From: Candidatus Hydrogenisulfobacillus filiaventi
Lineage (GTDB): Bacteria > Bacillota > Sulfobacillia > Sulfobacillales > R501
Length of the DNA stretch: 64,000 nt
NCBI GenBank assembly: GCA_902809825.1
Contig: LR778114.1
Span: forward strand, 1,798,001-1,862,000
Direction of reading: 5' to 3'
The notes under the pieces: model-generated
Database searches by the model: none
Told to the model about the DNA's origin: nothing
What the model saw: only the letters and a program-made list of their open reading frames with translations
Shown here: positions 1 through 64,000 of the stretch, in pieces
How the letters are laid out: each line of letters opens with the position of its first letter
Numbering within the stretch: position 1 is the first letter of the stretch
Program-made: the position numbers and the translations under genes

Positions 1-2240
1 TGGGGCCGGATGATGACGTCGGCCCCGACGGTCTCAACGCGGGGCGAGACGCTGGTACGCAAAATGGCGTCGGCCCGCTGCCGCACCCATGCCTCGCGGC
101 GCTCGTCGCCCTGCGGCAGATTCCACAGGGGATCGTCCGGGTTCTTCTCCAGAGCCTGGCGCCGCTGCTCGGCCAACAGCGCGCTGGCCCGCTCCTGCAC
201 GGCCGCATCCCTGTACGATGGCTCCTCGAACGACTGGTCCCGGAGATCCAGGCGGGCCCGGGCTCTGGCCTCCTCCTCCATCCGCCGCCGTTGTTCGTCC
301 AGGCGTTTCAGCTCGCTCTCCGCCCGTCGTCGGGCCATCTGCTCCGCCTCACTCCAGGAAGAGGGGTCCTCCGGCACAATCCACTCCATCTTGGCGGCTC
401 GGCTCAGCAGATCCTGTTGCACCAGGTTGGCCTGCTCTGGGGTGGCCAGATGCGCCCGGACCCCGCCATCGGGCATGGCCTGCCAGGCGACGGGAATGCC
501 TCCGGGGCCGTTTCCGGAGGTGTTGTCGGCCCTCGTGCCGGGCAGGTGCTCGGCCGCCCATCGCGCGGGGTTGAGGGCCGGATGGCCCAGCCGCTCATCT
601 GGCACCCCATGGGCTTGCAGGGCCTTGGCCGTGATGTTCCCGGACTCCCGCCAGCCCTGCGCCATGGCCTCCACCGCGGCGGCGTCCATGCCCAGCATCG
701 ACCCAGCGGTCTCGACCAGCCCCGCCGCTCGGCCCACCGTCTCTCCGCGCCCCGTCAGCTCGGCGCCGACCCGGGAGGCGATGTCCCCCGCGCCGCGCAG
801 CGTCGATCCCGCCCAACGCACCAGCGGCTGCTCACTCGTCGACCATTCCTCGCCCATGGCCGCCCAGGCGGATCCGCGGTCGGCGATGCGCTGGCCCTGA
901 TTGATCAGGGCAGAGGACACCCCGGCCATCGCCTCGGCTCCGCCATGAAACCATACGCCGACGCGCTGTTGCGCCATCGCCACCGTGCGCAGCCAGACGG
1001 CCCACCATGGCCGCCACCACCAATGCCATGCGACGGACACCGCCCCCACGGTCCAAGTCAGGGACAGCAATGGCGTCACGCTGGCCATCCAGACGGGAAG
1101 CCCGAACGGTCCGGATGGCCCCGCCCCCAGGATCAGCTCCCCGATCGTCCACAACCAGGCGCCCAGCTCCAGGGCCAGCCCCCGCAGCAGGACGCCTCCC
1201 ACCGCCATCGTCAACTCCGGGTTATCAGCCTCCAGCAGCACGATCCAGACCCAAAAAGGGGACAGGCCCAGCCACAGGCTGAGCAGGGTGAGCAGCGTCG
1301 TCCAGATTGCCAGGACGACCTGCAACGGGATGGTGATGAGCGCCACGGGATGAAGGAAACCGTACAGCAGATTGGACAGCAGCCGGTAGACGGAGAACTG
1401 GCCGCCTTGGATGCTGTGCACCAGCCAGACGGCGGTCTGGCCGATGGCCAGCAGGCCAGCGGGCAGCTCCGCCAGCACCGCCTTGCCCGCATCCAGGCCA
1501 GAGGGGCCGGAGACCCCGAACACCGCTCCCCAGATCCAGAAGGGGTTGACAGCGGCCGGGACGCCGTTGGCCCTGGGCAGGATCGCCCCCGCGTTGGCCA
1601 GGGAGGGCAGCAGGCTCGGCGTGGTGCGCAGGGCGGTGATGACCGCATGCCCAATGCGGGGCAGCATGGCGGACTGCCAGATCGCCAGCGCCTCCGGCGT
1701 CGCCAGGGCCAGCGCCCCCACGACCAGAGGCCACAACGCCGGGGGCACGACCCAGAACCCCTGGCCGGCCGGCTTGCCGGCGACCGCCCGATGCGCGGCC
1801 CGCAGGATGCCAAGGATCCACCAGCCCGCCACCACGACGAGCAGGAGCGGAGCATGGCTCCACGTTAGCCCTCCGCCCAGCACCCCGGTCATGGGTGCCC
1901 AGGGGTCCCACTGCGGAGGCTGGGGCGCGGTGGCGGCGGTCCCCACGACGGCCTGGGCGTGGCCAAGCAGCACACCCGGCCCAGCCTGCAGCGCCGAGAT
2001 GAGCGAGGGGTTGGCGGGGTGCCCGATCCATTCCAACAGATCCCACACCATCTGGCCGATGCGGACGCCGTACAGCTCCGCCAGGATGAGCCCGGTCGGC
2101 AAGGCGAACAGCCACAGATCCACCGTGTGGCCCAGGTTCTGGTAGCCGGACTCCACGCCGGTCGTGACGGCGGATCCGATGTGGCCGGAGAGCCCCTTCA
2201 GAACGGACGTCAGCTGAGTCAGCACGCTGATGGTGGACAC
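1..2240 (-). CDS. TrbL/VirB6-like polytopic membrane protein (partial)
   Basis: The reading frame opens at a GTG 8 bases after GGAGG and stays open to the window edge, so the C-terminus is missing (at least 746 residues). The first ~420 residues hold many hydrophobic, Trp-rich segments, with membrane spans such as APLLLVVVAGWWILGIL. The rest is soluble, ending in a charged Arg/Glu stretch (ELKRLDEQRRRMEEEARAR) likely to form a coiled coil. This layout is that of VirB6/TrbL-type conjugation channel proteins, but no diagnostic motif is visible, so the function is inferred from shape. It is the last gene of a short operon after two small proteins. Confidence 0.6.
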   Translation of the reverse strand, partial: MSTISVLTQLTSVLKGLSGHIGSAVTTGVESGYQNLGHTVDLWLFALPTGLILAELYGVRIGQMVWDLLEWIGHPANPSLISALQAGPGVLLGHAQAVVGTAATAPQPPQWDPWAPMTGVLGGGLTWSHAPLLLVVVAGWWILGILRAAHRAVAGKPAGQGFWVVPPALWPLVVGALALATPEALAIWQSAMLPRIGHAVITALRTTPSLLPSLANAGAILPRANGVPAAVNPFWIWGAVFGVSGPSGLDAGKAVLAELPAGLLAIGQTAVWLVHSIQGGQFSVYRLLSNLLYGFLHPVALITIPLQVVLAIWTTLLTLLSLWLGLSPFWVWIVLLEADNPELTMAVGGVLLRGLALELGAWLWTIGELILGAGPSGPFGLPVWMASVTPLLSLTWTVGAVSVAWHWWWRPWWAVWLRTVAMAQQRVGVWFHGGAEAMAGVSSALINQGQRIADRGSAWAAMGEEWSTSEQPLVRWAGSTLRGAGDIASRVGAELTGRGETVGRAAGLVETAGSMLGMDAAAVEAMAQGWRESGNITAKALQAHGVPDERLGHPALNPARWAAEHLPGTRADNTSGNGPGGIPVAWQAMPDGGVRAHLATPEQANLVQQDLLSRAAKMEWIVPEDPSSWSEAEQMARRRAESELKRLDEQRRRMEEEARARARLDLRDQSFEEPSYRDAAVQERASALLAEQRRQALEKNPDDPLWNLPQGDERREAWVRQRADAILRTSVSPRVETVGADVIIRP

Positions 2241-2309
2241 GCGCCTCGCCTCCAGTGCATCGGACAAGACCCGCCGGGGCGCTGGGCCTTCCGGCTGTGC
2301 GGGATGGGC

Positions 2310-2528
2310 CTAGCCCGCCATTCCAGTTGGCCCCCGCCGATCGTGGAACAGTGCCGAGATCGCCTCCGTCGCCATGCCCGCGTGCCGGTCGCACAGGTTG
2401 ACGACCATCGAGACCGGACGGATGATCGACTGGGTGCCGGTCATCGGCTCCAGCCTCATCAGCAACCGTACGGTCGCGGGATCGCCGCAGAGGCGCATCG
2501 GCTCCGTTGGATAGGCGCAGCCCGCCAT
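2310..2528 (-). CDS. small protein of unknown function (72 aa)
   Basis: The ATG lies 3 bases after the stop of the upstream coiled-coil gene, with GGGGGTCG overlapping that stop, so the two are probably translationally coupled. The protein has a short Met/Leu-rich middle (MRLEPMTGTQSIIRP) and one Cys. I do not recognise it. Its position directly before the TrbL-like gene suggests a role with that membrane protein. An internal Met at residue 24 is an alternative start. Confidence 0.5.
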   Translation of the reverse strand: MAGCAYPTEPMRLCGDPATVRLLMRLEPMTGTQSIIRPVSMVVNLCDRHAGMATEAISALFHDRRGPTGMAG

Positions 2529-2531
2529 GGC

Positions 2532-2801
2532 TCATCGACCCCCAGCGGCGTCCAGCGCCCGCAGCACCCGCCGAGCGGCGTCCTCGCCCTCCCCCAGCAG
2601 CGTATACAGCTGGGCGAACAGCCGGCTGGTCTCCCGCAACGTGCCCGCCAGCTCCGCGGAAGCATCGTCCGGCAGATCCCGCAACTGCTCCAGGATGGCG
2701 TGGTCGGCCTCGTCCACCGCCATCCGCACGTCGTGCAGCTCGTCCTCGAGGCCCTCCAGCGTGTTGCGCAGCACCCGCTCATCCGCGGCGCGCGTCTCCA
2801 T
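2532..2801 (-). CDS. coiled-coil protein (89 aa)
   Basis: Start chosen at the ATG 9 bases after AGGAGG; an ATG six bases earlier is possible. The protein is almost entirely amphipathic helix (ADERVLRNTLEGLEDELHD and following) with regular Leu spacing, so a coiled coil is likely. No catalytic motif. First gene of the operon leading to the TrbL-like protein; the candidate leader and terminator lie directly upstream. Confidence 0.65.
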   Translation of the reverse strand: METRAADERVLRNTLEGLEDELHDVRMAVDEADHAILEQLRDLPDDASAELAGTLRETSRLFAQLYTLLGEGEDAARRVLRALDAAGGR

Positions 2802-2869
2802 GCGCATCGACCTCCTCATGCTGAGATCGGAGCCCGCCCGATCCGGCGGGGATGGACCAGGCTGGCTCC

Positions 2870-2911
2870 GCAAAAACCAGGCGGGGCTCCGCGAAGGGAG
2901 CCCCGCCTTCT
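2870..2911 (-). terminator. intrinsic terminator
   Basis: On the minus strand a perfect GC stem GGCGGGGCTCC / GGAGCCCCGCC with a short loop is followed by TGGTTTTTG. It lies about 70 bases before the coiled-coil gene, so it either ends the transcript of the 93-aa gene or acts as an attenuator for the operon below. Confidence 0.75.
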
Positions 2912-2929
2912 ACCGATTCGGAGTTGGCC

Positions 2930-3075
2930 AACGCGGCGGGCTTCGCCGCGTCGGAAGCATCACCCGGAGGGCTGGAAACAGCCCTCCCGGGCGAGGACGC
3001 CTGGGAGGCCAGGCGGGTGCCAGGGCGTCCCCGCCCGGTTTCGCCCGGACGGCGATCACAGATCGGCCCCCGAGC
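2930..3075 (-). ncRNA. candidate structured leader RNA
   Basis: Between a stop codon and an intrinsic terminator, the minus strand can fold into at least three strong hairpins. One is a ~15-bp imperfect stem (GGGCGGGGACGCC with GGCGTCCTCGCCC; plus positions 3023-3036 and 2989-3004). One is GGAGGGCTG / CAGCCCTCC (2966-2987). One is GCGGCG / CGCCGC (2933-2949). The order, multi-hairpin region then terminator then operon, is that of a riboswitch or attenuator. I compared it by eye with c-di-GMP-I, c-di-GMP-II, guanidine, SAM and other common classes and found no match. It could be only a stable 3' UTR. Confidence 0.4.
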
Positions 3076-3108
3076 CGCCCATCCCGTAACGACGCGCGGA
3101 TTGGCTCA

Positions 3109-3390
3109 TTATTTGGTGAATAGCCGCTCGATGGGGAAGCGATCGGCGAACAGATGGACTCGGAGCGAGGCGTCCTTCGCCTCCGTCGCCACCTTGACGC
3201 CGTCCGGCGACACGCCAAGGGCGTTCAGGGCCTGGAGGATCTCGGACAGGGGAACGGAGGCGGGGAAATCGTAGGCGATCTCCATGCTCCCGTCCGCAAA
3301 GAACTCGATGTAGTCCGCCTTCCCACCGGCCGCCTGCCAGCGCTCCAGCCAGTACCGCTCGGTCTCTCCCATGGGACGAGGCGAAGGCAT
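3109..3390 (-). CDS. hypothetical protein (93 aa)
   Basis: ATG about 10 bases after AAAGGAG. The protein (MPSPRPMGETERYWLERW...) is soluble with an alternating beta/alpha look and an acidic middle (YIEFFADGSMEIAYDF). No recognised motif. Intergenic remnants of a secreted-protein cassette lie upstream. Confidence 0.65.
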   Translation of the reverse strand: MPSPRPMGETERYWLERWQAAGGKADYIEFFADGSMEIAYDFPASVPLSEILQALNALGVSPDGVKVATEAKDASLRVHLFADRFPIERLFTK

Positions 3391-3440
3391 CTCAGGTTTC
3401 TCCTTTCTGCTGTTCCTAGGGCGATCGTCCGCCCGCTGGC

Positions 3441-3512
3441 CTAGTTGGTTGGCACGCTGCCTGCCACTGCTGGGTCTTGGTCGGCGACCCACCGGAGCGC
3501 ACTGGGTGGCGG
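3441..3512 (-). pseudogene. decayed C-terminal cassette of secreted-protein family
   Basis: About 70 bases match, with substitutions and an internal deletion of roughly 36 bases, the 3' end of the cassette at 9432-9540 (QCAPVG near one end, VPTN and stop at the other). It sits just after the prepilin-peptidase-like gene and has no start. It is a fourth, badly eroded relic of the family whose good copies lie at 6.2, 9.7 and 13.4 kb. Confidence 0.7.
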
Positions 3513-3514
3513 CC

Positions 3515-3931
3515 TTATTGCCGAGACCACGATGCCACCAGGACGAGTATGGTGGCAATGCCCCACAAGAACGGTCCCAGGGGCACAACCGTAGGCCGCC
3601 GCCACCGCCACCAGGCCCACGCCCCGAAGAGCGCCCCCCACAGGCTCAGGGCACCGGCGGCGCTGCCCAAGCCCATGGTGATGGCGGCCACGGTCGCCAG
3701 GTCCCCGGCCCCGATCCGCTCCCGCCACCAGGCGGGCACCAGCGGCGCCAGCAGCAGGACCGTCCAGCCCAGCCGGCCGAGCAGGGCCGGGCCCAGGGGA
3801 TGGCCCGTACCCCACCAGCCGATCAGCATCAGCAGAGCGGACCCCGCGTAGGGCAATTCCCCTTGCCGCGCGTCCCACCAGCCCTCCAGGGCCGCGCCCA
3901 GCGCATACGCGCCGGCCCACAGGGTCGTCAT
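3515..3931 (-). CDS. prepilin-peptidase-like membrane protein (138 aa)
   Basis: About four hydrophobic segments and the motif GAGDLATVAA at about residues 74-83, which fits the second catalytic Asp site (GxGD) of A24 aspartic prepilin peptidases. The first catalytic Asp is less clear; DARQGE near residue 20 is the candidate. ATG about 10 bases after GGAGG. It is the last gene of Tad cluster 1 after CpaB, where TadV/CpaA often lies, so processing of the cluster's pilin-like proteins is the likely role. More divergent than the second copy at 23.6 kb. Confidence 0.6.
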   Translation of the reverse strand: MTTLWAGAYALGAALEGWWDARQGELPYAGSALLMLIGWWGTGHPLGPALLGRLGWTVLLLAPLVPAWWRERIGAGDLATVAAITMGLGSAAGALSLWGALFGAWAWWRWRRPTVVPLGPFLWGIATILVLVASWSRQ

Positions 3932-3999
3932 GCCTGCCGCGCCTCCGATTTTGGATCAAGCCGCACCGCCCGTGGCACCATCCGGAGACTTGGCTACCC

Positions 4000-4626
4000 T
4001 TAGCCTCCGGCCTTCCCGCCCAGCGGGGGCGTGACCAGAGCTGGCGGGGTCCCCGCAGGCTCCACCGCCAGCGTCAGCTGGGGCGTGCCCCCGAACCAGG
4101 GCAGGGCCGTCTGCGGCACCTCCAGGGTGACCAGTCCCTGCTGGCTGGAGCCGCCCAAGAGGCTACCGCCGCCCGCAAACCCCGTCACACGGAGGACGCG
4201 GATCCCGGTCAGGAGCACCTGCCCGGTGCCCGAGCCGGATCCGCCGCTCAGCACCGCCACCCGATCGCCCACAGTGACCGGCCCCGCCTGGGCCGCGCTC
4301 AGCGCCAGGGTGACGGCCGCCCAGCCCGGCGGGAGCCGCAGGCCCGATCCAGTCACATCGGCCGCCACCACGGGCGTCCCGGCTGGCAAGGGCAGCCCCG
4401 CCGTCCGGCCGATGACCGCCGCCGGCGGCAACCAGTGCTGCGCCGCCCCGGCGGGCACCCGCACGGTGGCCACGGCGGACGCGGGGATGGGCTGCCCCGC
4501 CGCCACCGCGGTCTTCAACACCGCGACCGGCACCGGGTGATGGCCTGCCTGGCCAGCGGCGGCCGCGAGGCCGATGCCGATCACCCCTCCCAGCAGAGAC
4601 AGCCCTGTGCGCGCCAGCTTGTGCAT
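4000..4626 (-). CDS. cpaB: CpaB/RcpC-like pilus assembly protein
   Basis: 208 aa. N-terminal membrane segment (residues 6-25), then a SAF-type region: VAVLKTAVAAGQPIPASAV followed by a second LPLPAGTPVVAADV segment, typical of CpaB/RcpC of Tad systems. A Gly/Ser-rich stretch and an Ala/Pro C-terminus follow. The family acts at the cell envelope and stabilises the Flp pilus. The start ATG is preceded by GGGAGG. It follows three TadE-like genes and precedes the peptidase gene. Confidence 0.8.
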   Translation of the reverse strand: MHKLARTGLSLLGGVIGIGLAAAAGQAGHHPVPVAVLKTAVAAGQPIPASAVATVRVPAGAAQHWLPPAAVIGRTAGLPLPAGTPVVAADVTGSGLRLPPGWAAVTLALSAAQAGPVTVGDRVAVLSGGSGSGTGQVLLTGIRVLRVTGFAGGGSLLGGSSQQGLVTLEVPQTALPWFGGTPQLTLAVEPAGTPPALVTPPLGGKAGG

Positions 4627-4632
4627 GGACGC

Positions 4633-4770
4633 TCAACCTCCCAAAAAAGTAGGGTTTCGACACCATTCCCGCAGGAGCGGAGACATGCCGCCAAGAATCC
4701 TCCGGCCATAGGAACCAGGATATGCCCTGGGACCTGCTGGCCGCGCATTTCCCGGAAGCCATATGCTCAC
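4633..4770 (-). CDS. possible small ORF (45 aa)
   Basis: A GTG follows AAAGGAGGAGAGGACC, and the frame ends with a TGA inside the ribosome site of cpaB, so it could couple translation between the TadE-like gene and cpaB. Composition is not convincing for a folded protein (Gly/Pro/Arg-rich). It may instead be only the leader of cpaB. Confidence 0.3.
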   Translation of the reverse strand: MSIWLPGNARPAGPRAYPGSYGRRILGGMSPLLREWCRNPTFLGG

Positions 4771-4785
4771 GGTCCTCTCCTCCTT

Positions 4786-5271
4786 TCAGGATTGCGCCTG
4801 TCCCGGCGCCAGCCACACCTGCCGCTCGGTCGTCGTCACCGTCAGCGGCAGCGCGAGCCCGAAGCCCAGGGCCAGCGGCCGCTCGACCACGACCTGTCCA
4901 GCTTGGACGGACTCGACTGTCAGCGGGACGTGGCCCGGAATCTGGACCACGAAGCCGCCGGACCCGCACGCCGGGGTCGATCCACCCGGCATCATCCCCA
5001 TGCCCGGGGCCGTTTCCCCGCAGGCCGTCACCGTCCCGCCCGTGGCCGCCGCCAGGGCGGCCGGGAACACTTGAGGCAGGACGGACGGGTTGCCCCCCGT
5101 CTCCTCGGCCGCCGTCCGCAGCGCCAGGTCCACGGCCGTGTGGACCGCCGTCGCCGCCTGGATGCCCTTCCAGATCTGCACGCCAGCCACGCCGACGGTG
5201 ACGAGGATCAGGGCCAGGCTGGCGTCGATGCCCCAGCTGACAAACCCCCTAGGACGCCACCGTGTGCGCAT
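4786..5271 (-). CDS. TadE-like pseudopilin (161 aa)
   Basis: One N-terminal membrane span (WGIDASLALILVTVGVAGVQ), then an exported domain with three Cys; the N-terminal layout is that of TadE/TadF minor pilins. ATG preceded by GGAGG at 6 bases. Third of three similar one-span proteins in a row (with 5283-5729 and 5689-6153). The conserved GCWTPQ motif of the other two is absent here. Confidence 0.6.
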   Translation of the reverse strand: MRTRWRPRGFVSWGIDASLALILVTVGVAGVQIWKGIQAATAVHTAVDLALRTAAEETGGNPSVLPQVFPAALAAATGGTVTACGETAPGMGMMPGGSTPACGSGGFVVQIPGHVPLTVESVQAGQVVVERPLALGFGLALPLTVTTTERQVWLAPGQAQS

Positions 5272-5282
5272 GCCGCACCTCC

Positions 5283-5729
5283 TCAACCCGGGGGCGCCGC
5301 GCAGCCGCCGCCGGAAGCGGGCGCGAGGCTCACGCCGCTCCTGGTCGCCGCCAGCGTCCAGCCGCCGCCTGGCAGGGCCTTGCCGTACCAGGTGAGCCGC
5401 GCCCCCAGCACCAGGGTCATCGGGGTCCCGTAGCCCGCCCGGCCCGCCGGCGTAACGGTGGCCGTCACCGACCCCCAGGGCACGCCCGCGATTCGCACGG
5501 CCCGCTGGGTCACCTGCGTGGCCTGGGGCGTCCAGCAGCCGTTGGCCTCCACCTGGACCCAGGCCCCCCGCGCGGCGGTCTCCAACACGATCCACAGGAA
5601 GAACACCCGCAGCGCCCAGAAGCCCGCCGCCGCGATCGCCGCCCAGAGGGGCAGGCTCAGCAGCATGCCCGCGCTGGCCTGGCCCGCCCTACGGGGCCAC
5701 GCAGTCCGGCACCGCCTGACCCACCTCAT
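5283..5729 (-). CDS. TadE-like exported protein with GCWTPQ motif (148 aa)
   Basis: Basic N-terminus, one membrane span near residues 22-50, then NGCWTPQATQVTQ, which closely matches YGCWTPQVTTAVQ in the next gene upstream, so the two are paralogs. The start overlaps the upstream stop by about 40 bases; a later Met at residue 22 is an alternative. Likely minor pilin-like component of Tad cluster 1. Confidence 0.6.
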   Translation of the reverse strand: MRWVRRCRTAWPRRAGQASAGMLLSLPLWAAIAAAGFWALRVFFLWIVLETAARGAWVQVEANGCWTPQATQVTQRAVRIAGVPWGSVTATVTPAGRAGYGTPMTLVLGARLTWYGKALPGGGWTLAATRSGVSLAPASGGGCAAPPG

Positions 5730-6153
5730 GGGCCGTCACCCCCCTTTCCGTGACCGTCACCGGCAGGACCGCGAGCCGCCAGCCGGCCACCGAGAGCGGC
5801 AGCGGCACCGTCAGGGTGACCGTCACCGGCGTCGGCCGCCCCGCCGTGCCCACCAGACCCGGGGCGCTGGTGGGGGAGGCCTGGATGCGGACCGCGGACC
5901 AGCCGCCCACCACCGGGCCCAGGGTGCGCTGCACCGCCGTGGTCACCTGCGGGGTCCAGCATCCGTAGGTGCTCATCCCGATGGCGGCGGTGCGGGCGGC
6001 GGCCGCCGCCCGGCTCACCGTGTCCAGCGTGAGCCACAGGCCCAGGAGGGCCAGGCCCAGCACCGTCCAAAGGCCCACGCTGCCCCAGAGGTCGGCCGGA
6101 TCGTCGACCAGGCCGCCCTTGGGCCGCCAGCGGGTTCCGCGTGGTCGTGTCAT
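5689..6153 (-). CDS. TadE-like exported protein with GCWTPQ motif (154 aa)
   Basis: Start at the ATG behind AAAGGAG. One membrane span (LWTVLGLALLGLWLTL), then YGCWTPQVTTAVQ and a beta-rich C-terminal half. Paralog of 5283-5729. Follows secreted protein 1 after 30 bases, so it is in the same operon. Confidence 0.6.
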   Translation of the reverse strand: MTRPRGTRWRPKGGLVDDPADLWGSVGLWTVLGLALLGLWLTLDTVSRAAAAARTAAIGMSTYGCWTPQVTTAVQRTLGPVVGGWSAVRIQASPTSAPGLVGTAGRPTPVTVTLTVPLPLSVAGWRLAVLPVTVTERGVTAHEVGQAVPDCVAP

Positions 6154-6183
6154 GCCCGCGCTCCTTTCCACCGGCCCCCCGGC

Positions 6184-7041
6184 TCAATCCGTCGGCACCC
6201 CCACGGCCACCGGGCAGGTGGCGGGGGCGTACACCTCCACCGCCTCCTCCTGGCGCAGCGGGGTGGAGGTGGAGGACAGCACCGCGCCGGTCTGCGCGTT
6301 CACGGTCTCCGTCGTCTGGGTGCCCGTGCGCGACCGGGCGTACACCGCCCAGCCGGGCGCGTTCAAGAGCTGGCCGGGGCTCCAGGTTCCCTCCGCCTCC
6401 GCCGCCTGCGTCACCTGTTCGGTGGCCGCCCGGTCGGGGGCGCTCGCGAACGTCAACGGCGGCCGGATGGGCGTGCCGTCGGGCAGGGTGCCCACCGGAA
6501 TGACCAGGGAATCCGGATTCAGGCCCTGGCCGTGCCGGGGGGCCCAGGGAGCGGAGGGAATCATGCAGGCCGCCGCCGTCCAGGCCGACCAGGCGCCCCA
6601 TTGGGTCGTGGTGACGGTGCGGGTGGGGACGCCGCCCGAAGAGCCGGGCGCGGGTCCGGTGCCGGGCGGAGAGGTTCCGCATATCTGATAGCCAGTGAGA
6701 CCCCAGGCCGTGGAGCATCCACCGCCCAGCACTGGCACCTCGACCACCCGGAACACGGCCTGCTCGCCGTTGAAGCATGGCCCGTCCTCGGTTCTGACCT
6801 TCTGAGAGCAGTGGTAGTTTATTGGGGGCGCGGGCGCTGGCTGGCACGGCTGGTCGATATTCACCCGCACCTCCCCAGGAGGGCAGCCCAGCCGGGGCTC
6901 AATGGGCTGGGGCGCCGGATTCTTGCCATGTCCGCCGCCGCCGCGGCCGCCGCTGGCGAGGGCGGCGGGCCCAGGCCACCATGCCAGGACGAGCGCGGCT
7001 CCGATCAGCCCCGCCGCCCGGTGCCATCGCTTGCGCGTCAT
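6184..7041 (-). CDS. secreted protein 1, variable N-term + conserved C-terminal domain
   Basis: Signal peptide (AGLIGAALVLAWWPGPAALA) then a Gly-rich stretch, a Cys-containing variable region (about residues 40-125), and a C-terminal domain of about 160 aa starting at TRTVTTTQWGAWSAW. The end is EEAVEVYAPATCPVAVGVPT. This C-terminal domain is almost identical in the genes at 9730 and 13405, while the N-terminal halves differ. The WxxWxxW start recalls thrombospondin-type repeats, but Cys spacing does not fit. Likely exported with, or displayed by, Tad pilus 1. An earlier Met six codons upstream is possible. Confidence 0.75.
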   Translation of the reverse strand: MTRKRWHRAAGLIGAALVLAWWPGPAALASGGRGGGGHGKNPAPQPIEPRLGCPPGEVRVNIDQPCQPAPAPPINYHCSQKVRTEDGPCFNGEQAVFRVVEVPVLGGGCSTAWGLTGYQICGTSPPGTGPAPGSSGGVPTRTVTTTQWGAWSAWTAAACMIPSAPWAPRHGQGLNPDSLVIPVGTLPDGTPIRPPLTFASAPDRAATEQVTQAAEAEGTWSPGQLLNAPGWAVYARSRTGTQTTETVNAQTGAVLSSTSTPLRQEEAVEVYAPATCPVAVGVPTD

Positions 7042-7069
7042 GACGACATCGCCTCCCATTGAGACGACG

Positions 7070-7098
7070 GGGCCGCCCCCGTCCGGGGGCGGCCCGTG
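7070..7098 (-). terminator. GC hairpin between lipoprotein 1 and secreted protein 1
   Basis: GGGCCGCCCCC and GGGGGCGGCCC arms with a tight GGAC loop. No U-run follows, so termination would be weak; it may set expression of the lipoprotein against the secreted protein. Confidence 0.4.
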
Positions 7099-7122
7099 TG
7101 CGCCGGATGGAGTCGATGGGGC

Positions 7123-8025
7123 CTAGCCGCTCCGGGGCACGGCGTAATGCTGGGGAAACCGGCGCAGGACCGTCCCCGGTGCGCCGCCGGTGGCGATCAC
7201 CCGCCATCCGAGCCCGCGGACGTCGGCGACCAGCACCGGGGTGGGGCCGTTCATGCCATAGCCGTAATCGCCTCGGTCGTGGTGAATGCCGCCTCCAGCG
7301 TAGACATTCCAGCTGGCCACGAACACCGTCTCGGCGCGGGTCGCCCGCTGGCCCCGGGCCAGATAGCCCGGCATCGTCGGCAGGACGGGCGCGGGCCCAG
7401 CCGCCCCCTCGCGCCGAGCGGCGCTCCCCGCCCACGCCGACGCGGGCTCGACCGCCTCAATCTCGGCCCAGGTGCGGTACTCGTAGCCGCCCGCTGGCGT
7501 GTGCGTGCCGGGTACCGGCTGAGCGAAGTCCTTGAACAGGTCCGCGATCTGCCAGTACTCCTCCTCCCCCTGCGTCCGGACGCCGATCTTCCGCCAGCCG
7601 AGCCCGGATTGGACGGGGGCGGCGGTGTCCATGACCGCCAGCGGGGACAGGGGGTGGTTATCGTTGTCCATGATCATCCAACGGGCGGCCGTCTCGGCTC
7701 CCTGGACCTCCCAGGCCGGCAGCGTCGCGACGTCGATGCCGGAGCGCCACAGGATGGCGTGGTTGGCCGGATAGGGCGCCAGGCTGAACGGCGGGGTCTT
7801 CGGCGCCCCCGGCGCCCGCAGCACCAGGCCCGGAAACACCTTGCCGTACTTGGCCTCCAGCGCCGCGCGGTTGATCGGCAGGCCGTCCTTCGCATAGCGG
7901 GGCGCGGTTCCCGCTCCATGCAGCAGCGCCGGGGCCCCGCACCCCGCCAGCGCCGCAGCGGCCAACAGCACTGCGCCGATAGCGGTCAGCCCTCGCCGAT
8001 GATCCGGGATTCCGCGACCCGCCAT
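7123..8025 (-). CDS. lipoprotein 1 of the secreted-protein pair
   Basis: Signal ending in LAAAALAGC, a clear lipobox. 300 aa. Shared blocks with the two paralogs (10740, 14390): FPGLVLRAPGAPKTPPFSL, VPGTHTP.GGYEYRTW, and NGPTPVLVADV near the C-terminus. In each case the lipoprotein gene directly precedes one secreted-protein gene, so the products probably act as a pair at the cell surface. Start chosen at MAGRG; an ATG nine bases earlier is possible. Function unknown. Confidence 0.75.
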   Translation of the reverse strand: MAGRGIPDHRRGLTAIGAVLLAAAALAGCGAPALLHGAGTAPRYAKDGLPINRAALEAKYGKVFPGLVLRAPGAPKTPPFSLAPYPANHAILWRSGIDVATLPAWEVQGAETAARWMIMDNDNHPLSPLAVMDTAAPVQSGLGWRKIGVRTQGEEEYWQIADLFKDFAQPVPGTHTPAGGYEYRTWAEIEAVEPASAWAGSAARREGAAGPAPVLPTMPGYLARGQRATRAETVFVASWNVYAGGGIHHDRGDYGYGMNGPTPVLVADVRGLGWRVIATGGAPGTVLRRFPQHYAVPRSG

Positions 8026-8075
8026 TCGACCCATCCCCCTCCCGTCTTGCCGGATTCCTCCATTCCTCGTGTCGC

Positions 8076-8104
8076 AGAATACCTCTCCGATCCGGAATTG
8101 GCAA
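8076..8104 (-). promoter_or_regulatory. sigma-A-like promoter of lipoprotein 1
   Basis: TTGCCA (8099-8104), 17-base spacer, TATTCT (8076-8081), about 50 bases before the start codon. The same arrangement precedes the paralog genes at 11753-11781 and 15343-15370. Confidence 0.75.
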
Positions 8105-8135
8105 GACGTGCCGCCGCAGGATTCGACACGGATCG

Positions 8136-8345
8136 TCATCGATCGAACCCCCAGTCCTCCTCTTCCTCCCGCCTGCGGTCGAGCGATGGCTCTACCCGAA
8201 CCGGGGAGGGCAGCGGCAACGCGACCGGAATCAGCTCGGGGTGGGTGCGGCGCCATGCGGATTCGACCACACGCGCGGCGGCTTCGGACGGGCAGGCGGC
8301 CACGATGTGTCCGCCGACCACCACAATCCAGCGAAGGGTTTCCAT
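8136..8345 (-). CDS. small protein (69 aa), copy A
   Basis: Opens METLRWIVVVGGHIVAA, then a helix with AAARVVESAWRR and an acidic tail REEEEDWGFDR. No family recognised. An identical copy lies at 11813-12022. It ends just upstream of the lipoprotein promoter. Confidence 0.6.
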   Translation of the reverse strand: METLRWIVVVGGHIVAACPSEAAARVVESAWRRTHPELIPVALPLPSPVRVEPSLDRRREEEEDWGFDR

Positions 8346-8352
8346 CTGTCGA

Positions 8353-8499
8353 TCAATCCTTCCGCATCAAGTTCGCCATCCTCGATCCCACCGTGCGCCG
8401 CGCCCCCGGTTCCGGCTCCCGCGTCCGATGCGCTTCCGGCCCGTACAGCGCCATCGGCATGGCGAGCCGCCCGAGCCAGCCGCACAGCGTCGGCTCCAC
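8353..8499 (-). CDS. possible 48-aa ORF, copy A
   Basis: GTG start overlapping the region after the second DUF2442-like stop; the product opens VEPTLCGWLGRLAMPMALYG and ends RMANLMRKD. Copy B (12029-12175) has one C fewer in a C-run and ends in another frame, so only copy A keeps this reading frame. No strong ribosome site. Confidence 0.35.
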   Translation of the reverse strand: MEPTLCGWLGRLAMPMALYGPEAHRTREPEPGARRTVGSRMANLMRKD

Positions 8500-8510
8500 C
8501 GCGCCCCATG

Positions 8511-8771
8511 CTAGCCCGCCAAGGTCGGTGCCTGGTGCCGGAACGGCCAGGGATCGCACGCCCCGGGCTCGATGCCGATCAACCTCAACCAGATGGCGCA
8601 AGCCCGCCCCGAGATCCTCCAGGCGGGACGACGATCGCCAATGGGCCTGGGTGGGCAATCCGACGCATGCAGGAGGCGCGGGAAGCGCCCCAAGGGCATG
8701 GACAGCGCGCACCCATCGGAGAGGGCGAAGTGAATCCGGCCAACCTCGAACCGGACGTTGATCGCCGTCAT
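8511..8771 (-). CDS. DUF2442-like protein b, copy A
   Basis: 86 aa: INVRFEVGRIHFALSDGC then PLGRFPRLLHAS and a Trp-containing end, the DUF2442 layout (beta-hairpin, DG turn, FPxLxxA helix). More divergent than the neighbour at 8793. Tandem DUF2442 genes after a DUF4160 gene form a small module. Confidence 0.6.
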   Translation of the reverse strand: MTAINVRFEVGRIHFALSDGCALSMPLGRFPRLLHASDCPPRPIGDRRPAWRISGRACAIWLRLIGIEPGACDPWPFRHQAPTLAG

Positions 8772-8792
8772 CGGAGGATTCCTCTTGGCCGC

Positions 8793-9065
8793 TTAGTCCT
8801 CTCCGGTCAGCAGCAGGCGCACGGAGATGTCCTCGTCCAGCGCGTCCCAGCGCACCGCCTCGCCGTCGAGCCAGATCCGCCACTCCGCCCGCAGCTCGGG
8901 GCTGGCGGCGGCCAGGACGGGAAAGGCGCTTAGCGGGAAGCGCAGCTCGCCGCCGTTGGTCAGATCGAACGCGATCCAATCCTCCACGAACCGCACGCCC
9001 GTGACCTTTGGCAGGCGCGGCAGAACGAGGTCCCGTCGCACCGGACGCATCCGCAAGACGGACAT
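8793..9065 (-). CDS. DUF2442 protein a, copy A
   Basis: 90 aa with the family signature: VEDWIAFDLTNGGELRFPLS, then FPVLAAASPELRAEWRIW and an end VRWDALDEDISVRLLLTG. DUF2442 proteins commonly sit next to DUF4160 proteins, and the pair has been proposed to act as a toxin-antitoxin-like unit; activity here is unproven. Confidence 0.8.
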   Translation of the reverse strand: MSVLRMRPVRRDLVLPRLPKVTGVRFVEDWIAFDLTNGGELRFPLSAFPVLAAASPELRAEWRIWLDGEAVRWDALDEDISVRLLLTGED

Positions 9066-9087
9066 TTCGCGAACGCCCCCTTCTTTG

Positions 9088-9345
9088 CTAAGGCCGCATC
9101 TTGGCCTTTTCCGCTTCCCATTTGCGGGCTATCTCTTCATAACGAGCTTGCGCAAGGCGCAGAGCCTTTCTCATTTCGTCGGACCGCATACCCGGTCGAA
9201 TTATCACGATCGTCATTTCTGGCAGCCATATTTTGATCAACCCATCTCCGTTTGTTACATGAACATGCATTTTCTCAAACAAGTCTTTACTCCAAAAAAA
9301 GAAGCGGAGCGACCCTTCCACGAAGATCGTGGACAAGGACACCAT
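9088..9345 (-). CDS. DUF4160 protein, copy A
   Basis: 85 aa with the family core HVHVTNGDGLIKIWLPE and a C-terminal helix ARYEEIARKWEAEKAK. The usual PPHIHV is MHVHV here. First gene of the DUF4160-DUF2442-DUF2442 module. AT content is clearly higher than the surrounding genes, which suggests separate acquisition. Confidence 0.8.
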   Translation of the reverse strand: MVSLSTIFVEGSLRFFFWSKDLFEKMHVHVTNGDGLIKIWLPEMTIVIIRPGMRSDEMRKALRLAQARYEEIARKWEAEKAKMRP

Positions 9346-9431
9346 CCTCTCTCATTGTACATCGTTCCCGCCCCGTGCTCCACCCACACTGCCTGATCGG
9401 GCGGCCGCCCCAGGGGCGGCCGCTCGCTGGC

Positions 9432-9725
9432 CTAGTTGGTCGGCACGCTGGTGACGTAGGGGCACAGGTTGGGATCGTAGACCTCCTCCGCCTGCCACTG
9501 CCGGGTCTTGGACGGTGCCCCCACCGGGGCGCACTGGATGACGGTCTGTCCGTTCACCGTCGTCTGCTCGGGGGCCTCCTGCTGGGTGTACTGCCAGCGC
9601 CACCGCTTCGCGATGGCCCATCCCGGCCCGGGCACCAGCTGGCCCGGCACCCAGCCCTCGGACGCCTGCATGTACTGGTACAGCTCCTCCGCGACGGTTC
9701 CAGCGGCGTCCCGCTTTCGGCCCCC
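9432..9725 (-). pseudogene. truncated C-terminal cassette, copy A
   Basis: Encodes about the last 95 residues of a fourth secreted-protein paralog: EGWVPGQLVPGPGWA corresponds to EGTWSPGQLLNAPGWA in the full genes, and the end is EEVYDPNLCPYVTSVPTN. There is no N-terminal part or convincing start; it begins right after the stop of secreted protein 2. It could be a relic or a silent donor for recombination. A GC hairpin (about 9403-9425) follows. Confidence 0.75.
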
Positions 9726-9729
9726 CGGC

Positions 9730-10656
9730 TCAATCCGTCGGCACGCCCACCGCCACCGGGCAGGTGGCGGGCGCGTACACCTCCACCGCCTCCTCCTGGC
9801 GCAGCGGGGTGGAGGTGGAGGACAGCACCGCGCCGGTCTGCGCGTTCACGGTCTCCGTCGTCTGGCTCCCCGTGCGCGACCGGGCGTACACCGCCCAGCC
9901 GGGCGCGTTCAAGAGCTGGCCGGGGCTCCAGGTCCCCTCCGCCTCCGCCGCCTGCGTCACCTGTTCGGTGGCCGCCCGGTCGGGGGCGCTCGCGAACGTC
10001 AACGGCGGCCGGATGGGCGTGCCGTCGGGCAGGGTGCCCACCGGAATGACCAGGGAATCCGGGTTCAGGCCCTGGCCGTGCCGGGGAGCCCACGGCGCCG
10101 AGGGAATCATGCAGGCCGCCGCCGTCCAGGCCGACCAGGCGCCCCATTGGGTCGTGGTGACGGTGCGGGTGGGGACGCCGCCCGAAGAGCCGGGCGCGGG
10201 TCCGGTGCCGGATCCTGGAGGAGCCGATCCGCAGGCTCCACCCTCGACCGGCCGCCCGCAGATGCCAGTGTAGACGCTGCAGTAGTCCTCCTGACAATAG
10301 GAGTTGTTGATGCAGGTATAGTGGCAATATCGTTCCGTGGGCACGAACCATTCGTGTCCGTTGATACAGCCATGCGCTTGGAGCTGGCATTGGTACAGCC
10401 AGTGCGTGGTGATAGATCTCCGCCATCCGGGGGATCGGTTGGGATCGCAGAACCTAGTCGTTATCCCGCTACGAGTGGAGAGATGATAGTTTGGGGGACA
10501 GACGCCGCCCGGTGGTAGCGGGATGATCACGCCCCCGCCGTTGCCGTGCTCGCCGCCCTTTCCCCCCGCCGCATAGGCTGGGGCGGCTAGCATGGCTAGC
10601 AGGCCGGGCAGTCCTAGCGCCAGCACGCTCGTCGCCAGAACCCGACGCTTGCGCAT
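9730..10656 (-). CDS. secreted protein 2, Cys-rich variable N-term
   Basis: ATG 9 bases after AAAGGAGG. Signal peptide ending AAPAYA, a Gly/His-rich stretch, then a Cys-rich variable region (about residues 50-150, ten or so Cys, with Trp and Tyr) and the shared ~160-aa C-terminal domain ending CPVAVGVPT. The Cys content suggests disulfides formed outside the cell, relevant to the VKOR and thioredoxin-fold genes at 36-40 kb. Confidence 0.75.
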   Translation of the reverse strand: MRKRRVLATSVLALGLPGLLAMLAAPAYAAGGKGGEHGNGGGVIIPLPPGGVCPPNYHLSTRSGITTRFCDPNRSPGWRRSITTHWLYQCQLQAHGCINGHEWFVPTERYCHYTCINNSYCQEDYCSVYTGICGRPVEGGACGSAPPGSGTGPAPGSSGGVPTRTVTTTQWGAWSAWTAAACMIPSAPWAPRHGQGLNPDSLVIPVGTLPDGTPIRPPLTFASAPDRAATEQVTQAAEAEGTWSPGQLLNAPGWAVYARSRTGSQTTETVNAQTGAVLSSTSTPLRQEEAVEVYAPATCPVAVGVPTD

Positions 10657-10683
10657 GAGGACGCGCCTCCTTTCCGGATGCCT

Positions 10684-10722
10684 CACACAAACGGCCCCGG
10701 AGCGCATCAGCGCTCCGGGGCC
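10684..10722 (-). terminator. intrinsic terminator after lipoprotein 2
   Basis: Perfect arms GGCCCCGGAGCGC / GCGCTCCGGGGCC followed on the minus strand by GTTTGTG. Lies between lipoprotein 2 and secreted protein 2. Confidence 0.7.
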
Positions 10723-10739
10723 GGAAATTAGAGAATTGC

Positions 10740-11702
10740 CTACCCCTTGGGGACAGCATAGTGCTCGGGAAACCACCGGATCATGAACCCGGGGCTGTTG
10801 CCAAAGCCTACGACCCTCCAGCCCTGGCCCGCCACGTCCGCCACCAGCACCGGGGTCGGGCCGTTGCCGCCATAGCCATAATCGCCCCGGTCGTGGTGAC
10901 TGCCGCCCCCAGCGAAGATGTTGTACGACGTCACCACCACCACGTACGCCGCCGTGGCGCGCTGCCCCTGGGGCAGGAAGCCCGGCAGATCCGGCAGCGT
11001 CGGCGTGGGGCCGTAGGTGCCCATCTGCTGGTTGATCCCCGAGAGCCACTGGCGCAGGGGCTCCACGGCGCTCACCACCGCCCAGGTCCGGTACTCGTAG
11101 CCGCCGCCGGGGGTATGCGTGCCGGGCACGAGGCCGCGGAACTGATGCAGCTCGCTCCCCAGGTTCCACGCCTGCAGCGCTCCCAGGTCCGGGATGCCGG
11201 AGCGGACGGTCCCCGCCGACACGCGGGCGTCCGGATCCAAGTAGCGCCAAGCGGTCAGGGGATGGTTGTCGTTAGTGGCGATGATCCAGTCTGCCGCCGT
11301 CGTGGCTGCGGTCACCTCTGCGGGCGTGAGGCTGGACGGCGGCGCGGCCGCCGCACCAGATGGGCTGGGCGGCACAGCGGACGTCGCCGGCCCCAGCGCC
11401 CAGCGCACCGCGTGGTTCGCCGGATACGCCGCCAACGAGAATGGCGGGGTCTTCGGCGCCCCCGGCGCCCGCAGCACCAGGCCGGGGAAGATCTTCCCGT
11501 ACCGGGCCTCGAGCGCGGCCCGGTTCACCGGCGTGCCGTCCACCGCATAGCGCGGCAGCCCCGCCTGCGCCCGCTGGATCGCCCGCAGCGGATGCCGCAG
11601 GGCCTGCGGGGCCCCGCACCCCGCCAGCGCCGCAGCGGCCAACAGCACTGCGCCGATAGCGGTCAGCCCTCGCCGATGATCCGGGATTCCGCGACCCGCC
11701 AT
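10740..11702 (-). CDS. lipoprotein 2 of the secreted-protein pair
   Basis: 320 aa, same lipobox region as lipoprotein 1 (identical DNA to about the Cys), then diverges: an inserted Ala/Pro-rich loop and a better match to lipoprotein 3 in the middle (WIIATNDNHPL, RSGIPDLG, YGPTPTLPDLPGFLP). C-terminus ends HYAVPKG like the others. Shared blocks FPGLVLRAPGAPKTPPFSL and NGPTPVLVADV mark the family. Confidence 0.75.
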   Translation of the reverse strand: MAGRGIPDHRRGLTAIGAVLLAAAALAGCGAPQALRHPLRAIQRAQAGLPRYAVDGTPVNRAALEARYGKIFPGLVLRAPGAPKTPPFSLAAYPANHAVRWALGPATSAVPPSPSGAAAAPPSSLTPAEVTAATTAADWIIATNDNHPLTAWRYLDPDARVSAGTVRSGIPDLGALQAWNLGSELHQFRGLVPGTHTPGGGYEYRTWAVVSAVEPLRQWLSGINQQMGTYGPTPTLPDLPGFLPQGQRATAAYVVVVTSYNIFAGGGSHHDRGDYGYGGNGPTPVLVADVAGQGWRVVGFGNSPGFMIRWFPEHYAVPKG

Positions 11703-11752
11703 TCGACCCATCCCCCTCCCGTCTTGCCGGATTCCTCCATTCCTCGTGTCGC

Positions 11753-11781
11753 AGAATACCTCTCCGATCCGGAATTGGCAA
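11753..11781 (-). promoter_or_regulatory. sigma-A-like promoter of lipoprotein 2
   Basis: TTGCCA, 17-base spacer, TATTCT; identical to the copy A promoter. Confidence 0.75.
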
Positions 11782-11812
11782 GACGTGCCGCCGCAGGATT
11801 CGACACGGATCG

Positions 11813-12022
11813 TCATCGATCGAACCCCCAGTCCTCCTCTTCCTCCCGCCTGCGGTCGAGCGATGGCTCTACCCGAACCGGGGAGGGCAGCGGCAACGCG
11901 ACCGGAATCAGCTCGGGGTGGGTGCGGCGCCATGCGGATTCGACCACACGCGCGGCGGCTTCGGACGGGCAGGCGGCCACGATGTGTCCGCCGACCACCA
12001 CAATCCAGCGAAGGGTTTCCAT
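11813..12022 (-). CDS. small protein (69 aa), copy B
   Basis: Identical product to 8136-8345. Confidence 0.6.
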   Translation of the reverse strand: METLRWIVVVGGHIVAACPSEAAARVVESAWRRTHPELIPVALPLPSPVRVEPSLDRRREEEEDWGFDR

Positions 12023-12028
12023 CTGTCG

Positions 12029-12175
12029 ATCAATCCTTCCGCATCAAGTTCGCCATCCTCGATCCCACCGTGCGCCGCGCCCCGGTTCCGGCTCCCGCGT
12101 CCGATGCGCTTCCGGCCCGTACAGCGCCATCGGCATGGCGAGCCGCCCGAGCCAGCCGCACAGCGTCGGCTCCAC
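12029..12175 (-). pseudogene. 48-aa ORF, frameshifted copy B
   Basis: One base shorter in the C-run than copy A (4 against 5), so the frame after EPEPG changes and ends at a different stop. Confidence 0.4.
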
Positions 12176-12186
12176 CGCGCCCCATG

Positions 12187-12447
12187 CTAGCCCGCCAAGG
12201 TCGGTGCCTGGTGCCGGAACGGCCAGGGATCGCACGCCCCGGGCTCGATGCCGATCAACCTCAACCAGATGGCGCAAGCCCGCCCCGAGATCCTCCAGGC
12301 GGGACGACGATCGCCAATGGGCCTGGGTGGGCAATCCGACGCATGCAGGAGGCGCGGGAAGCGCCCCAAGGGCATGGACAGCGCGCACCCATCGGAGAGG
12401 GCGAAGTGAATCCGGCCAACCTCGAACCGGACGTTGATCGCCGTCAT
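12187..12447 (-). CDS. DUF2442-like protein b, copy B
   Basis: Identical product to 8511-8771. Confidence 0.6.
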   Translation of the reverse strand: MTAINVRFEVGRIHFALSDGCALSMPLGRFPRLLHASDCPPRPIGDRRPAWRISGRACAIWLRLIGIEPGACDPWPFRHQAPTLAG

Positions 12448-12468
12448 CGGAGGATTCCTCTTGGCCGC

Positions 12469-12741
12469 TTAGTCCTCTCCGGTCAGCAGCAGGCGCACGG
12501 AGATGTCCTCGTCCAGCGCGTCCCAGCGCACCGCCTCGCCGTCGAGCCAGATCCGCCACTCCGCCCGCAGCTCGGGGCTGGCGGCGGCCAGGACGGGAAA
12601 GGCGCTTAGCGGGAAGCGCAGCTCGCCGCCGTTGGTCAGATCGAACGCGATCCAATCCTCCACGAACCGCACGCCCGTGACCTTTGGCAGGCGCGGCAGA
12701 ACGAGGTCCCGTCGCACCGGACGCATCCGCAAGACGGACAT
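12469..12741 (-). CDS. DUF2442 protein a, copy B
   Basis: Identical product to 8793-9065; ends VRWDALDEDISVRLLLTG. Confidence 0.8.
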   Translation of the reverse strand: MSVLRMRPVRRDLVLPRLPKVTGVRFVEDWIAFDLTNGGELRFPLSAFPVLAAASPELRAEWRIWLDGEAVRWDALDEDISVRLLLTGED

Positions 12742-12763
12742 TTCGCGAACGCCCCCTTCTTTG

Positions 12764-13021
12764 CTAAGGCCGCATCTTGGCCTTTTCCGCTTCCCATTTG
12801 CGGGCTATCTCTTCATAACGAGCTTGCGCAAGGCGCAGAGCCTTTCTCATTTCGTCGGACCGCATACCCGGTCGAATTATCACGATCGTCATTTCTGGCA
12901 GCCATATTTTGATCAACCCATCTCCGTTTGTTACATGAACATGCATTTTCTCAAACAAGTCTTTACTCCAAAAAAAGAAGCGGAGCGACCCTTCCACGAA
13001 GATCGTGGACAAGGACACCAT
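12764..13021 (-). CDS. DUF4160 protein, copy B
   Basis: Identical product to 9088-9345; core MHVHVTNGDGLIKIWLPE. Confidence 0.8.
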   Translation of the reverse strand: MVSLSTIFVEGSLRFFFWSKDLFEKMHVHVTNGDGLIKIWLPEMTIVIIRPGMRSDEMRKALRLAQARYEEIARKWEAEKAKMRP

Positions 13022-13107
13022 CCTCTCTCATTGTACATCGTTCCCGCCCCGTGCTCCACCCACACTGCCTGATCGGGCGGCCGCCCCAGGGGCGGCCGCT
13101 CGCTGGC

Positions 13108-13401
13108 CTAGTTGGTCGGCACGCTGGTGACGTAGGGGCACAGGTTGGGATCGTAGACCTCCTCCGCCTGCCACTGCCGGGTCTTGGACGGTGCCCCCAC
13201 CGGGGCGCACTGGATGACGGTCTGTCCGTTCACCGTCGTCTGCTCGGGGGCCTCCTGCTGGGTGTACTGCCAGCGCCACCGCTTCGCGATGGCCCATCCC
13301 GGCCCGGGCACCAGCTGGCCCGGCACCCAGCCCTCGGACGCCTGCATGTACTGGTACAGCTCCTCCGCGACGGTTCCAGCGGCGTCCCGCTTTCGGCGCC
13401 C
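13108..13401 (-). pseudogene. truncated C-terminal cassette, copy B
   Basis: Identical to the cassette at 9432-9725 and placed the same way, directly after a secreted-protein stop codon. Confidence 0.75.
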
Positions 13402-13404
13402 CCC

Positions 13405-14319
13405 TCAATCCGTCGGCACGCCCACCGCCACCGGGCAGGTGGCGGGCGCGTACACCTCCACCGCCTCCTCCTGGCGCAGCGGGGTGGAGGTGGAGGACAG
13501 CACCGCGCCGGTCTGCGCGTTCACGGTCTCCGTCGTCTGGCTCCCCGTGCGCGACCGGGCGTACACCGCCCAGCCGGGCGCGTTCAAGAGCTGGCCGGGG
13601 CTCCAGGTCCCCTCCGCCTCCGCCGCCTGCGTCACCTGTTCGGTGGCCGCCCGGTCGGGGGCGCTCGCGAACGTCAACGGCGGCCGGATGGGCGTGCCGT
13701 CGGGCAGGGTGCCCACCGGAATGACCAGGGAATCCGGGTTCAGGCCCTGGCCGTGCCGGGGAGCCCACGGCGCCGAGGGAATCATGCAGGCCGCCGCCGT
13801 CCACGCCGACCAGGCACCCCATTGGGTCGTGGTGACGGTGCGGGTGGGGGCAGACGGGGAGGCGCCGCTCGGACTCGGCCCCCCGCCAGTTGGGCAGGGA
13901 CCGATGGGGACGAGACGGGACGAGGTGTAGCCTCCGAGGACGGATACCACACCGCCACCGTTGTTCCCGAACTCGATCATATACCACATGCCGTTTACGC
14001 ACTCGCCTCCCTCAAAGCTGGTATGAGGGGGCTGGGGAGGAAAGGTAAGCTCTCCAGAATTCTTGCCGCTAGTCGGGCAGCTGCCCTCCACCGCGGCTAG
14101 CACGTTGCCGGGTGCGCATGTCAGGCCGCCGGTAGAGATCGGATCTTCGTTGGCAATCGTCTCGATTGGAATGGGGTTGCTAACGACGATGCCGCCACTG
14201 CCGCCGGAGTTGCCGCCCGGTGGTGCCCCAGTCCCAAACGCAAGAGCGGGCCCCGCTGAAAAAAATGGCGCGATCATTGCCAATGCGGTCGCTGTCCAAA
14301 TCCATTGCCTACGCAACAT
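13405..14319 (-). CDS. secreted protein 3, variable N-term + conserved C-terminal domain
   Basis: ATG behind GAAAGGAGG. Signal peptide (ATALAMIAPFFSAGPALA), then a variable region of about 130 aa with few Cys and many Gly, unlike proteins 1 and 2, then PTRTVTTTQWGAWSAW and the shared domain. Follows lipoprotein 3 across a terminator, repeating the lipoprotein-secreted protein order for a third time. Confidence 0.75.
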   Translation of the reverse strand: MLRRQWIWTATALAMIAPFFSAGPALAFGTGAPPGGNSGGSGGIVVSNPIPIETIANEDPISTGGLTCAPGNVLAAVEGSCPTSGKNSGELTFPPQPPHTSFEGGECVNGMWYMIEFGNNGGGVVSVLGGYTSSRLVPIGPCPTGGGPSPSGASPSAPTRTVTTTQWGAWSAWTAAACMIPSAPWAPRHGQGLNPDSLVIPVGTLPDGTPIRPPLTFASAPDRAATEQVTQAAEAEGTWSPGQLLNAPGWAVYARSRTGSQTTETVNAQTGAVLSSTSTPLRQEEAVEVYAPATCPVAVGVPTD

Positions 14320-14340
14320 GCCGCACCTCCTTTCTCACAC

Positions 14341-14371
14341 AAAAAGCCCCGGAGCGATGAGGCTCCGGGGC
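14341..14371 (-). terminator. intrinsic terminator after lipoprotein 3
   Basis: GCCCCGGAGC / GCTCCGGGGC followed by TTTTTGTG on the minus strand. Confidence 0.75.
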
Positions 14372-14389
14372 CTAGGACAGGAAGCTCGC

Positions 14390-15292
14390 CTAACCTTGGG
14401 GCACCACATAGTGCTGCGGGAAATTCTTGATGGTGGACCATAATGAGTCGCCAAAACCTACGACCTCCCATCCCCGCCCGGCCACGTCCGCCACCAGCAC
14501 TGGGGTCGGGCCGTTCGAACCGTAGTCATAGTCCCCACCCCCAGCGGCAATGTTGTACGACGTCACCACCACCACCTTGACGGCGGAGGCGTGCTGTCCC
14601 TTGGGCAGGAAGCCCGGCAGATCCGGCAGGGTCGGCGTGGGGCCGTAGGTGCCCAGCTTCCGGTTGGCCGCCGACAGCCACTGGCTCGCGGGCTCCACGG
14701 TGTTGACAATGGCGAAGGTGCGATACTCGTAGGCACCGTTTGGCGTGTGCGTGCCCGGCACCAAGCGTGCGGCTAAGTGCAGCCCGTGGGCCAAATTCCA
14801 GTACTGCAGCCCCACCAGGTTGGGAATCCCGCTCCGCACGGTCTGGGGCGACACCAGGGCCTGGGGATCGAGGTAGGCGAGTCCACCCAGGGGATGGTTG
14901 CTGTTCGTCGCGATGATCCAGTGCGCCGCCGTCTCCGCCGCCAGGAAGTCGTTGGGCGTATCGGTCGTCGGCGGGGTATAGCTGAGATCGCTCAGCGTCG
15001 GCCCCGTCTGCCACAGGATCGCGTGATTGGGCGGATACGCCGCCAACGAGAACGGCGGGGTCTTCGGCGCTCCCGGCGCCCGCAGCACCAAGCCCGGGAA
15101 GTCCTTGCCGTAACGGGCCTGGACGCCAGCCAGCGTGACGGGAAACCCGTCCGCAGCCACCGGATAAGGGTGCGCTGTCCGATGCGCCGCGCCGTGTGAT
15201 GCGGGAGGGGATCCACACCCCGCCAGTACTCCCGCCACCCCGATCACCAGCCCCGCCGCCACCAGCATCCGCCGTCGAGCCGACCTCCGCAT
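14390..15292 (-). CDS. lipoprotein 3 of the secreted-protein pair
   Basis: 300 aa; signal GLVIGVAGVLAGC with lipobox. Family blocks FPGLVLRAPGAPKTPPFSL, VPGTHTPNGAYEYRTF and NGPTPVLVADV are all present. The N-terminal signal is unrelated in DNA to lipoproteins 1 and 2, so this is the unduplicated member. Start chosen at MRRSAR behind GGGAGGGGATCGGC. Confidence 0.75.
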   Translation of the reverse strand: MRRSARRRMLVAAGLVIGVAGVLAGCGSPPASHGAAHRTAHPYPVAADGFPVTLAGVQARYGKDFPGLVLRAPGAPKTPPFSLAAYPPNHAILWQTGPTLSDLSYTPPTTDTPNDFLAAETAAHWIIATNSNHPLGGLAYLDPQALVSPQTVRSGIPNLVGLQYWNLAHGLHLAARLVPGTHTPNGAYEYRTFAIVNTVEPASQWLSAANRKLGTYGPTPTLPDLPGFLPKGQHASAVKVVVVTSYNIAAGGGDYDYGSNGPTPVLVADVAGRGWEVVGFGDSLWSTIKNFPQHYVVPQG

Positions 15293-15342
15293 GCCGATCC
15301 CCTCCCGTTTCGCCAGTTTCTGCCTCGCAACCCAGCATCCGC

Positions 15343-15370
15343 AGTATACCTCACGCACTGAACATGGCAA
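15343..15370 (-). promoter_or_regulatory. sigma-A-like promoter of lipoprotein 3
   Basis: TTGCCA (15365-15370), 16-base spacer, TATACT (15343-15348), about 45 bases before the gene. Confidence 0.7.
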
Positions 15371-15451
15371 GTCCTGCCGTCGCAGAATGCGACACGAATC
15401 GACACCGACACCAGACGGCCGGGCGGCCCTAGAGGACCGCCCGGCCGCCGC

Positions 15452-15601
15452 TCACGGAATCTGGCTGCCCACCCAGCTGATCGCCTTGTTGGCCACGCTT
15501 TGCAGGCCGGGTCCCACGACGCCGTTGAGGATTCCGATCACGATCACCACCACGATGATCCCGACCCCGATCCACATGAACTTCTCGAAGCCGCCCTCCA
15601 T
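15452..15601 (-). CDS. Flp-pilin-like small membrane peptide (49 aa)
   Basis: ATG 9 bases after GGGAGG. MEGGFEKFMWIGVG then a Val/Ile-rich span and a short amphipathic C-terminus. Size, single span and place directly after tadC fit a Flp-type pilin; a GG before FEK could be the cleavage site, but the usual Glu at +5 is not evident. Confidence 0.6.
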   Translation of the reverse strand: MEGGFEKFMWIGVGIIVVVIVIGILNGVVGPGLQSVANKAISWVGSQIP

Positions 15602-15659
15602 CGGAGGTCCTCCCTTCCTGTCCGCGCTTCCGGCGCGATGCCGTCCCATACCGCCGCCG

Positions 15660-16466
15660 TCAGAGGTGGATGCCGAGCCCCAAGAGCTGGCTGCCGATGA
15701 AGAAGTAGGCCCCCTCCAGCAAGAGGGCCAGGGCCACCAGGGGCGTGACGCCCGTCACCAGCGTCCGCACGCTCCCCGTGAGGGCGTACATCCGCCGCTG
15801 GCGGATGCCGGCGATGAGCGTGTCCAGGGGGTCCAGCGTCGCCCCCGTGAGGCGCTGGTTCGCGGCCTGGGCCAGGGTCACCGCCAGCGTCGCCGCCTCG
15901 AGCGTGCCCACCCGGTCCGCGAACGCCCCCAGCGCCCGGTCCACCGGCCGGCCCCGCCGGAGATCCCGCAGCACCCGCGCGATCTCCGCCGCCAGCCGGG
16001 GCGGCAGCCGCGGCAGGAGCCGCCCCAGCGCGTCCGGCAGGTTGTAGCCCATGTCGAGGAGCAGCCGCAGGTGGTTCAGGAACAGCGGCAGGCCCGCCGT
16101 CACCGCCTGCTGGTAGCCCCGGTCGAGCTGGCGGACGAGCCAGTCCGGCAGGACGAGGGCGAGGGCCAGGGCCAGCCCCGCCACCAGGGGCCCCGGCAGG
16201 CCGAGGAGCAGGCCCCCGAGCGCCAGGCCCGTCACCCAGACCGCCACCAGCGGGAGCAGCCTGGCCGGGGTGAGGCCCAGGACCCGGGCCCGCGCCCGGG
16301 TGGGCGCCCGGGTGAGCCGGGTCCACCACCAGTCCCGCGCCCGCGCCCGCCAGTTCGCCTCGCCAGCCCAGGGGGAGAGCGGGCGGGGATCGGGCCAGCC
16401 CCACCGGATCGCTCCGGCGACGCCGGCGGCCGCGAGCGCGGCCCCGACCCAGAAGAGGCCCGTCAT
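15660..16466 (-). CDS. tadC: TadC-like inner membrane platform protein
   Basis: 268 aa. N-terminal span, a mid pair of spans (LLPLVAVWVTGLALGGLLLG), a T2SSF-type helical region (LPLFLNHLRLLLDMGYNLPDAL...) and a C-terminal span. The ATG overlaps the tadB stop (ATGA), typical of tadBC. Platform for pilus assembly with TadB and the CpaF ATPase. Confidence 0.8.
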   Translation of the reverse strand: MTGLFWVGAALAAAGVAGAIRWGWPDPRPLSPWAGEANWRARARDWWWTRLTRAPTRARARVLGLTPARLLPLVAVWVTGLALGGLLLGLPGPLVAGLALALALVLPDWLVRQLDRGYQQAVTAGLPLFLNHLRLLLDMGYNLPDALGRLLPRLPPRLAAEIARVLRDLRRGRPVDRALGAFADRVGTLEAATLAVTLAQAANQRLTGATLDPLDTLIAGIRQRRMYALTGSVRTLVTGVTPLVALALLLEGAYFFIGSQLLGLGIHL

Positions 16467-17296
16467 GCCGCCATCCCCGCCTTTCGTTGAAGGCCCCGCA
16501 GGAGCACCGCCGCGAGGAGGGTGAGCCCCACGCTCGCCCCGCCCAGGATCCAGCCGATCGGTAACGCATCCAGGTGGCGCGCCGTCGGGCTCAGGGCCGG
16601 CCAAAGCACCTGCACCGCGGCGGCCACGGCGATGGCCCCCCAGGCCGTCTGGGCGCTGGCCGCGAGCTGACCCGCCCGCTGCTGCTCCTGCTGCAGCCGC
16701 TCGCCCCAGAGCGTGGTGAGCCGGGTGAGGAGCGCGGCCACGTCCAGGGACAGCCGATCCGCCTGGTAGAGCACGTCCGCGAACAGCCCCAGGTCCGGCA
16801 GCCCCCAGTCGGTGCCCGCCTGCCGGATCGTGTCCGGCAGGCGGCCGGCCTGCCGGGCCTCGTCCCCGAGCGCCGTTTGCAGGATGTCCGCCAGGGGCGG
16901 CCGGGTGTGGGGGGCCAGCGCCCGGATGGCCGCCGGCACGTTCGGCTGCAGGGGCAGGAGGTTCCGGAGCGCCATCGCGAGCGCGTAGGCGTCCCGGTCC
17001 AGCTGCTGGCGGCGGGCCGCCCGGGCCCGGTCCTCCAGCCAACGGGGGAGCCAGGCCCCCACCACCCCGTAGCCCGCCGCCACCAGGGGATTGCGGGTGG
17101 CGAGGAGCACCCCCGCCCCCAGCCCCAGCGCGGCGCCGAGGGACCCGAGCCGCATCCAGCGCCGGGGCCACACCGGGCCGGGCGTAAAGCGCCGGGCCGG
17201 CGCGGGGAGGAGGCGCCGGACGCGGGGCGGGGCGGGGGCCAGCGCCCACCAGACGCCCAGGCCCCCGCCCACCGCCGCGATCAGGATCCCGATCAT
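16463..17296 (-). CDS. tadB: TadB-like inner membrane platform protein
   Basis: 277 aa with paired N-terminal spans, a T2SSF-like helical domain (AMALRNLLPLQPNVPAAIRAL) and two C-terminal spans. Start overlaps the end of cpaF, end overlaps tadC. Confidence 0.8.
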   Translation of the reverse strand: MIGILIAAVGGGLGVWWALAPAPPRVRRLLPAPARRFTPGPVWPRRWMRLGSLGAALGLGAGVLLATRNPLVAAGYGVVGAWLPRWLEDRARAARRQQLDRDAYALAMALRNLLPLQPNVPAAIRALAPHTRPPLADILQTALGDEARQAGRLPDTIRQAGTDWGLPDLGLFADVLYQADRLSLDVAALLTRLTTLWGERLQQEQQRAGQLAASAQTAWGAIAVAAAVQVLWPALSPTARHLDALPIGWILGGASVGLTLLAAVLLRGLQRKAGMAA

Positions 17297-18582
17297 GCCG
17301 ACCACCCGCCCATCGCCGCCATCCGCTCCCGGTCCGGGGAGAGGTCCGCCTCCTGCCGCCAGGTGGTGCCGTCCCAGCTCCAGATCGTCCGCTGGGTCCC
17401 GTCGGGCTGGGGCTCGGTCACCGCCAGAATCCGGCGGTGTTCCACCCCCTGGGCGTCCCGCGGCCGGCCGATCTGCACCACCAGGTCGATGGCCTCCGCC
17501 ACCTGCTCCGCCAGCTCGTCGCGGGGGATGGCGACCCCGCTCCGGCGCAGGATCCACGCGAGGCGCGCCACCAGGGCCGAGGCCCGACGCAGGTGGATGG
17601 TTAGCAGCATGCCGCCCGCCTCCGTCACGCCCGCCTCCAGCGTGTCCAGCGCCTCGGCGCTCCGGACCTCCCCCACCACGATGCGGTCCGGCCGCATGCG
17701 CAGTGTGTTCACGAAGAGGTCATGCAGCGTGACCACCGTCTCCTGGGCGGCCTGGACGTCCATGCGCTCCCGGGCCACCAGCCCCACCGCGTGGGGCAGC
17801 TCGTGGTCGAGCTGCAGCTCCGGGGTGTCCTCCATGCTGATCACCCGCTCGTCCCGGGGGATCGCCGCCCGCGCGAGCGCCCGCAGCACCGTGGTCTTGC
17901 CGCTGCCGGTGGGCCCCGCGATGCAGAGGTTGAGCCGGGCCCGCACCGCCCGCATCAGCCAGGCCGCCAGGGCCTCCGACAGCATCCCCCGCGCCACCAG
18001 GTCCGTGAGGTCCAGCACCGCCTCCGCGTTGCGCTTGCGGATGGTGAGCAGCGGCACCCCCTGGGCGCTGACGCTCTCGTGCACGACGTGGATGCGGGCC
18101 CCGTTGTCCGGCCAGATGACCGTCTGCAGGGGCAGGGTGGGCTGATACCGACTGCCCGCCCGGGTGGTGAGATGGATGGCCAGCTGGCGGGCCTCCTCCA
18201 CGGACCCGAGCGCCGGCTCCTCCACCCAGGCGCCGCGCCGCTCGGTGCGGATCTGCCGGCCGTCCAGCAGGATCTCCGTCACGGCGGGGTCGCGCATGTA
18301 GGGCTCGAGCGCCGCCGCGCCCAGGAGCTGGGCCCGCAGCACCGCCAGGAGGCGGTCCCGCACGGGCGGGCTCGGCCGCACGCTCGCCACCGCCTCCACC
18401 AGGGCCTCCTCCACCGCCCCGCGCCCGAAGCGCTCGGGAAAGGCCAGCAGGTCGGGGCGATGGGCGTCGAGCCACGCCCAGGCCGCCTCCAGCAGTTCGT
18501 CGGTCCGTCCGCTCTCCTCCGCCGCCTGGCCCACCGCCCGCAGCCGGGCGGGGCGCCGGAGGTATTCCGTCACCGCGTTCAT
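17293..18582 (-). CDS. cpaF: CpaF/TadA secretion ATPase, cluster 1
   Basis: 429 aa. Walker A GPTGSGKT at residues 223-230, Walker B-like RPDRIVVGEVR at about 298-308, and MEDTPELQL between them, as in GspE/CpaF-type hexameric ATPases. N-terminal part is the CpaF-type helical domain. Powers pilus assembly in the cytoplasm. Overlapping ATGA junctions on both sides indicate one translational unit with tadZ, tadB and tadC. Confidence 0.9.
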   Translation of the reverse strand: MNAVTEYLRRPARLRAVGQAAEESGRTDELLEAAWAWLDAHRPDLLAFPERFGRGAVEEALVEAVASVRPSPPVRDRLLAVLRAQLLGAAALEPYMRDPAVTEILLDGRQIRTERRGAWVEEPALGSVEEARQLAIHLTTRAGSRYQPTLPLQTVIWPDNGARIHVVHESVSAQGVPLLTIRKRNAEAVLDLTDLVARGMLSEALAAWLMRAVRARLNLCIAGPTGSGKTTVLRALARAAIPRDERVISMEDTPELQLDHELPHAVGLVARERMDVQAAQETVVTLHDLFVNTLRMRPDRIVVGEVRSAEALDTLEAGVTEAGGMLLTIHLRRASALVARLAWILRRSGVAIPRDELAEQVAEAIDLVVQIGRPRDAQGVEHRRILAVTEPQPDGTQRTIWSWDGTTWRQEADLSPDRERMAAMGGWSA

Positions 18583-19991
18583 GCCCGTCGCCTGCCTTTC
18601 GGGGTCTCACCGGTCAGGATCTGCCAGAAGCGGCGCCAGGGCTCCGCCGTCGCCAGGGGCCGGTGCCGCTGCCAGGCCGCCGCCAGCGGTCCCGGCGCGT
18701 AGGGCACCACCCCCAACAGGGCCGCCGGCACATGCACCCGGGCAATCTCCGCCGCCGGAATCGCCTCCTTCGGCCCCCCGCGCCGGTTGACCACCAGCCA
18801 GATCCGCTCCGGCGGCAGCGCCAGGCCCTCCGTGAGCTGATGCCAGAGCCGGTTGGCCGCCAGCACCGCGTCCGGCTCGGGCGTGGTCACCAGCACCACC
18901 GCTCCGTCCGTGGCCACGAGCCGCACGGCCGCCTCCGTCGCCTCGTCCAGCATCGGCGGCAGGTCCGCCAGCACCCAGCGGTCGTGCCGGAGCGCCACCG
19001 TGAGGAGCTGTCGCGGCCCGTCGAGCGGCGGCAGCACGTAGCCGCGCTTGGAGGGACGGGGGGCTGGCACCAGGGTGCAGGCCCGGTCCACGGCCGGCAG
19101 ACTCTGCACGTACCGCGCGAGGACGTCCTCCGCCGCCAGGGCCCCGGCCTCCCCGGCCGCCTCCAGGGCCGCGAACACGCCGCCGAGATCGGGCAGGGTG
19201 GGGGAACCCGGCGCCACCCACCAGTCCGCAAGGCCGGGGTTCACGTAGTGCAGGTCGACCCCGAGCGCGCTGCCCGCCCGGGCCGCCGCCGCCAGGAGAT
19301 GGGCGGTCACGGTGGTGACGCCCACCCCGCCCTTGGCGCCGATCACGGCCACGAAACGGGCGGCGGGCACCACCTCGCGCACCACGCTGGGACTGGGTGG
19401 CGCGGAACCCGGCTGGTGGCCGGATGCGGGGGCAGGCGCCCGATCCGGGCCCCGGGATCTCCGGCCGGGGCCGAACAGCCCGCGACGAGCCTCCGGCTGT
19501 CCCTGCGCATGGGCCGGAACGGTCGGATCCCCCGCGCTCCCTGCCGGGATGGTCGAGGTGGGCGCCTCCGGCTGGACCGGAATCGCCTCCGGCTGGACCG
19601 GAATCGCCTCCGGCTGGACCGGCTCCTGGTCTCCCCAGGCGACCAGGAAGGCACCCGGGTCCACGATCAGGCCGTCGTCCCCCTCCTCCACCTCCACCAC
19701 GCGCCACGTGGCCTCGTCCACTGGGGGGACGGATCCCGGCATCAGCAGCACGGCCGCCCTCACGGACGGGCGGGCGCGCAGCAAGGTGGCCAAGCGATCC
19801 GACCAGGCCCCCCAAGCCGGATCCGTGGTGCTGACCACGAGTCTGGCGTCTTCTGGCAGATCCCACCAGCCACGGGCCAGCTCCTCGACGGACGCCATGG
19901 TGCGCATCTCCGAATCCGGCCACGCCTCCCGCAGCACCGTGCGCAGACCGTCCGCCTCGTCGGGCGGCATCACCAAATACACCGTCGTCAC
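18579..19991 (-). CDS. tadZ: TadZ/CpaE-like localisation ATPase, cluster 1
   Basis: 470 aa from a GTG behind AGAGGAG. N-terminal receiver-like region (VYLVMPPDEADGLRTVLREAW), a Pro-rich linker with three VQPEAIP-type repeats at about residues 124-143, and a MinD/ParA-type C-terminal domain with deviant Walker A GAKGGVGVTT near residues 218-227. TadZ proteins mark the site of pilus assembly. Confidence 0.8.
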   Translation of the reverse strand: MTTVYLVMPPDEADGLRTVLREAWPDSEMRTMASVEELARGWWDLPEDARLVVSTTDPAWGAWSDRLATLLRARPSVRAAVLLMPGSVPPVDEATWRVVEVEEGDDGLIVDPGAFLVAWGDQEPVQPEAIPVQPEAIPVQPEAPTSTIPAGSAGDPTVPAHAQGQPEARRGLFGPGRRSRGPDRAPAPASGHQPGSAPPSPSVVREVVPAARFVAVIGAKGGVGVTTVTAHLLAAAARAGSALGVDLHYVNPGLADWWVAPGSPTLPDLGGVFAALEAAGEAGALAAEDVLARYVQSLPAVDRACTLVPAPRPSKRGYVLPPLDGPRQLLTVALRHDRWVLADLPPMLDEATEAAVRLVATDGAVVLVTTPEPDAVLAANRLWHQLTEGLALPPERIWLVVNRRGGPKEAIPAAEIARVHVPAALLGVVPYAPGPLAAAWQRHRPLATAEPWRRFWQILTGETPKGRRRA

Positions 19992-20017
19992 CGGTCGCGC
20001 TCCTCTCGATCGTGATC

Positions 20018-20635
20018 TCAAGCCGTGGAGACCGCCCGATACACCACCTCGGCCGCCAGCAGTGTGGCCAGGGCGATCTCCGGCCGCCACACCAGCAGGC
20101 CGAGGTAGATGCTCCAGCGAAACCACGTCTCCGGCGGCGTGCCGACCGGGATGTTCGGCACCGGGCTGTGCACCCGGTACGGTAGCGGCCAGAACCACTG
20201 CACCCCGGTGGTGTTAAGCGTGTCCACGACCAGATGGCTGGCGTACCCGGCTGCCCAGCCCCAGTCTCCCCCAGGTCCCCACACACGCCAGAGGCGCAGG
20301 ATCCAGGCCGGGTGCCCGATCCCGACGCCCATCGCCCACCAGAACCGGGCCAGGATGGATCCCAGCAGCGGCTCCACCAAGCCCACCGCAACCGCCATCG
20401 CCAGCCAGGAGTGCAGGACGCCCCGGTGTCGGACGGCCCCCGTCGCCGTGGCCAGGGCGGCCAGGGCGGAGGCCCCGGGGATGGCGCGGGTCAGCAGAGC
20501 CCGGGGATGATCCAGATCCGGGGCTAGGCCCCCCAGGCCCCCCATCACCAGCCAAGCCGGATCCAGGGCATGATGGGTGGCGACGGCGGCCACGGCGGCC
20601 AGGGCCACCCCGGCGGCGATGTGCGTACGGGCCAT
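20018..20635 (-). CDS. YdjM/LexA-binding-type membrane metal hydrolase-like protein
   Basis: About 205 aa. GGLGGLAPDLDHP near the N-terminus, HRGVLHSW in the middle and GYASHLVVDTLN further on are the Asp/His motifs of the YdjM (DUF457) family of membrane proteins with a metal-dependent hydrolase-like site. Several membrane spans. Role here unknown; it sits between tadZ and the c-di-GMP gene. Start at MARTH behind GGGAGG; a Met seven codons earlier is possible. Confidence 0.75.
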   Translation of the reverse strand: MARTHIAAGVALAAVAAVATHHALDPAWLVMGGLGGLAPDLDHPRALLTRAIPGASALAALATATGAVRHRGVLHSWLAMAVAVGLVEPLLGSILARFWWAMGVGIGHPAWILRLWRVWGPGGDWGWAAGYASHLVVDTLNTTGVQWFWPLPYRVHSPVPNIPVGTPPETWFRWSIYLGLLVWRPEIALATLLAAEVVYRAVSTA

Positions 20636-20654
20636 CACCGGCACCACCTCCCGC

Positions 20655-20700
20655 AAAAAACCATCCGGCCCGCGCCTCTTCTGGCGCGGGCCGGATGGCC
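20655..20700 (-). terminator. intrinsic terminator after 20714 gene
   Basis: Long stem GGCCATCCGGCCCGCGCC / GGCGCGGGCCGGATGG followed by TTTTTT on the minus strand. Confidence 0.85.
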
Positions 20701-20713
20701 GCCACCGCAGACC

Positions 20714-21151
20714 CTAGCCGCCTGCGGAGTTGCCAACTTGTTGCACAAAATGGCCAACGGCGCTGGCCACGACGTTGGCCACGTGCGTCATGCCAGCTAC
20801 CAGGTCGATCCACCCGTTGCTGAACACGAGGCCGACCAACACGAAGCCCAGCAGGATCTCGGTCAGACTCTGCAGCGCGGGGCGGCCCTGGAGAAAAGGC
20901 ACCTCTTTGTCTTGAAAGAAGTGCCGCTTGGCTTCCACCGATTCCCCCTTGTTCACTTTATACGCCAGCCGCAGCAATCCCCACGCCCCGACGAGCAGGA
21001 TGTAGAGGCCGAACAGGCCCGCAGCCCAATCGAAGACATGGACCACCAGACCACCCACGCCAGAGGTGGCGCTGGGCAGCGATGGCTGCACCTGCGACAG
21101 CGTGTTTTGCAGCTGGGCGGGTCCCCCACTAGCACCAGAAGCCCAAAGCAT
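20714..21151 (-). CDS. two-span membrane protein (145 aa)
   Basis: Short soluble N-terminus, a span AAGLFGLYILLVGAWGLLRL, a basic and acidic cytoplasmic loop (NKGESVEAKRHFFQDKE), then a second span ILLGFVLVGLVF and a Gly-rich end. Layout recalls small T4SS/pilin-like subunits, but no motif supports a family. Own terminator; GGGGGGAAGG ribosome site. Confidence 0.6.
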   Translation of the reverse strand: MLWASGASGGPAQLQNTLSQVQPSLPSATSGVGGLVVHVFDWAAGLFGLYILLVGAWGLLRLAYKVNKGESVEAKRHFFQDKEVPFLQGRPALQSLTEILLGFVLVGLVFSNGWIDLVAGMTHVANVVASAVGHFVQQVGNSAGG

Positions 21152-21243
21152 GATGCCCTTCCCCCCTCAGGCGAAACGTGGAGCCTGCGCCTGGCGGCCC
21201 AAAAGGCCGTGCCCCAGATGCCGGGCTCGATGGAGTTCAGCGA

Positions 21244-21279
21244 CAGCTGGGGCTCCGCCGGACGGCGGAGCCCCAGCTG
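21244..21279 (-). terminator. perfect GC hairpin after GGDEF gene
   Basis: CAGCTGGGGCTCCGCC / GGCGGAGCCCCAGCTG with a 4-base loop, 44-79 bases after the stop of the GGDEF gene; no U-run. Confidence 0.5.
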
Positions 21280-21322
21280 GATTGACCGGCAACCCGGCGA
21301 CGCAAGCCTTGCGCGTTTAGGA

Positions 21323-23386
21323 CTAGGACGAGGCTGCCGCGCCCTCCCTCCAGGTGGCCAGGATGGCTTCCCGGAGCGGAGCCAGCGCCCGCACCCATTC
21401 CCCTGTTGGCACGCCCCCCAGGCCCAGAGGATCCGACGGGATTCGGATCAGGCGCGGAGTGGCGGGATCCACCCGACTTCTGGTGGCGGCCCACACTCCG
21501 GAGGGGAGGGGCACAACCGGTCTCGCGCCCGCCAGGACGCAGATGCCCTCAACCCCCGGCAACGCGGGCGGCCGCACGCCGGCGTCCAGCACCACCACGG
21601 CATCCACGGCCGCGCTGCGGGCGCCCAAGGCCAAGTAGCGATCCAGGATGGGGGGATGCACCGCGATGGACTCAGCGAACAGCCAAGCGGAAAGGCGATC
21701 CGCCATCCGCACCTCGACCCGCGGCGACTGGGCGGGCGTGCCGGCGATCCAGGACACCTCCCACCCCCGATTGTGCGGAGGGGCTTTCCCGATCATCACG
21801 CCGAGGCGGGGATGGGTGGGCGTGCCCTCCAGGAGGCGCACCGGCACCGCCCCCTCCCATGCCAGCCATTGCGCCAGCACCAACGCGAGGGTGCTGGTGC
21901 CCACCCGGCGATCCTCCCCCCATACCCACCAGACGGTGCCGACCGGGATTGGCAGCCCGCGGGCAACGTGGCTCTCTGTGGGCGGGTGCGGGATCTCGGG
22001 CTCCGCTTGATCCGGCGGCTTCTCGACCTGCGGAATCTCCGGCGGCGGTTCATCTCGACGGCTGGCCCATATCGCCCGCTTCGCCTTGGCCCATTCCGGC
22101 CACGCGAACCCTGGCGGCTGCGGGGTCGCCCCCGGTTCAGTCTCCGGGTGGGACTCCCCCGCTGTCGAGCGACCGGCGTCCAGATCCGTGACGCCCCATC
22201 GGTGCGCGACGCCCGTTCGCCACGGGGGCGGGGACGACCCCGATCGCTCCGCATGCCGCCCTGCCGGGGGAGAGGACGGGGCGGCGGTTGCCGATTTCAT
22301 CGCCCAGGTTCGACGCTTGCCGGCCGGACTTGCTGGGGCGACCAACGGCTGTCCCGCCGGCTCCTGGGACGTTGGTCGCGTCTCCCCATCCACCTCGGCA
22401 GGCGCTGTGACGGGCTCCTCCCGTGGCGGCTTCGGCTCGGCGGGAGGCGCTGCGGCGGGCTCCTCCCGTGGAGGCTTCGGCTCGGCGGGAGGCGCTGCGG
22501 CGGGCTCCTCCCGTGGAGGCTTCGGCTCGGCGGGAGGCGCTGCGGCGGGCTCCTCCTTCGGCTCAGCCAACCCAGTGGAGGCGATCTGCCGACCGGACGC
22601 CTGGTGATGCGCGACCTTGGCTTGGTACATGGCGCGATCCGCCTCCTGGATCGCCGTCTCCCACCCAGAAGCGACCAGGCAGCGAGCCCCACCGCAGCTG
22701 ATGGCGACGCCCGCCTCCGCGGCCCCAGCCTCCAGGTTGCCCACCACATGGTCCATGGTGGCATCGGGCGTCTCCCGCCACGCGATCATCCACTCGTCGC
22801 CACCCCAGCGGGACACCATGGCGGAGGCCGGAGCTGCGGATCGCACCAGCTGGCCAATGCGCTGGATCAGTCGATCCCCAGCCGCATGGCCCTGAGTATC
22901 GTTGATCGTCTTCAGGCCATCCGCGTCCACGAACAGGATCGCATAGGGCCCCGGCTCCCGGCGCTCGACCCGCCACTGCCACCAGCGCTCCCCAGCCGGT
23001 CTGGACCAGCATCCGCTCAGACGATCCCGGGCCAGCGTGGCGTACGGCTCCGGCCACGTCGTGGGATCTCCCGGCGGCCAGGATGGATCCGGCAACGTGT
23101 CGGAGATGCCCAGCAGAACAGCCCACAGGCCGGGTCTCCAGGCCGTGTCCACGATCAGCACACGGGTGCCCTTCGCGGCGAACAGGGCGGAGATCTGATC
23201 CCAAGCCTCGGCAAGCCGGTGCCGCTCCTCGACCGGCCTCCCGCCCGCCTCGCGCACCACGATGTCATCGACCGCCAGATCGTCCGGCCATCTCGCGGCG
23301 GATCGCGCCGTCTGCAGCGCTTGCGCAAGGCTGGAGAACCGCATCACGCCATCGGGGGGGCCGTCTGTTGTGACTCGCCATCTCAT
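21323..23386 (-). CDS. GGDEF diguanylate cyclase fused to TadZ/MinD-like domain
   Basis: 687 aa. Residues 1-140 are a soluble domain of unknown type. Residues ~145-265 are a GGDEF domain with FVDADGLKTINDTQGHAAGD (metal and guanine contacts) and signature GGDEW at 195-199; the product-inhibition RxxD motif is not present five residues before it. Residues ~278-330 are Pro-rich repeats (EEPAAAPPAEPKPPR units, three in tandem). The C-terminal ~200 residues resemble TadZ/MinD ATPases: WGEDRRVGTSTLALVLAQWLA in the P-loop position, without the usual Lys, then MIGKAPPHNRGWEVSWIAGTP. Predicted to make c-di-GMP at the pilus assembly site. Lies between the two tad clusters, start behind AAGGAGG. Confidence 0.85.
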   Translation of the reverse strand: MRWRVTTDGPPDGVMRFSSLAQALQTARSAARWPDDLAVDDIVVREAGGRPVEERHRLAEAWDQISALFAAKGTRVLIVDTAWRPGLWAVLLGISDTLPDPSWPPGDPTTWPEPYATLARDRLSGCWSRPAGERWWQWRVERREPGPYAILFVDADGLKTINDTQGHAAGDRLIQRIGQLVRSAAPASAMVSRWGGDEWMIAWRETPDATMDHVVGNLEAGAAEAGVAISCGGARCLVASGWETAIQEADRAMYQAKVAHHQASGRQIASTGLAEPKEEPAAAPPAEPKPPREEPAAAPPAEPKPPREEPAAAPPAEPKPPREEPVTAPAEVDGETRPTSQEPAGQPLVAPASPAGKRRTWAMKSATAAPSSPPAGRHAERSGSSPPPWRTGVAHRWGVTDLDAGRSTAGESHPETEPGATPQPPGFAWPEWAKAKRAIWASRRDEPPPEIPQVEKPPDQAEPEIPHPPTESHVARGLPIPVGTVWWVWGEDRRVGTSTLALVLAQWLAWEGAVPVRLLEGTPTHPRLGVMIGKAPPHNRGWEVSWIAGTPAQSPRVEVRMADRLSAWLFAESIAVHPPILDRYLALGARSAAVDAVVVLDAGVRPPALPGVEGICVLAGARPVVPLPSGVWAATRSRVDPATPRLIRIPSDPLGLGGVPTGEWVRALAPLREAILATWREGAAASS

Positions 23387-23388
23387 GC

Positions 23389-23433
23389 GTCGCACCTCCT
23401 TCCCGCGAAGGCAAAGACCACAACGGGTGCGAC
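23389..23433 (-). promoter_or_regulatory. hairpin covering the GGDEF gene ribosome site
   Basis: GTCGCACC (23426-23433) is exactly complementary to GGTGCGAC (23389-23396), which overlaps AAGGAGGTGCGAC before the ATG. An inner stem CCTTC/GAAGG also covers the start of AAGGAGG. A TATACT at 23491-23496 could be the -10 box, giving a leader of ~100 bases. Confidence 0.5.
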
Positions 23434-23573
23434 AGGCCACAGATGAACAAAGCGCCTGCGCGCAGATCCGCCACAGGCTTTCCATCGATTAGTATAGCGC
23501 TGATCTTGGCGCCTGACCACCACAAGGCGGCTGGCGGCCGTGCGCTTGGCGCACGGGGGCCCCAACTTGGCGG

Positions 23574-23996
23574 CTATCCCCACCAATGCCCCGTCACCAG
23601 CCGGGCGATCACCCACGCGGCTCCCAGCCAGGGGGCGAACGGGCGGGGCGGGGGTGGCCACCGCCGCCGCCAGGCGCTTTCCGCCAGGTGGGCGGTCAGG
23701 GCCAGTCCGGCCGCCCCCGCCACCAGCAGCAGGCCGGGCAGCGGGCCCAGCCACGCCCCCCAGACGGCCAGCAGGCGGGCATCGCCGCCGCCGAACGCCT
23801 CCGTCGCCAGCGCCAGGCCAAAGCCCAGGCCGCCCACCAGCAGGAGGCCCGCCCACGCGGCGCCCCATTGGCCCCGCGCCCCGTGCCAGGCCAGCGCCGC
23901 CCCCAGGCCAAACCAGATGGGCGCCACCGGAATGGTGCGGGTCCGGCAATCCGCCCAGGCGGTCCAGACGGCGAAAAGGGCCGTGAGCCCCGTCAT
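23574..23996 (-). CDS. tadV: TadV/CpaA prepilin peptidase
   Basis: 140 aa. First catalytic Asp in WADCRTRTIP (~residues 14-23) and second in FGGGDARLL (~70-78), both typical of A24 peptidases; five or six spans. ATG overlaps the cpaB stop. Cleaves the leader of pilins such as that at 27175. Confidence 0.85.
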   Translation of the reverse strand: MTGLTALFAVWTAWADCRTRTIPVAPIWFGLGAALAWHGARGQWGAAWAGLLLVGGLGFGLALATEAFGGGDARLLAVWGAWLGPLPGLLLVAGAAGLALTAHLAESAWRRRWPPPPRPFAPWLGAAWVIARLVTGHWWG

Positions 23997-24634
23997 CGCA
24001 CCGGAGGCTCCGCGACCAGCCAGAAGCTGGCGCCGTTGGCCGTGGCGGACAGGTACGGCCCCACGGCGTTCAGCACTGGCGGCGTGGCCGCCACCGCCAC
24101 CAGGGCGGGGGCATCGGAGGCGGCCGATCCCGCGGTGGACGGGTTGGCCGGGAGCGGAGCGCCGTTGGACTGGTAGACTCCGATCACCCGCACATCGGTC
24201 GCCAGGACGCTCGTGGTGTGCGGGCCGTTGTAGCTGCCTTGCAGCCCCAGGATTTCCACCCGGCTGCCGGCATGGACCAGGGCGCTCTGGGCTGGCGAGA
24301 CGGGCAGCACCAGGCGGACCTCTCCGGCCTTCAGCCCTTGCACATGACCCCCGAGATCCCCCGCCAGGACCGGGGCTCCCCGCACCAGGGCCACGGCCAC
24401 CCGCTGGCCGTGCACCTGGGCCGGGGTGAGGGCCCCCGGGGGTGCGGGGGCCAGCACCCGCCAGGGCCGGACGTCCGCCCGGATCAGGCGGGCCCCCGCG
24501 GGCACGGGCCGCGCGGCTTGGGCGATGACGACGGTGGCCGGGGGATGGGTGCGGCTCCAGAGGACCCCGCCTCCCGCCAGGGCGGCTGCCAGGGCCACGC
24601 CTCCCCGCCATGTGGAACGACGCAATGACACCAT
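23993..24634 (-). CDS. cpaB: CpaB/RcpC-like pilus assembly protein, cluster 2
   Basis: 213 aa. N-terminal span (GGVALAAALAGGGVLW), SAF-like AARPVPAGARLIRADVRPW, then a periplasm-type region with IDs close to CpaB (VRLVLPVSPAQSALVHAGSRVEILG). Starts behind GGAGGAGAGG, 50 bases after the TadG-like gene. Confidence 0.85.
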   Translation of the reverse strand: MVSLRRSTWRGGVALAAALAGGGVLWSRTHPPATVVIAQAARPVPAGARLIRADVRPWRVLAPAPPGALTPAQVHGQRVAVALVRGAPVLAGDLGGHVQGLKAGEVRLVLPVSPAQSALVHAGSRVEILGLQGSYNGPHTTSVLATDVRVIGVYQSNGAPLPANPSTAGSAASDAPALVAVAATPPVLNAVGPYLSATANGASFWLVAEPPVR

Positions 24635-24684
24635 GGCCTCTCCTCCGTTTTCGGTTTCATGAAGCACGGAGCGGAACCGCTGCC

Positions 24685-26136
24685 CTACTCGCCCGAGAAC
24701 CCACTGGGGCCGAGACCCCAGATCCGCTCCACACGCCAGACGCTCAGCGTCGTGTGAAGGGGCAGACCGAAGAAGTACAGCGTGTACGGCACCTGGAGCG
24801 TGCCGGCCACGTAGGGGCCGCCGGGTTCCACCGTGGACCCCGCCTCCGTGACGGCTCCACCCATGCCCCATTGCAGGTGGGTCAGCTGCAGTGGACCGCT
24901 CCAGGCGGTGGCCGATGGCGGCGACTGCGCCGTCGGCGTGAACAGGGCGTGATGCGGCCCCTGCGCCTGCACCTGCGCCCGCAGGTCCGCCGCGATGGTC
25001 TGGATGGCGGCCTGGCTAGCCGCGGACCCGCTCCACGTGATGCCCGGCGCCGTGCCCTGGGTGGACCCGTCCGTCAGCGGCCCCGTCCACGACGCCTGCT
25101 GCCCCGTCTGGGGATTGAACACCGTCACCTGCACCTGATCGCCCAGCTGATCCACCCAGGTGCCCTGCCCGTAGCCGCCCGCGAAGCCGTCCAGCACAAT
25201 CTGCGTGGGGGACCAGCTCTGGTAGTCCATCGTCACCACGTTCTGATCGGTGCCGCCATTGGTGTACCCGCCCTGCCAGGACCGGGACAGGTCGTTGAAG
25301 GCGAAGGATGCCGTGTCCCCCGTGTAGGGCAGCGTCGCGGTGGGCGCTTGGGCCGGGCGCGTCCACAGGCCGAACAGGTTGACGCTTTCGGTGGCTCCCA
25401 CCGTAATTTGATACGTACCTGGTTCTAATGGGGGGCTTTGCCAGTCGATCAGGGGCGTCGACCCGTTTTGGGTGTTCCAATTGGCGCCGCCTGTGTAAGA
25501 CCCGTTGGTCACGACCGCTCCGGTGATGGTGTTGGTGACGGTCACGGTGCCGACCACATTGGACCAGTTGCTGTCCCAGGCATACGGCGGCGTTTGCAAA
25601 CTCAACTGCTCGGTTTGCCCTTGCGGAACCGTAAACGTCGTGGTGGCCGTGGCGTACCCGTTGCCCCGGTTCAGCACCTCGCCGGCATCGGCTCTGCAAA
25701 AATTGGCCACCCACCCAGTGAAGGTCCAGCCGCCATTGCAGGCGTTGTTCACTTGTGTCCAGGAGGCGCTGGTGGTATTCTCCGGCACGGGCGCGTTGCC
25801 AAAGCCGGAGCCGTCGATCGTGATCTGCAGGTCTTGACCCGAACCGCTGAACGAGACGGCAGAGATACGGATCCCGTTCCCGTTCTGGATGGAGCCCCCG
25901 ATGCCCGGCTGGCCGGCGTGGTCCTCCACCCCCTGGGTGGCGGCGGCGGCCAGGCCCGCCGTGAGGGCGGCCCGGAGATCCGCCCGGGCGGTGGCGGCCT
26001 GGGCGTAGTTCCAGTACGCCTGGGCCAGCACCAGCACGATGGGCACCAGCAGCACGGCCAGCAGGAACGTGCTGAGGCCGCGCCGGTCGGCCCATCGACG
26101 GGCAATCCGCGCCCGCCAGCACTTGCGGTCCCGCAT
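24685..26136 (-). CDS. TadE/TadG-like protein with large exported domain (483 aa)
   Basis: Basic N-terminus then one span (STFLLAVLLVPIVLVLAQAYWNY, residues ~22-44) in the position of TadE/TadG proteins. The rest is a long Thr/Asn/Gly-rich, beta-rich exported region with many Trp and only two Cys, no repeats with known names. Start is 3 bases after the previous stop. Probably a surface-exposed, tip- or adhesin-like component of pilus 2. Confidence 0.65.
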   Translation of the reverse strand: MRDRKCWRARIARRWADRRGLSTFLLAVLLVPIVLVLAQAYWNYAQAATARADLRAALTAGLAAAATQGVEDHAGQPGIGGSIQNGNGIRISAVSFSGSGQDLQITIDGSGFGNAPVPENTTSASWTQVNNACNGGWTFTGWVANFCRADAGEVLNRGNGYATATTTFTVPQGQTEQLSLQTPPYAWDSNWSNVVGTVTVTNTITGAVVTNGSYTGGANWNTQNGSTPLIDWQSPPLEPGTYQITVGATESVNLFGLWTRPAQAPTATLPYTGDTASFAFNDLSRSWQGGYTNGGTDQNVVTMDYQSWSPTQIVLDGFAGGYGQGTWVDQLGDQVQVTVFNPQTGQQASWTGPLTDGSTQGTAPGITWSGSAASQAAIQTIAADLRAQVQAQGPHHALFTPTAQSPPSATAWSGPLQLTHLQWGMGGAVTEAGSTVEPGGPYVAGTLQVPYTLYFFGLPLHTTLSVWRVERIWGLGPSGFSGE

Positions 26137-26138
26137 CT

Positions 26139-27113
26139 CTAGACATCTCCCGTCGTAATGGTGCCCGGCGGCGGATTGGCCGGATAGAAGAGACCCTGCC
26201 AGGCGCTGGGGTCCGCCGTGGACAGGAGCACTTGGCCTGTCTTTTGATCCACGACCTCCAGATACAACTGGGTGGGATTGGGCTGTCCGGATCCGTTGGG
26301 CACGATGTTCAGGCTCCCACCCGTGCCGTCGTTGTTGGTGACCTCCACCGCCAGCACGTTCTGGGCCTGGGCGGTGCCCGCCGGCAAGGTGGCGGGGGTC
26401 CAGCCCGTCTGGTTCAGGGCCACCGATCCGACGGCGGCTCCGTTCATCCAAAGGGCGGCTCCGTCATCCGCAAACGCCTTCACGACCAGCGGGTCGCCTG
26501 GGGGGGCGGAGAACCGGGCCGTCACCAGCCAAATCCCATTGGGCTGATTGCCCGGTCCCGGGCCGATGGCAGGCTGATCGCCCGACCAAGACTCCCCATA
26601 CCCTTGCACGGGCTGCGCCCCCGGCAGTTGCCCCGTGGTGATCCAGGTGGGGCTGTTCCAGGCCAGCGTGGCTCCGCCGGTGCCCCCCGCCGCCTGGGTG
26701 TACGCCGACCCCGTCACGCCCTGCTGGCTGGCGGCGCTCTGGGGCACGTACTGGCTCACCCCGTCCGCCGTCTCCTGCACGCCCACCGAGAACGGCACAT
26801 AGCCCACAATGCGCAGCGGCAGCCGCGTGTTCACGGTCAGGCTGAGGGGATTGCCGTACGCGACCCGTTCCCCGGACGGGCTCGGCAGGATGTTCACGTC
26901 CGCCGGGTTGAACCCCGCCTGCTGGAGGTCCTGCGCCACGGCCTGCTGCACCTGGCTGGTGTAGCCGCCCGCCACCTGCATGGCCTCGACCCCCACCTCG
27001 GCCGCCCGCGCCAGCGCCGCCTCCGCGCCCTGGATTCGGTTGATCGTCCAGCCGAAGGTCCCAACCAGAAGCAGCACAAGCATCCCCAGCAGCGCCCCAA
27101 CCTGCGTGGACAT
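26139..27113 (-). CDS. TadE-like protein with jelly-roll-like exported domain
   Basis: 324 aa from ATG behind GGGAGGCGG. N-terminal span (GALLGMLVLLLVGTFGWTIN), then an exported region with AFADDGAALWMNGAAVG followed by TGWTPATLPAG and VLAVEVTNNDG, the look of PA14/galactose-binding-like lectin modules. Such modules bind sugars in other proteins; here it is inference. Operon partner of the 24685 gene. Confidence 0.6.
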   Translation of the reverse strand: MSTQVGALLGMLVLLLVGTFGWTINRIQGAEAALARAAEVGVEAMQVAGGYTSQVQQAVAQDLQQAGFNPADVNILPSPSGERVAYGNPLSLTVNTRLPLRIVGYVPFSVGVQETADGVSQYVPQSAASQQGVTGSAYTQAAGGTGGATLAWNSPTWITTGQLPGAQPVQGYGESWSGDQPAIGPGPGNQPNGIWLVTARFSAPPGDPLVVKAFADDGAALWMNGAAVGSVALNQTGWTPATLPAGTAQAQNVLAVEVTNNDGTGGSLNIVPNGSGQPNPTQLYLEVVDQKTGQVLLSTADPSAWQGLFYPANPPPGTITTGDV

Positions 27114-27140
27114 GGCTCCGCCTCCCTTCCGCAAACGAGC

Positions 27141-27169
27141 ACCGGCCCCCGCCGGAAGCGGGGGCCGGT
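27141..27169 (-). terminator. GC hairpin after pilin gene
   Basis: ACCGGCCCCCGC / GCGGGGGCCGGT with a short loop; could keep pilin mRNA above the level of the downstream genes. Confidence 0.5.
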
Positions 27170-27174
27170 CCGTC

Positions 27175-27369
27175 CTAGCCGGTGGTGCCGGCGATCTGGT
27201 TGATGAAGCTCTGCTCCCACTGGCCGATGGCCCCGTTCGGCTGCACCGCCTCGTAGATGACCAGGGCGAGCACCAGCACGATCACCACCAGCAGCCCTTC
27301 TCCCACCAGGTTGTTCACGCCGCGCCGGTCCGCCCACAGGCGGATCAGCCGCATCCATGCCCAAGCCAT
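27175..27369 (-). CDS. pilin-like protein, cluster 2 (64 aa)
   Basis: Short basic leader with ADRRGVNNLVGEGLL then a span LVVIVLVLALVIYEAV and a small C-terminal domain. The same ADRRG before a span recurs in the TadG-like gene (26136), suggesting a shared processing site. ATG behind AAGGAGGG. Confidence 0.65.
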   Translation of the reverse strand: MAWAWMRLIRLWADRRGVNNLVGEGLLVVIVLVLALVIYEAVQPNGAIGQWEQSFINQIAGTTG

Positions 27370-27434
27370 CCGGATCCCCCTCCTTGGTTGTCAGCCGGGA
27401 AGACGGGGAGCGCGCAAGCACCCCCACACCACAA

Positions 27435-27463
27435 CGCCCCCGCCCCGATAGGGGGGCGGGGGC
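27435..27463 (-). terminator. GC hairpin between tadC and pilin, cluster 2
   Basis: CGCCCCCGCCCC / GGGGCGGGGGCG with a short loop, right after the tadC stop; no U-run. Confidence 0.4.
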
Positions 27464-27482
27464 GGAATGAACCGGGACGGGA

Positions 27483-28310
27483 TCACCCCAGGTGCAGGCC
27501 ATGGAGGCTGGACAAGAGCCAGCCGCCCACCAGCCAGATCACCATGCCCATGAGGCCCAGGCCCGGCGCCAGGGTGAGCACCAGGTCCAGCATCTGAGCC
27601 CGCTCCAGGGCCGCCCGATGCCGGGCCGCCGCCAAGAGGTCCTCCAGCGGCGCGAGGGCGGATCCGGACAGCCGCACCGTCCAGAGGTCCCCCAGCGTCT
27701 GCGCGACGATGCGGAACTCCAGGCGATCCACCCGGGCGGCCAGCCGGCCCAAGGCCGCGGCGGGCGCCTCCATCCGGGCCCCCGCCGTGCGCATGGCCAC
27801 CAGCGTGGTGGCGAGCTCCCTCCGCAAAGGCTGGCGGACATGGGGCAGCACCGCCTGCAGGCTGTCCGGCACCGTCCGGCCCAGGTCCAGATGTACCCGC
27901 AAAAGGGTCAAAAGCCGCGGCAGTTCCCCCACCATGGTGGCCTGCCACTCGCGGTAGGCCCGGGCGATGTGCCAGCCGGCCCCCTTCCAGGCCAGCCACA
28001 CCCATCCCGGCCAGAGCGCCCAGCTCCAGGCGTGCAGCCACTGCGAGGCGACGGCCGCCAGGATGCTGCCCACCCCCCCGGCGAAGGCCGCCACCTGCCA
28101 GACCGGCCAGCCCAGGGCTTCCAGCTGCCGGCGCGTCTCCTCGCCCAGCCGAGCCCGGACCCCGCGCCAGAAGCGCCGGCCCAGACGACGCCAGGACTCC
28201 TGGCGCTCCTGGCTGGCCCGGCCGAAGACGAAGCGGCGGGTTGGTCGCAACAGGGACCAGACGCCCCAGCCCAGGAGTCCCGCCGCCCCCAGTGCGATGA
28301 GCCCCGTCAT
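27483..28310 (-). CDS. tadC: TadC-like platform protein, cluster 2
   Basis: 275 aa: two N-terminal spans, T2SSF-like region (GELPRLLTLLRVHLDLGRTVPD) and C-terminal span GLGLMGMVIWLVGGWLL. ATGA overlap with tadB. Confidence 0.8.
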   Translation of the reverse strand: MTGLIALGAAGLLGWGVWSLLRPTRRFVFGRASQERQESWRRLGRRFWRGVRARLGEETRRQLEALGWPVWQVAAFAGGVGSILAAVASQWLHAWSWALWPGWVWLAWKGAGWHIARAYREWQATMVGELPRLLTLLRVHLDLGRTVPDSLQAVLPHVRQPLRRELATTLVAMRTAGARMEAPAAALGRLAARVDRLEFRIVAQTLGDLWTVRLSGSALAPLEDLLAAARHRAALERAQMLDLVLTLAPGLGLMGMVIWLVGGWLLSSLHGLHLG

Positions 28311-29209
28311 GGTGCCGCCTCCTCGAACTGGGCCGGATCCGCTTGCCGGAGGGTGTGCTGGGCGACGGCAAGACCCGCCAAGAGGACGCCGAGTCCCGCC
28401 AGCGCCAGCCCCTGGCCCAGGGCCGATGCCCGGAACACCGCCATGGTCGTGGGATCCAGCACCCAGCCCGCCAGCCAGGCCCCGATGGGGGCGGCCGTGA
28501 ACAACCAGCCCAAGAGCTGGCCGCTGGCGAGCTGGCCCAGCCGCTGCTCGTCCTCGGCCAGCCGGCCGCCCCAGGCCGCCAGCAAATCCGCCAGGAGGTC
28601 GTCCGCCGGCCGGGCGGCGCGGTCGGTGGCCAGAATGTCGGCCAGGAGGCGCAACTCGGCATGGCCTAAGCGATCCGCCAGCCGGGCGAGGCCCTGCTCC
28701 AGCGGCTCCCGGCCCAACCGGTCCCGGGCCAGCGCCTCCGCGAGCCAGCCCCGCAAGGGCGGATCCGCCTCCGGGGCCAGCCGCATGAGGGCCACCCGGG
28801 GATGGCCCGCGAGGGCCAGCGTGTAGCGCAGCGTGTTGGCCAGCGCGTAGGCGGCTCGGTCCGCCGCCCGCCAGCGGGCCCGGGCCCAGCCGTCCAGCAG
28901 GATGGGCGGCAGCCAGAGGGCGGCCACGCCCAGGACGCCGGCCACCAGCACCAGATGGGTGACCGCCAAGGCCAGCACCCCCAGCGCCCCCGCCGTCCCC
29001 GCCTGCAATGGACGCAGCCAGCGGGCGGATCCGGGCAGGTCGAGGACCCACCAGCGCCGGTCCCAGGCCGTCCGGAGCTCCGGGGCTGCCGCCGGCTCCG
29101 TCGCGGGCGGGGGCCCGGCGACAAAGCGGAACCGAGCCGGTGCCGGGGCCGACAACCACCAGGCGGCCAAGCCGGCCAACGCCGCCACCAGCGCCACCGC
29201 CGCAGTCAT
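28307..29209 (-). CDS. tadB: TadB-like platform protein, cluster 2
   Basis: 300 aa: N-terminal span, paired spans near residues 70-105, T2SSF-like helical region (YALANTLRYTLALAGHP) and two C-terminal spans. Overlaps cpaF and tadC by ATGA. Confidence 0.8.
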   Translation of the reverse strand: MTAAVALVAALAGLAAWWLSAPAPARFRFVAGPPPATEPAAAPELRTAWDRRWWVLDLPGSARWLRPLQAGTAGALGVLALAVTHLVLVAGVLGVAALWLPPILLDGWARARWRAADRAAYALANTLRYTLALAGHPRVALMRLAPEADPPLRGWLAEALARDRLGREPLEQGLARLADRLGHAELRLLADILATDRAARPADDLLADLLAAWGGRLAEDEQRLGQLASGQLLGWLFTAAPIGAWLAGWVLDPTTMAVFRASALGQGLALAGLGVLLAGLAVAQHTLRQADPAQFEEAAP

Positions 29210-30486
29210 GGGGCCACCTCCCATGGGGCCGGGGGCCAGCCGCCACCGTTGTCCAGGATCTTCCGCACCCGGGCCGGGGAGAGCTCGCCCACGGCCACAT
29301 GGCGGCCCGCCTCCGGGTCCCAGCGCCACAAATCCCGCATGCCGGTCCCGTCCGGCTCGCTGATGCGGGTGACGCGCCGCGTGCCGTCGGCGAACTTGTC
29401 CACATGCGCCACCAGGCCGAAGACCTGGTAGGCCTCGCGGGTGATGCTCTCCAGGCTCACGTCCCAGCCCGCCCGCTGGGCGAGCCAGAACAGGCGAGGC
29501 CCGAAGCGCTCCGGCGCCTCGAGGTGCATGGTGGTGAGCATGCCCCCGTGTTCGCTCATGCCCGCCTCCAGCATGTCGAGCGCCTCCACGCTGCGCACCT
29601 CGCCCACGAGAAGCCGGTCCGGGCGCATGCGCAGGGCGTTCACGAAGAGGTCGTGCAGGGTGATGGTGAGCTCGTTCCCCTGGCCCTGGGTGCTGACGAG
29701 GGGCACGGTGTGGGGATGGACGAGCCGGAGCTCCTCGGTGTCCTCGAGGGTGATCACCCGTTCCGCCGGGTCGGTGAGGGCCGCGTTGGCCAGGGCCCGC
29801 AGGTTGGTGGTCTTGCCCGCGCCGGTGGAGCCGGACAGCAACACGTTCAGCCGGCCACGCACGGCGGCCACCAGGAGGCCCGCCATCTCCGCCGTCAGCA
29901 CCCCCAGGCGGACGAGATCCGCGAGCTCCAGGGCCAGGCCCTGGTTGCGCTTCCGGATGGTGATCACGGCCCCCTTGGGGCAGAGCGCGGGATGGACCAG
30001 ATTCACGCGGCTACCGTCCGGCCAGGTGAGGTCCACCCGGGGATGCGCCTGCTGGAACCGGCGGCCCACCTTGGCCGCCAGGTCCTCCGCCACCCGGAAG
30101 GCCGCCTCCGGCGAGGGCAGGTCGGGCTCCCTGTGCCACCGGCCCGCTCGTTCCACCCAGACCATGGTCCCGGTCACCGCGATCTCGGTGACCAGGGGGT
30201 CCTCCAGGTAGGCCTGCAAGGGGCCGGCCCCCAGCACCGCCGCCCACAGGTCCGTCCGCAGGCGGCGGGCCAGATCCGCCGGGGCTCCCGTCTCCGCCAG
30301 GGCCTGGGCGATGGCCTCGGCCACCGCCCGCTCCTGGCCGGCGGGATCCGCCAAGAGGCCGCTGTAATGCCGGGTCAGCCAGTCCGTGGCCGCCCGCCGG
30401 GCCGCGAGGTACGCATCGGAAACCTCCGGCACCGCCTGTGACGGGGCCGGTGCCAGAGGACCGGCCCCGCCGCTCCACGTCCGCAT
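29206..30486 (-). CDS. cpaF: CpaF/TadA secretion ATPase, cluster 2
   Basis: 426 aa. Walker A GSTGAGKT at residues 219-226, [10 protein letters not shown] after it, and [11 protein letters not shown] as the Walker B-like block. Same operon order as cluster 1. The two CpaF proteins are clearly related but well diverged, so cluster 2 is not a recent copy of cluster 1. Confidence 0.9.
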
Positions 30487-30504
30487 CGGGGCGCCCTCCC
30501 TTCC

Positions 30505-31815
30505 TTATCCCAACAGCCGCTGCCGGCGTCCGAACCGCCAACCCCGGGCCGCGGGCCCCGGCACCGCCAACAGGCGGCGCAGCAGGGCGGCCCACGGGCC
30601 CCGGCGCTGGCCCCAGGCCACCGGCTGATGCCGGTCCCAGGCCAGCGGCTGGCGGGCGTCATAGGGCACGACCCCCAACAGCGGCAGCCCCAGGGTCCGG
30701 GCCAGATCCCCGGGATCCCGCCCGCCGCCCGTGGGACTGCGCCGCACCACCAGGAGGCGGCGAGGGGCACGGATGGCCGCGAACTGGGCCAGCTGGTGCA
30801 AATACCAGGCCGTCTGCAGTTCAGCCCCCGGGTCCGGGGTGCTCACCACGACGATGGCCGACGCCCGCTCCAAGGCCCGCAGGGTGCCGGGATCCCCGAG
30901 GTCCCAGGCGGTGTCCACCACCACCAGCCGGTGCCGCCGGCGCAGGAGGTCCAGCAGCGCGTCCGCCACGGGGGCGGGCACCACCGCCGGCGTGAGATCC
31001 CGGACCGGACCGGGCACCAGATGGACGCCGGGCGCCGCCCAGGGCAGCCGCTCCATCCAGTCGGCCACCAGCCGCAGATCCGTGGGCGTGAGAGGGTCCT
31101 GCTCGGGCTCCACCACCGTGGCCAAGAGGCGGCGCAGATCCGGCTGGGGCCGGTCGGGATCCTGGAAGGTGTACCAGAGATCCGGCTTGGGCGCGTCCAG
31201 ATCCAAACCGGCCACCGGCTCCACGCCCAACGCCCGGGCCGCCGCCAGCAGGTTGGCCGCAGTGCTGGTCTTGCCGACGCCGGCCTTGCCGGAGGCCACC
31301 ACCAGCACGGGCGTGTCCTCCCAGGGCAAGGGAGCGGCCGCCGCTTCCGCAGGGGCCGCCAGCTCCGGTCGCGCCGCGGCCACCGGCGCTGCCGGCTCCG
31401 GAATGGGAGGTGCGGGGGGCGGGGCGTCCACAGGAATCCCGGCAGGCGTGTCCAACCAGCTCTGCACCGCGTCCGGTGCAATCTGGGCACCCGGCAGCAC
31501 ATCGAGCCCCGCCGCCTCGCAGGCGGAGGCCACCGGTTGCCCGCGCCCGTCCAGGACGCCCACCAGCACCAGGATGCGGGCGGTGGGGTCCGCCGTGCGG
31601 CAGGCGGCGGCCCAGGCCGCCCAGTCGGGGGGCGCGCCGGGGGCGAAGCGGGTCACGACCGCCCAGGACCCGGGATGGCGGGCCAGCCGCGCCGGCAGCG
31701 CCGTCGCGGGGACGGGGACCCACGGGCTGGGGGGATGGACCAGAGTCTGCAGCGCCTGGGCGGCTGTGGGATGGGCCGCCAGGAAGCAGAGCCGTTTGCC
31801 GGGCATACGTGTCAT
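30505..31815 (-). CDS. tadZ: TadZ/CpaE-like ATPase, cluster 2
   Basis: 436 aa. N-terminal receiver-like domain, Ala/Pro-rich linker (residues ~130-165), P-loop SGKAGVGKTS at ~175-184 of the MinD/ParA type. The ribosome site GGAGGAGG lies just after the U-run of the preceding terminator. Confidence 0.8.
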   Translation of the reverse strand: MTRMPGKRLCFLAAHPTAAQALQTLVHPPSPWVPVPATALPARLARHPGSWAVVTRFAPGAPPDWAAWAAACRTADPTARILVLVGVLDGRGQPVASACEAAGLDVLPGAQIAPDAVQSWLDTPAGIPVDAPPPAPPIPEPAAPVAAARPELAAPAEAAAAPLPWEDTPVLVVASGKAGVGKTSTAANLLAAARALGVEPVAGLDLDAPKPDLWYTFQDPDRPQPDLRRLLATVVEPEQDPLTPTDLRLVADWMERLPWAAPGVHLVPGPVRDLTPAVVPAPVADALLDLLRRRHRLVVVDTAWDLGDPGTLRALERASAIVVVSTPDPGAELQTAWYLHQLAQFAAIRAPRRLLVVRRSPTGGGRDPGDLARTLGLPLLGVVPYDARQPLAWDRHQPVAWGQRRGPWAALLRRLLAVPGPAARGWRFGRRQRLLG

Positions 31816-31827
31816 CGCCTCCTCCAA

Positions 31828-31862
31828 CAAAAAAACCGCCGCCTCCGGGCAGGAGGCGGCGG
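31828..31862 (-). terminator. intrinsic terminator directly upstream of tadZ
   Basis: CCGCCGCCTCC / GGAGGCGGCGG stem followed by TTTTTTTGTT on the minus strand, only 13 bases from the tadZ ATG. Ends the Cys-rich gene transcript or acts as an attenuator for the tad operon. Confidence 0.8.
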
Positions 31863-31879
31863 GACGGAGGGCATCGGCC

Positions 31880-32863
31880 TTAGGGGGTGCCGGGTACCGG
31901 CACCGGAATGGCGAACGGGCAGTCGGTGGGGTCGTACTGCTCCTCCTCCCAGTGGTTCACGCCGGGGCTCTGGGAGGACCCGCAGGACGTGCTGGAGGTG
32001 GTGTTGCCGTTGCTCCAGTGCGTATAGGTGGTGGTGCAGGTGGTGGTCGTCACGGTGTAGGGCTGGCGCATCTTGTAGATCCCGAAGCCCGGACCGGGCT
32101 GGAGGCTCCCCGGCGGATACGGCCAGTCCCCCGTGCCGTTGGCGTAGTGCATGCCCTGCGGCACCGGAGCCCCTTGGATCGGCCCGTATGGCGGGTACGT
32201 CGTCAGGGCCGGGCGGGGCATGCACGCCTGGAACGTGCCCGTGGTCTGCCCATAGCTGGTGGACGATGACGACGAGGAGCTGCTGCTGGTGCCGGTGACG
32301 TAGATGGGCGGGGGTGTGTAAACGGGGGGCGGAGTCGGGCTGGGCGTCGGGCTCGGAGTCGGGCTGGGCGTCGGGCTCGGAGTCGGAGCTGGAGAGGGAG
32401 AAGGATTGGATGACGCGCATCCAGACGTACACCAGGATGCGCCTCCGGTATAGGGAGCCCCGTTTTCCTGTCCGCAAGAGTTGTAGGGTTGGAAAAGACC
32501 GGAACCACAACCGGTGCAGGACAGGAATTTCGACGCTCCCCATCCTGAACACCCGGTCCCCGAATTGACGAAGCACTGGCATCCGCCGCAGTTATTGCCG
32601 CCCCTGTAGCACCGGAGCGTGCCATTGCCGCCATCGCAGGAGCCCGCCTCGTAGCTGGAACAGGCATAGGACTTGCTGTGGCACCAGCTCGGCGGGTTGG
32701 ATCCGGAGCACTGGGAGTTGCCGCCATGATTACCACCAGCATTACCAGCATTACCAGTACCACTAGCCAAAGCCTGCCCACCGAGAAAGCCCAAGCAAGC
32801 CAACGCCGCTCCCGTGATGGCCATCATCCAGGAACGGGATGGCGAACGGATGCGCAGACGCAC
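31880..32863 (-). CDS. Cys-rich secreted protein of Tad cluster 2
   Basis: GTG start after GAGGTG. Signal peptide ending GGQALA, a Gly/Asn-rich stretch, then a region of about 100 aa with some 15 Cys, a linker of PSPTPSPT repeats, a run of Ser (nine), and a C-terminal domain with HWEEEQYDPTDCPF. The EEEQYDPxxCP end matches EEVYDPNLCP of the cluster 1 cassettes, so all these secreted proteins share a C-terminal tail type. Probably disulfide-bonded outside the cell. Confidence 0.7.
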   Translation of the reverse strand: MRLRIRSPSRSWMMAITGAALACLGFLGGQALASGTGNAGNAGGNHGGNSQCSGSNPPSWCHSKSYACSSYEAGSCDGGNGTLRCYRGGNNCGGCQCFVNSGTGCSGWGASKFLSCTGCGSGLFQPYNSCGQENGAPYTGGASWCTSGCASSNPSPSPAPTPSPTPSPTPSPTPSPTPPPVYTPPPIYVTGTSSSSSSSSSTSYGQTTGTFQACMPRPALTTYPPYGPIQGAPVPQGMHYANGTGDWPYPPGSLQPGPGFGIYKMRQPYTVTTTTCTTTYTHWSNGNTTSSTSCGSSQSPGVNHWEEEQYDPTDCPFAIPVPVPGTP

Positions 32864-32880
32864 TGGGGATCACCTCGCTC

Positions 32881-34830
32881 TTAGTTGGCTGTCCAGAAGA
32901 CCTGCGTGGGAATGGCCCGGCCAGCCGGGGTTCCCGACCCTGCGTAGGTGGCCTGGCCGTTGGCCTCCGGCACATTGGCATCCACGTACCAGCGCCATTG
33001 GGATCCGCTCTGGACGAGATCCAGGGCCACCTGGATGTTGTGATAAGGGTACAGCCCGATGGTCATCTTGGTGCCATCCAGGCCGCTTTCCAGGAGGTCC
33101 ACTTGGAGGCCCGACAGCGTCACGTACATCCCGATGTGGCCGGACGGCTCGGGGGACTGGGCGAAGGACGGGGACGCGGAGGCGGAGACGTCCGACACGT
33201 CGGCCCATACCCGGTAGACGTAGTTGCGGGACGGCAATGTAGCGGGAGCGCCATCGACGAGCCAAGCCGCCGCGTCCTGCGGAGTGTCCACGACGTGGGG
33301 GCGGATGCTGCCCGCCTGGAGCCCCTGGGGGTTGACCAGCGCGGAACCCGGACGCGCCTGATTACTATCGCCATCAATCAGGTAACGCGCCGCCGTCCGT
33401 ACTGCCGCCACGATCTGGGCGTTGGACAGGGGCGGCGTGCCGGCCACGCGAGGCAGGGCGTCCATCTGCTGCGCCAAGCGCGAAATCACCGTGGGCGTCA
33501 GCCCGATGATGGCGCCATCGCTCGGCATCGAGGCGGGCAGGGAGACCCCCACCGCCTGCGGGGAGGCGGGCACAGCCGGACCCCCGTACTGTTGCATGAT
33601 CGTCGGGTTGTTGAGCAAGGAGACCGTGACCCGATCCGCATAGGGTCCGGAGGCGGGGATCTCGGGCAGAGCCTGATGCACCAGGGCATCCCGCTGGTGG
33701 ATGTACTGGCGGTTCAGCCCGTCCAAGGTCGCGAACACCGTGCCCCCGCCCATGCCCTGCATCTTGTGTCCCACACCGGACGGGATGGAGGCGGATCCCC
33801 CGAACGTGACCACCGAGAACGTGCCTGGGGCCAGGGTGGAGAGGTAGCGGTTGGCATGGGTCGGCACAGCCCCATCGTTGACCAGCAGCACAGGGGCCTC
33901 CATGGCCGCCGCATAGGGGGTGGCGGCCAGGGCGTCAACGATGTGCGCCTGCGCCCCGTTGGCCACGAACACCTCCGTGGGCGACGGGAAGAAGTGGAAG
34001 TTAACCGCCCAACTCGTGCCGAAGCGATCCTGCTCGCCCAGATCGACCACGTTGGCACCCGTGGGCAGGTTGGTGACGGTCGCGAACGCCATCGCCCCCA
34101 GCTGATAGGCCGTGGTGGCCTGCGCCGCCAGGGCGGCCTCCGACGCCGGCAGGGCCGTCTGGCCGTTCACGGCGGAGGGGGCCAGCAGGATGGGGGCCTT
34201 CATCATCGCGGCTGGAGAGCCGCCCGAGAGGGCGTCCACCACGTTGGCGGGGTTGCCCGACGTGATGAAGACCGTGGAGAAGCTGGACTGCCCGGTGGCC
34301 TTCAGGAGCGCCTGCGCCACGGCGGTGGCGGTGGCGTACTGGTCCGAGGAGCCGTAGCCGGTGACGGTGTAGCCTTGGGACGTCAGCACATGCTGGAGCG
34401 TGGCGTTGTTGTCCGCGCCCACCAGAATCACGGTCTTTGCCCCCAGCTCCTGGAGGCCCGTGGCCGTGGTCGGATTCAGGGCCGTGGCGGTGTTGGTGAG
34501 CAGGATGGGGGCCTTGAGGGCGTAGGCCAGGGGGCCCGCCACCAGCGGGTCGAACAGGTTCTGGTCCGCCCCCGAGGCCAGAATCACGGTCGAGGCCCCG
34601 GTCGGATATTGCTCCTTCGCGATGGCCAGGGCCGTCCCCGCCCGGGTGGATCCCGCCAGGCGCGTGGCCGTCTGGGTGAGACTCGCCGTCGTCACCGCGG
34701 CGGGCCTCGCCGCCTGGGTCTGGGGCGCGGGCGCGGCCCCGCAGGCCGCCGTGGTTACCACCAGGGCGCCCAGGCCCGACGCCGCCAGCATCCGCTTCCG
34801 CATCCGTCGCCACATCCTTTCGTTTCGCAT
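32881..34830 (-). CDS. surface lipoprotein with CWB2-type repeats
   Basis: 649 aa. ATG behind AGGAGG; signal with lipobox VVTTAAC. Three copies of the cell-wall-binding repeat 2 pattern, for example ILASGADQNLFDPLVAGPLA, KAPILLTNTATAL, TVFITSGNPANVVDALSG and EVFVANGAQAHIVDALA. The C-terminal ~200 aa is unrelated. Such repeats anchor proteins to Firmicutes cell wall polymers. The gene starts the surface part of Tad cluster 2. Confidence 0.8.
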   Translation of the reverse strand: MRNERMWRRMRKRMLAASGLGALVVTTAACGAAPAPQTQAARPAAVTTASLTQTATRLAGSTRAGTALAIAKEQYPTGASTVILASGADQNLFDPLVAGPLAYALKAPILLTNTATALNPTTATGLQELGAKTVILVGADNNATLQHVLTSQGYTVTGYGSSDQYATATAVAQALLKATGQSSFSTVFITSGNPANVVDALSGGSPAAMMKAPILLAPSAVNGQTALPASEAALAAQATTAYQLGAMAFATVTNLPTGANVVDLGEQDRFGTSWAVNFHFFPSPTEVFVANGAQAHIVDALAATPYAAAMEAPVLLVNDGAVPTHANRYLSTLAPGTFSVVTFGGSASIPSGVGHKMQGMGGGTVFATLDGLNRQYIHQRDALVHQALPEIPASGPYADRVTVSLLNNPTIMQQYGGPAVPASPQAVGVSLPASMPSDGAIIGLTPTVISRLAQQMDALPRVAGTPPLSNAQIVAAVRTAARYLIDGDSNQARPGSALVNPQGLQAGSIRPHVVDTPQDAAAWLVDGAPATLPSRNYVYRVWADVSDVSASASPSFAQSPEPSGHIGMYVTLSGLQVDLLESGLDGTKMTIGLYPYHNIQVALDLVQSGSQWRWYVDANVPEANGQATYAGSGTPAGRAIPTQVFWTAN

Positions 34831-34906
34831 GCTGACCTCCTGTATTCGCCGCCGATCCGAGGGTTCCTTCCGCTTCCAGGACGGCACCTGAATCGGGAAC
34901 GTGCAC

Positions 34907-35485
34907 TTAGCCTAGCGGTCGCACCCGCCCCAGCACCAGCATGCGCGCTCCCACGAGGGACGGGCCGCCCGGCAGGGCGAACACGGCCGTGCCCTGCCCC
35001 TGGGACCGGGCGGGCACCACCAGCCATCGTTCGGTGGGCGTGGTGCCCGCAAGGGGAATCGAGGCGCCCGCCGCCGAGCGCTCGGTGGTCAGGAGCGGCA
35101 CGGCGGGATACACCGCCCGGCCCGCCCAGAGCCCGATGGCCGTCACCGGCACCAGGAGCGGCCGTCCGGTGGGGTTGGCCACCGTGAACGGCACCGCCAC
35201 CGCCCGCTCCCCGGAGGGGAGCGGCAGACCCGCCGGGGTCGTGGGCGCGCCGAACGTCCAGCGCAACCCCGCCAGGGCGGCGTCCGGCTCCGTGGGCGCC
35301 AGGGCCGGGGTTGGGGGGCGGAAGGCGGTCCCGCGCGCGGCGCTCCGGGTGTGGGATCGGTGGGGGACGGCGGAGTGGGGGGCGGAGGCATGCGCGTGCG
35401 GGGGAGCGGGAGCCCCACACCCCGCCAGTCCGAGGGCCACGCTCACCGTCCCCAGGATTCGGGAAAGCCTCGGCACCGGCACCAT
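34907..35485 (-). CDS. small lipoprotein (~190 aa)
   Basis: Signal ending GTVSVALGLAGC. A His/Pro/Ala-rich linker, then a beta-rich domain (VPFTVANPTGRPLLVPVTAIG) that resembles immunoglobulin-like extracellular modules. The exact start is uncertain: the ATG touches AGGAG, so a GTG nine bases later (35476) with better spacing is likely. Confidence 0.65.
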   Translation of the reverse strand: MVPVPRLSRILGTVSVALGLAGCGAPAPPHAHASAPHSAVPHRSHTRSAARGTAFRPPTPALAPTEPDAALAGLRWTFGAPTTPAGLPLPSGERAVAVPFTVANPTGRPLLVPVTAIGLWAGRAVYPAVPLLTTERSAAGASIPLAGTTPTERWLVVPARSQGQGTAVFALPGGPSLVGARMLVLGRVRPLG

Positions 35486-35490
35486 CTCCT

Positions 35491-35616
35491 GTCTTTTCGT
35501 TTGCCCCATAAAAAACCGGCCGGGCGTGAGCTCGGCCAACCACGAAAGATCCCAGGCAGATAGCAAGCCCCCGGTTGAGCCGGGGGCTTGCTATCATAAG
35601 CGGCGAGGGTACGCCC
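35491..35616. repeat. 126-bp direct repeat, copy 1
   Basis: Differs from 35859-35984 at two bases. Contains a minus-strand terminator (stem GGCCG..CGGCC then TTTTTT, 35510-35537) and a near-perfect 17-bp hairpin GATAGCAAGCCCCCGGC (35559-35595). On the plus strand the hairpin ends in TGCTATCAT, an extended -10 box. Confidence 0.85.
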
Positions 35617-35781
35617 TTCGGCGACCTCCTAGAAGGGAGGCGAGGGCGTTGCACCTACAGGTGACAGTGCATATCACGCTTTCCACGGCCGTGACACTGG
35701 CCCTGTGGTGGCACTGGCGGCGGTCCCGCCGCTAGGCCCTCACCCGCCCCCGGAGACACCACCTCCGGGGGCCTTGCTTAC
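35510..35781 (-). ncRNA. candidate antisense antitoxin RNA
   Basis: TATAAT on the minus strand at 35788-35793 and a terminator at 35510-35537 define a transcript of about 270 bases that is complementary to the whole small toxin-like ORF and its leader. No good -35 box is seen, so the promoter is uncertain. Confidence 0.4.
35649..35735 (+). CDS. type I toxin-like membrane peptide (28 aa)
   Basis: TTG start 8 bases after GGGAGG. Hydrophobic centre TLSTAVTLALWWHW then a basic tail RRSRR, the typical form of type I toxins (Ldr/Fst-like). Leader CCTCC (35625-35629) can pair with the GGAGG ribosome site (35636-35640), and a terminator hairpin lies at 35747-35773. It is one of few plus-strand genes and faces the antisense RNA. 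Inferred from architecture, not homology. Confidence 0.5.
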   Translation: MHLQVTVHITLSTAVTLALWWHWRRSRR

Positions 35782-35858
35782 ACGGTCATTATACCCGCAC
35801 CGGAGCGGCTTTGCGCTGCGCAAACAAGGTACGCGTACGGGCGTCAATTCAGGTCCCG

Positions 35859-35984
35859 GTCTTTTCGTTTGCCCCATAAAAAACCGGCCGGGCGTGAGCT
35901 CGGCCAACCACGAGAGATCCCAGGCAGATAGCAAGCCCCCGGCTGAGCCGGGGGCTTGCTATCATAAGCGGCGAGGGTACGCCC
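35859..35984. repeat. 126-bp direct repeat, copy 2
   Basis: Second copy, 368 bases from copy 1, so the toxin unit is flanked on both sides. It also serves as a minus-strand terminator (35878-35905) after the VKOR gene. The gap 35985-36143 holds no convincing gene. Confidence 0.85.
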
Positions 35985-36143
35985 CACACACGAGAACCTT
36001 AGCTCGCGCTCATTCTGGCTCGACCGCGTGGTGGCCCCGGTCAGCGGTCGATCGGGAGGAACGAAGACCAAGGCGGCTCTGATATATCCACCAGCACGCA
36101 CACGACCGCCTTCCCAGGCTGGCGCACCGCTGTTTCCAGCGCC

Positions 36144-36971
36144 TCAGCCGCTGATCGCCAGGATGCCGACGACGAGCAGCCACGCCGTCGCGAGGATCAG
36201 CAGCGTCTGCGCCACCAGCCCAACGCCCAGGCCCAGCGGCCCGAGCAGCCACCCGAGCAGCCACGCGCCTCCTGGAGCGCAGACCCCGGCACACGCCGCG
36301 GCCCCCGTCGCCATCGCGGTGCCGAAGCTCCCGGGTAGCACCCACGCCGTGGCCGCTGGACGGGGTGCCCGCCGCCTGGCCAGCCAGAGCAGAGTCGCGG
36401 CCGCCGCGACCATGGCCCAGATCAGGCTCCACGCCACGGCCATCGGATACCGAAGATCAAGAATGAGCCGCCAAGCCCAGAACCCGCCCATCGCCAGCGC
36501 GGCGGACCCCAGGACCTGCCAGCGGATGGCCGGCCCGGATCGCCAAGCTGCGGCCATCCGACGCAGCCCGATCCGCAGACCAGCCCATTCGGGCAGGATC
36601 GCCATGGCCACGATGGCACCAATCTGGATGGCGGAGCACCAAAGGCAAATCCGCAGGTCCGCCCACTCATGCGTCCAGGCCCACAGAATTCCCATGCCGC
36701 CAGCCGCAATCCAGGCAAGGCGCCATCGCCTTCCAGCACCGATCATGGCCAGCCCGGCCAGCGCCCAGGCGGCTCCCCACAGCGCCAGCGGCACCCCCAG
36801 GGGGTGACTGCCGGAGCCGGAGAGCACCGCCGCACAATCCACCACTCCGGACGATGGGCAGACTGGCGCGCCGCCTGCCCACTCCGCCCCCGTCACATAC
36901 ATGGCCAGCGCCGCCACGACCACCAGATCGGCGATCACGGCCATCCGTCGTCCAAGGCCCAGGGCCGTCAA
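36144..36971 (-). CDS. vitamin K epoxide reductase (VKOR) family protein
   Basis: 275 aa, TTG start overlapping the previous stop (TGATTG). VKOR signature: CPSSGVVDCAAVL in the first loop, a conserved Ser/Gly region SHPLGVPLALWG, and CxxC as CLWC (in RICLWCSAIQIG). Extra CAGVC near the C-terminus. Reoxidises a thioredoxin-like partner, so that disulfides form in exported proteins. Confidence 0.9.
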   Translation of the reverse strand: MTALGLGRRMAVIADLVVVAALAMYVTGAEWAGGAPVCPSSGVVDCAAVLSGSGSHPLGVPLALWGAAWALAGLAMIGAGRRWRLAWIAAGGMGILWAWTHEWADLRICLWCSAIQIGAIVAMAILPEWAGLRIGLRRMAAAWRSGPAIRWQVLGSAALAMGGFWAWRLILDLRYPMAVAWSLIWAMVAAAATLLWLARRRAPRPAATAWVLPGSFGTAMATGAAACAGVCAPGGAWLLGWLLGPLGLGVGLVAQTLLILATAWLLVVGILAISG

Positions 36972-37136
36972 TCAGATCAGTCCCATCACCAGTAGCCAGC
37001 TGCGGCAGCCGTGCTCGCACACGCCGTCCAGCTCCACCCAGCATCCGTCCGTCGCCTCGGCCCCGTCCTCTTCCTCAAGCCATTCCAGCAAGGTGTCCAT
37101 GCTGGGAGCTTGGCTTCGATCCTCAGGCTCGCACAT
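36972..37136 (-). CDS. small Cys-containing protein coupled to VKOR (54 aa)
   Basis: ATG 8 bases after GGAGG. Acidic N-terminus, then DGCWVELDGVCEHGCRSWLL: a compact CxxxC type cluster. Its TGA overlaps the TTG of the VKOR gene, so they are translated together. Family not recognised. Confidence 0.65.
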   Translation of the reverse strand: MCEPEDRSQAPSMDTLLEWLEEEDGAEATDGCWVELDGVCEHGCRSWLLVMGLI

Positions 37137-37345
37137 GGCGTGGACCTCCTCCCCTTCGCTGGCATTCCGCAAAACGCGGCGGCCTCCCCCTCGACAACGC
37201 GAGGAGGAGGCCCGAAGCCGGCGGGCGAGGGGAGGCAGAGGCGCTCCTGCGCCACCAGCGGTGCCGCGACGAGGCTCGCTCCCGCGCCGCACACCCAGGC
37301 GCGATTCCAGATCCAGGCCCATCGCACGATCCGCATGGCCGGCGA

Positions 37346-37597
37346 TCAGTCTGGAAACAGACTCGGGAGGACGCCCCGACGAGGGTCGATGACCGCAATG
37401 CCGCGAACGACGTACTCTCCGGTCGGGTCCACGCCGACCAGACGCACGCCCTCCACGGTCGGAGCATCGTCGGGACCCCCGCCGTAATCCGCCATCACCT
37501 CCGTCAGAGCCCGCTCGGCCGCGGCGCGCGAGGCGTAGAAACCCAGCACCGCGTCCTGCGGTGCCTGGCTCCAATCGATCAGCACCCACAGCTCCAT
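37346..37597 (-). CDS. hypothetical protein (83 aa)
   Basis: Start at MELWVLIDW behind a GGGGGG run. Alternating beta/alpha composition, GEYVVRGIAVIDPRRG at the end. No motif recognised. The following 37137-37345 stretch has a GC hairpin near 37180-37215 on the minus strand and no gene I can support. Confidence 0.55.
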   Translation of the reverse strand: MELWVLIDWSQAPQDAVLGFYASRAAAERALTEVMADYGGGPDDAPTVEGVRLVGVDPTGEYVVRGIAVIDPRRGVLPSLFPD

Positions 37598-37652
37598 CTC
37601 CACGGCATCACCCCCCTGCTGAAAGAAATGGAATCTGATCGTTGCGGCGTTT

Positions 37653-37970
37653 CTACCGATCGCGTTCGCGATCCCGCTGGCAGAGGGCATCCCACGCCTC
37701 GCGGGCGTTGCCGGGCGGCACGTCGGGCCTTACCGCCTCGATGGTGGCGACGGCCCGTCGCTCGGCCTCGGGGTCGTCCGGCCGCGCCGCCAGATCCTCG
37801 AAGGCGATGCGCAGGCGCTCCCAGACCGCGGTGGGCACCGCGTCCATGCCGGGAGCGGAGACCAGCGCAGCCAGCGCGTGACGGGCGATGAGGTCTCGGG
37901 GCACGTCCGCCTGCCGCAACATCGCCAGCAGCTCCTGCAAAATCTGCTGAGGCCCTGCGGCCATAGCCAT
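37653..37970 (-). CDS. hypothetical protein (105 aa)
   Basis: ATG behind GAGAGGAG; a second ATG two codons later is equally good. Almost fully helical (QQILQELLAMLRQADVP, AVWERLRIAFEDLAARP), no Cys, acidic/basic mix. Unknown. Confidence 0.55.
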   Translation of the reverse strand: MAMAAGPQQILQELLAMLRQADVPRDLIARHALAALVSAPGMDAVPTAVWERLRIAFEDLAARPDDPEAERRAVATIEAVRPDVPPGNAREAWDALCQRDRERDR

Positions 37971-37993
37971 CGCTCCTCTCTCGGATCCCGTGA

Positions 37994-38326
37994 TCAGGCC
38001 CCCAGTTCCCACGGATCAGCCAGATCGCCAAGCCGCTCCCGATCGACGCCCGCGCAGCGCAGGCACAGCACCTCGCCGGTGTCCCCGTTGGTCAGCACGT
38101 TGTAGGCTTGCGGGATGCGCAGATCCACCCCGTCCATCGCCACCAGCAGATCCCGTCCGCAGCGATCGCACGTCGCCACCAGAGGCGGCGCGTCGAGGAC
38201 CGCCTGATCCTCGCACGCCTCGGAGCAGAACGAGGCGGAGACCGGATCCCCGCTCTCGGCCGTCAAATACAGGGCGAAGTCCCGATCGGGATCGCCGGGC
38301 TCGCCGCACACCAGGCATGCTGGCAT
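37994..38326 (-). CDS. zinc-ribbon protein (110 aa)
   Basis: Cys pairs CLVC, CSEAC, CDRC and CLRC spread over the chain, so two treble-clef or ribbon sites are likely. ATG behind GAGGAGG. Close relative of the IS-split gene at 43443 (CSDAC, CDRCGR, ICLRCAGV). Possibly DNA- or protein-binding; role unknown. Confidence 0.7.
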   Translation of the reverse strand: MPACLVCGEPGDPDRDFALYLTAESGDPVSASFCSEACEDQAVLDAPPLVATCDRCGRDLLVAMDGVDLRIPQAYNVLTNGDTGEVLCLRCAGVDRERLGDLADPWELGA

Positions 38327-38342
38327 GGCCGATGACCTCCTC

Positions 38343-38609
38343 TCATGATTCGGACCCTGGAAAACGCGCCCACCACTGGCCGTCGGCCCAGGGATAGCGG
38401 CCAGTGCGCACCGTCTCGTCGATGTCGGCCAGCACGGCGGCCTCGGACGGCTCCTCCGCCGCCGCCAGGTTCCAGAACGCGACCTCGCGACCGTCCGCAT
38501 CATACGCATGGATGCCGTGTCCGCCGAACCATGCGACGAACACGCCCCGCTCCTTGTCGGAGCGCACAACCTTGGCGCCGCGCAGCGCCTCCGCCAGTCC
38601 CGGACACAT
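38343..38609 (-). CDS. hypothetical protein (88 aa)
   Basis: Overlaps no other gene; GGGGGGAGG ribosome site. GVFVAWFGGHGIHAYDADG then a helical acidic region and WADGQWWARFPG. No family recognised. Confidence 0.6.
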   Translation of the reverse strand: MCPGLAEALRGAKVVRSDKERGVFVAWFGGHGIHAYDADGREVAFWNLAAAEEPSEAAVLADIDETVRTGRYPWADGQWWARFPGSES

Positions 38610-38656
38610 GCGGCACCTCCCCCCCTTTCTCCGTTTTTTCCTCTCCGTTTACCCGT

Positions 38657-39004
38657 TCAATCGGAAGACAGGACGAACAGCAGGGCCAATCCCAGCGGCA
38701 CGCTCGCGTTCCAGCCCCACCAGGGCACCACGTGGCCGGGCCGGATCCAGGCGTAGCCGATGGGCCCGAACCCGGCGATCAGCGCCGCGAGGAGACCCGG
38801 CAGGAACCAATGAAGGGGAGGGGGCAAGGAAGGCCGTCCATGATCAGCCTTTGCGTGCGCGCCAGCCGGCTGTTGCCGAAATTGCGGATCGGATGCCGTC
38901 CCGTCGGCCGGACGCTGATGGCCGTGCGGGTCGGATGGCACTCCTGGAATCTTTTGGGCGACGCCATCCGGTTGCGCCAAATTGCTCGGTCGTGGTCGGC
39001 GCAT
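38657..39004 (-). CDS. membrane protein with Pro/His-rich N-terminus (115 aa)
   Basis: ATG 7 bases after AAGGAGG. N-terminal half is low complexity and hydrophilic, C-terminal half has two spans (WFLPGLLAALIAGFGPIGYAW and SVPLGLALLFVL). Function unknown. Confidence 0.55.
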   Translation of the reverse strand: MRRPRPSNLAQPDGVAQKIPGVPSDPHGHQRPADGTASDPQFRQQPAGAHAKADHGRPSLPPPLHWFLPGLLAALIAGFGPIGYAWIRPGHVVPWWGWNASVPLGLALLFVLSSD

Positions 39005-39042
39005 CCATGCACCTCCTTGCTGTATCAACTCATTGAGAAGGA

Positions 39043-39333
39043 ATGTTCCCGCCCGGTACCCGCGTCCGCCTGCAGACGTGGATCGGTGGGCCATTCCTGA
39101 CCGAACGGGCCCGGCGCGCGGGATGGACCGTCGAGCGGACCCGGCCCACTTGCCTGCAGCGGTGGGAACTCCGCCTAGACTGGTGGTGCATGCCGGCCAC
39201 CATCCGGTCCCGATGCTCCGGACCCATGCGCCGGTACCGCAAAGGAGAACGCTACCTGCACACGGTGACCATTACCGTCACCCATCGTCCCGAAACCAGT
39301 CCCGCAGCCAGCCCGACCCCCCGGCAGCCGTAG
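39043..39333 (+). CDS. possible basic protein (96 aa)
   Basis: Faces away from the 39004 gene. FPPGTRVRLQTWIGGPFLTER, then Arg/Trp-rich sequence; the composition looks protein-like but AGAAGGA touches the ATG and the end overlaps the 39278 gene by 56 bases. Confidence 0.4.
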   Translation: MFPPGTRVRLQTWIGGPFLTERARRAGWTVERTRPTCLQRWELRLDWWCMPATIRSRCSGPMRRYRKGERYLHTVTITVTHRPETSPAASPTPRQP

Positions 39334-39592
39334 CCTTCACAGCCTGATAGACCAGCGGTGCGATCAACTCCGCCACCGTCAGCCAGATGGCCCATCCCGG
39401 CGGCCGGGCCGCCGTCAGCCGGAGCGCGGGGGGGAGGAGCATCCGGCTCGCAGCGGCCACCCACTCAGGCAGCCAGTACGCGACCGGCAGCAGGACACAG
39501 AGGGCCAGGCGCAGGCCGTCTTCCCAGAGCGCCCGCCGGAGCCGCCAGCGCCGGATCCAGCGGCGGTGCCGCACCGCTGTTCTCCATTCCAT
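39278..39592 (-). CDS. membrane protein (104 aa)
   Basis: Basic N-terminus (RRWIRRWRLRR), a span LALCVLLPVAYWL and a second IWLTVAELIAPLVYQAV. GAGGGG ribosome site. Unknown function. Confidence 0.5.
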   Translation of the reverse strand: MEWRTAVRHRRWIRRWRLRRALWEDGLRLALCVLLPVAYWLPEWVAAASRMLLPPALRLTAARPPGWAIWLTVAELIAPLVYQAVKATAAGGSGWLRDWFRDDG

Positions 39593-39646
39593 ATCCGACC
39601 CCTCTTTTCGGCCACTGGAGCAGCGAGCCCCGCCGGAAGCGGGCGC

Positions 39647-40339
39647 CTAGCGGCGCTCCGCTGCCGCCACCGCCTGCCGCAGCGCGGCGGGGAGCACGGC
39701 CCCCGGCACCACCTGGACCACCCGACCCTGGGTGTTCGCAATCGCCAGGGTGGGGAAGCCCTGCACCGCCCACGCCTGCCGGATCGCCGCGGGCGCCACG
39801 TAGACGTGGATGCCCGGCAACCCCCGATAGGCGGCCAGGTACTGCCGCATCACGGCCTCCATGCCCGCGGTGTCGAGCGGGCCGCCCTCGCCGTCGTGCC
39901 CGGAGAAGGGCGGGGTCTCGGGCCCGGGATCGGCGATGCCGCCCTGCGGGGAAAGGTCCACGATGTCCACCGCCACGCCCGGCTCCTTGGCGATGGCGGG
40001 CAGCACCCAGCGGTCCTCGTAGCCGCAGTAGAGACACCACGAGGCCATGCCCATCACGATGGTGGCCCGGGAACCCCGGGCCAGGGCGGTGGGCTTGCCA
40101 GCCAGGGAATCCACCACTCGACCTGTGGGCAGGGTGGATCCGACGGCGAACGGACTGGCAACCGGGTTGGCGATGGCCCCGTCGCCCGACGGGGACGGAG
40201 CGGATCCGCCTCCAGAATTGGCAACCGGGTGGGAGGTGGTCAGCACCCCCAGGCCGAAGCCTCCGGCCGCGATGCCGACGGCGGCAAAGGACATCATGGT
40301 GATGCCGAGCCATCGGGGCAGGGTCCAGGTTTGCGCCAT
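39647..40339 (-). CDS. thioredoxin-fold thiol oxidoreductase
   Basis: 230 aa. Signal-anchor span (residues ~10-35), a Gly/Ser linker, then a TlpA/SoxW-like fold with active site WCLYC (CxxC) and cis-Pro region GFPTLAIANTQGRV. ATG behind GGAGGG. Likely membrane-tethered outside the cell and kept oxidised by the VKOR at 36144, providing disulfides to the Cys-rich secreted proteins. Confidence 0.8.
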   Translation of the reverse strand: MAQTWTLPRWLGITMMSFAAVGIAAGGFGLGVLTTSHPVANSGGGSAPSPSGDGAIANPVASPFAVGSTLPTGRVVDSLAGKPTALARGSRATIVMGMASWCLYCGYEDRWVLPAIAKEPGVAVDIVDLSPQGGIADPGPETPPFSGHDGEGGPLDTAGMEAVMRQYLAAYRGLPGIHVYVAPAAIRQAWAVQGFPTLAIANTQGRVVQVVPGAVLPAALRQAVAAAERR

Positions 40340-40447
40340 GCAGCGTCTTCCCTCCAGAGCGCGCGATTCTTGTTCACCACGGCGGTTAAAAGCGGCAGTG
40401 CACGATCTGCGGCAGGGATCCTGTGCCACCATGCGGAATCGCAGCCG

Positions 40448-40631
40448 CTATTGGCCTTCCTGCTGTGGGCCTCGGTGCCGCAGCTTGGCCCTGGCCCGCT
40501 CCTGCTCCAAATCGTCCTGAGTGTGAAAGGCGACTTGCCCGCTACGCAAATCCTGGTAGGGGACGAAAAGGCGATGCCCGCGATCGGTCAGGAGCGAGAC
40601 GCCAGAGGCGTGTGTGGCCTCAATGCGGGCA
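40448..40631 (-). pseudogene. 3' part of a 94-aa gene split by IS-A
   Basis: Encodes ARIEATHASGVSLLTDRG and the following region to the stop. Joined in frame to 43141-43241 (ends HFER) if IS-A is removed. Confidence 0.75.
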
Positions 40632-40885
40632 CGCTCGATGCCGTGGTATGAAACAGCAGCCGATTTGTTGGACACGGTTGGGCATGCCCTTCGGCTTTTC
40701 TTCCGCGAGCCCCAGGCCCCTCTTGCTTGGATCCTCCCCAAGCGGGCGGCATCCGCCAGCCGCCCCTGGGATGGAGCCTGGGTTGCGCCAGCACCGGTTG
40801 GAGGAACCCAGCCTCCGCGTCCCCGTGCCGGCCTCGACGAGGGCGCACCACGTCGCCCGGGGAAAGCCCGGCATCCGCCGCAGGG

Positions 40886-42470
40886 TCAGCCGGCGTTAGC
40901 CGCACCTTCCACCGCCCCCTTATCCTCCACCCTGGCGGGAGCGGTTTTCGTGTCGTTCTTCGTGGCTTTGGCCACCGCCATGAGCGGCCCCAACGGCGGG
41001 AAGGTCCGATCCCACTTCTTCTTCAGGTTGATCGCGCCCACCAGGTCGGCATTCCCTTCCCAGCCGCACGCGGGGCACCGGAACGTGTGGCGTGGCCCCC
41101 GCCCGCCCGTGCGTCGGGAGAACCTCTCCCCGTATGCGCCGCAGTGCGGGCACGCCTTGGAGGTGAACGCCGGGTCCCGACGCACCACCAGGATGCCTTC
41201 CCAAAGCGCCATCGCGCGGGTGAAGCTGAGGATGCGCCCTCGCATCCACCAGGAGCGACGCAGGTTCTGCCGCCGTGTCCAGCCCATGCGCTGGGCCTGC
41301 GGCATCCGGTTCAGGGCCTCGAGCACGATGACCCGGGAGCCGTGCGTCTTGGCGAAGCGCACGATCCGGCGGGCAATCTGGCGTGCGGCATCCTCTTCGG
41401 CTTGGGCCAACCTGGCCCAGCGCCGCCGGTTCGACCGCACCCCCCGTGCCGGCTTTCCCGACGCCATCTGCCTCCACCGGATGGCGGACAGCCTGCGCAA
41501 ACGCCGCCCCTCGTGGGCCCGCCCGCGCACGAAGAGCGTCCCGATGACCTTTCTCCCCCGCCAGGCGACGGCGACGGCCAGGTTGTTCTCTCCCAGGTCC
41601 ACCGTCGTCACAGGAAGCCCTGGGTGGGCCGCACGCTGGTCTTCGGCCGGCTTGACCGGCACGGTGCGCACGAAGGGGACGTGCGCGGCCCATCCATCCG
41701 GGTGCCGGTAGAGCGTGACGGACGCCTGGGCGATCTCCCACGGCAGGGGGCTTCAACTGCTCTCGCGCGGTTTTCGCCTCCTCGGCGCGTCCCTCGCGCT
41801 CCAGAGCGCGCGCCGCGCTCAGCCCCGCCTCGATCCTGGCGCGCGTTTCCTCCGACCTCGCCAGGAGGATGGCGACGCGTTCGGGGATGCGCACGGGAAT
41901 CTGGACCCAGGCCCACTGGGCCCCGTTCCACAGCTTCACCTTCAGGAACGAGCGCAACGGACTCCGCACGATCAGGCCCTGCCCCCGGTACACCGTGATC
42001 GGGAAGCGTCCCACGACGGGCGGGCCGGGCATGCGGCCCTTGCGCCCCCGGCGCTCCCAGCGGGCCAGGTTGGAGCGATAAGCCCGGACAAGCCCGATGG
42101 CGCGCTGGATCGCGGCCCGGCGGAACACCACGGGGGCCTTGGCCGCTCCGGGCACGGCCTGGAGATCGTGGGACGGATCGGGGTGTGCCCGGGTCTTCAC
42201 CGTGACGGCTTCCACCCGCGTCAGCACTTCTTTGGCGGTGGGCGCGCGCATCCGGATCTCGCCCGTCTCCGGGTCGAAGAGCACCCGCCGCGTCTGCTGG
42301 TCCCGCTTGGGGACCTTGTCCCACAGGCCTGGTTCCCGGATCAGGACAGCAAGGTAGAACGCCACCAGCCGCTCGAACAAGGCTTGGGTCTGTTCGAGCG
42401 CCGCGTGTTTGACCCCGTTTGGCCCCCACAAAGGCAGGATCATGGTGCGCACCGCCTGGACCAGCGCCAT
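40886..42470 (-). pseudogene. tnpB: TnpB of IS-A, frameshifted
   Basis: About 527 aa if corrected. N-terminal half runs to REQLKP at about 41750, where a run of five C is one base too long; the continuation LPWEIAQ is in the next frame. The C-terminal half has VDLGENNLAV (RuvC I), VIVLEALNRM (RuvC II Glu) and a zinc ribbon with CPHCG and CPACG. RNA-guided nuclease family; probably inactive unless the shift is a sequencing error or programmed. Confidence 0.8.
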
Positions 42471-42474
42471 GGGG

Positions 42475-43107
42475 CTACCCCCTTTCTCTGGCGTGATGGC
42501 TTCGGATCACATCCGTCACGTGCTTACGAAATCCATGGCTGCGGCGACCGTAGAGACGGGCAGCAAACACCGTGAGGATGGTAATGAGGTCGCGTGTCAG
42601 TTCGTCTTCCGCAGAAGTCGGCGGAGCATCGTCCAAGCAAATGATGCGAACCTTGCGCGCCGTAAGGTATGTCTCGAGGTAGCTGTACCCGAATCGAGCC
42701 AGTCGATCACGGAACTCCACCAGGACGAGATCGATCCGGCTATCTTCCGCAAGCCGAAAGATGCGGCGCAACCCCCGCCGTTTCTCGTTAATCCCGGAGG
42801 CTTGCTCCGCGATCACTTCCACGATTCGGTAGCCTCGCTCTTTAGCCGCATTGAGCAAGCGCGCTTTCTGCCGATCCAGGTTCCCGTCCCGCTTCTGCTG
42901 GCTGGAGGACACGCGCGCGTAGATCACCGCTCGGTTTCCGCCGCTGCGCTCTCCGGCTAAGCGGTTGATCGATTCCAGGCTAAACATCCGTCGCCCTCCT
43001 GGGCTCCGAATGGTTTGGAGCACGCCCTGCGCATCCCACCGCCGCAACGTGCGGGATGACACCCCTAGCCGCCGCCGGGCTTCAGCGACACTGACAAAAT
43101 CATCCAT
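42475..43107 (-). CDS. tnpA: IS607-type serine recombinase TnpA
   Basis: 210 aa. MerR-like HTH (VAEARRRLGVSSRTLRRWDAQG), then a serine-recombinase domain with VIYARVSSSQQK (catalytic Ser) and EQASGINEKRRGL. Ends just before tnpB. Confidence 0.9.
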   Translation of the reverse strand: MDDFVSVAEARRRLGVSSRTLRRWDAQGVLQTIRSPGGRRMFSLESINRLAGERSGGNRAVIYARVSSSQQKRDGNLDRQKARLLNAAKERGYRIVEVIAEQASGINEKRRGLRRIFRLAEDSRIDLVLVEFRDRLARFGYSYLETYLTARKVRIICLDDAPPTSAEDELTRDLITILTVFAARLYGRRSHGFRKHVTDVIRSHHARERG

Positions 43108-43140
43108 GAGACCAGGATACGAGGTTTGACCTACTATGTC

Positions 43141-43241
43141 CGCTCAAAGTGTAAGTCGCGCTGCACCCACACCGCCTCCCCCACCCGCAGGGACCAGTAA
43201 CGCCGCTCGTCCTGCCATGGGTCCGGATGGCGGGGCTGCAT
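43141..43241 (-). pseudogene. 5' part of a 94-aa gene split by IS-A
   Basis: ATG about 11 bases after AAGGAGG; DERRYWSLRVGEAVWVQRDL then HFER at the junction. Combines with 40448-40631 into one frame of 94 codons plus stop. As it stands it ends after a few IS bases (FERT, stop). Confidence 0.75.
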
Positions 43242-43277
43242 GGGTGCGGGCGCCTCCTTCGCATGGATGCCGAAAAT

Positions 43278-43354
43278 TGGGGCGGACGTCGGGGATCGAA
43301 CCCGAACTCGCGGGGCCACAGCCCGCTGTGCGCGGCCAGCACACCGTGCCCGCC
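43278..43354 (-). tRNA. tRNA-His (GTG)
   Basis: Cloverleaf of 77 bases with encoded CCA. Acceptor GGCGGGC against GTCCGCC with a G before position 1 as expected for His, T-arm TCGGG TTCGATC CCCGA, anticodon stem GCGGG / CCCGC with loop CTGTGGC (anticodon GTG). The D-arm is short and one acceptor pair is A-C, so it is somewhat divergent. Confidence 0.75.
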
Positions 43355-43363
43355 ATATTGGCC

Positions 43364-43413
43364 GCCGAGGCTGGGCTTGAGCCAGCGGCGACCTGCCCGT
43401 TGGCCAACCCGGC
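43364..43413 (-). other. tRNA-like relic without anticodon arm
   Basis: Fifty bases: acceptor-like GCCGGG / CTCGGC, a D-arm-like stretch and a T-arm GCTGG CTCAAGC CCAGC with one loop change, but no anticodon arm. It sits 9 bases before tRNA-His. Confidence 0.35.
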
Positions 43414-43442
43414 GGGGCGTGGATGGGCGGCGAAGACGATTC

Positions 43443-43766
43443 CTACGGATCCTGGGCCGGGATTGGCGTTCGCAGCCGCTCCCAGGTCAGATCCTCCCGC
43501 CGGACGCCAGCGCAGCGCAGGCAGATCCGCTGCCCGGCTTCGTCCGCGAGGAAATTGCTGGCGGAGGCGTTGTGCCGATCCCCGACGTACGCCCAGAACC
43601 AGCGCCCGCAGCGGTCGCACACCTCGGGCGGGAACTCGCCGTCCCAAGCCTCCTCCTTGCAGGCGTCGGAGCAGTACCCGACCAGCTCCGTCTGATCCGG
43701 GTGCCACGGATCGGAACCCACCCGCCACACCAAATCGGGCAGCGCGGGCGCTCCGCAAACGTCACA
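43443..43766 (-). pseudogene. zinc-ribbon gene split by IS-B (main part)
   Basis: Cys motifs CDVC, CSDAC, CDRC and CLRC, paralog of 37994-38326. Its natural start is cut off by IS-B: joining 46677-46666 (GTG GGC AAG ATC behind AAGGAGGAG) to TGT at 43766 gives a frame opening MGKICDVCGAP. The GTG at 43733 inside the gene would lose the first Cys pair. Confidence 0.75.
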
Positions 43767-43866
43767 AGAAAACGCGGGCGCGGAAGCCCCGCCCTTCAGG
43801 GCTGGGGAGGAGCGCCCGCTCCCTCGCTTCCATGCGCCATTGAGGTGTTCGTGCTATAATGGACAC

Positions 43867-44388
43867 ATGAACCTGACCTTGCTGGTGAAACTGCAACCGA
43901 CTCCGGACCAAGCGGCGGCGCTGCGGGCCACGATGGAGCGCTTCAATGCGGCCTGCAACGCCATTGCCGTCGTCGCCTTTCGGGAGCGGACGGCGAACAA
44001 GATCCGGCTCCAAAAGCTGGTGTATCGGGACATCCGCGCCCAGTTCGGCCTGTCGGCGCAGTTGACCGTGCGGGCCATCAGCAAGGTCGCCGAAGCCTAC
44101 AAACGGGACCGGCGGATCCAGCCTACGTTCCGCCCCTATGGCGCCATCTTGTATGACCGGCGGATCCTGTCGTGGAAAGGGCCGGATCGCGTGTCCATCC
44201 TGACCCTGGCGGGGCGCCAGATCATCCCGGTGGTCCTGGACGGCTACCACCGGGCCCGGTTGGAGCGGATTCGCGGACAGGCCGACCTGATCTATCGCGA
44301 CGGGCAGTTTTATTTGGCGGTCGTGGTGGACGTGCCCGAGCCGCCGCCGCTCCAGCCCGACGACTGGCTGGGTGTGGATCTCGGCATC
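43867..44388 (+). pseudogene. tnpB: TnpB of IS-B, N-terminal half
   Basis: 174 codons from MNLTLLVKLQ to DWLGVDLGI (RuvC I), then interrupted by IS-C. With 46068-46625 it makes an intact 359-residue TnpB. Confidence 0.9.
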
Positions 44389-44432
44389 TTGACGTTCTCC
44401 CCACGGCTAAAGCCGGGGGATTCTTTCTCGCG

Positions 44433-45620
44433 CTAGCGAGCTACGCGGGCGTGCTGGTGGGGCTGCCACCGCACGCCCGTGGGGGACGCCATCGCCCCAA
44501 CTACTGGGCCTGAGCCCAGATACTTGCGTCGGATGTTGATCGCCCCGACGCCATCCCGGTGGAAGCGGAATCCACAGGCCGGACAGGCATACACGCGGCC
44601 ACGCGGTTTGTGCCGGTGTCCGCAGCGGGGGCACTCCTGCGAGGTATAGGCTTCGTCTTGGAGCACTACACGCATCCCGAACCGCCCAGCCTTGTAAGTG
44701 ACCATCCAACGGACTTGGCCCGTGACCATCTGGTGGATGCGCTGGTTGGCGGCGGGACCGTAATCCACCCGTCCCCGCAGATCCCGCACATCGCCGATGA
44801 CCACCGTCTGCACCCCGCTCGCATGGAGGGTGGAGACCAGGGCGGTCGTCTGCTTGTGCAGGATGTCGCGGACCTGGTGATCCAGCTTCTGAAGTTGTTT
44901 CCGCTTGCTCCGCTGGAGCTTCCGCCAGCGGCGAGAACCTTTCTTCAGACGAGACTGCTTGGCGGCCAGTGCCGCCTTGATCTTGTTTTGGTACTGTCGT
45001 TTGGCTCGAAGCTCCCGGCCGTTGAAAATCGTCGTCCGCTGACCATCGTGGGCCACGGCAAGATGAATCTCGCCGAGATCGACTCCCGCCGTTTCGTCTC
45101 CGACCAGTTCGGGAACCGGATCCATATCGCGATAGGCACACCGCAACTCGTAACCAGTGCCGGTCCACCCCAATTCGACCAACACCGGCACACCCCACGA
45201 CCACGGTACGACCAACGGCGCATTGCCCCGCCCATTAGACAGCACGAGAGAACCGTATCGCACCCGGATGGCCGAGGACTTCCACTGGACACGGGAGTAC
45301 CGGCGGCGTCGGTAGGGCGGCTTGGCGTGCGGATCGGTCTTGCGCCGCTTCCGCCAGGACTTCAGCGCCGCATAGAAACCCTGGACGACGGCATCGGCGC
45401 TATGGGCGTGCAGTTGATCGGACGTGTGCCAGCGCATCATCGCCGACGGTTTGAGCCACTGGCCGTGCTTGCGCACCGTGCGCCAAAAGCTAATCACCGT
45501 GCGGGTATAGAGCTCACCGGCCGCTTGGGCCAGGGCATCGAGTTGCGGGGTAGGCTCCAAATGCAGCCGCCGGACCTCATACCCGCTTTTGGTTTTCGAT
45601 GTATTGCTTGATGACGGCAA
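44433..45620 (-). CDS. tnpB: TnpB of IS-C
   Basis: About 395 aa from a TTG 8 bases after AGGAGG, overlapping tnpA. RuvC I in GVDLGEIHLAV, zinc ribbon CPRCGHRHKPRGRVYACPACG, final DGVGAINIRR. The RuvC II site reads VVIGDVRDL where a Glu is usual, so the catalytic Glu may be elsewhere. Confidence 0.9.
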   Translation of the reverse strand: MPSSSNTSKTKSGYEVRRLHLEPTPQLDALAQAAGELYTRTVISFWRTVRKHGQWLKPSAMMRWHTSDQLHAHSADAVVQGFYAALKSWRKRRKTDPHAKPPYRRRRYSRVQWKSSAIRVRYGSLVLSNGRGNAPLVVPWSWGVPVLVELGWTGTGYELRCAYRDMDPVPELVGDETAGVDLGEIHLAVAHDGQRTTIFNGRELRAKRQYQNKIKAALAAKQSRLKKGSRRWRKLQRSKRKQLQKLDHQVRDILHKQTTALVSTLHASGVQTVVIGDVRDLRGRVDYGPAANQRIHQMVTGQVRWMVTYKAGRFGMRVVLQDEAYTSQECPRCGHRHKPRGRVYACPACGFRFHRDGVGAINIRRKYLGSGPVVGAMASPTGVRWQPHQHARVAR

Positions 45621-45975
45621 GCGGGGCACCTCCTACTGTCGCCACAAAGTAACTATTGGTCCAAAGCGTCGGAAGGCGGCTCCGAAGCCACGGAAATTCC
45701 TGTCGCAATAGTCGGGATGACCGGCCTTTCATCAACCGCACCAAGCGGTGGATGCCAAACTGTGGATCGACCGAGATCAGGAGATGCACGTGATCTGGCA
45801 TAACCTCCATCTCGATCACCTCCGCCCTCCGCTCGGCCGCCACCTCGCGGATGATGGTCTTCAGCCGGACGTCCACGCCATCGATCAGCACCCGCCGCCG
45901 GTACTTCGGGCACCAGACGACATGATATTGGCAAGAGTACACCACGTTGTGGTTGGACTGGAACTGCCTGGCCAT
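45577..45975 (-). CDS. tnpA: Y1 HUH transposase TnpA of IS-C
   Basis: 132 aa: HUH motif PDHVHLL, catalytic Tyr in IKQYIENQ, KYRRRVLID and WLRSRLPTLWTNSYFVAT blocks of the IS200 transposases. Confidence 0.95.
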   Translation of the reverse strand: MARQFQSNHNVVYSCQYHVVWCPKYRRRVLIDGVDVRLKTIIREVAAERRAEVIEMEVMPDHVHLLISVDPQFGIHRLVRLMKGRSSRLLRQEFPWLRSRLPTLWTNSYFVATVGGAPLAVIKQYIENQKRV

Positions 45976-46067
45976 GAGTGGATTATACCATTACGAGCGG
46001 TATAATTCCAAGCGATGGCGGCTTATCCCCAGCGCTAAAGCGCGGGGCTTGCGCCGCCAAGTTTTCG

Positions 46068-46625
46068 GTCAACATTGCCACGGATTCCGATGGCGAGACC
46101 TATTCTGGCGGACACCTGAACGGTCTCCGCAAGCGCCACGCCAAGCTGCGCCAGCGACTTCAGCAAAAGGGCACGAAGTCGGCCAAGCGGCTCTTGAAGA
46201 AGCGGCGGCGCAAGGAACACCGCTTTGCCACGGATGTCAACCATCGGATCGCCAAGCGGTTGGTGGCGAAGGCCAAAGACACCGGGCGCGGGATTGCCCT
46301 CGAAGACTTGACGGGCATCCGCGACCGGATAACGGTTAAGAAGGCGCAGCGGCGCCGCCAGCACAGTTGGGCATTCTATCAATTGCGCACGTTTGTCTCG
46401 TACAAGGCGAAACTAGCGGGCGTTCCCGTCGCGCTGGTTGATCCGCGCAACACCTCGCGCACCTGCCCTCTGTGCGGGCTAATCGACAAACGCAACCGCC
46501 CCGACCAGGCGCATTTCCGGTGCATCGGCTGCGGGTTCGCTGGCCCGGCCGACACCATCGCTGCGGGCAACATCGCCCGCAGGGCTGCCGTCAACCAGCC
46601 ACACGCGGCGGGCGGTTCCGCCTAG
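46068..46625 (+). pseudogene. tnpB: TnpB of IS-B, C-terminal half
   Basis: 185 residues: VNIATDSDGETYSGG, RuvC II IALEDLTGI, zinc ribbon with CPLCG and CIGCG, and PADTIAAGNIARRA. Continues the frame of 43867-44388. Confidence 0.9.
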
Positions 46626-46665
46626 CTGCAAGCCCCGGGCTTTAGCCCTGGGGTCGTTGACAAGC

Positions 46666-46677
46666 GATCTTGCCCAC
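46666..46677 (-). pseudogene. start of the zinc-ribbon gene cut off by IS-B
   Basis: GTG GGC AAG ATC behind AAGGAGGAGATCCT; four codons joined in frame to 43766 when IS-B is removed. Confidence 0.6.
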
Positions 46678-46740
46678 AGGATCTCCTCCTTCGTTTGGGC
46701 CTCCGTACGGCCCGGGTGGAGACGGGATCCCGAACGCTAA

Positions 46741-46910
46741 GGAAAAAAAGAAAAGGGCGCGGACGATGACCCGCGCCGGGAGCCAAACGGATCGGAACGC
46801 GCTCGGATGTTCGCCTGTGGATCGGCGGAAATCCCATCAAGCGGGTGCGACACAGACCGTGGCGGTTGGGCGTTTTGGGCAACAGCAAACCAACCGCTCC
46901 ACCAAGCGCT
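46741..46910 (-). ncRNA. possible small RNA or parMR 3' UTR with terminator
   Basis: TTGACG (46941-46946), 18-base spacer and TACGCT (46917-46922) overlap the parR stop. A stem GCGGTTGG / CCAACCGC follows and a terminator GGCGCGG / CCGCGCC with TTTTCTTTTTTT ends at 46741. It could be an independent RNA of ~165 bases or only the end of the parMR transcript. Confidence 0.4.
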
Positions 46911-46942
46911 GAGAGCAGCGTACCTCACGGCCCCGGACGCCG

Positions 46943-47263
46943 TCAAGGATCCGTCTGCGCCAGCCAGTCCCACAGGGCGGACCCCATCACCGCCGTCTCG
47001 TCTTCATCCTGGCGATTCTCCGCCTCGTCTGGCTGGATGGCTGGAGCGCCGGGATGCCCAGCCATCAGAGCCTCCAGCCGCGTTACCACGCTCTCCAGCC
47101 GCGTCGCCACGTCCGTCAGCCCCGCGATCGGCTCCCCTTGCCATCCGCGACGCAGGGCATCCGCCATGGCTTTGCTTCTGGCTCCAGGAGGCAGCGCCAG
47201 CACGGCGGCGGTCACGGGGTCATCGGCGGGTAGGCGCACCACGAAAACCCGGCTTCGCGCCAT
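46943..47263 (-). CDS. parR: ParR/StbB-like DNA-binding partner
   Basis: 106 aa. N-terminal RHH-like segment RVFVVRLPADDPVTAAVL, then PPGARSKAMADALRRG, a Leu/Val helix and an acidic tail. Directly after parM, ribosome site GGAAGTGATGGG. Usually binds the centromere and couples DNA to the ParM filament. Confidence 0.7.
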   Translation of the reverse strand: MARSRVFVVRLPADDPVTAAVLALPPGARSKAMADALRRGWQGEPIAGLTDVATRLESVVTRLEALMAGHPGAPAIQPDEAENRQDEDETAVMGSALWDWLAQTDP

Positions 47264-47272
47264 GGCTTCCCA

Positions 47273-48220
47273 TCACTTCCCGTCCGGCCGCGTCACCAGC
47301 GCGGCCCAATACGCCTCCGCGTTCGCCCATTGCGGATCGGCGGGCAGCAGCGCCTCGGGCCAATGGGCCGCCAGCGCCCCGGCTCCTCCACCCACCAGCA
47401 GCACCCCCCGCGCCTTCAGCAGGGCGTCGTCCAGAATCGGAGCCAGGGATCGGCGCAGGTGGACGGTTAGATTCTCCGACGCCCGGGCTATCCGATCCGC
47501 CAGGGGCCAGGATCGCCCCCGTACGAACACCTCGTCCCGGCCCTCCACCTCGGCCGCCGTGAACGGAGCCCGCGCCTCCCGACTCAGCTCGTCGGCCACC
47601 TGGGTCCACACCCGGGCCATGCCAAGCTCCACGCTGCCAGCCTTGGAGGTGTTGTATCGCAGCTGGCCGCTCGGCTCCTTGATCGCCAGCACATACTCCG
47701 TGGTCCGATACCCGACATCCACCACCAGCCAAGGACCGGGAGGATAGGTGGACGTGGCCAATAGACTGGCGGCCGCGATGCCTTGGGGCAGCACCAGCAC
47801 GTCCTCGATCACGGGACGCAGGGGCTCCTGCCCCGGCCACCGCACCACGGCGGATCGACCTTTCCACGCCATGGCGAGCTCCGCGCGATGCGTGGCCCAC
47901 CACCCCAACGGCAGTCCTATGGCCACCCGGACAGGGCCGGCTAATTGCAGAGCGGCCAAGGCGACCAGCACCATCTCCACCGAATCGGCATCCTGGGCCT
48001 TGTCCCGGCTCCACAGCGGAGCCCCGTCGTGCCATCTGGCGGGCTCCCCGATCCATTTCGGAGCGCCGTTGATCAGCACCGGCCGGTCGCCGTCCACGTC
48101 GCCCCAGTCGGCCACGGCGGCGGTGTCCGCCGGTGCCATCAGCGCCGGAAACAGCACTCGCCGATCCCCCGTCATCGCCTTGACCCATCCATGCCCCAGA
48201 TCCACAGCGGCCTCCCGCAT
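47273..48220 (-). CDS. parM: ParM/StbA-like actin-type segregation protein
   Basis: 315 aa. Phosphate-1 AAVDLGHGWVKAM, phosphate-2 VVDVGYRTTEYVL, a Gly-rich LLVGGGAGALA and final ANAEAYWAAL: the ParM/Alp pattern. Start at MREAAVD behind GGGGGAG. The strongest evidence that this DNA is a plasmid. Shares an operon with the EAL gene upstream. Confidence 0.85.
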   Translation of the reverse strand: MREAAVDLGHGWVKAMTGDRRVLFPALMAPADTAAVADWGDVDGDRPVLINGAPKWIGEPARWHDGAPLWSRDKAQDADSVEMVLVALAALQLAGPVRVAIGLPLGWWATHRAELAMAWKGRSAVVRWPGQEPLRPVIEDVLVLPQGIAAASLLATSTYPPGPWLVVDVGYRTTEYVLAIKEPSGQLRYNTSKAGSVELGMARVWTQVADELSREARAPFTAAEVEGRDEVFVRGRSWPLADRIARASENLTVHLRRSLAPILDDALLKARGVLLVGGGAGALAAHWPEALLPADPQWANAEAYWAALVTRPDGK

Positions 48221-48281
48221 GTGGCACCACTCCCCCCCTTCTCGCTCGCTCATACCTCATCGCGCCATCCGAATCAACGGA

Positions 48282-49007
48282 TCAACGGCGATCCCGCTCC
48301 GCCCGCCAAGCCCTCGGCGGCAGGGAAGGAGGCGGAGGGTGCCACTCCACCTCAGCCCACTGGGTGGGACGGGCGATGGCGAACCCCTGGGCGGCGAAGA
48401 AGCCCAGCTCTTTGGCCACGGCATACTGCGCCTGCGTCTCCACGCCCTCCGCCACCAGCCGGATTCCCCGATCCTGAGCAAAACCGCGGACGAGCTGCAG
48501 CCAGCGTCCCAAGCCAAATCGAACGGGAGCCTGCCACACCAACCCTGCGTCCAGCTTGACCCACTGCACCGGCCAGGTCGTCAGTCGGGTCGTGGTGCCA
48601 ACGGACTCCCCCCAATCATCCAGCGCCACCGGAGCGCTGCCAGCCACCCGCTCGATCAGGTTCGTGGCCCATCCGGCCAGCTCAAGGATCTCCCAGACGA
48701 CTGGTGCCAAGCCCGCCCGCGCCGCCACAGGATCCCATTGCGCCAGAGCCGCCACCCCATCTGGGTGCAGGTTGACCCACACCGGCTCCGGCGGCAGCTG
48801 TCGCCTCCAGCGACGAATGTCCTCCAGCACCTGCCACTCCAGCGCCGCCACACGCCCAGTTCTGGCCGCCCAGCTCCAAAGCTGGGCGGCCGAGGTCTCC
48901 CCTGCTCCCCGGGTCAACCACTCCCGCCCAATAATGGCTCCGGTTTCTAGAGCCACAATGGGCTGAAGCCAATAAGCCAAGCGGATGGGCGCCGATGGGG
49001 TGGTCAT
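48282..49007 (-). CDS. EAL-domain c-di-GMP phosphodiesterase
   Basis: 241 aa, an EAL domain alone. YWLQPIVALETGAIIGREWL (EAL as EWL, Glu kept), VNLHPDG (Asn ligand), VWEILE, ALDDWGES (DDFG-type), VKLDAGLV (Lys) and AEGVETQAQY then AQGFAIARP. The main metal and catalytic ligands look present, so activity is plausible. ATG overlaps the xseB stop. Confidence 0.85.
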   Translation of the reverse strand: MTTPSAPIRLAYWLQPIVALETGAIIGREWLTRGAGETSAAQLWSWAARTGRVAALEWQVLEDIRRWRRQLPPEPVWVNLHPDGVAALAQWDPVAARAGLAPVVWEILELAGWATNLIERVAGSAPVALDDWGESVGTTTRLTTWPVQWVKLDAGLVWQAPVRFGLGRWLQLVRGFAQDRGIRLVAEGVETQAQYAVAKELGFFAAQGFAIARPTQWAEVEWHPPPPSLPPRAWRAERDRR

Positions 49008-49201
49008 TTGGCGGTCTCCTCCAGATCCCGCTGGGCTTGGCGCAGCAGCTCCTCCATGCGATCCAGCAGCCGGGCGGTGGCGACGGCCAGGGCCACCTCC
49101 TCTTCCAGCGGCAGTCGTCCGGATTCCAGCGCCGCCACGTTCTGCTCCACCTGCCGCTCCAGATCCTCGTAGCGATCAGGCGCATCCTCCCGATCCGGCA
49201 T
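49004..49201 (-). CDS. xseB: exodeoxyribonuclease VII small subunit
   Basis: 65 aa from MPDREDAP: YEDLERQVEQNVAALESGRLP then EEEVALAVATARLLD, the XseB helical hairpin. Overlaps xseA by 26 bases. Confidence 0.85.
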   Translation of the reverse strand: MPDREDAPDRYEDLERQVEQNVAALESGRLPLEEEVALAVATARLLDRMEELLRQAQRDLEETAK

Positions 49202-50489
49202 GCCCGTCCTCCTCCTTCGGTACCACCACGGCGCGTCGACAGCCGTCCAACCATCGAATGAGGAGTCCGCCATCGGCCGACGCGGCGGTCACCCGCCTAC
49301 CGTGATCGTCGGTGACCATGGCGTATCCCCGCTCCAGCACCCGCAGGGGATCCAGAGCCTGCACCCGTTCGCGCCAGGACCGCAGATGCGCGGATCTCGC
49401 CTCCAGACCGCTGGCGACGACCCGATCCAGCCGCATCCGATGCCGATCCAACCGGCGGGCCATCTCCCCAATGGCACGATCCGCGAACCGTTGCAGCCGC
49501 GCCTTCGACAAACGGATGCGCTGGATCCTGCGATCCAGCATCTGAGCCCGGGTCGGCACCCGTCCGCGCAAGGACGCGATGCGATCCACACGACGACGCT
49601 GGGAGGCCATCACGGCCAGCCGCAGGCGGTTCCGCTGCCTGCGCAGCGCATCGTCCATCGCCAGCCAATCCGGCGTGGCCAGCTCGGCCGCCGCGCTGGG
49701 GGTGGGGGCGGCGGCGTCCGCCACCAGATCCAGGACGGCATGGTCGATGGCGTGCCCCACCATGCTGATGGTGGGGCACGGGGATGCGGCCACCTTGCGC
49801 AAGACGGCCTCGTCGTCGAATGCGGCCAGATCGGTGGGATTGCCTCCACCGCGTCCGATCAGCAGCACCGGGGGGGTCGCCGCATAGGCGGCATCCAGCG
49901 CGGCCAGCAAGGCGGGGACGGCCCGATCCCCCTGCACTGCGGCAGGGAACAGGCGCACCAGCATTCCCGGATAGCGCCGGTGCGCCACGGTACGCACATC
50001 GTGCACGGCGGCTCCGGAGTCGGACGTCACGACCCCGATCCAGGCTGGCAGTCTAGGCAGTGGCCGCTTGGCGCGGCCGATGACCCCCTCCCTGGTCAGT
50101 CGCCCGATCAGCTCGTCCCGCGCTCTGGCGGTGGTTCCCTCTCCAATCCGTCGCACCGTCGAGACGACGAACAGGATCTGGCCGTCCCGGCGCATCACCT
50201 CCGGATGCCCCAGCGCCTCCACTGCGGTGCCATCCCGCATCCAATCGCCGTCGTCCTCGCCAATCGCGCCAGCCCACTGGACGCATCGCACCCGGACGTC
50301 GGTGTTGGGATCCCGGAGACTCCAATAGCGGTGACCCCTTGTCCCGCTGGGTCTGGCGTCCACCACATCTCCCATTAGCCAGAACTCGCCCGCCCGATCC
50401 ACGCGATCCCGCAACATGCGATCAATGGCCTGCACGTACTGGGGCACCGTGAACCGACGGGCCGTCAACACCTCGTGTGCCGCCACCAT
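49176..50489 (-). CDS. xseA: exodeoxyribonuclease VII large subunit
   Basis: About 437 aa. N-terminal OB region, then WIGVVTSDSGAAVHDVRTV and LIGRGGGNPTDLAAFDDE, with HAIDH after it and a long helical C-terminal part, all typical of XseA. Together with XseB degrades single-stranded DNA. Start is the second of two close ATGs behind AGGAG. Confidence 0.9.
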   Translation of the reverse strand: MVAAHEVLTARRFTVPQYVQAIDRMLRDRVDRAGEFWLMGDVVDARPSGTRGHRYWSLRDPNTDVRVRCVQWAGAIGEDDGDWMRDGTAVEALGHPEVMRRDGQILFVVSTVRRIGEGTTARARDELIGRLTREGVIGRAKRPLPRLPAWIGVVTSDSGAAVHDVRTVAHRRYPGMLVRLFPAAVQGDRAVPALLAALDAAYAATPPVLLIGRGGGNPTDLAAFDDEAVLRKVAASPCPTISMVGHAIDHAVLDLVADAAAPTPSAAAELATPDWLAMDDALRRQRNRLRLAVMASQRRRVDRIASLRGRVPTRAQMLDRRIQRIRLSKARLQRFADRAIGEMARRLDRHRMRLDRVVASGLEARSAHLRSWRERVQALDPLRVLERGYAMVTDDHGRRVTAASADGGLLIRWLDGCRRAVVVPKEEDGHAGSGGCA

Positions 50490-50542
50490 CGTCATCTCCT
50501 GATGATCGGGCAGGTTGGTTGGGAGGGCACCTCCTCTGAAGA

Positions 50543-50743
50543 TCAGCCCCCGATGAAGCCACCACCAGCGATCGCCCTGGCGCGGTACACCTCCATGCAC
50601 TGCGACCAATCCACAGGGCGTCCGACCTGCCGCCGGATTTCCTCCAGCACGGCCGCAGGCCCGGCCGCCACCGCGGATGCGCCCACCTCCACCGGATCCG
50701 GATACCCGTCCACCAGATACGTGATCGTCCAGACAGCGTCCAC
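50543..50743 (-). CDS. hypothetical protein (66 aa)
   Basis: GTG behind AAAGGAGG. VDAVWTITYLVDGYPDPVEV then an Ala-rich helix and CMEVYRARAI. Unknown. Confidence 0.6.
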   Translation of the reverse strand: MDAVWTITYLVDGYPDPVEVGASAVAAGPAAVLEEIRRQVGRPVDWSQCMEVYRARAIAGGGFIGG

Positions 50744-50808
50744 GGCTCCGCTCCTCCTTTCGCGGCGCGGCGGCCATCGCCTGCGCAGGTACCCGATGCG
50801 GCGCGGCG

Positions 50809-51597
50809 TCATCCCCTGTCCCCGGAGCCGCTTGGGCCCACCGGATCGGGCCCATCCGATCGCCATGGACGCCTTCCGAGGTTCCCGTGAGCGGCGATGG
50901 CCCGCCATCCGCTCCATAGGTCGGTCCACATCCGCCGACAGGCGTCGGCCGCCAATCCCGTCTCCAGGGCGATGGCTGACCACGACTGGCCGACCCATCT
51001 CAGCTCCGCCACCAGGCGTTCGGACTCGGATCGCGCGCGCCAAAAGGCGAACCACGCCTCCGTGCCCAGCGTGGCTGGCTCCACACCGTCTGGGACCGGG
51101 ACGGGCTCCCACGGAGTCCAGGAGAGACCCGACGCATCCCACACGTGCCCCATCGCGTCGAGGAGCCTCCGCATCTGCCGAAGCAGCGAGGTCCGGACAC
51201 GATGAGCGAAGGCCGGGTCCTCGGCGGCCAACGGCGAATATCGAGCCTCCACACCGGAGGCGCTCCACGCCACGGAACAGCCACGTGGCCATTGCGCCCG
51301 CAGCCCGATGACCGCCAGCGTGTGCCAATGGGCCTCGCCGACCTCTGTGGCGCCGGGACGGACGGTGATATACGTGGGGGATCCTCGATGTCCAGCGCAG
51401 GACCCGTCGGTGGCGATGCCCATTCGCCACAGCCGCAGCACGATGGGCACCACGGGCGGGTCGGGTGGCTGGCCCCAGCCCGCGAACGTCATGCGGCGGA
51501 CGGCTTCCGCCGTGGAGATCTGGCCCAGTTCGGATCCACCTCTCCCTTGCGACGAAGGCGATTCGCGCGCAATCGTGGGCGGCTGTGCGGACTCCAC
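50809..51597 (-). CDS. hypothetical protein with C-terminal helix-turn-helix-like segment
   Basis: About 262 aa. FAGWGQPPDPPVVPIVLRLW and a later block QSWSAIALETGLAADACRRM that looks like a DNA-binding helix pair. Two Cys/His-containing turns in the N-terminal half. Start at a GTG (51597) with weak ribosome site; the first Met (MTFAGWG) is also possible. Not recognised. Confidence 0.5.
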   Translation of the reverse strand: MESAQPPTIARESPSSQGRGGSELGQISTAEAVRRMTFAGWGQPPDPPVVPIVLRLWRMGIATDGSCAGHRGSPTYITVRPGATEVGEAHWHTLAVIGLRAQWPRGCSVAWSASGVEARYSPLAAEDPAFAHRVRTSLLRQMRRLLDAMGHVWDASGLSWTPWEPVPVPDGVEPATLGTEAWFAFWRARSESERLVAELRWVGQSWSAIALETGLAADACRRMWTDLWSGWRAIAAHGNLGRRPWRSDGPDPVGPSGSGDRG

Positions 51598-51675
51598 CCA
51601 TTCAGCGTCTCCGCCCCCGTGCTGCCTGGCGCCGCGGCAGGACCGCCAACGATGGCGATCGGGGGTGGTTGACCG

Positions 51676-51903
51676 TTATACAGCCGACACTGGCTGACAC
51701 ACGAACCGCATGTTGCCAACGTCCAGCCCACAATATGGGCAGACGGAGCCGGCAATCTCATCCATTGGCGTGCCACAAACGTGGCTGATTTCGCAGCCCT
51801 GCACCTCACTGGGCAAAATTCCGCGCTGCTCGGCCATGCGCTGGCAACGGGACGGCGTATCCCAGTCCAATGGCAACACGCCGGATTTGTATGGGCAGGT
51901 CAT
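51676..51903 (-). CDS. small zinc-ribbon-like protein (75 aa)
   Basis: ATG behind GGAAGGAG; Cys in MTCPYKSG, EISHVCGTP and VCPYCGLD, a possible single metal site. Overlaps the PilZ gene by 4 bases. Confidence 0.6.
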   Translation of the reverse strand: MTCPYKSGVLPLDWDTPSRCQRMAEQRGILPSEVQGCEISHVCGTPMDEIAGSVCPYCGLDVGNMRFVCQPVSAV

Positions 51904-52331
51904 AGGCGAACCGTCTCCTTCCAACGATTCAGAAAGCCCATCCAGCGATCTGCCGCCGAGCCGAACAGGGGAGGATCCCACACCCCAGCCACCTCCCACC
52001 AACCGGATCCGTCCCGTGGCTCCAGGTGCCGCACCACACGAAGCATGCCCCGCACCTGCACGTCAGGCGACGAGCGGGACGAGAGAGCCAGCACCACCGT
52101 CTCCCCGGGCGACAGGGCCTGCGGGCTCAGAAACCGGCATCCGGATCGCGAACCGTCCAGCGTTAGTGACTGGAACTGCCGACCTCCATGGACTTGCACC
52201 ACCAGCACCGGAACCCGTAGCGGCACACGGGGCTCGCGTCGACGCTCCCTGCCGTCCCATGATGGTGAGGGATTATCAAACGGCATGGCGGAGCGACGAC
52301 TGCTCGTCCTCCGCCCCCAGGGCCATCGCAT
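51900..52331 (-). CDS. PilZ-domain c-di-GMP receptor
   Basis: 143 aa from ATG 8 bases after GGGAG. RERRREPRVPLRV supplies the RxxxR motif and TLDGSRSGCRF the D/NxSxxG motif of PilZ, followed by VVRHLEPRDGSGWWEVAGVW, the usual last strand. Expected to bind c-di-GMP. Lies between a wall-binding surface protein and a zinc-ribbon gene in the operon that ends with EAL and parMR. Confidence 0.85.
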   Translation of the reverse strand: MRWPWGRRTSSRRSAMPFDNPSPSWDGRERRREPRVPLRVPVLVVQVHGGRQFQSLTLDGSRSGCRFLSPQALSPGETVVLALSSRSSPDVQVRGMLRVVRHLEPRDGSGWWEVAGVWDPPLFGSAADRWMGFLNRWKETVRL

Positions 52332-52346
52332 GCGGTCATCTCCCAT

Positions 52347-54104
52347 TCATGGTTCTGGTGGCGCCCCCATCCATCCGGCCACCACCGCACCCATCCCGAC
52401 GGGCACCGCGGCTGGCCCGCCAACGGTGGTGATCGGCACCCCGTCTGGCAGGCCGCTCAACCAGGATCGGGTCGACCGCGGCACCATCCCGCCGTCCACC
52501 AGCGTCACGGCGTTCTGATCCTCCGCCGCGACGGGGGCAGCAGCCAGGGCGTCCACCCAATGCCCATCGGATCCGTTCGCCACCCAGACTCCCTTCGGGA
52601 TGGAGTCCAATGCGGAGGCCACAGCGGCTGTCGTAGAGAACCGCGTGGTCCCGGCGAGGCGCCGCACGGAAGCGGACGGAGGCAGCCCAACGATCCGGCC
52701 GGAGGCCACCGATCCCACCAGCACCACTTGGGACGCGGCGGACACGATGGCCTCGTCGGAGGCGGGCACCGCCCAGCCCGTGCCGTCCGCCGCGCTCGTC
52801 ACGGGGATGAGCGGCGCACCCAGTGCGCTGGCGGCCACGGCGGCCGGCACCAGATCCACCTGGTGGCCCGGAACGTTGGCCGCCAGCACCACCACGCCAT
52901 GGGAGGATCGCGATCCCAGGAACCCCGCCACAGCCGCGGAGATGGACGATCCGCCCAACCCCGTTACCTGGACGCCAAGCGCCACCAGCCCGGATCTCAG
53001 CGACTCCGTGTTCGCCGACCCCACGAGCACGGCATTCGATGGATGCAGCGCCCGCACTGCGGCCGTTGTGGAGGGACCCAGCTGCTGGGCGGAAGACGCC
53101 TCCAGCAGGGGAGCCCGCATCTCCGCAGCCAGCGGAGCGGCATACGCCGCATCAGGAAGAGCCTGCCGCCCGTCCACGATGACCACTGTCCGGGATCCGT
53201 GCGGAAACGCGGACATGGCGATGGCCGCCGCAGTGGCGGATCTGGTGGTGCCAGCGATGCGGGAGACGCCAGGAGGTCGCCAAGCAGTGCCTGGAGTGGT
53301 CGGAGGCAGCGGCGTCCCGCTCTCCTCCACCACGCCTGTGGCGGCACCCATCAGGGCGGTCCACGACCCCCATCCCTGACTCCAGGGTTGGCCATTGGAC
53401 CAGGGGGCCTGCGCAGTCCCCATCACGGGATCCCAAAGGCCGGGCTGCCATCCATACTCGTTCAGAAATGGGTGCCATTCGAGCAGGATGTTGTTCCGGT
53501 GCCCCCAGCAACCGGGCGCCGTCGGCCCGGTGCAATCCACGTTCGACGTGGATTGCTGGGATCCGGACCATCCATCCTCATACATCCAGATGTAGTCCGC
53601 CACCAGGGCGGTGGGGGAGGCGGCCCAGATGGAGGCCCATCCCACCATGTCGGGATTCCGCGATCCAGGAGCTGGCGTCGGATCCGCGTGCTGCTCGGCC
53701 CCCGACGCTGCCCACTGGTTGACGTTGGGATCCAGGATCAGCGGATGCAGCCCCCTGGCGACCCGCTCCGCGTTCACGAGCGTCGCCACCTGGGCCGCTG
53801 GCGTCATCCGGGTCCAGCTCGACGGCAATGCAATGGGGGGCAGGCCCTCCTTGGCGCGGGCGGACGCCAGGGCGGCCAGGGTCTCGGATCGGCAACGGTT
53901 CGAGTGCCATCCGAGAGCTAGACAGGCGTTCCAGAAATCCGGATCCGGCTGGATGTTGGCCGTCGGATCCGGAGGATGCGGCACAGGCGGCCCCGTGGCC
54001 GCCTTGCTGATGGCGAGCGCGCCAGGAGACGGAGCGATCGCTCCGCCCATCGACAGGACGACTCCAGCTAGCGCCGCCCATCGCCAGCGAGAACCTCGTC
54101 GCAA
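52347..54104 (-). CDS. CAP-domain surface protein with CWB2 repeats
   Basis: 585 aa, TTG start behind GGGAGGTGG. Signal peptide (ALAGVVLSMGGAIAPSPGALA). A CAP/SCP-like domain at about residues 100-260 (LVNAERVARGLHPL, GAEQHADP, CWGHRNNIL). Then three CWB2 repeats, for example VVIVDGRQALPDAAYAAPLA, VLLAANVPGHQVDLVPAAV and VWVANGSDGHWVDALAAAPV. Wall-anchored exported protein; first gene of the parMR operon. Confidence 0.85.
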   Translation of the reverse strand: MRRGSRWRWAALAGVVLSMGGAIAPSPGALAISKAATGPPVPHPPDPTANIQPDPDFWNACLALGWHSNRCRSETLAALASARAKEGLPPIALPSSWTRMTPAAQVATLVNAERVARGLHPLILDPNVNQWAASGAEQHADPTPAPGSRNPDMVGWASIWAASPTALVADYIWMYEDGWSGSQQSTSNVDCTGPTAPGCWGHRNNILLEWHPFLNEYGWQPGLWDPVMGTAQAPWSNGQPWSQGWGSWTALMGAATGVVEESGTPLPPTTPGTAWRPPGVSRIAGTTRSATAAAIAMSAFPHGSRTVVIVDGRQALPDAAYAAPLAAEMRAPLLEASSAQQLGPSTTAAVRALHPSNAVLVGSANTESLRSGLVALGVQVTGLGGSSISAAVAGFLGSRSSHGVVVLAANVPGHQVDLVPAAVAASALGAPLIPVTSAADGTGWAVPASDEAIVSAASQVVLVGSVASGRIVGLPPSASVRRLAGTTRFSTTAAVASALDSIPKGVWVANGSDGHWVDALAAAPVAAEDQNAVTLVDGGMVPRSTRSWLSGLPDGVPITTVGGPAAVPVGMGAVVAGWMGAPPEP

Positions 54105-54124
54105 GGATCCACCTCCCGATGATC

Positions 54125-54154
54125 GGCTCCCCCAGACCTGGGTCTGGGGGAGCC
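54125..54154 (-). terminator. strong hairpin before the CAP gene
   Basis: GGCTCCCCCAGAC / GTCTGGGGGAGCC with a very short loop. No U-run, placed between the 54177 gene and the ribosome site of the surface gene. Confidence 0.5.
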
Positions 54155-54176
54155 GAAGGATGACGACCTCCGACGG

Positions 54177-54392
54177 CTACGCCTCCTCCGGCGGGCCGTC
54201 CCGCCGCAACACGTCGATCGCGGTGGCGCGCATGGTGGCGACGCACCAGCCCAAGGCGTCCTCCATGGACGACACGTCGTCCGGTACGCGCCGCCAAACG
54301 GAGCCCCCCTGCCGCTTGACCCATCCGCGGCGGGTGCGCTCGTCCCACCACAGCTCCACCACCCCGGATGGGAACCGCACCACGGATCCCAC
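54177..54392 (-). CDS. hypothetical protein (71 aa)
   Basis: GTG 8 bases after GGAGG. VVRFPSGVVELWWDERTRRG and a Trp-rich, helical C-terminus (DALGWCVATMRATAIDVL). Unknown. Confidence 0.55.
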   Translation of the reverse strand: MGSVVRFPSGVVELWWDERTRRGWVKRQGGSVWRRVPDDVSSMEDALGWCVATMRATAIDVLRRDGPPEEA

Positions 54393-54415
54393 GCCGCATC
54401 CCTCCCACACGCAAA

Positions 54416-54440
54416 GGGCCTTCCGCGCTAGCGGAAGGCC
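54416..54440 (-). terminator. hairpin terminator
   Basis: GGCCTTCCGC / GCGGAAGGCC followed by CTTTGC on the minus strand. Confidence 0.6.
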
Positions 54441-54587
54441 ATCGGAAGCTTCAGGACGTGGTGCGCCGTCGTTAGCCGGGTGGAGCGAACGCGATGGGCC
54501 GCGTTCGACAGCTTGTCTGCGCGCGGGCAGCCCGAAAGTCTCCAAAAGACCCGCCCCGGCATGAGCCATGGGGTGCCTGCCTCCCTC

Positions 54588-54923
54588 TCACGGATCGCCC
54601 GCGCCCGGCTGATGTCGCGACGCCCAGTACGCGACCCGCACCGATTCCGGCACCACATGATCCGGCAGCACGGCCTCCTCGAACCACGGGCATCGCCTCC
54701 CCCGCACCACCAGGCAGGCCCCACCGGTCTCCTCCGGCTCCTCTTTGCACCGCACCCCCGCCACCTCCGACCCATGCGCGTTGGCGCAGAACTCCAGCAC
54801 CGCCTTGGGCACGGGATCGGTTGGCCGCGCTTTCCTCGGCCCGGCTTTTCTGCGTTTGGGAGACGTCCGCTCGGACGATGGACGTTTGGTGGTCGACTTG
54901 GCCGCGGTTCCTCGTCTCGGCAT
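54588..54923 (-). CDS. Lys/Arg-rich protein with Cys cluster (111 aa)
   Basis: ATG after GAGGAGGCGTGAGG. Very basic N-terminus (TKRPSSERTSPKRRKAGPRK), then four Cys (EFCANAHG, VRCKEEPE, GACLVV, RRCPWFEE). Possibly nucleic-acid-binding with a zinc site. The 54480-54587 stretch between this gene and the hairpin carries no ORF I can support. Confidence 0.55.
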   Translation of the reverse strand: MPRRGTAAKSTTKRPSSERTSPKRRKAGPRKARPTDPVPKAVLEFCANAHGSEVAGVRCKEEPEETGGACLVVRGRRCPWFEEAVLPDHVVPESVRVAYWASRHQPGAGDP

Positions 54924-54925
54924 CC

Positions 54926-55141
54926 TCACGCCTCCTCGATGTCCGGCCACAACGGGACGCCCAGTTGCCGCAGCAGGATGGGTCGCACCCCTGGCTCGAA
55001 GCTGGAGTCGCAGGTCGCGCACCAGACGTAGGCCCTGGGATATCGGCGCAGGATCGGATCGGGGTCCGCCAAGGCCGGGCTGTCCCGCACCTCCAGCGCG
55101 TGGGCCTCTCCGCAGACCGGGCAGACCAGCCGCAATGGCAT
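54926..55141 (-). CDS. small zinc-ribbon protein (71 aa)
   Basis: CPVCGEAH and later CATCDSSF: two CxxC pairs, one metal site. Start MPLRLVCPVC; a GTG three codons earlier is also possible. Ends 3 bases before the next gene. Confidence 0.65.
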   Translation of the reverse strand: MPLRLVCPVCGEAHALEVRDSPALADPDPILRRYPRAYVWCATCDSSFEPGVRPILLRQLGVPLWPDIEEA

Positions 55142-55167
55142 GGAGAACACGGTGCCACCACTCCCCC

Positions 55168-55212
55168 CAAAACCACGACGGGTCGGGACGACCACAGCTG
55201 CCCCGACCCGTC
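55168..55212 (-). terminator. terminator after the original end of the methylase
   Basis: GACGGGTCGGGGC / GTCCCGACCCGTC followed by GTGGTTTTGG on the minus strand. It lies just after the restored stop codon of the adenine methylase (55240-55242). Confidence 0.7.
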
Positions 55213-55239
55213 TTGCTAACCCTGACCGGTTGCCCGGAT

Positions 55240-55292
55240 TCAGCCCCACAGGGTCTGCTGCCGGGGCTCGTAACTGCTAAATAAAACTTCGA
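55240..55292 (-). pseudogene. C-terminal codons of the methylase cut off by IS-D
   Basis: Reads TCGAAGTTTTATTTAGC onward to TGA; joined to 57400 it gives the tail RCVEVLFSSYEPRQQTLWG of the methylase. Confidence 0.7.
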
Positions 55293-55298
55293 CACATC

Positions 55299-55327
55299 TT
55301 GATATTCTTACTCACATTGTGTAGAAT
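55299..55327 (+). promoter_or_regulatory. promoter of IS-D tnpA
   Basis: TTGATA (55299-55304), 17-base spacer, TAGAAT (55322-55327). The first ATG of tnpA (55334) falls at the expected transcription start, so the mRNA may be leaderless. Confidence 0.6.
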
Positions 55328-55333
55328 TTGGAC

Positions 55334-55975
55334 ATGAAGGTTTCGATCGGAAAAGCAGCCAAAGAACTGGGAGTGTCGCCGGAGACGTTGCGCCGCTGGG
55401 AAGCGGAAGGGAAGATCCGGGTGGAGCGGACACCGGGCGGGCACCGCCGGTACGATCTGGCCAGCCTTCGCGGATGGACCCGCAAGGAACCGGAACCGAA
55501 AGAGCGGATCACTCTTGCCTATGCCCGGGTATCCACCCACGACCAGAAAGCGGATCTGGAGAGGCAGGTGGAGCTGCTGGAGACCTTTTGCGCCACGAAC
55601 GGGTGGCGGTACGAAGTGATCCGCGATCTGGGTTCCGGGCTGAACTACCACAAACGGGGTCTCCGGGAACTCCTTCGCCGGATCTGTTCCGGCCAGGTCA
55701 GTCGGCTGGTGGTCACCCACAAGGATCGCCTGCTTCGGTTCGGGTCGGAGTTGGTCTTCTCCTTGTGCGAGCATTTCGGGACGGAGGTGGTCATCATCAA
55801 CGCCCCGGAAGAGGCGTCGTTCGAGGAAGAGCTGGTGCAGGACGTGCTGGAGATCATCACAGTGTTTTCGGCCCGGCTGTACGGGAGCCGGAGCCGGAAG
55901 AACCGGGACATCATGAAACGACTGCAGGAGGCGGCCGATGCACTCCGCCCTGAAAATGCGCTTGGAAGTGGATGA
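55334..55975 (+). CDS. tnpA: IS607-type serine recombinase TnpA of IS-D
   Basis: 213 aa. HTH (IGKAAKELGVSPETLRRWEAEG), serine-recombinase YARVSTHDQK, then LVVTHKDRLLRFG and GTEVVIINAP. Overlaps tnpB. Confidence 0.9.
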   Translation: MKVSIGKAAKELGVSPETLRRWEAEGKIRVERTPGGHRRYDLASLRGWTRKEPEPKERITLAYARVSTHDQKADLERQVELLETFCATNGWRYEVIRDLGSGLNYHKRGLRELLRRICSGQVSRLVVTHKDRLLRFGSELVFSLCEHFGTEVVIINAPEEASFEEELVQDVLEIITVFSARLYGSRSRKNRDIMKRLQEAADALRPENALGSG

Positions 55976-57329
55976 ACACACTGCGGCGGTGCTGGACGGC
56001 CAGTCGCGGATCGCCAACTGGCTGTACAACCGCCTGCTGGAGGAAGCGAACGAACTGCGCCGGCGGTTCCGGGAAACCCAGGACCCGGAAGCGGCCAAGG
56101 TGCTGTACACGGAGCGGGGCTTGCGGAACCGGATTCCGGCACTCAAACAGGAGCACCCGTTCCTGCGGACGGTGCATTCGTCGGTGCTGAAAAACGCGGC
56201 CCTGCGGCTCAGCAGTGCGATCCGGAAATACCAGAAGGGCCGCCGCGGCGAGCGGGCGAAGCGGGTGGGCTGGCCGACGTTTCGGTCGTGGAAGCGGAAG
56301 TGGTTCTCGTTGCACTACGACGAGCCGTGGAAGGGATTCCGGTTGGACGGCCGGACTTTGCGGTTATCCCTGGGGAAAGTCCTGGACGAAAAGACGGGCA
56401 AGGAGAAGCAGGCCCAGGTGACGGCCCATCTGGCGGAACCCTTGCCCGATTGGTTCAAACCGGGGATGGTTCGTCAGCTTCGGATCGTCAAAGAGGGAAG
56501 AGTATTCTACGCGGTGTTCACGGTGGAGAGGCCTGTACCGGCCCGGCGGCTGGCGGGGCGGGTCATTGCCATTGACCCGAACCACAAGAACCTGGGCTAC
56601 GGAGTGGGAACCGACGGGGTGGCGACGGAAATCCTCAACCCCTGGTTTCTCAAGATGCTGGACCGGCGGATCGACGAAGTGCGGTGGTTGCGGGACCGGT
56701 GCAAGCGGAGGTCCGTTCGGGTGGTGAGGGAAGACGGGTCGGAGGCGTGGCTGCCGTCCCGGCGATGGCGGAAGCTGAATGCGCGGTTGGAGGACCTGTG
56801 GCGGGTGCGCCGAGAACAGACAAAGGTGTACCTGCGCACGGTGGCCAATCGGCTGTACCGGGAGTACGACGGGGTGTTCGTGGGGGATTACACGCCGCGC
56901 GGCGGGGGAATCAGCCGGGGGATGCGCCGGGCGATGAACAACCAGTCGCTCCTTGGGCGGTGCAAGGAAACCCTGGCGTGGGTGGCGACCCGGTCGGGCA
57001 AGGTGTACGGCGAGTGGAACGAAGCCGGGTCCACCCGGACCTGCCATGCCTGCCACTACGCGGTGCCGGGCGGGATTCCACCGGAGGTTCGGGAGTGGGC
57101 CTGTCCGGAGTGCGGGACGCACCACATCCGGGACGAGAACGCGGCGATCAACGGACTGGCACGAGTGCTGAAAAACGTGGAGGTGCCTGGCTCGGGCCGT
57201 CTGGGAGACAAAATAGTCGTTACGACCAGGCGGGCTTGGCGGTTCGACGGTCTAGGGATCCAAGAGATTCCGGGGATCGTCGGCGGGCGGGTGGGGGATC
57301 ACGCCGCCGGCTGCCAAGAAATCAAATGA
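55938..57329 (+). CDS. tnpB: TnpB of IS-D
   Basis: 463 aa. RuvC I IAIDPNHKNLGYGV, RuvC II position VFVGDYTPRGG (Gly-Asp instead of Glu), zinc ribbon CHACHYAVPGG and CPECGTHHIRD, then RDENAAINGLAR (last Asp). Intact. Confidence 0.9.
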   Translation: MHSALKMRLEVDEHTAAVLDGQSRIANWLYNRLLEEANELRRRFRETQDPEAAKVLYTERGLRNRIPALKQEHPFLRTVHSSVLKNAALRLSSAIRKYQKGRRGERAKRVGWPTFRSWKRKWFSLHYDEPWKGFRLDGRTLRLSLGKVLDEKTGKEKQAQVTAHLAEPLPDWFKPGMVRQLRIVKEGRVFYAVFTVERPVPARRLAGRVIAIDPNHKNLGYGVGTDGVATEILNPWFLKMLDRRIDEVRWLRDRCKRRSVRVVREDGSEAWLPSRRWRKLNARLEDLWRVRREQTKVYLRTVANRLYREYDGVFVGDYTPRGGGISRGMRRAMNNQSLLGRCKETLAWVATRSGKVYGEWNEAGSTRTCHACHYAVPGGIPPEVREWACPECGTHHIRDENAAINGLARVLKNVEVPGSGRLGDKIVVTTRRAWRFDGLGIQEIPGIVGGRVGDHAAGCQEIK

Positions 57330-58216
57330 GGGACATGACAGTCCCGAACCCAAATTCTGCGCAAAGGGAGATTCGTGTAGGTTTGGGAGAGCGGCTTCGC
57401 ACATCTGGGAGAGAGCCAGATCCGCTCCTCTCTGCGGCCGTCGCCGCGCCCCGCCGCCGCCCACAGGTAGCGGGCGAACCGCCTCCCGCTCCAGCCGTCC
57501 CGCTCCAACGCATCGTACAAGGGATGCGCATAGCCGCTCACGATGGCCATGCCGCGCAGGTGGCGCAGCCGGTCGACGAGTTCCGCATGATCCGCTTCGG
57601 CCATCTCGTGTCGATAGGCTTGAGGAGCCGTCCGCGTGGACGCTGGATAGGGCGGGTCCAGATAGAATAGGGTGTCTGGGCCATCATAGCGGTCGAGGCA
57701 GACCCGCCAGTCCAGCCGATCCACCACCACGCGGCGCATGCGGGCGTGCCACTCCGGGAGCAGATCCACGGCACGCAACCACGTGGCCGCCGGATTGGCC
57801 GATGTGGCGAATTTGACGTAGGACCAGCCCTGATGGCTCGGGTCCACGAGCGCCAAGAAGCCGGCCCGCACCATGAACCACCACCGGGCTGCCGCCTCCA
57901 CCGGATCCGGATCCCTCCAGCCTTCCCCCTTCCACGCCTCGAACTCGGCGCGGTTGTATGGCTGCGGGGCGCATCGCCGGGCAAAGCGTGGAAAGAGATC
58001 CTCGTTCCGCAGCACTCGGAAGAAACCCACCAAACCATCATCAATGTCGTTGTACACCTCGAGATCCGATGTCGATGGGGGCTTCGAAAACAGCACGGCG
58101 GCCGATCCTCCGAACACCTCCACATACGTTCGATGCGGAGGCAGCATCCGCACGACGATCGGTGCCATCGAGGCTTTGCCTCCATACCACTTCAGCGGGG
58201 CCACCATGCTTCCCAT
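57299..58216 (-). CDS. D12-class adenine-N6 DNA methylase, 3' end altered by IS-D
   Basis: 305 aa as it stands. KWYGGKASMAPIVVRMLPPH and VEVFGGSAAVLF (SAM binding), LDPPYPAS (the DPPY motif) and EERIWLSP near the end are the D12/Dam-type methylase blocks. Dam-family members modify GATC, but target specificity cannot be read here. The natural C-terminus (after LSPRC) was replaced by IS-derived codons; with IS-D removed the frame is 289 aa. Start at MGSMVAPL behind GGAGG. Confidence 0.8.
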   Translation of the reverse strand: MGSMVAPLKWYGGKASMAPIVVRMLPPHRTYVEVFGGSAAVLFSKPPSTSDLEVYNDIDDGLVGFFRVLRNEDLFPRFARRCAPQPYNRAEFEAWKGEGWRDPDPVEAAARWWFMVRAGFLALVDPSHQGWSYVKFATSANPAATWLRAVDLLPEWHARMRRVVVDRLDWRVCLDRYDGPDTLFYLDPPYPASTRTAPQAYRHEMAEADHAELVDRLRHLRGMAIVSGYAHPLYDALERDGWSGRRFARYLWAAAGRGDGRREERIWLSPRCAKPLSQTYTNLPLRRIWVRDCHVPHLISWQPAA

Positions 58217-58309
58217 AAACACAGCCTCCATGTGGCGGTCGAGCCCGAGAAAAGCGAGGGCACCATCCCCGCCACGGGGTGGCACCCGTTCCGCGATCGC
58301 CGACGTCCC

Positions 58310-59107
58310 TTATGCCCAGAGCAGCAGATCCGGCGCGACGCACACCAACGCGCCCGAGTCCACCGCCTCCCGGACGCTACCAACGCCCAGAGCCTCCGGC
58401 ACGGCGCGGCGTGCCCATTCCAGCGCCCGCGCCGCCGGATCGGACGCGGAGATCCGAAGGGGTCGGGGCGGGCGATCCGGAGCGCAGACGCCGAGGATGG
58501 CGTGGGCGGGCTCCAGGGACGCCCACCACCAGCGCCCGTCGCGATCCAGGGCCAGCCACCAGATCGGGGAGCGCTCCGGATCCTCGCCTAGGGCCGCCAG
58601 CACCTCCGCCTCCGGGGGGTCCGCCGGAGGCGCGGCATAACGCAAGGCCGGAACCGCCGGGGGCGGCGGAGCCCACGGATCCCACGTGGACGCGCCGAGC
58701 CACAGCCGGGCGCAGGCGTTGCAGAGCGTGCGGTAGAGCGGGCACCACTCCGATCGACGTTCCCGCAGAATCCCCGGCCGGCCGCAGTGCTCGCAGATGA
58801 CGAGGGATCGCCGCTCGGCCTCCTCCACCAGGGAGGCGACCCGCCGCCGCGCCTCCCCATCGCCGTCCGCGTCGTAGTAGAACCGCAGGCCGCCGAACTT
58901 CTCCTTGACCTGGCGGACCTCAAGATGCAGACCGCCGTCCCGCGTCAGGCAGGTCAGCGCGTGGGTCAGGTCCGCCAGCAGGCGGAACCATCCATCGTCG
59001 CACTCGAACCCGAACCCCAGGAGCGACCGCATGGGATCGGCCCAGCCCGGATAGCGGTACAGGCCGGGAGCCAGAGCCGCGATGGCCTCCTCCAGCTCGC
59101 GTCGCAT
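58310..59107 (-). CDS. zinc-ribbon protein of phage/mobile-element type (265 aa)
   Basis: GFECDDGWFRLLADL, VKEKFGGLRFYYDADGDGE and LVICEHCGRPG with a second pair CNACARL, a combination frequent in proteins of phages and plasmids whose role is unknown. C-terminal half is Ala/Pro-rich. Confidence 0.65.
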   Translation of the reverse strand: MRRELEEAIAALAPGLYRYPGWADPMRSLLGFGFECDDGWFRLLADLTHALTCLTRDGGLHLEVRQVKEKFGGLRFYYDADGDGEARRRVASLVEEAERRSLVICEHCGRPGILRERRSEWCPLYRTLCNACARLWLGASTWDPWAPPPPAVPALRYAAPPADPPEAEVLAALGEDPERSPIWWLALDRDGRWWWASLEPAHAILGVCAPDRPPRPLRISASDPAARALEWARRAVPEALGVGSVREAVDSGALVCVAPDLLLWA

Positions 59108-59134
59108 GGCTGCGTCCCCCCTCGTCGCCCTCTC

Positions 59135-59206
59135 CTACCCAAACAGGCCCAACTGCACGGGCACCTCCATCACGGCGGGAGATTTTTCACATGCGCCGCA
59201 CCACAT
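59135..59206 (-). CDS. micropeptide with CxxC and QLGLF (23 aa)
   Basis: ATG after AAGGAGGCCGCACG. MWCGACEKSP carries a CxxC pair and the end PVQLGLFG matches the beta sliding clamp-binding consensus QLxLF. It may be real, but it is short. Confidence 0.4.
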   Translation of the reverse strand: MWCGACEKSPAVMEVPVQLGLFG

Positions 59207-59271
59207 CGTGCGGCCTCCTTTTCTCTCGATCCCGATCGCCCGATCGTATCGACCGCTTTGGCCGACCCTGG

Positions 59272-59320
59272 CTGCTGGGCCCGAAGTCGGGATCGGGCCT
59301 CCGGCCCATCCGCCCAGCAG
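59272..59320. other. large intergenic hairpin next to IS-E
   Basis: Arms CTGCTGGGC and GCCCAGCAG enclose two inner GC stems. Lies between the micropeptide and the IS-E right end. Role unknown. Confidence 0.4.
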
Positions 59321-59354
59321 AGGGTCAACGGGCGCGGCCTGAACCTCCCCCCGG

Positions 59355-60927
59355 CTAAAGCCGGGGGGTTCTAAGGGGAACCACCGCAGTCTCTCCCCGG
59401 CTCTCGCCACACGCTTGTGCGTGCGCTACAACATCCAGGGCCTCGGCTTTGGCTGTCCCCTCTTCCGCGGGCGACCCACTCCGACTCCGGGGTGCTGCCC
59501 CGAAGGAGGACGGCTTCCGCCGCCCATTCGCAGGTTCTGTGGCTTCGCTCCACGCCGCCCGCAGGAGCCGTTCCGCACCTGACCAAGCGGTATCCGCCAG
59601 GTCCGCGTGGAGCAGACCGTCCTCCCCCACGCACCGCGCCAGGAAGGCAGAGTAGAGATCGCGCTGCATCTCGATCCCGCAGGCGCACCGGTGGACGCGC
59701 TGCGAGAGCGGTTTCTTCTGAACCCTGCCGCATCCGTGGCAGACCTGGGAGAGCTTCGTTTGGCGCGTGGAGAACTCGATCACCCTGCCGCCGGCGCTCT
59801 CAGCCTTGCGGCGGAGGATCGAGACAAACTTCCCCGGCGCGCACACCCCCACCGACCTGCCATATTGCCGCTGGAACGCGCGGTACGAGAGCTTTTCCGT
59901 CTTGACGACCCGGCCCATCGCCAGGATACGGTGGGCCAATTCGCCGTGCAGCGTTTCGCGGTGTGCTGCCTCACGGCGGAGGAGGTCGGCCAACTCGGCC
60001 TCGGTCCGACGCTGGCGGTTGGACTTCACCCACCGCTTCGGGCCTGGCTTGACCCGCCCATCCGGCAGGTAGTTGTCTGGGTTGTTCGCCCGACGCTGGC
60101 GGTTCAGCTTCCGCTGGAGCCGGCGGACGACTTGGTGCTTGCGCACGACCTCCTCGCAGAACCCCTCAAGCCTCAAGAAAGGCGGCATCCTCCCCAACCA
60201 CCGCGATGGTGGACGGGCCGATGTCCAGTCCGACCGCACCCTCGCCGATCCGATGGCACGGCTTTTGGTACGGGACGCCCTCGCAGACGAGTTGCGCGTA
60301 GAAACGGTCCCGGCCACCCAATTTGCGGCGCACCAGCCGCACGTATTTCACTCGGCTGCCGAGCGCATGGCCGATCACCGGATCGCGGGGGTCGATGACG
60401 GCCGGCAGGCTGAGCTCGAACCATTCGACATGATCCCCGCGCCAGCGGATGCCCGCGTGGTTGGACTTGCCCTCCACCGTGTCCAGCTGGCGGTATCCCT
60501 TGAACCGAGGCCGGCCGTGTTTTCCCAGGAGCCATTCATTCGCGGCCGCGAAGGCGCGGGAAGCCAGTTTCTGCGCCACGTGCACGTCCAAGTGATCGCG
60601 GAACGCACGCTGCCGGAGGCGCACGGCGTATCGCTGCAAGGCGGCGTCGGTGAACTCCACCGACCGGCGGCAGGATTGGAATGCTGCGGACCGCTCACCA
60701 CCCTTGGGCATGCGCCGGGCGAACCGGTACGCTCGGCGTTCCCGCAGCAAGCGCGCCCGCCGCAGCGCCTCTCCCAGGCAGGCGTTGTACACCTGCCGCG
60801 CCGCTTCCAAGCGGGTGGTAAGGCAGCGGGCTTCCACCGGGGCGACCCGCAGCGGGATCTCGCAGATAAACGACGGGGTGCGCTCAGACCCGCTTCTGCT
60901 GCTCGATGTATTGCTTGATGACGGCAA
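59355..60927 (-). pseudogene. tnpB: TnpB of IS-E, frameshifted
   Basis: N-terminal part runs to AVGLDIGPSTIAVV (RuvC I) and stops at 60166; the rest (EGFCEEVVRKHQ, TEKLSYRAF with RuvC II Glu, zinc ribbon CHGCG and CACG, MQRDLYSAF) is in another frame open from about 60190. One shift near 60180 would join them to ~520 aa. Start TTG overlapping tnpA. Confidence 0.8.
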
Positions 60928-61291
60928 GGGGCGCGCCTCCCACGGTGGCGACAAAGTAGCTGTTGGTCCAAAGGGTCGGCAGACGACTGCGCAGCCATCG
61001 GAACTCGTCCCGCAAGAGCCGGGACGACCGGCCCGTGATCTTCCGAACCAGTTTGTGAATGCCGAACTGCGGATCGACTTCCACCAGAAGATGCACGTGG
61101 TCGGGCATGACCTCCAGTTCGATGACCTCAGCGCCGCATTCTTCAGCTACGGTACGTATAATCTGCTTCAGCCGCTCAGCGACCTCGGGAACCAGGACCG
61201 GGCGGCGGTACTTGGGACACCATATGACGTGATACTTGCAGGAATAGACCACGTTGTTGTTCGATTTGTACTCCACCATGTACCGTGGCAT
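60884..61291 (-). CDS. tnpA: Y1 HUH transposase TnpA of IS-E
   Basis: 135 aa, PDHVHLL (HUH), IKQYIEQQ (Tyr) and GRSSRLLRDEF; clearly close to the IS-C TnpA. Confidence 0.95.
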   Translation of the reverse strand: MPRYMVEYKSNNNVVYSCKYHVIWCPKYRRPVLVPEVAERLKQIIRTVAEECGAEVIELEVMPDHVHLLVEVDPQFGIHKLVRKITGRSSRLLRDEFRWLRSRLPTLWTNSYFVATVGGAPLAVIKQYIEQQKRV

Positions 61292-61441
61292 GGAAGTATT
61301 ATACCATACCCAACCAGCATAATCAGAGGTACAAACCGGCCGCCTTATCCCCGTGGCTGAAGCCAGGGGCTTGCGGCGGCCCTTTCTCGGTCATCCAGCA
61401 CGATGAGCGCTTGGCGGGACGGGGACAGGGGAATCCTCATT

Positions 61442-61810
61442 CTACTCGGGATACGGGGACTCGACGCGGCGCACAACCTCTGCGGAGAGGACCTGTTCAC
61501 TAGCCAACTCATGCACCACGAGGCGCGCCCGGTCCATTTCGCCCAAGCGATCGTATTTCTCCTCCGCGCTGGCGGAGGCGTCTTCGGCCGGCAGTCCCAG
61601 AGCCCGGTTCAGCCGCTGCTGGTCCACAAACGCCCCGCCGTAAGGATTGGAGGCGTCCGTCAGGCAGATGGGATGATCGCACACACGACGTTCCCGCAAC
61701 GCCTCCACGGCCGCGGCCAACGTCGGGAAGCAGCCGAACTCGCTCCACTCGTCCGGGTCCGTATTCCCATTCTCCTGATAGTCCGTGCAGGAGCGCAGAA
61801 ACCACCGCAT
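61442..61810 (-). CDS. hypothetical protein (122 aa)
   Basis: DEWSEFGCFPTLAAAVEAL near the N-terminus and an acidic helical region. ATG start; a GGAGGG lies 30 bases upstream, so the true start could be upstream. Unknown. Confidence 0.5.
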   Translation of the reverse strand: MRWFLRSCTDYQENGNTDPDEWSEFGCFPTLAAAVEALRERRVCDHPICLTDASNPYGGAFVDQQRLNRALGLPAEDASASAEEKYDRLGEMDRARLVVHELASEQVLSAEVVRRVESPYPE

Positions 61811-61870
61811 GGGAATCGGGCCATGCGCCCAGAGGTGGCGCGGCCCTCCCTCCTTTCTCTTCCTTGCCGC

Positions 61871-62095
61871 CTAGATCTCTTCCACCAAATCCCGATCGCA
61901 CAGATCGCACAGCAACAGCCCAGGCTCCGCGTTCTCGATGTCCCAGTAGAACAGCGGCTTGGGTGGGCCGCAGTGTGCGTCCAAACGGCTGACCCGGGCC
62001 GGGTTCGCCTCCGCGCACTCCGGGCACAACAGGGCGCATCGCCCATCCCGGGTGTCCCAGAGAAAGCCGTAGATGCGCAGGTTCGATCCGGGCAT
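61871..62095 (-). CDS. small zinc-ribbon protein (74 aa)
   Basis: CPEC and CDLC pairs, two beta hairpins (LRIYGFLWDTRDG). ATG after GGGAGGCG. One metal site likely. Confidence 0.65.
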   Translation of the reverse strand: MPGSNLRIYGFLWDTRDGRCALLCPECAEANPARVSRLDAHCGPPKPLFYWDIENAEPGLLLCDLCDRDLVEEI

Positions 62096-62140
62096 TCGAC
62101 ATCGCCTCCCGGCTCTGCGCTGATCGCCGCGCCCGCATGC

Positions 62141-62146
62141 TACAAT
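62141..62146 (+). promoter_or_regulatory. extended -10 promoter of the 62244 gene
   Basis: TGCTACAAT, with TG one base before TACAAT; a -35 box is not clear. Confidence 0.5.
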
Positions 62147-62243
62147 GACGCCGATGCCGATGAGGAGGAGCGGGTTCGCACGTGCCCTGTGCACGAGCGG
62201 AGTCGTTCCTGGAGAGCGCCGGAATCGAGGAGGAGCAGGAGCC

Positions 62244-62645
62244 ATGACCACCACCTATCGACCGCAGCCGCTGGCGCGAGCTTGGCAAGCCGTTGTGGAG
62301 GGGAGGCTCGACCCGCACATTGCGCTGGGCGACTTTCTGGACGACTGGCGGAGAGCCCCGTCGACTGATCGGGCGCTCCTCATCGTGGACCCGATCCCGG
62401 ACAGCGCGGATCCGACCGTCCATCGCTGGGGCGCGTTCGCGGCCGCGCTCGTGGAGCATCTCACCCGGACGGAGGGACTGCCCACGCCGCCCTGGGCGTT
62501 CGACGAGCGCTGGGTGCTGCCGGAGCCGTGGTTCATGCTGGGGCGCGGCGCGCTGTGGGCCTGGCAGATGGTCGCGACGCCTCCGGCCTGGAAGCGGCGG
62601 CGCATCTTCGGCGGCGATGAGACCATGCTGATCGGCCGGGTTTGA
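62244..62645 (+). CDS. hypothetical protein (133 aa)
   Basis: ATG after AGGAGGAGCAGGAGCC. ALGDFLDDWRRAPSTDRALL and WVLPEPWF, otherwise helical. Small plus-strand accessory gene, perhaps with its own extended -10 promoter. Not recognised. Confidence 0.6.
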   Translation: MTTTYRPQPLARAWQAVVEGRLDPHIALGDFLDDWRRAPSTDRALLIVDPIPDSADPTVHRWGAFAAALVEHLTRTEGLPTPPWAFDERWVLPEPWFMLGRGALWAWQMVATPPAWKRRRIFGGDETMLIGRV

Positions 62646-62662
62646 GGGTGCCTGCCCACCGC

Positions 62663-63013
62663 TCAGAGTGCCGCCGCGTCGGCCTCCGCCAGCAGGAGAG
62701 GCGGGCTGTCGGCCATGGCCGCCAGCAGGCGGGCGCCCCGCAGCGCGGCCTCCCGGGCCATCGGGGTCGATGAGGGAAAGGGCGGATCTCGCAGTTGTGC
62801 GCACGCATGCGCAACGGCCGCCAGACGCCGCACCTCGTCCAACGGCATGCAGATCCAATAGCCGCCGTCTTTTTGGACGCCCCCAACCAAATCCCACAGC
62901 ATCCGGGGCTCTCCAGACGCCGGGTGGACGCGCATCAGGATTCCGGCCGCCTCCCGCAGTGCAACCATCGGTGGCCGCGGCACAAAATAATACGCCTCCA
63001 TGCGCTCACGCAC
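62663..63013 (-). CDS. hypothetical protein (116 aa)
   Basis: GTG start overlapping the EAL-like stop. YYFVPRPPMVALREAAGIL, then a Trp/Gly turn and a helical Ala-rich C-terminus. Likely translated together with the EAL-like gene. Unknown. Confidence 0.55.
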   Translation of the reverse strand: MRERMEAYYFVPRPPMVALREAAGILMRVHPASGEPRMLWDLVGGVQKDGGYWICMPLDEVRRLAAVAHACAQLRDPPFPSSTPMAREAALRGARLLAAMADSPPLLLAEADAAAL

Positions 63014-63581
63014 GCGCCTCCGCCTCCGTCCGCACCCCCATGGGTGCCGCTCCCAGCCATGTGGGGCGCGCCACCGCCATGCCCCAGACCGCCGCGACTC
63101 CGATCCCGATGGCTCGACCCACGGTGGCCTCGTGCTCCGCCCGCATCACGGCGTGCGCCGGGTCCATCGGCTCCGGATCGCGATCCGTCACCTCCACCAT
63201 CACGTCGCCCAACTCCACGCCCCATCTCTCCGCTGTGCGGCGATCGACGATGATGGGAGCCATCGATTGCAACAAGCGCAACTCGGCAATTGGGCGGACC
63301 TCCTCCTCCCGCTGCACCACCCACGCCATGGGCCGGATCGCCTCCGTGACACGGCGCAGACCGGCGACATCCTCCAATCGGTGGACCCGCGGGGCAGGCA
63401 TCCACACCGGCTCCGGCGGCAGCAGGCCAAGGGCCCTCCATCTGGCGGCGTCCAGCAGCGCCTGCTCAAGCACCCGATCCCCGTTGGCGGAGAAAGGAGC
63501 CGACGTGCGCCAGACGCGGGCCACAATTTCCCCGGTGGACGGGCGCATCACCGGTTGCAGCGCATACTGCACCACCCGCAA
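63006..63581 (-). CDS. degenerate EAL-like protein (191 aa)
   Basis: TTG behind GAGGAGG. ALQPVMRPSTGEIVARVW matches the start of EAL domains, with VW where EAL should be, and the end VAAVWGMAVARPTW matches the GxGFAxARP end. The middle has lost the DDFG, KxD and AExVE ligand motifs, so it cannot act as a phosphodiesterase by the known mechanism; it could bind c-di-GMP or a partner. Related to the 48282 gene. Confidence 0.6.
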   Translation of the reverse strand: MRVVQYALQPVMRPSTGEIVARVWRTSAPFSANGDRVLEQALLDAARWRALGLLPPEPVWMPAPRVHRLEDVAGLRRVTEAIRPMAWVVQREEEVRPIAELRLLQSMAPIIVDRRTAERWGVELGDVMVEVTDRDPEPMDPAHAVMRAEHEATVGRAIGIGVAAVWGMAVARPTWLGAAPMGVRTEAEARA

Positions 63582-63615
63582 TGCGGATCCTCCTCATCAT
63601 CCAGATCCAGATTGC

Positions 63616-63966
63616 TTAAAACGCATGGTCGGATCGTTGACCGGTTACCTCATCCTCTGGCGATTGGCCACGCACCCAAGTGGCCCATCGAAGGCCACGC
63701 AGCCAACTCCACCACGCCAGGCGGCGCACCCATCCCGGCCTCAGCGGCACGACCCATGGGCCTATGGGCGCCACCCAGGATCTGCGGGCGATCCGCGCGG
63801 CGGCCAGCGACGTGACCGCCGCCAATCCGCGCTGTGGGCGATGGCGCCGACGACGACCCACAGGCGATGCAGAGCGTCCGGATTGCCAGACGACGCCCAG
63901 CCAAGCCCCAATGACAAACGCCCAGGCCACCAGAGGAGCCAGGATCGCCAGCAACTCCAGCGCCAT
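63616..63966 (-). CDS. membrane protein (116 aa)
   Basis: ATG after AGGAGG. N-terminal span (LLAILAPLVAWAFVIGAWLGV), basic middle, a second weak span WVRRLAWWSWLRGL. Unknown. Confidence 0.55.
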   Translation of the reverse strand: MALELLAILAPLVAWAFVIGAWLGVVWQSGRSASPVGRRRRHRPQRGLAAVTSLAAARIARRSWVAPIGPWVVPLRPGWVRRLAWWSWLRGLRWATWVRGQSPEDEVTGQRSDHAF

Positions 63967-64000
63967 GCCAAGGCCTCCTGTTCCAAGGCACCTCGCTGAG

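Follow-up and report, generated by a model that had tools for sequence, protein, structure and literature searches.

A GGDEF–MinD-like fusion protein and its relatives at a Tad/VirB4-type locus of Candidatus Hydrogenisulfobacillus filiaventi

How c-di-GMP can exert its effect at a single machine instead of cell-wide has long been a question. It arises for a gene in a 64,000-nucleotide stretch of the genome of Candidatus Hydrogenisulfobacillus filiaventi (contig LR778114.1, positions 1,798,001–1,862,000; hereafter the window), which joins a GGDEF domain to a MinD-like domain and lies between two sets of tad genes. The initial annotation had read this gene as a diguanylate cyclase fused to a TadZ/MinD-like ATPase. 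What does the gene encode, which machine does its product accompany, and what might it do there?

Domain architecture of the fusion protein

The fusion gene (21326..23386, minus strand) is a single uninterrupted frame that runs from 23386 to 21326, with the stop codon at 21323–21325, and encodes 687 amino acids arranged as an N-terminal domain, a GGDEF domain, a linker, and a MinD-like domain devoid of the P-loop lysine. The continuous frame rules out a gene boundary between the cyclase and MinD-like halves, so that the proposed single-gene fusion holds. The ATG start codon at 23386 is preceded by GGAAGGAGGTGCGACGC, a near-perfect ribosome-binding site; the gene call rests on the frame, this site, the Pfam GGDEF match, and homologs of the same architecture. 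Since the same fusion recurs in other genomes, it is genuine and beyond chance.

The N-terminal domain (residues 1–112; 23051..23386, minus strand), delimited by alignment and an AlphaFold2 model, is common to the relatives from the same taxonomic order and missing from those of genomes G304 and G537 in the alignment. In the AlphaFold2 model of the relative from G010 it has a β-α-β-α-β arrangement. Its interpretation as a TadZ-type receiver was dropped, as hhalign gave no match between this domain and TadZ. The GGDEF domain (residues 115–270; 22577..23044, minus strand) matches Pfam PF00990 over residues 138–260 (E = 5e-19, 69 bits against a cut-off of 23.8). A residue check found the active-site residues D154, N162, D171, G195-G196-D197-E198, and K257 all kept, which agrees with the GGDEW motif and DADGLK..GD residues first noted there; the motif reads RWGGDEW, W replacing the final F, and the position of PleD R446 is occupied by His. 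The product-inhibition site RxxD is absent, as had also been observed, and PASA stands at the I-site position. Judged by these residues, the domain is apparently an active cyclase. The following linker (residues 271–480; 21947..22576, minus strand), delimited by TRF and a protein scan, is rich in Pro, Ala, and Glu, and its DNA contains a 45-bp tandem repeat in 3.6 copies at 22396–22556 (TRF), with EEPAAAPPAEPKPPR present three times.

The C-terminal domain (residues 481–687; 21326..21946, minus strand) has no match in Pfam or NCBIfam, and its family lacks a model in both collections. Its AlphaFold2 model, computed from six aligned family members, is of medium confidence only (pLDDT 73, pTM 0.77) and presents a MinD/ParA-like fold, with VIA Z-scores of 15.6 to FleN and MinD (189 residues aligned, rmsd 3.2) and 13.8 to TadZ (PDB 3fkq), and BcsQ as the top Foldseek match (E = 1e-5); the ATPase-like fold anticipated after residue ~480 is thus recovered in the model. 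In the alignment to TadZ, the P-loop EDRRVGTST stands opposite SKGGVGKTT with both lysines lost, and it does not match the deviant Walker A pattern KGGxGK[ST]T, which bears out the earlier description of a Lys-less P-loop. The lysine is absent from all eight aligned members of the C-domain family, whose loops read RRVGTST, RRSGTST, RHVGTTT, RRAGATT, RRGGSTT, RHAGATT, and GTGVTH, plus one shortened loop. Positions that are invariant or nearly so among the eight include W5, W7, an LL[DE]G loop, GW59-60, W86, and a D119xG121 loop. Because the P-loop has been consistently abandoned across the family, the domain is probably a family-wide Lys-less variant of the MinD fold that does not hydrolyze ATP as a normal ATPase would. 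Comparison with TadZ by hhalign gave a weak match confined to the P-loop region (P = 7e-5 for canonical TadZ, 0.015 and 0.12 for the two local TadZ groups); the candidate assignment of the domain as a standard TadZ is supported neither by this profile comparison nor by the P-loop motif.

A protein family with different N-terminal halves

Relatives of the fusion were found in ten other genomes, which together belong to two bacterial classes. Members from the same order occur in G029, G004, G010, G024, and G028, the last being cut by a contig end, and the C-domain family is present in 6 out of 154 genomes of the class. G304, G525, G537 (two copies), G552, and G559 came from a search of the phylum and its follow-up within a single family of another class. 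A scan of genome contigs returned only the already known G028 contig, and the plasmid and viral collections contained no relatives. The order of domains seen in the fusion is shared by the proteins of G029, G004, G010, and G024 and, in the other class, by those of G304 and G537.

The N-terminal halves of these proteins come in three states. Intact GGDEF domains are present in the protein studied here, in G304 and G537 (both RYGGDEF), and as the second GGDEF domain of G029 (KGGDEL), whereas those of G010, G024, and G004 and the first one of G029 are degenerate. The G029 protein (L027:3527-6055) carries two GGDEF domains ahead of the MinD-like domain, and its intact second one has an RTSD I-site. 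An apparent receiver-like N-terminal half is found in G525, G559, and the second G537 copy; these halves (for instance, G537 L105 and G525 L095) were judged by eye from the sequence and have no Pfam match. The G525 and G559 proteins each have one further MinD-like domain; the C-domain of G552 occupies a frame of its own.

The assignment of the first domain of the G010-type relatives as a degenerate GGDEF domain draws on predicted fold, profile, and tree. Its AlphaFold2 model in G010 (pLDDT 88.7) was based on an alignment that included the intact GGDEF domain of the present genome as one row, and the VIA list for this model consists entirely of GGDEF-containing proteins (Z up to 13.9). Profile comparison of the degenerate domain with GGDEF gave P = 1e-4 over the whole domain, and in the tree the degenerate set stands next to the GGDEF domain of the present genome, a placement that carries a long-branch warning.

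The GGDEF domains of G304 (L096:10048-11913) and G537 (L106:9222-10637) have Thr and Asn at the position of PleD D344. This residue of PleD recognizes guanine, and Hypr cyclases known to make cGAMP carry Ser instead. Because of these substitutions, the product of the two domains may not be c-di-GMP. In another case, G013, G003, and G005, which belong to another family of the same order, have an intact GGDEF domain joined C-terminally to a TraD-like ATPase (loci L013, L014, L070:6126-9791, L071, and L072); the G013 copy adjoins a gene for a ParM-like actin, and the TraD-fused GGDEF domains group with the second GGDEF domain of G029 in the tree (95/86).

Tad and VirB4-type genes of the locus

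As initially described, the fusion gene is flanked by two tad sets, whose TadZ–CpaF pairs lie at 17293–20198 and 29206–31830. The tad genes, the CpaB/RcpC-like genes, and the two membrane-protein genes next to the fusion are all on the minus strand. At 20714..21151 lies the gene for a small two-helix membrane-type protein of 145 aa (phmmer E = 1e-9 to 3e-5), which is kept beside the fusion or the DUF457 gene in G010, G024, and G004, and related small proteins occupy this position in G304 and G537. The conserved neighbor at 20018..20656 is a YdjM/DUF457 membrane protein (Pfam YdjM, E = 3e-21) with orthologs in G010, G024, G004, G029, and G304. The first tad set comprises the TadZ1 open frame (18579..20198, with the true start near 19997), the CpaF1/TadA ATPase of the VirB11-like family (17293..18582; TIGR03819, E = 8e-50; orthologs 48–51% identical), the platform protein TadB1 (open frame 16463..17557, by synteny and BLAST), and TadC1 in the C-terminal half of the frame 15660..17249 (BLAST to a T2SSF protein of G024). 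On the other side of the fusion, the frame 23574..24611 has a TadV-like prepilin peptidase as its C-terminal half (phmmer to TadV-like proteins of G304 and G525), and a CpaB/RcpC-like protein with a weak Pfam match to the SAF domain is encoded at 23993..24871; a second CpaB/RcpC-like protein of the locus is located at 4000..4626 (Pfam SAF, E = 7e-7). The second tad set contains the CpaF2/TadA ATPase (29206..30486; TIGR03819, E = 5e-61) and TadZ2 (30505..31830; Pfam CbiA, E = 2e-7). The expectation of a normal TadZ in each set is correct for TadZ2, with its canonical P-loop GKAGVGKTST, and fails for TadZ1, which has lost the P-loop lysine (KGGVGVTT) that its orthologs in G010, G024, and G029 keep (KGGVGKTT).

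The genes that accompany the fusion in its relatives extend beyond the tad sets. Downstream of the fusion, their conserved order is a large membrane protein, then a PrgI-like protein, a VirB4/TraC ATPase, and a lytic transglycosylase, the latter being followed by an FtsK-type ATPase in the present genome, G004, and G304; upstream are small membrane proteins and, in most cases, DUF457/YdjM. Wherever contigs allow, TadZ, CpaF, and TadB/C are encoded in the same locus. The same gene order holds in G304, apart from an EAL gene that follows the fusion, and in G537, apart from the lack of DUF457, although both belong to another class. In the present genome, the order conserved elsewhere is interrupted by ~20 kb between the fusion and the VirB4 set: the ortholog of the large membrane protein (by BLAST synteny) is at 3..2267 on the minus strand, and the PrgI-like, VirB4/TraC, SLT, and FtsK genes, identified by Pfam and NCBIfam, lie just outside the window, from genome position 1797830 down to 1792036. 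The VirB4/TraC ATPase is above the cut-off for PF19044 and, in NCBIfam, below the cut-offs for TIGR02746 (E = 6e-22).

The C-domain family was detected confidently in 6 out of 42 genomes of the order, and the VirB4 clade of these loci is present in the same six; among 46 genomes of the family of G304, VirB4 of this clade occurs in G304 and G537 only, both of which encode GGDEF-type proteins. These eight genomes are related, so that they do not represent eight independent events, though they span two classes. No VirB4 of the fusion-linked clade is found in G525, G552, or G559, and the receiver-type members of G525, G559, and G537 are located in tad loci without VirB4. The type of N-terminal half therefore tracks the machine, GGDEF with Tad plus VirB4 and receiver-type with tad genes alone. 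The link of the fusion to tad drawn in the initial annotation stands as to its position inside a tad region and its MinD/TadZ-like fold, and the link to TadZ is strengthened because receiver-type relatives sit in tad loci; however, what GGDEF-type proteins consistently accompany is a Tad plus VirB4-type locus rather than Tad alone.

Three weaker VirB4 paralogs (28–29% identity) belong to a different, sister type of locus (L111, L112, and L110, in G549, G304, and G542), in which the order is DUF457, a membrane protein, a protein with the deviant MinD-like motif TKRYVGVTT, VirB4, an EAL gene, and, in G549 and G304, FtsK. The motif is in the C-terminal part of that protein, and its N-terminus looks PrgI-like.

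The window also encodes an EAL-domain phosphodiesterase (48282..49007, minus strand; Pfam EAL, E = 5e-24), whose orthologs include EAL genes from the tad loci of G004 and G029 (E = 3e-50 and 3e-44 by phmmer). The G004 ortholog is just before TadZ and that of G029 is on the tad contig; in G304, an EAL gene (E = 2e-39) directly follows the fusion, and the stretches read in G010 and G024 contain no EAL gene. A PilZ-type protein is encoded at 51903–52346; genome-wide, there are ten EAL and three PilZ matches. The genes for a ParM-like actin (47273–48253), the EAL protein, and the PilZ-type protein lie within 5 kb of each other, near genes for exonuclease VII and a cell-wall-binding protein, and this stretch could belong to some large integrated element.

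Possible function and relation to known systems

Both halves of the fusion have familiar folds. Pfam, NCBIfam, and the papers searched yielded no trace of the combined protein, its family, or its link to this type of locus, in keeping with the earlier remark that no characterized protein with this domain order is known, and the architecture is undescribed in the searched literature, which takes in a minority of subscription journals. The localization ATPase of Tad pili, TadZ/CpaE (PDB 3fkq), resembles the fusion in having a MinD-like domain encoded in a tad locus and, as regards some relatives, a receiver-like N-terminal half. However, the fusion has GGDEF in place of the receiver and has lost the P-loop lysine and both glycines, its locus owns separate TadZ proteins, and it tracks VirB4; lacking both a receiver-like domain and the lysine, it is not a TadZ in the strict sense. 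In the cellulose secretion system of E. coli, BcsE, with its degenerate REC-GGDEF tandem, binds both c-di-GMP and, by another surface, the MinD-like BcsQ, which it brings to the membrane (PMC7439463). Here too a GGDEF fold and a MinD-like protein meet on a secretion machine, but as one fused chain rather than two proteins, and with a GGDEF domain that looks intact whereas that of BcsE is catalytically dead. FleN/FlhG, which acts with FleQ, shares the MinD-like fold, is a top VIA match, and belongs to a c-di-GMP-regulated machine, but it is an active ATPase without GGDEF. Response-regulator cyclases (PleD, WspR, and DgcR) share the GGDEF cyclase domain but lack a MinD-like one, and no receiver is identified in the fusion. 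Finally, VirB4/TraC, PrgI-like, transglycosylase, and FtsK-type genes are those of Gram-positive VirB4/PrgI-type systems, here joined to a Tad platform and a cyclase/phosphodiesterase pair. By analogy, we infer that the fusion may work like TadZ or BcsE–BcsQ.

On balance, we favor the view that the fusion serves a hybrid Tad/type IV secretion machine as a scaffold which either produces or senses c-di-GMP. It would represent, as we think fairly probable, an undescribed modular family in which a flexible linker connects a swappable input domain (GGDEF, degenerate GGDEF, or TadZ-type receiver-like) to a Lys-less MinD/TadZ-like docking domain. The GGDEF form would be a dedicated part of a locus combining the Tad platform (TadZ, CpaF, TadB/C, and prepilin peptidase) with the VirB4/PrgI-like/transglycosylase/FtsK set. 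Its MinD-like half would dock on the machine, at TadZ1, CpaF, or VirB4, without ATP hydrolysis; in the present genome its GGDEF half would make c-di-GMP at that site, and the EAL protein of the locus would degrade it, so that the machine would carry its own c-di-GMP switch and its assembly might be controlled in this way. Such a built-in switch is probable because the GGDEF-type fusion is encoded only in genomes with the hybrid locus. In Caulobacter, high c-di-GMP promotes Tad retraction (PMC6581867). Synthesis at the pilus is not the function of the whole family, given the degenerate cyclases of G010, G024, and G004; such members would probably sense c-di-GMP or offer a docking surface, much as the degenerate GGDEF of BcsE does for BcsQ. 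One CpaF-type ATPase could serve both the Tad and the type IV side, as CpaF/TadA is closest to the TrbB/VirB11 ATPases (PMC11300603). More tentatively, we can picture Bacillota as having a hybrid of Tad motor/platform and VirB4 core run by its own c-di-GMP circuit of docked cyclase, EAL protein, and sensor relatives, which we regard as possible rather than probable.

The same evidence bears on other explanations. The fusion might be a pole-marking TadZ paralog that synthesizes c-di-GMP exactly at the Tad pilus, with the type IV genes as incidental neighbors; its place between two tad sets, its TadZ/MinD-like C-domain, and the receiver-type relatives in tad loci speak for this, but the GGDEF-type proteins match the VirB4 clade exactly across 88 genomes, most TadZ-bearing genomes have no fusion-type protein, and each local tad set already owns a TadZ, which together make such a role unlikely. 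A somewhat better case, though still a rather unlikely one, can be made for an integrated mobile element whose transfer apparatus the locus would encode, with the fusion regulating DNA transfer and not pilus adhesion. VirB4, FtsK, SLT, ParM-like actin, and DNA methylase genes nearby, a ParB gene near the G004 locus, and the related GGDEF domain fused to a TraD-like ATPase beside ParM-like actin in G013 are consistent with transfer, whereas no relaxase was seen among the locus genes scanned and the family is absent from plasmid and viral records.

We give little credence to a GGDEF domain that is non-catalytic in all members and acts as a c-di-GMP/GTP sensor or pure scaffold, like BcsE and PelD. 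Retention of the fusion with degenerate GGDEF in G010, G024, and G004 would fit it, as would GGDEW for GGDEF and His at the R446 position here, but all metal/GTP-binding residues (D154, N162, D171, GGDE, and K257) are kept in the present protein, and G029, G304, and G537 retain GGDE, a conservation hardly to be expected if activity were not selected. As for an accidental, functionally meaningless gene fusion or an assembly artefact, the low-complexity repeat linker between the halves might recall one, but the same in-frame two-domain order with conserved neighbors in independent genomes of two classes leads us to reject it as extremely improbable.

If the favored scaffold role is true, local action of c-di-GMP would become open to direct test, through a cyclase covalently joined to a docking domain and a phosphodiesterase encoded in the same locus. 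Across the family, receiver and GGDEF domains replace one another on a common MinD-like base, and the machine changes with them (Tad only against Tad plus VirB4). The family further suggests a hybrid of Tad and type IV secretion that is absent from the papers searched.

The region holds other genes for secreted-type and membrane proteins. Two near-identical kilobase-scale repeats at 7096–9396 and 10761–13072 encode secreted-type proteins with the motif VPGTHTPxGGYEYRTWA in common; a further, diverged copy of the repeat is found at 14390–15370. Near the tad region, a VKOR-family membrane protein is encoded at 36144–36971 and is possibly a disulfide-forming system for secreted parts.
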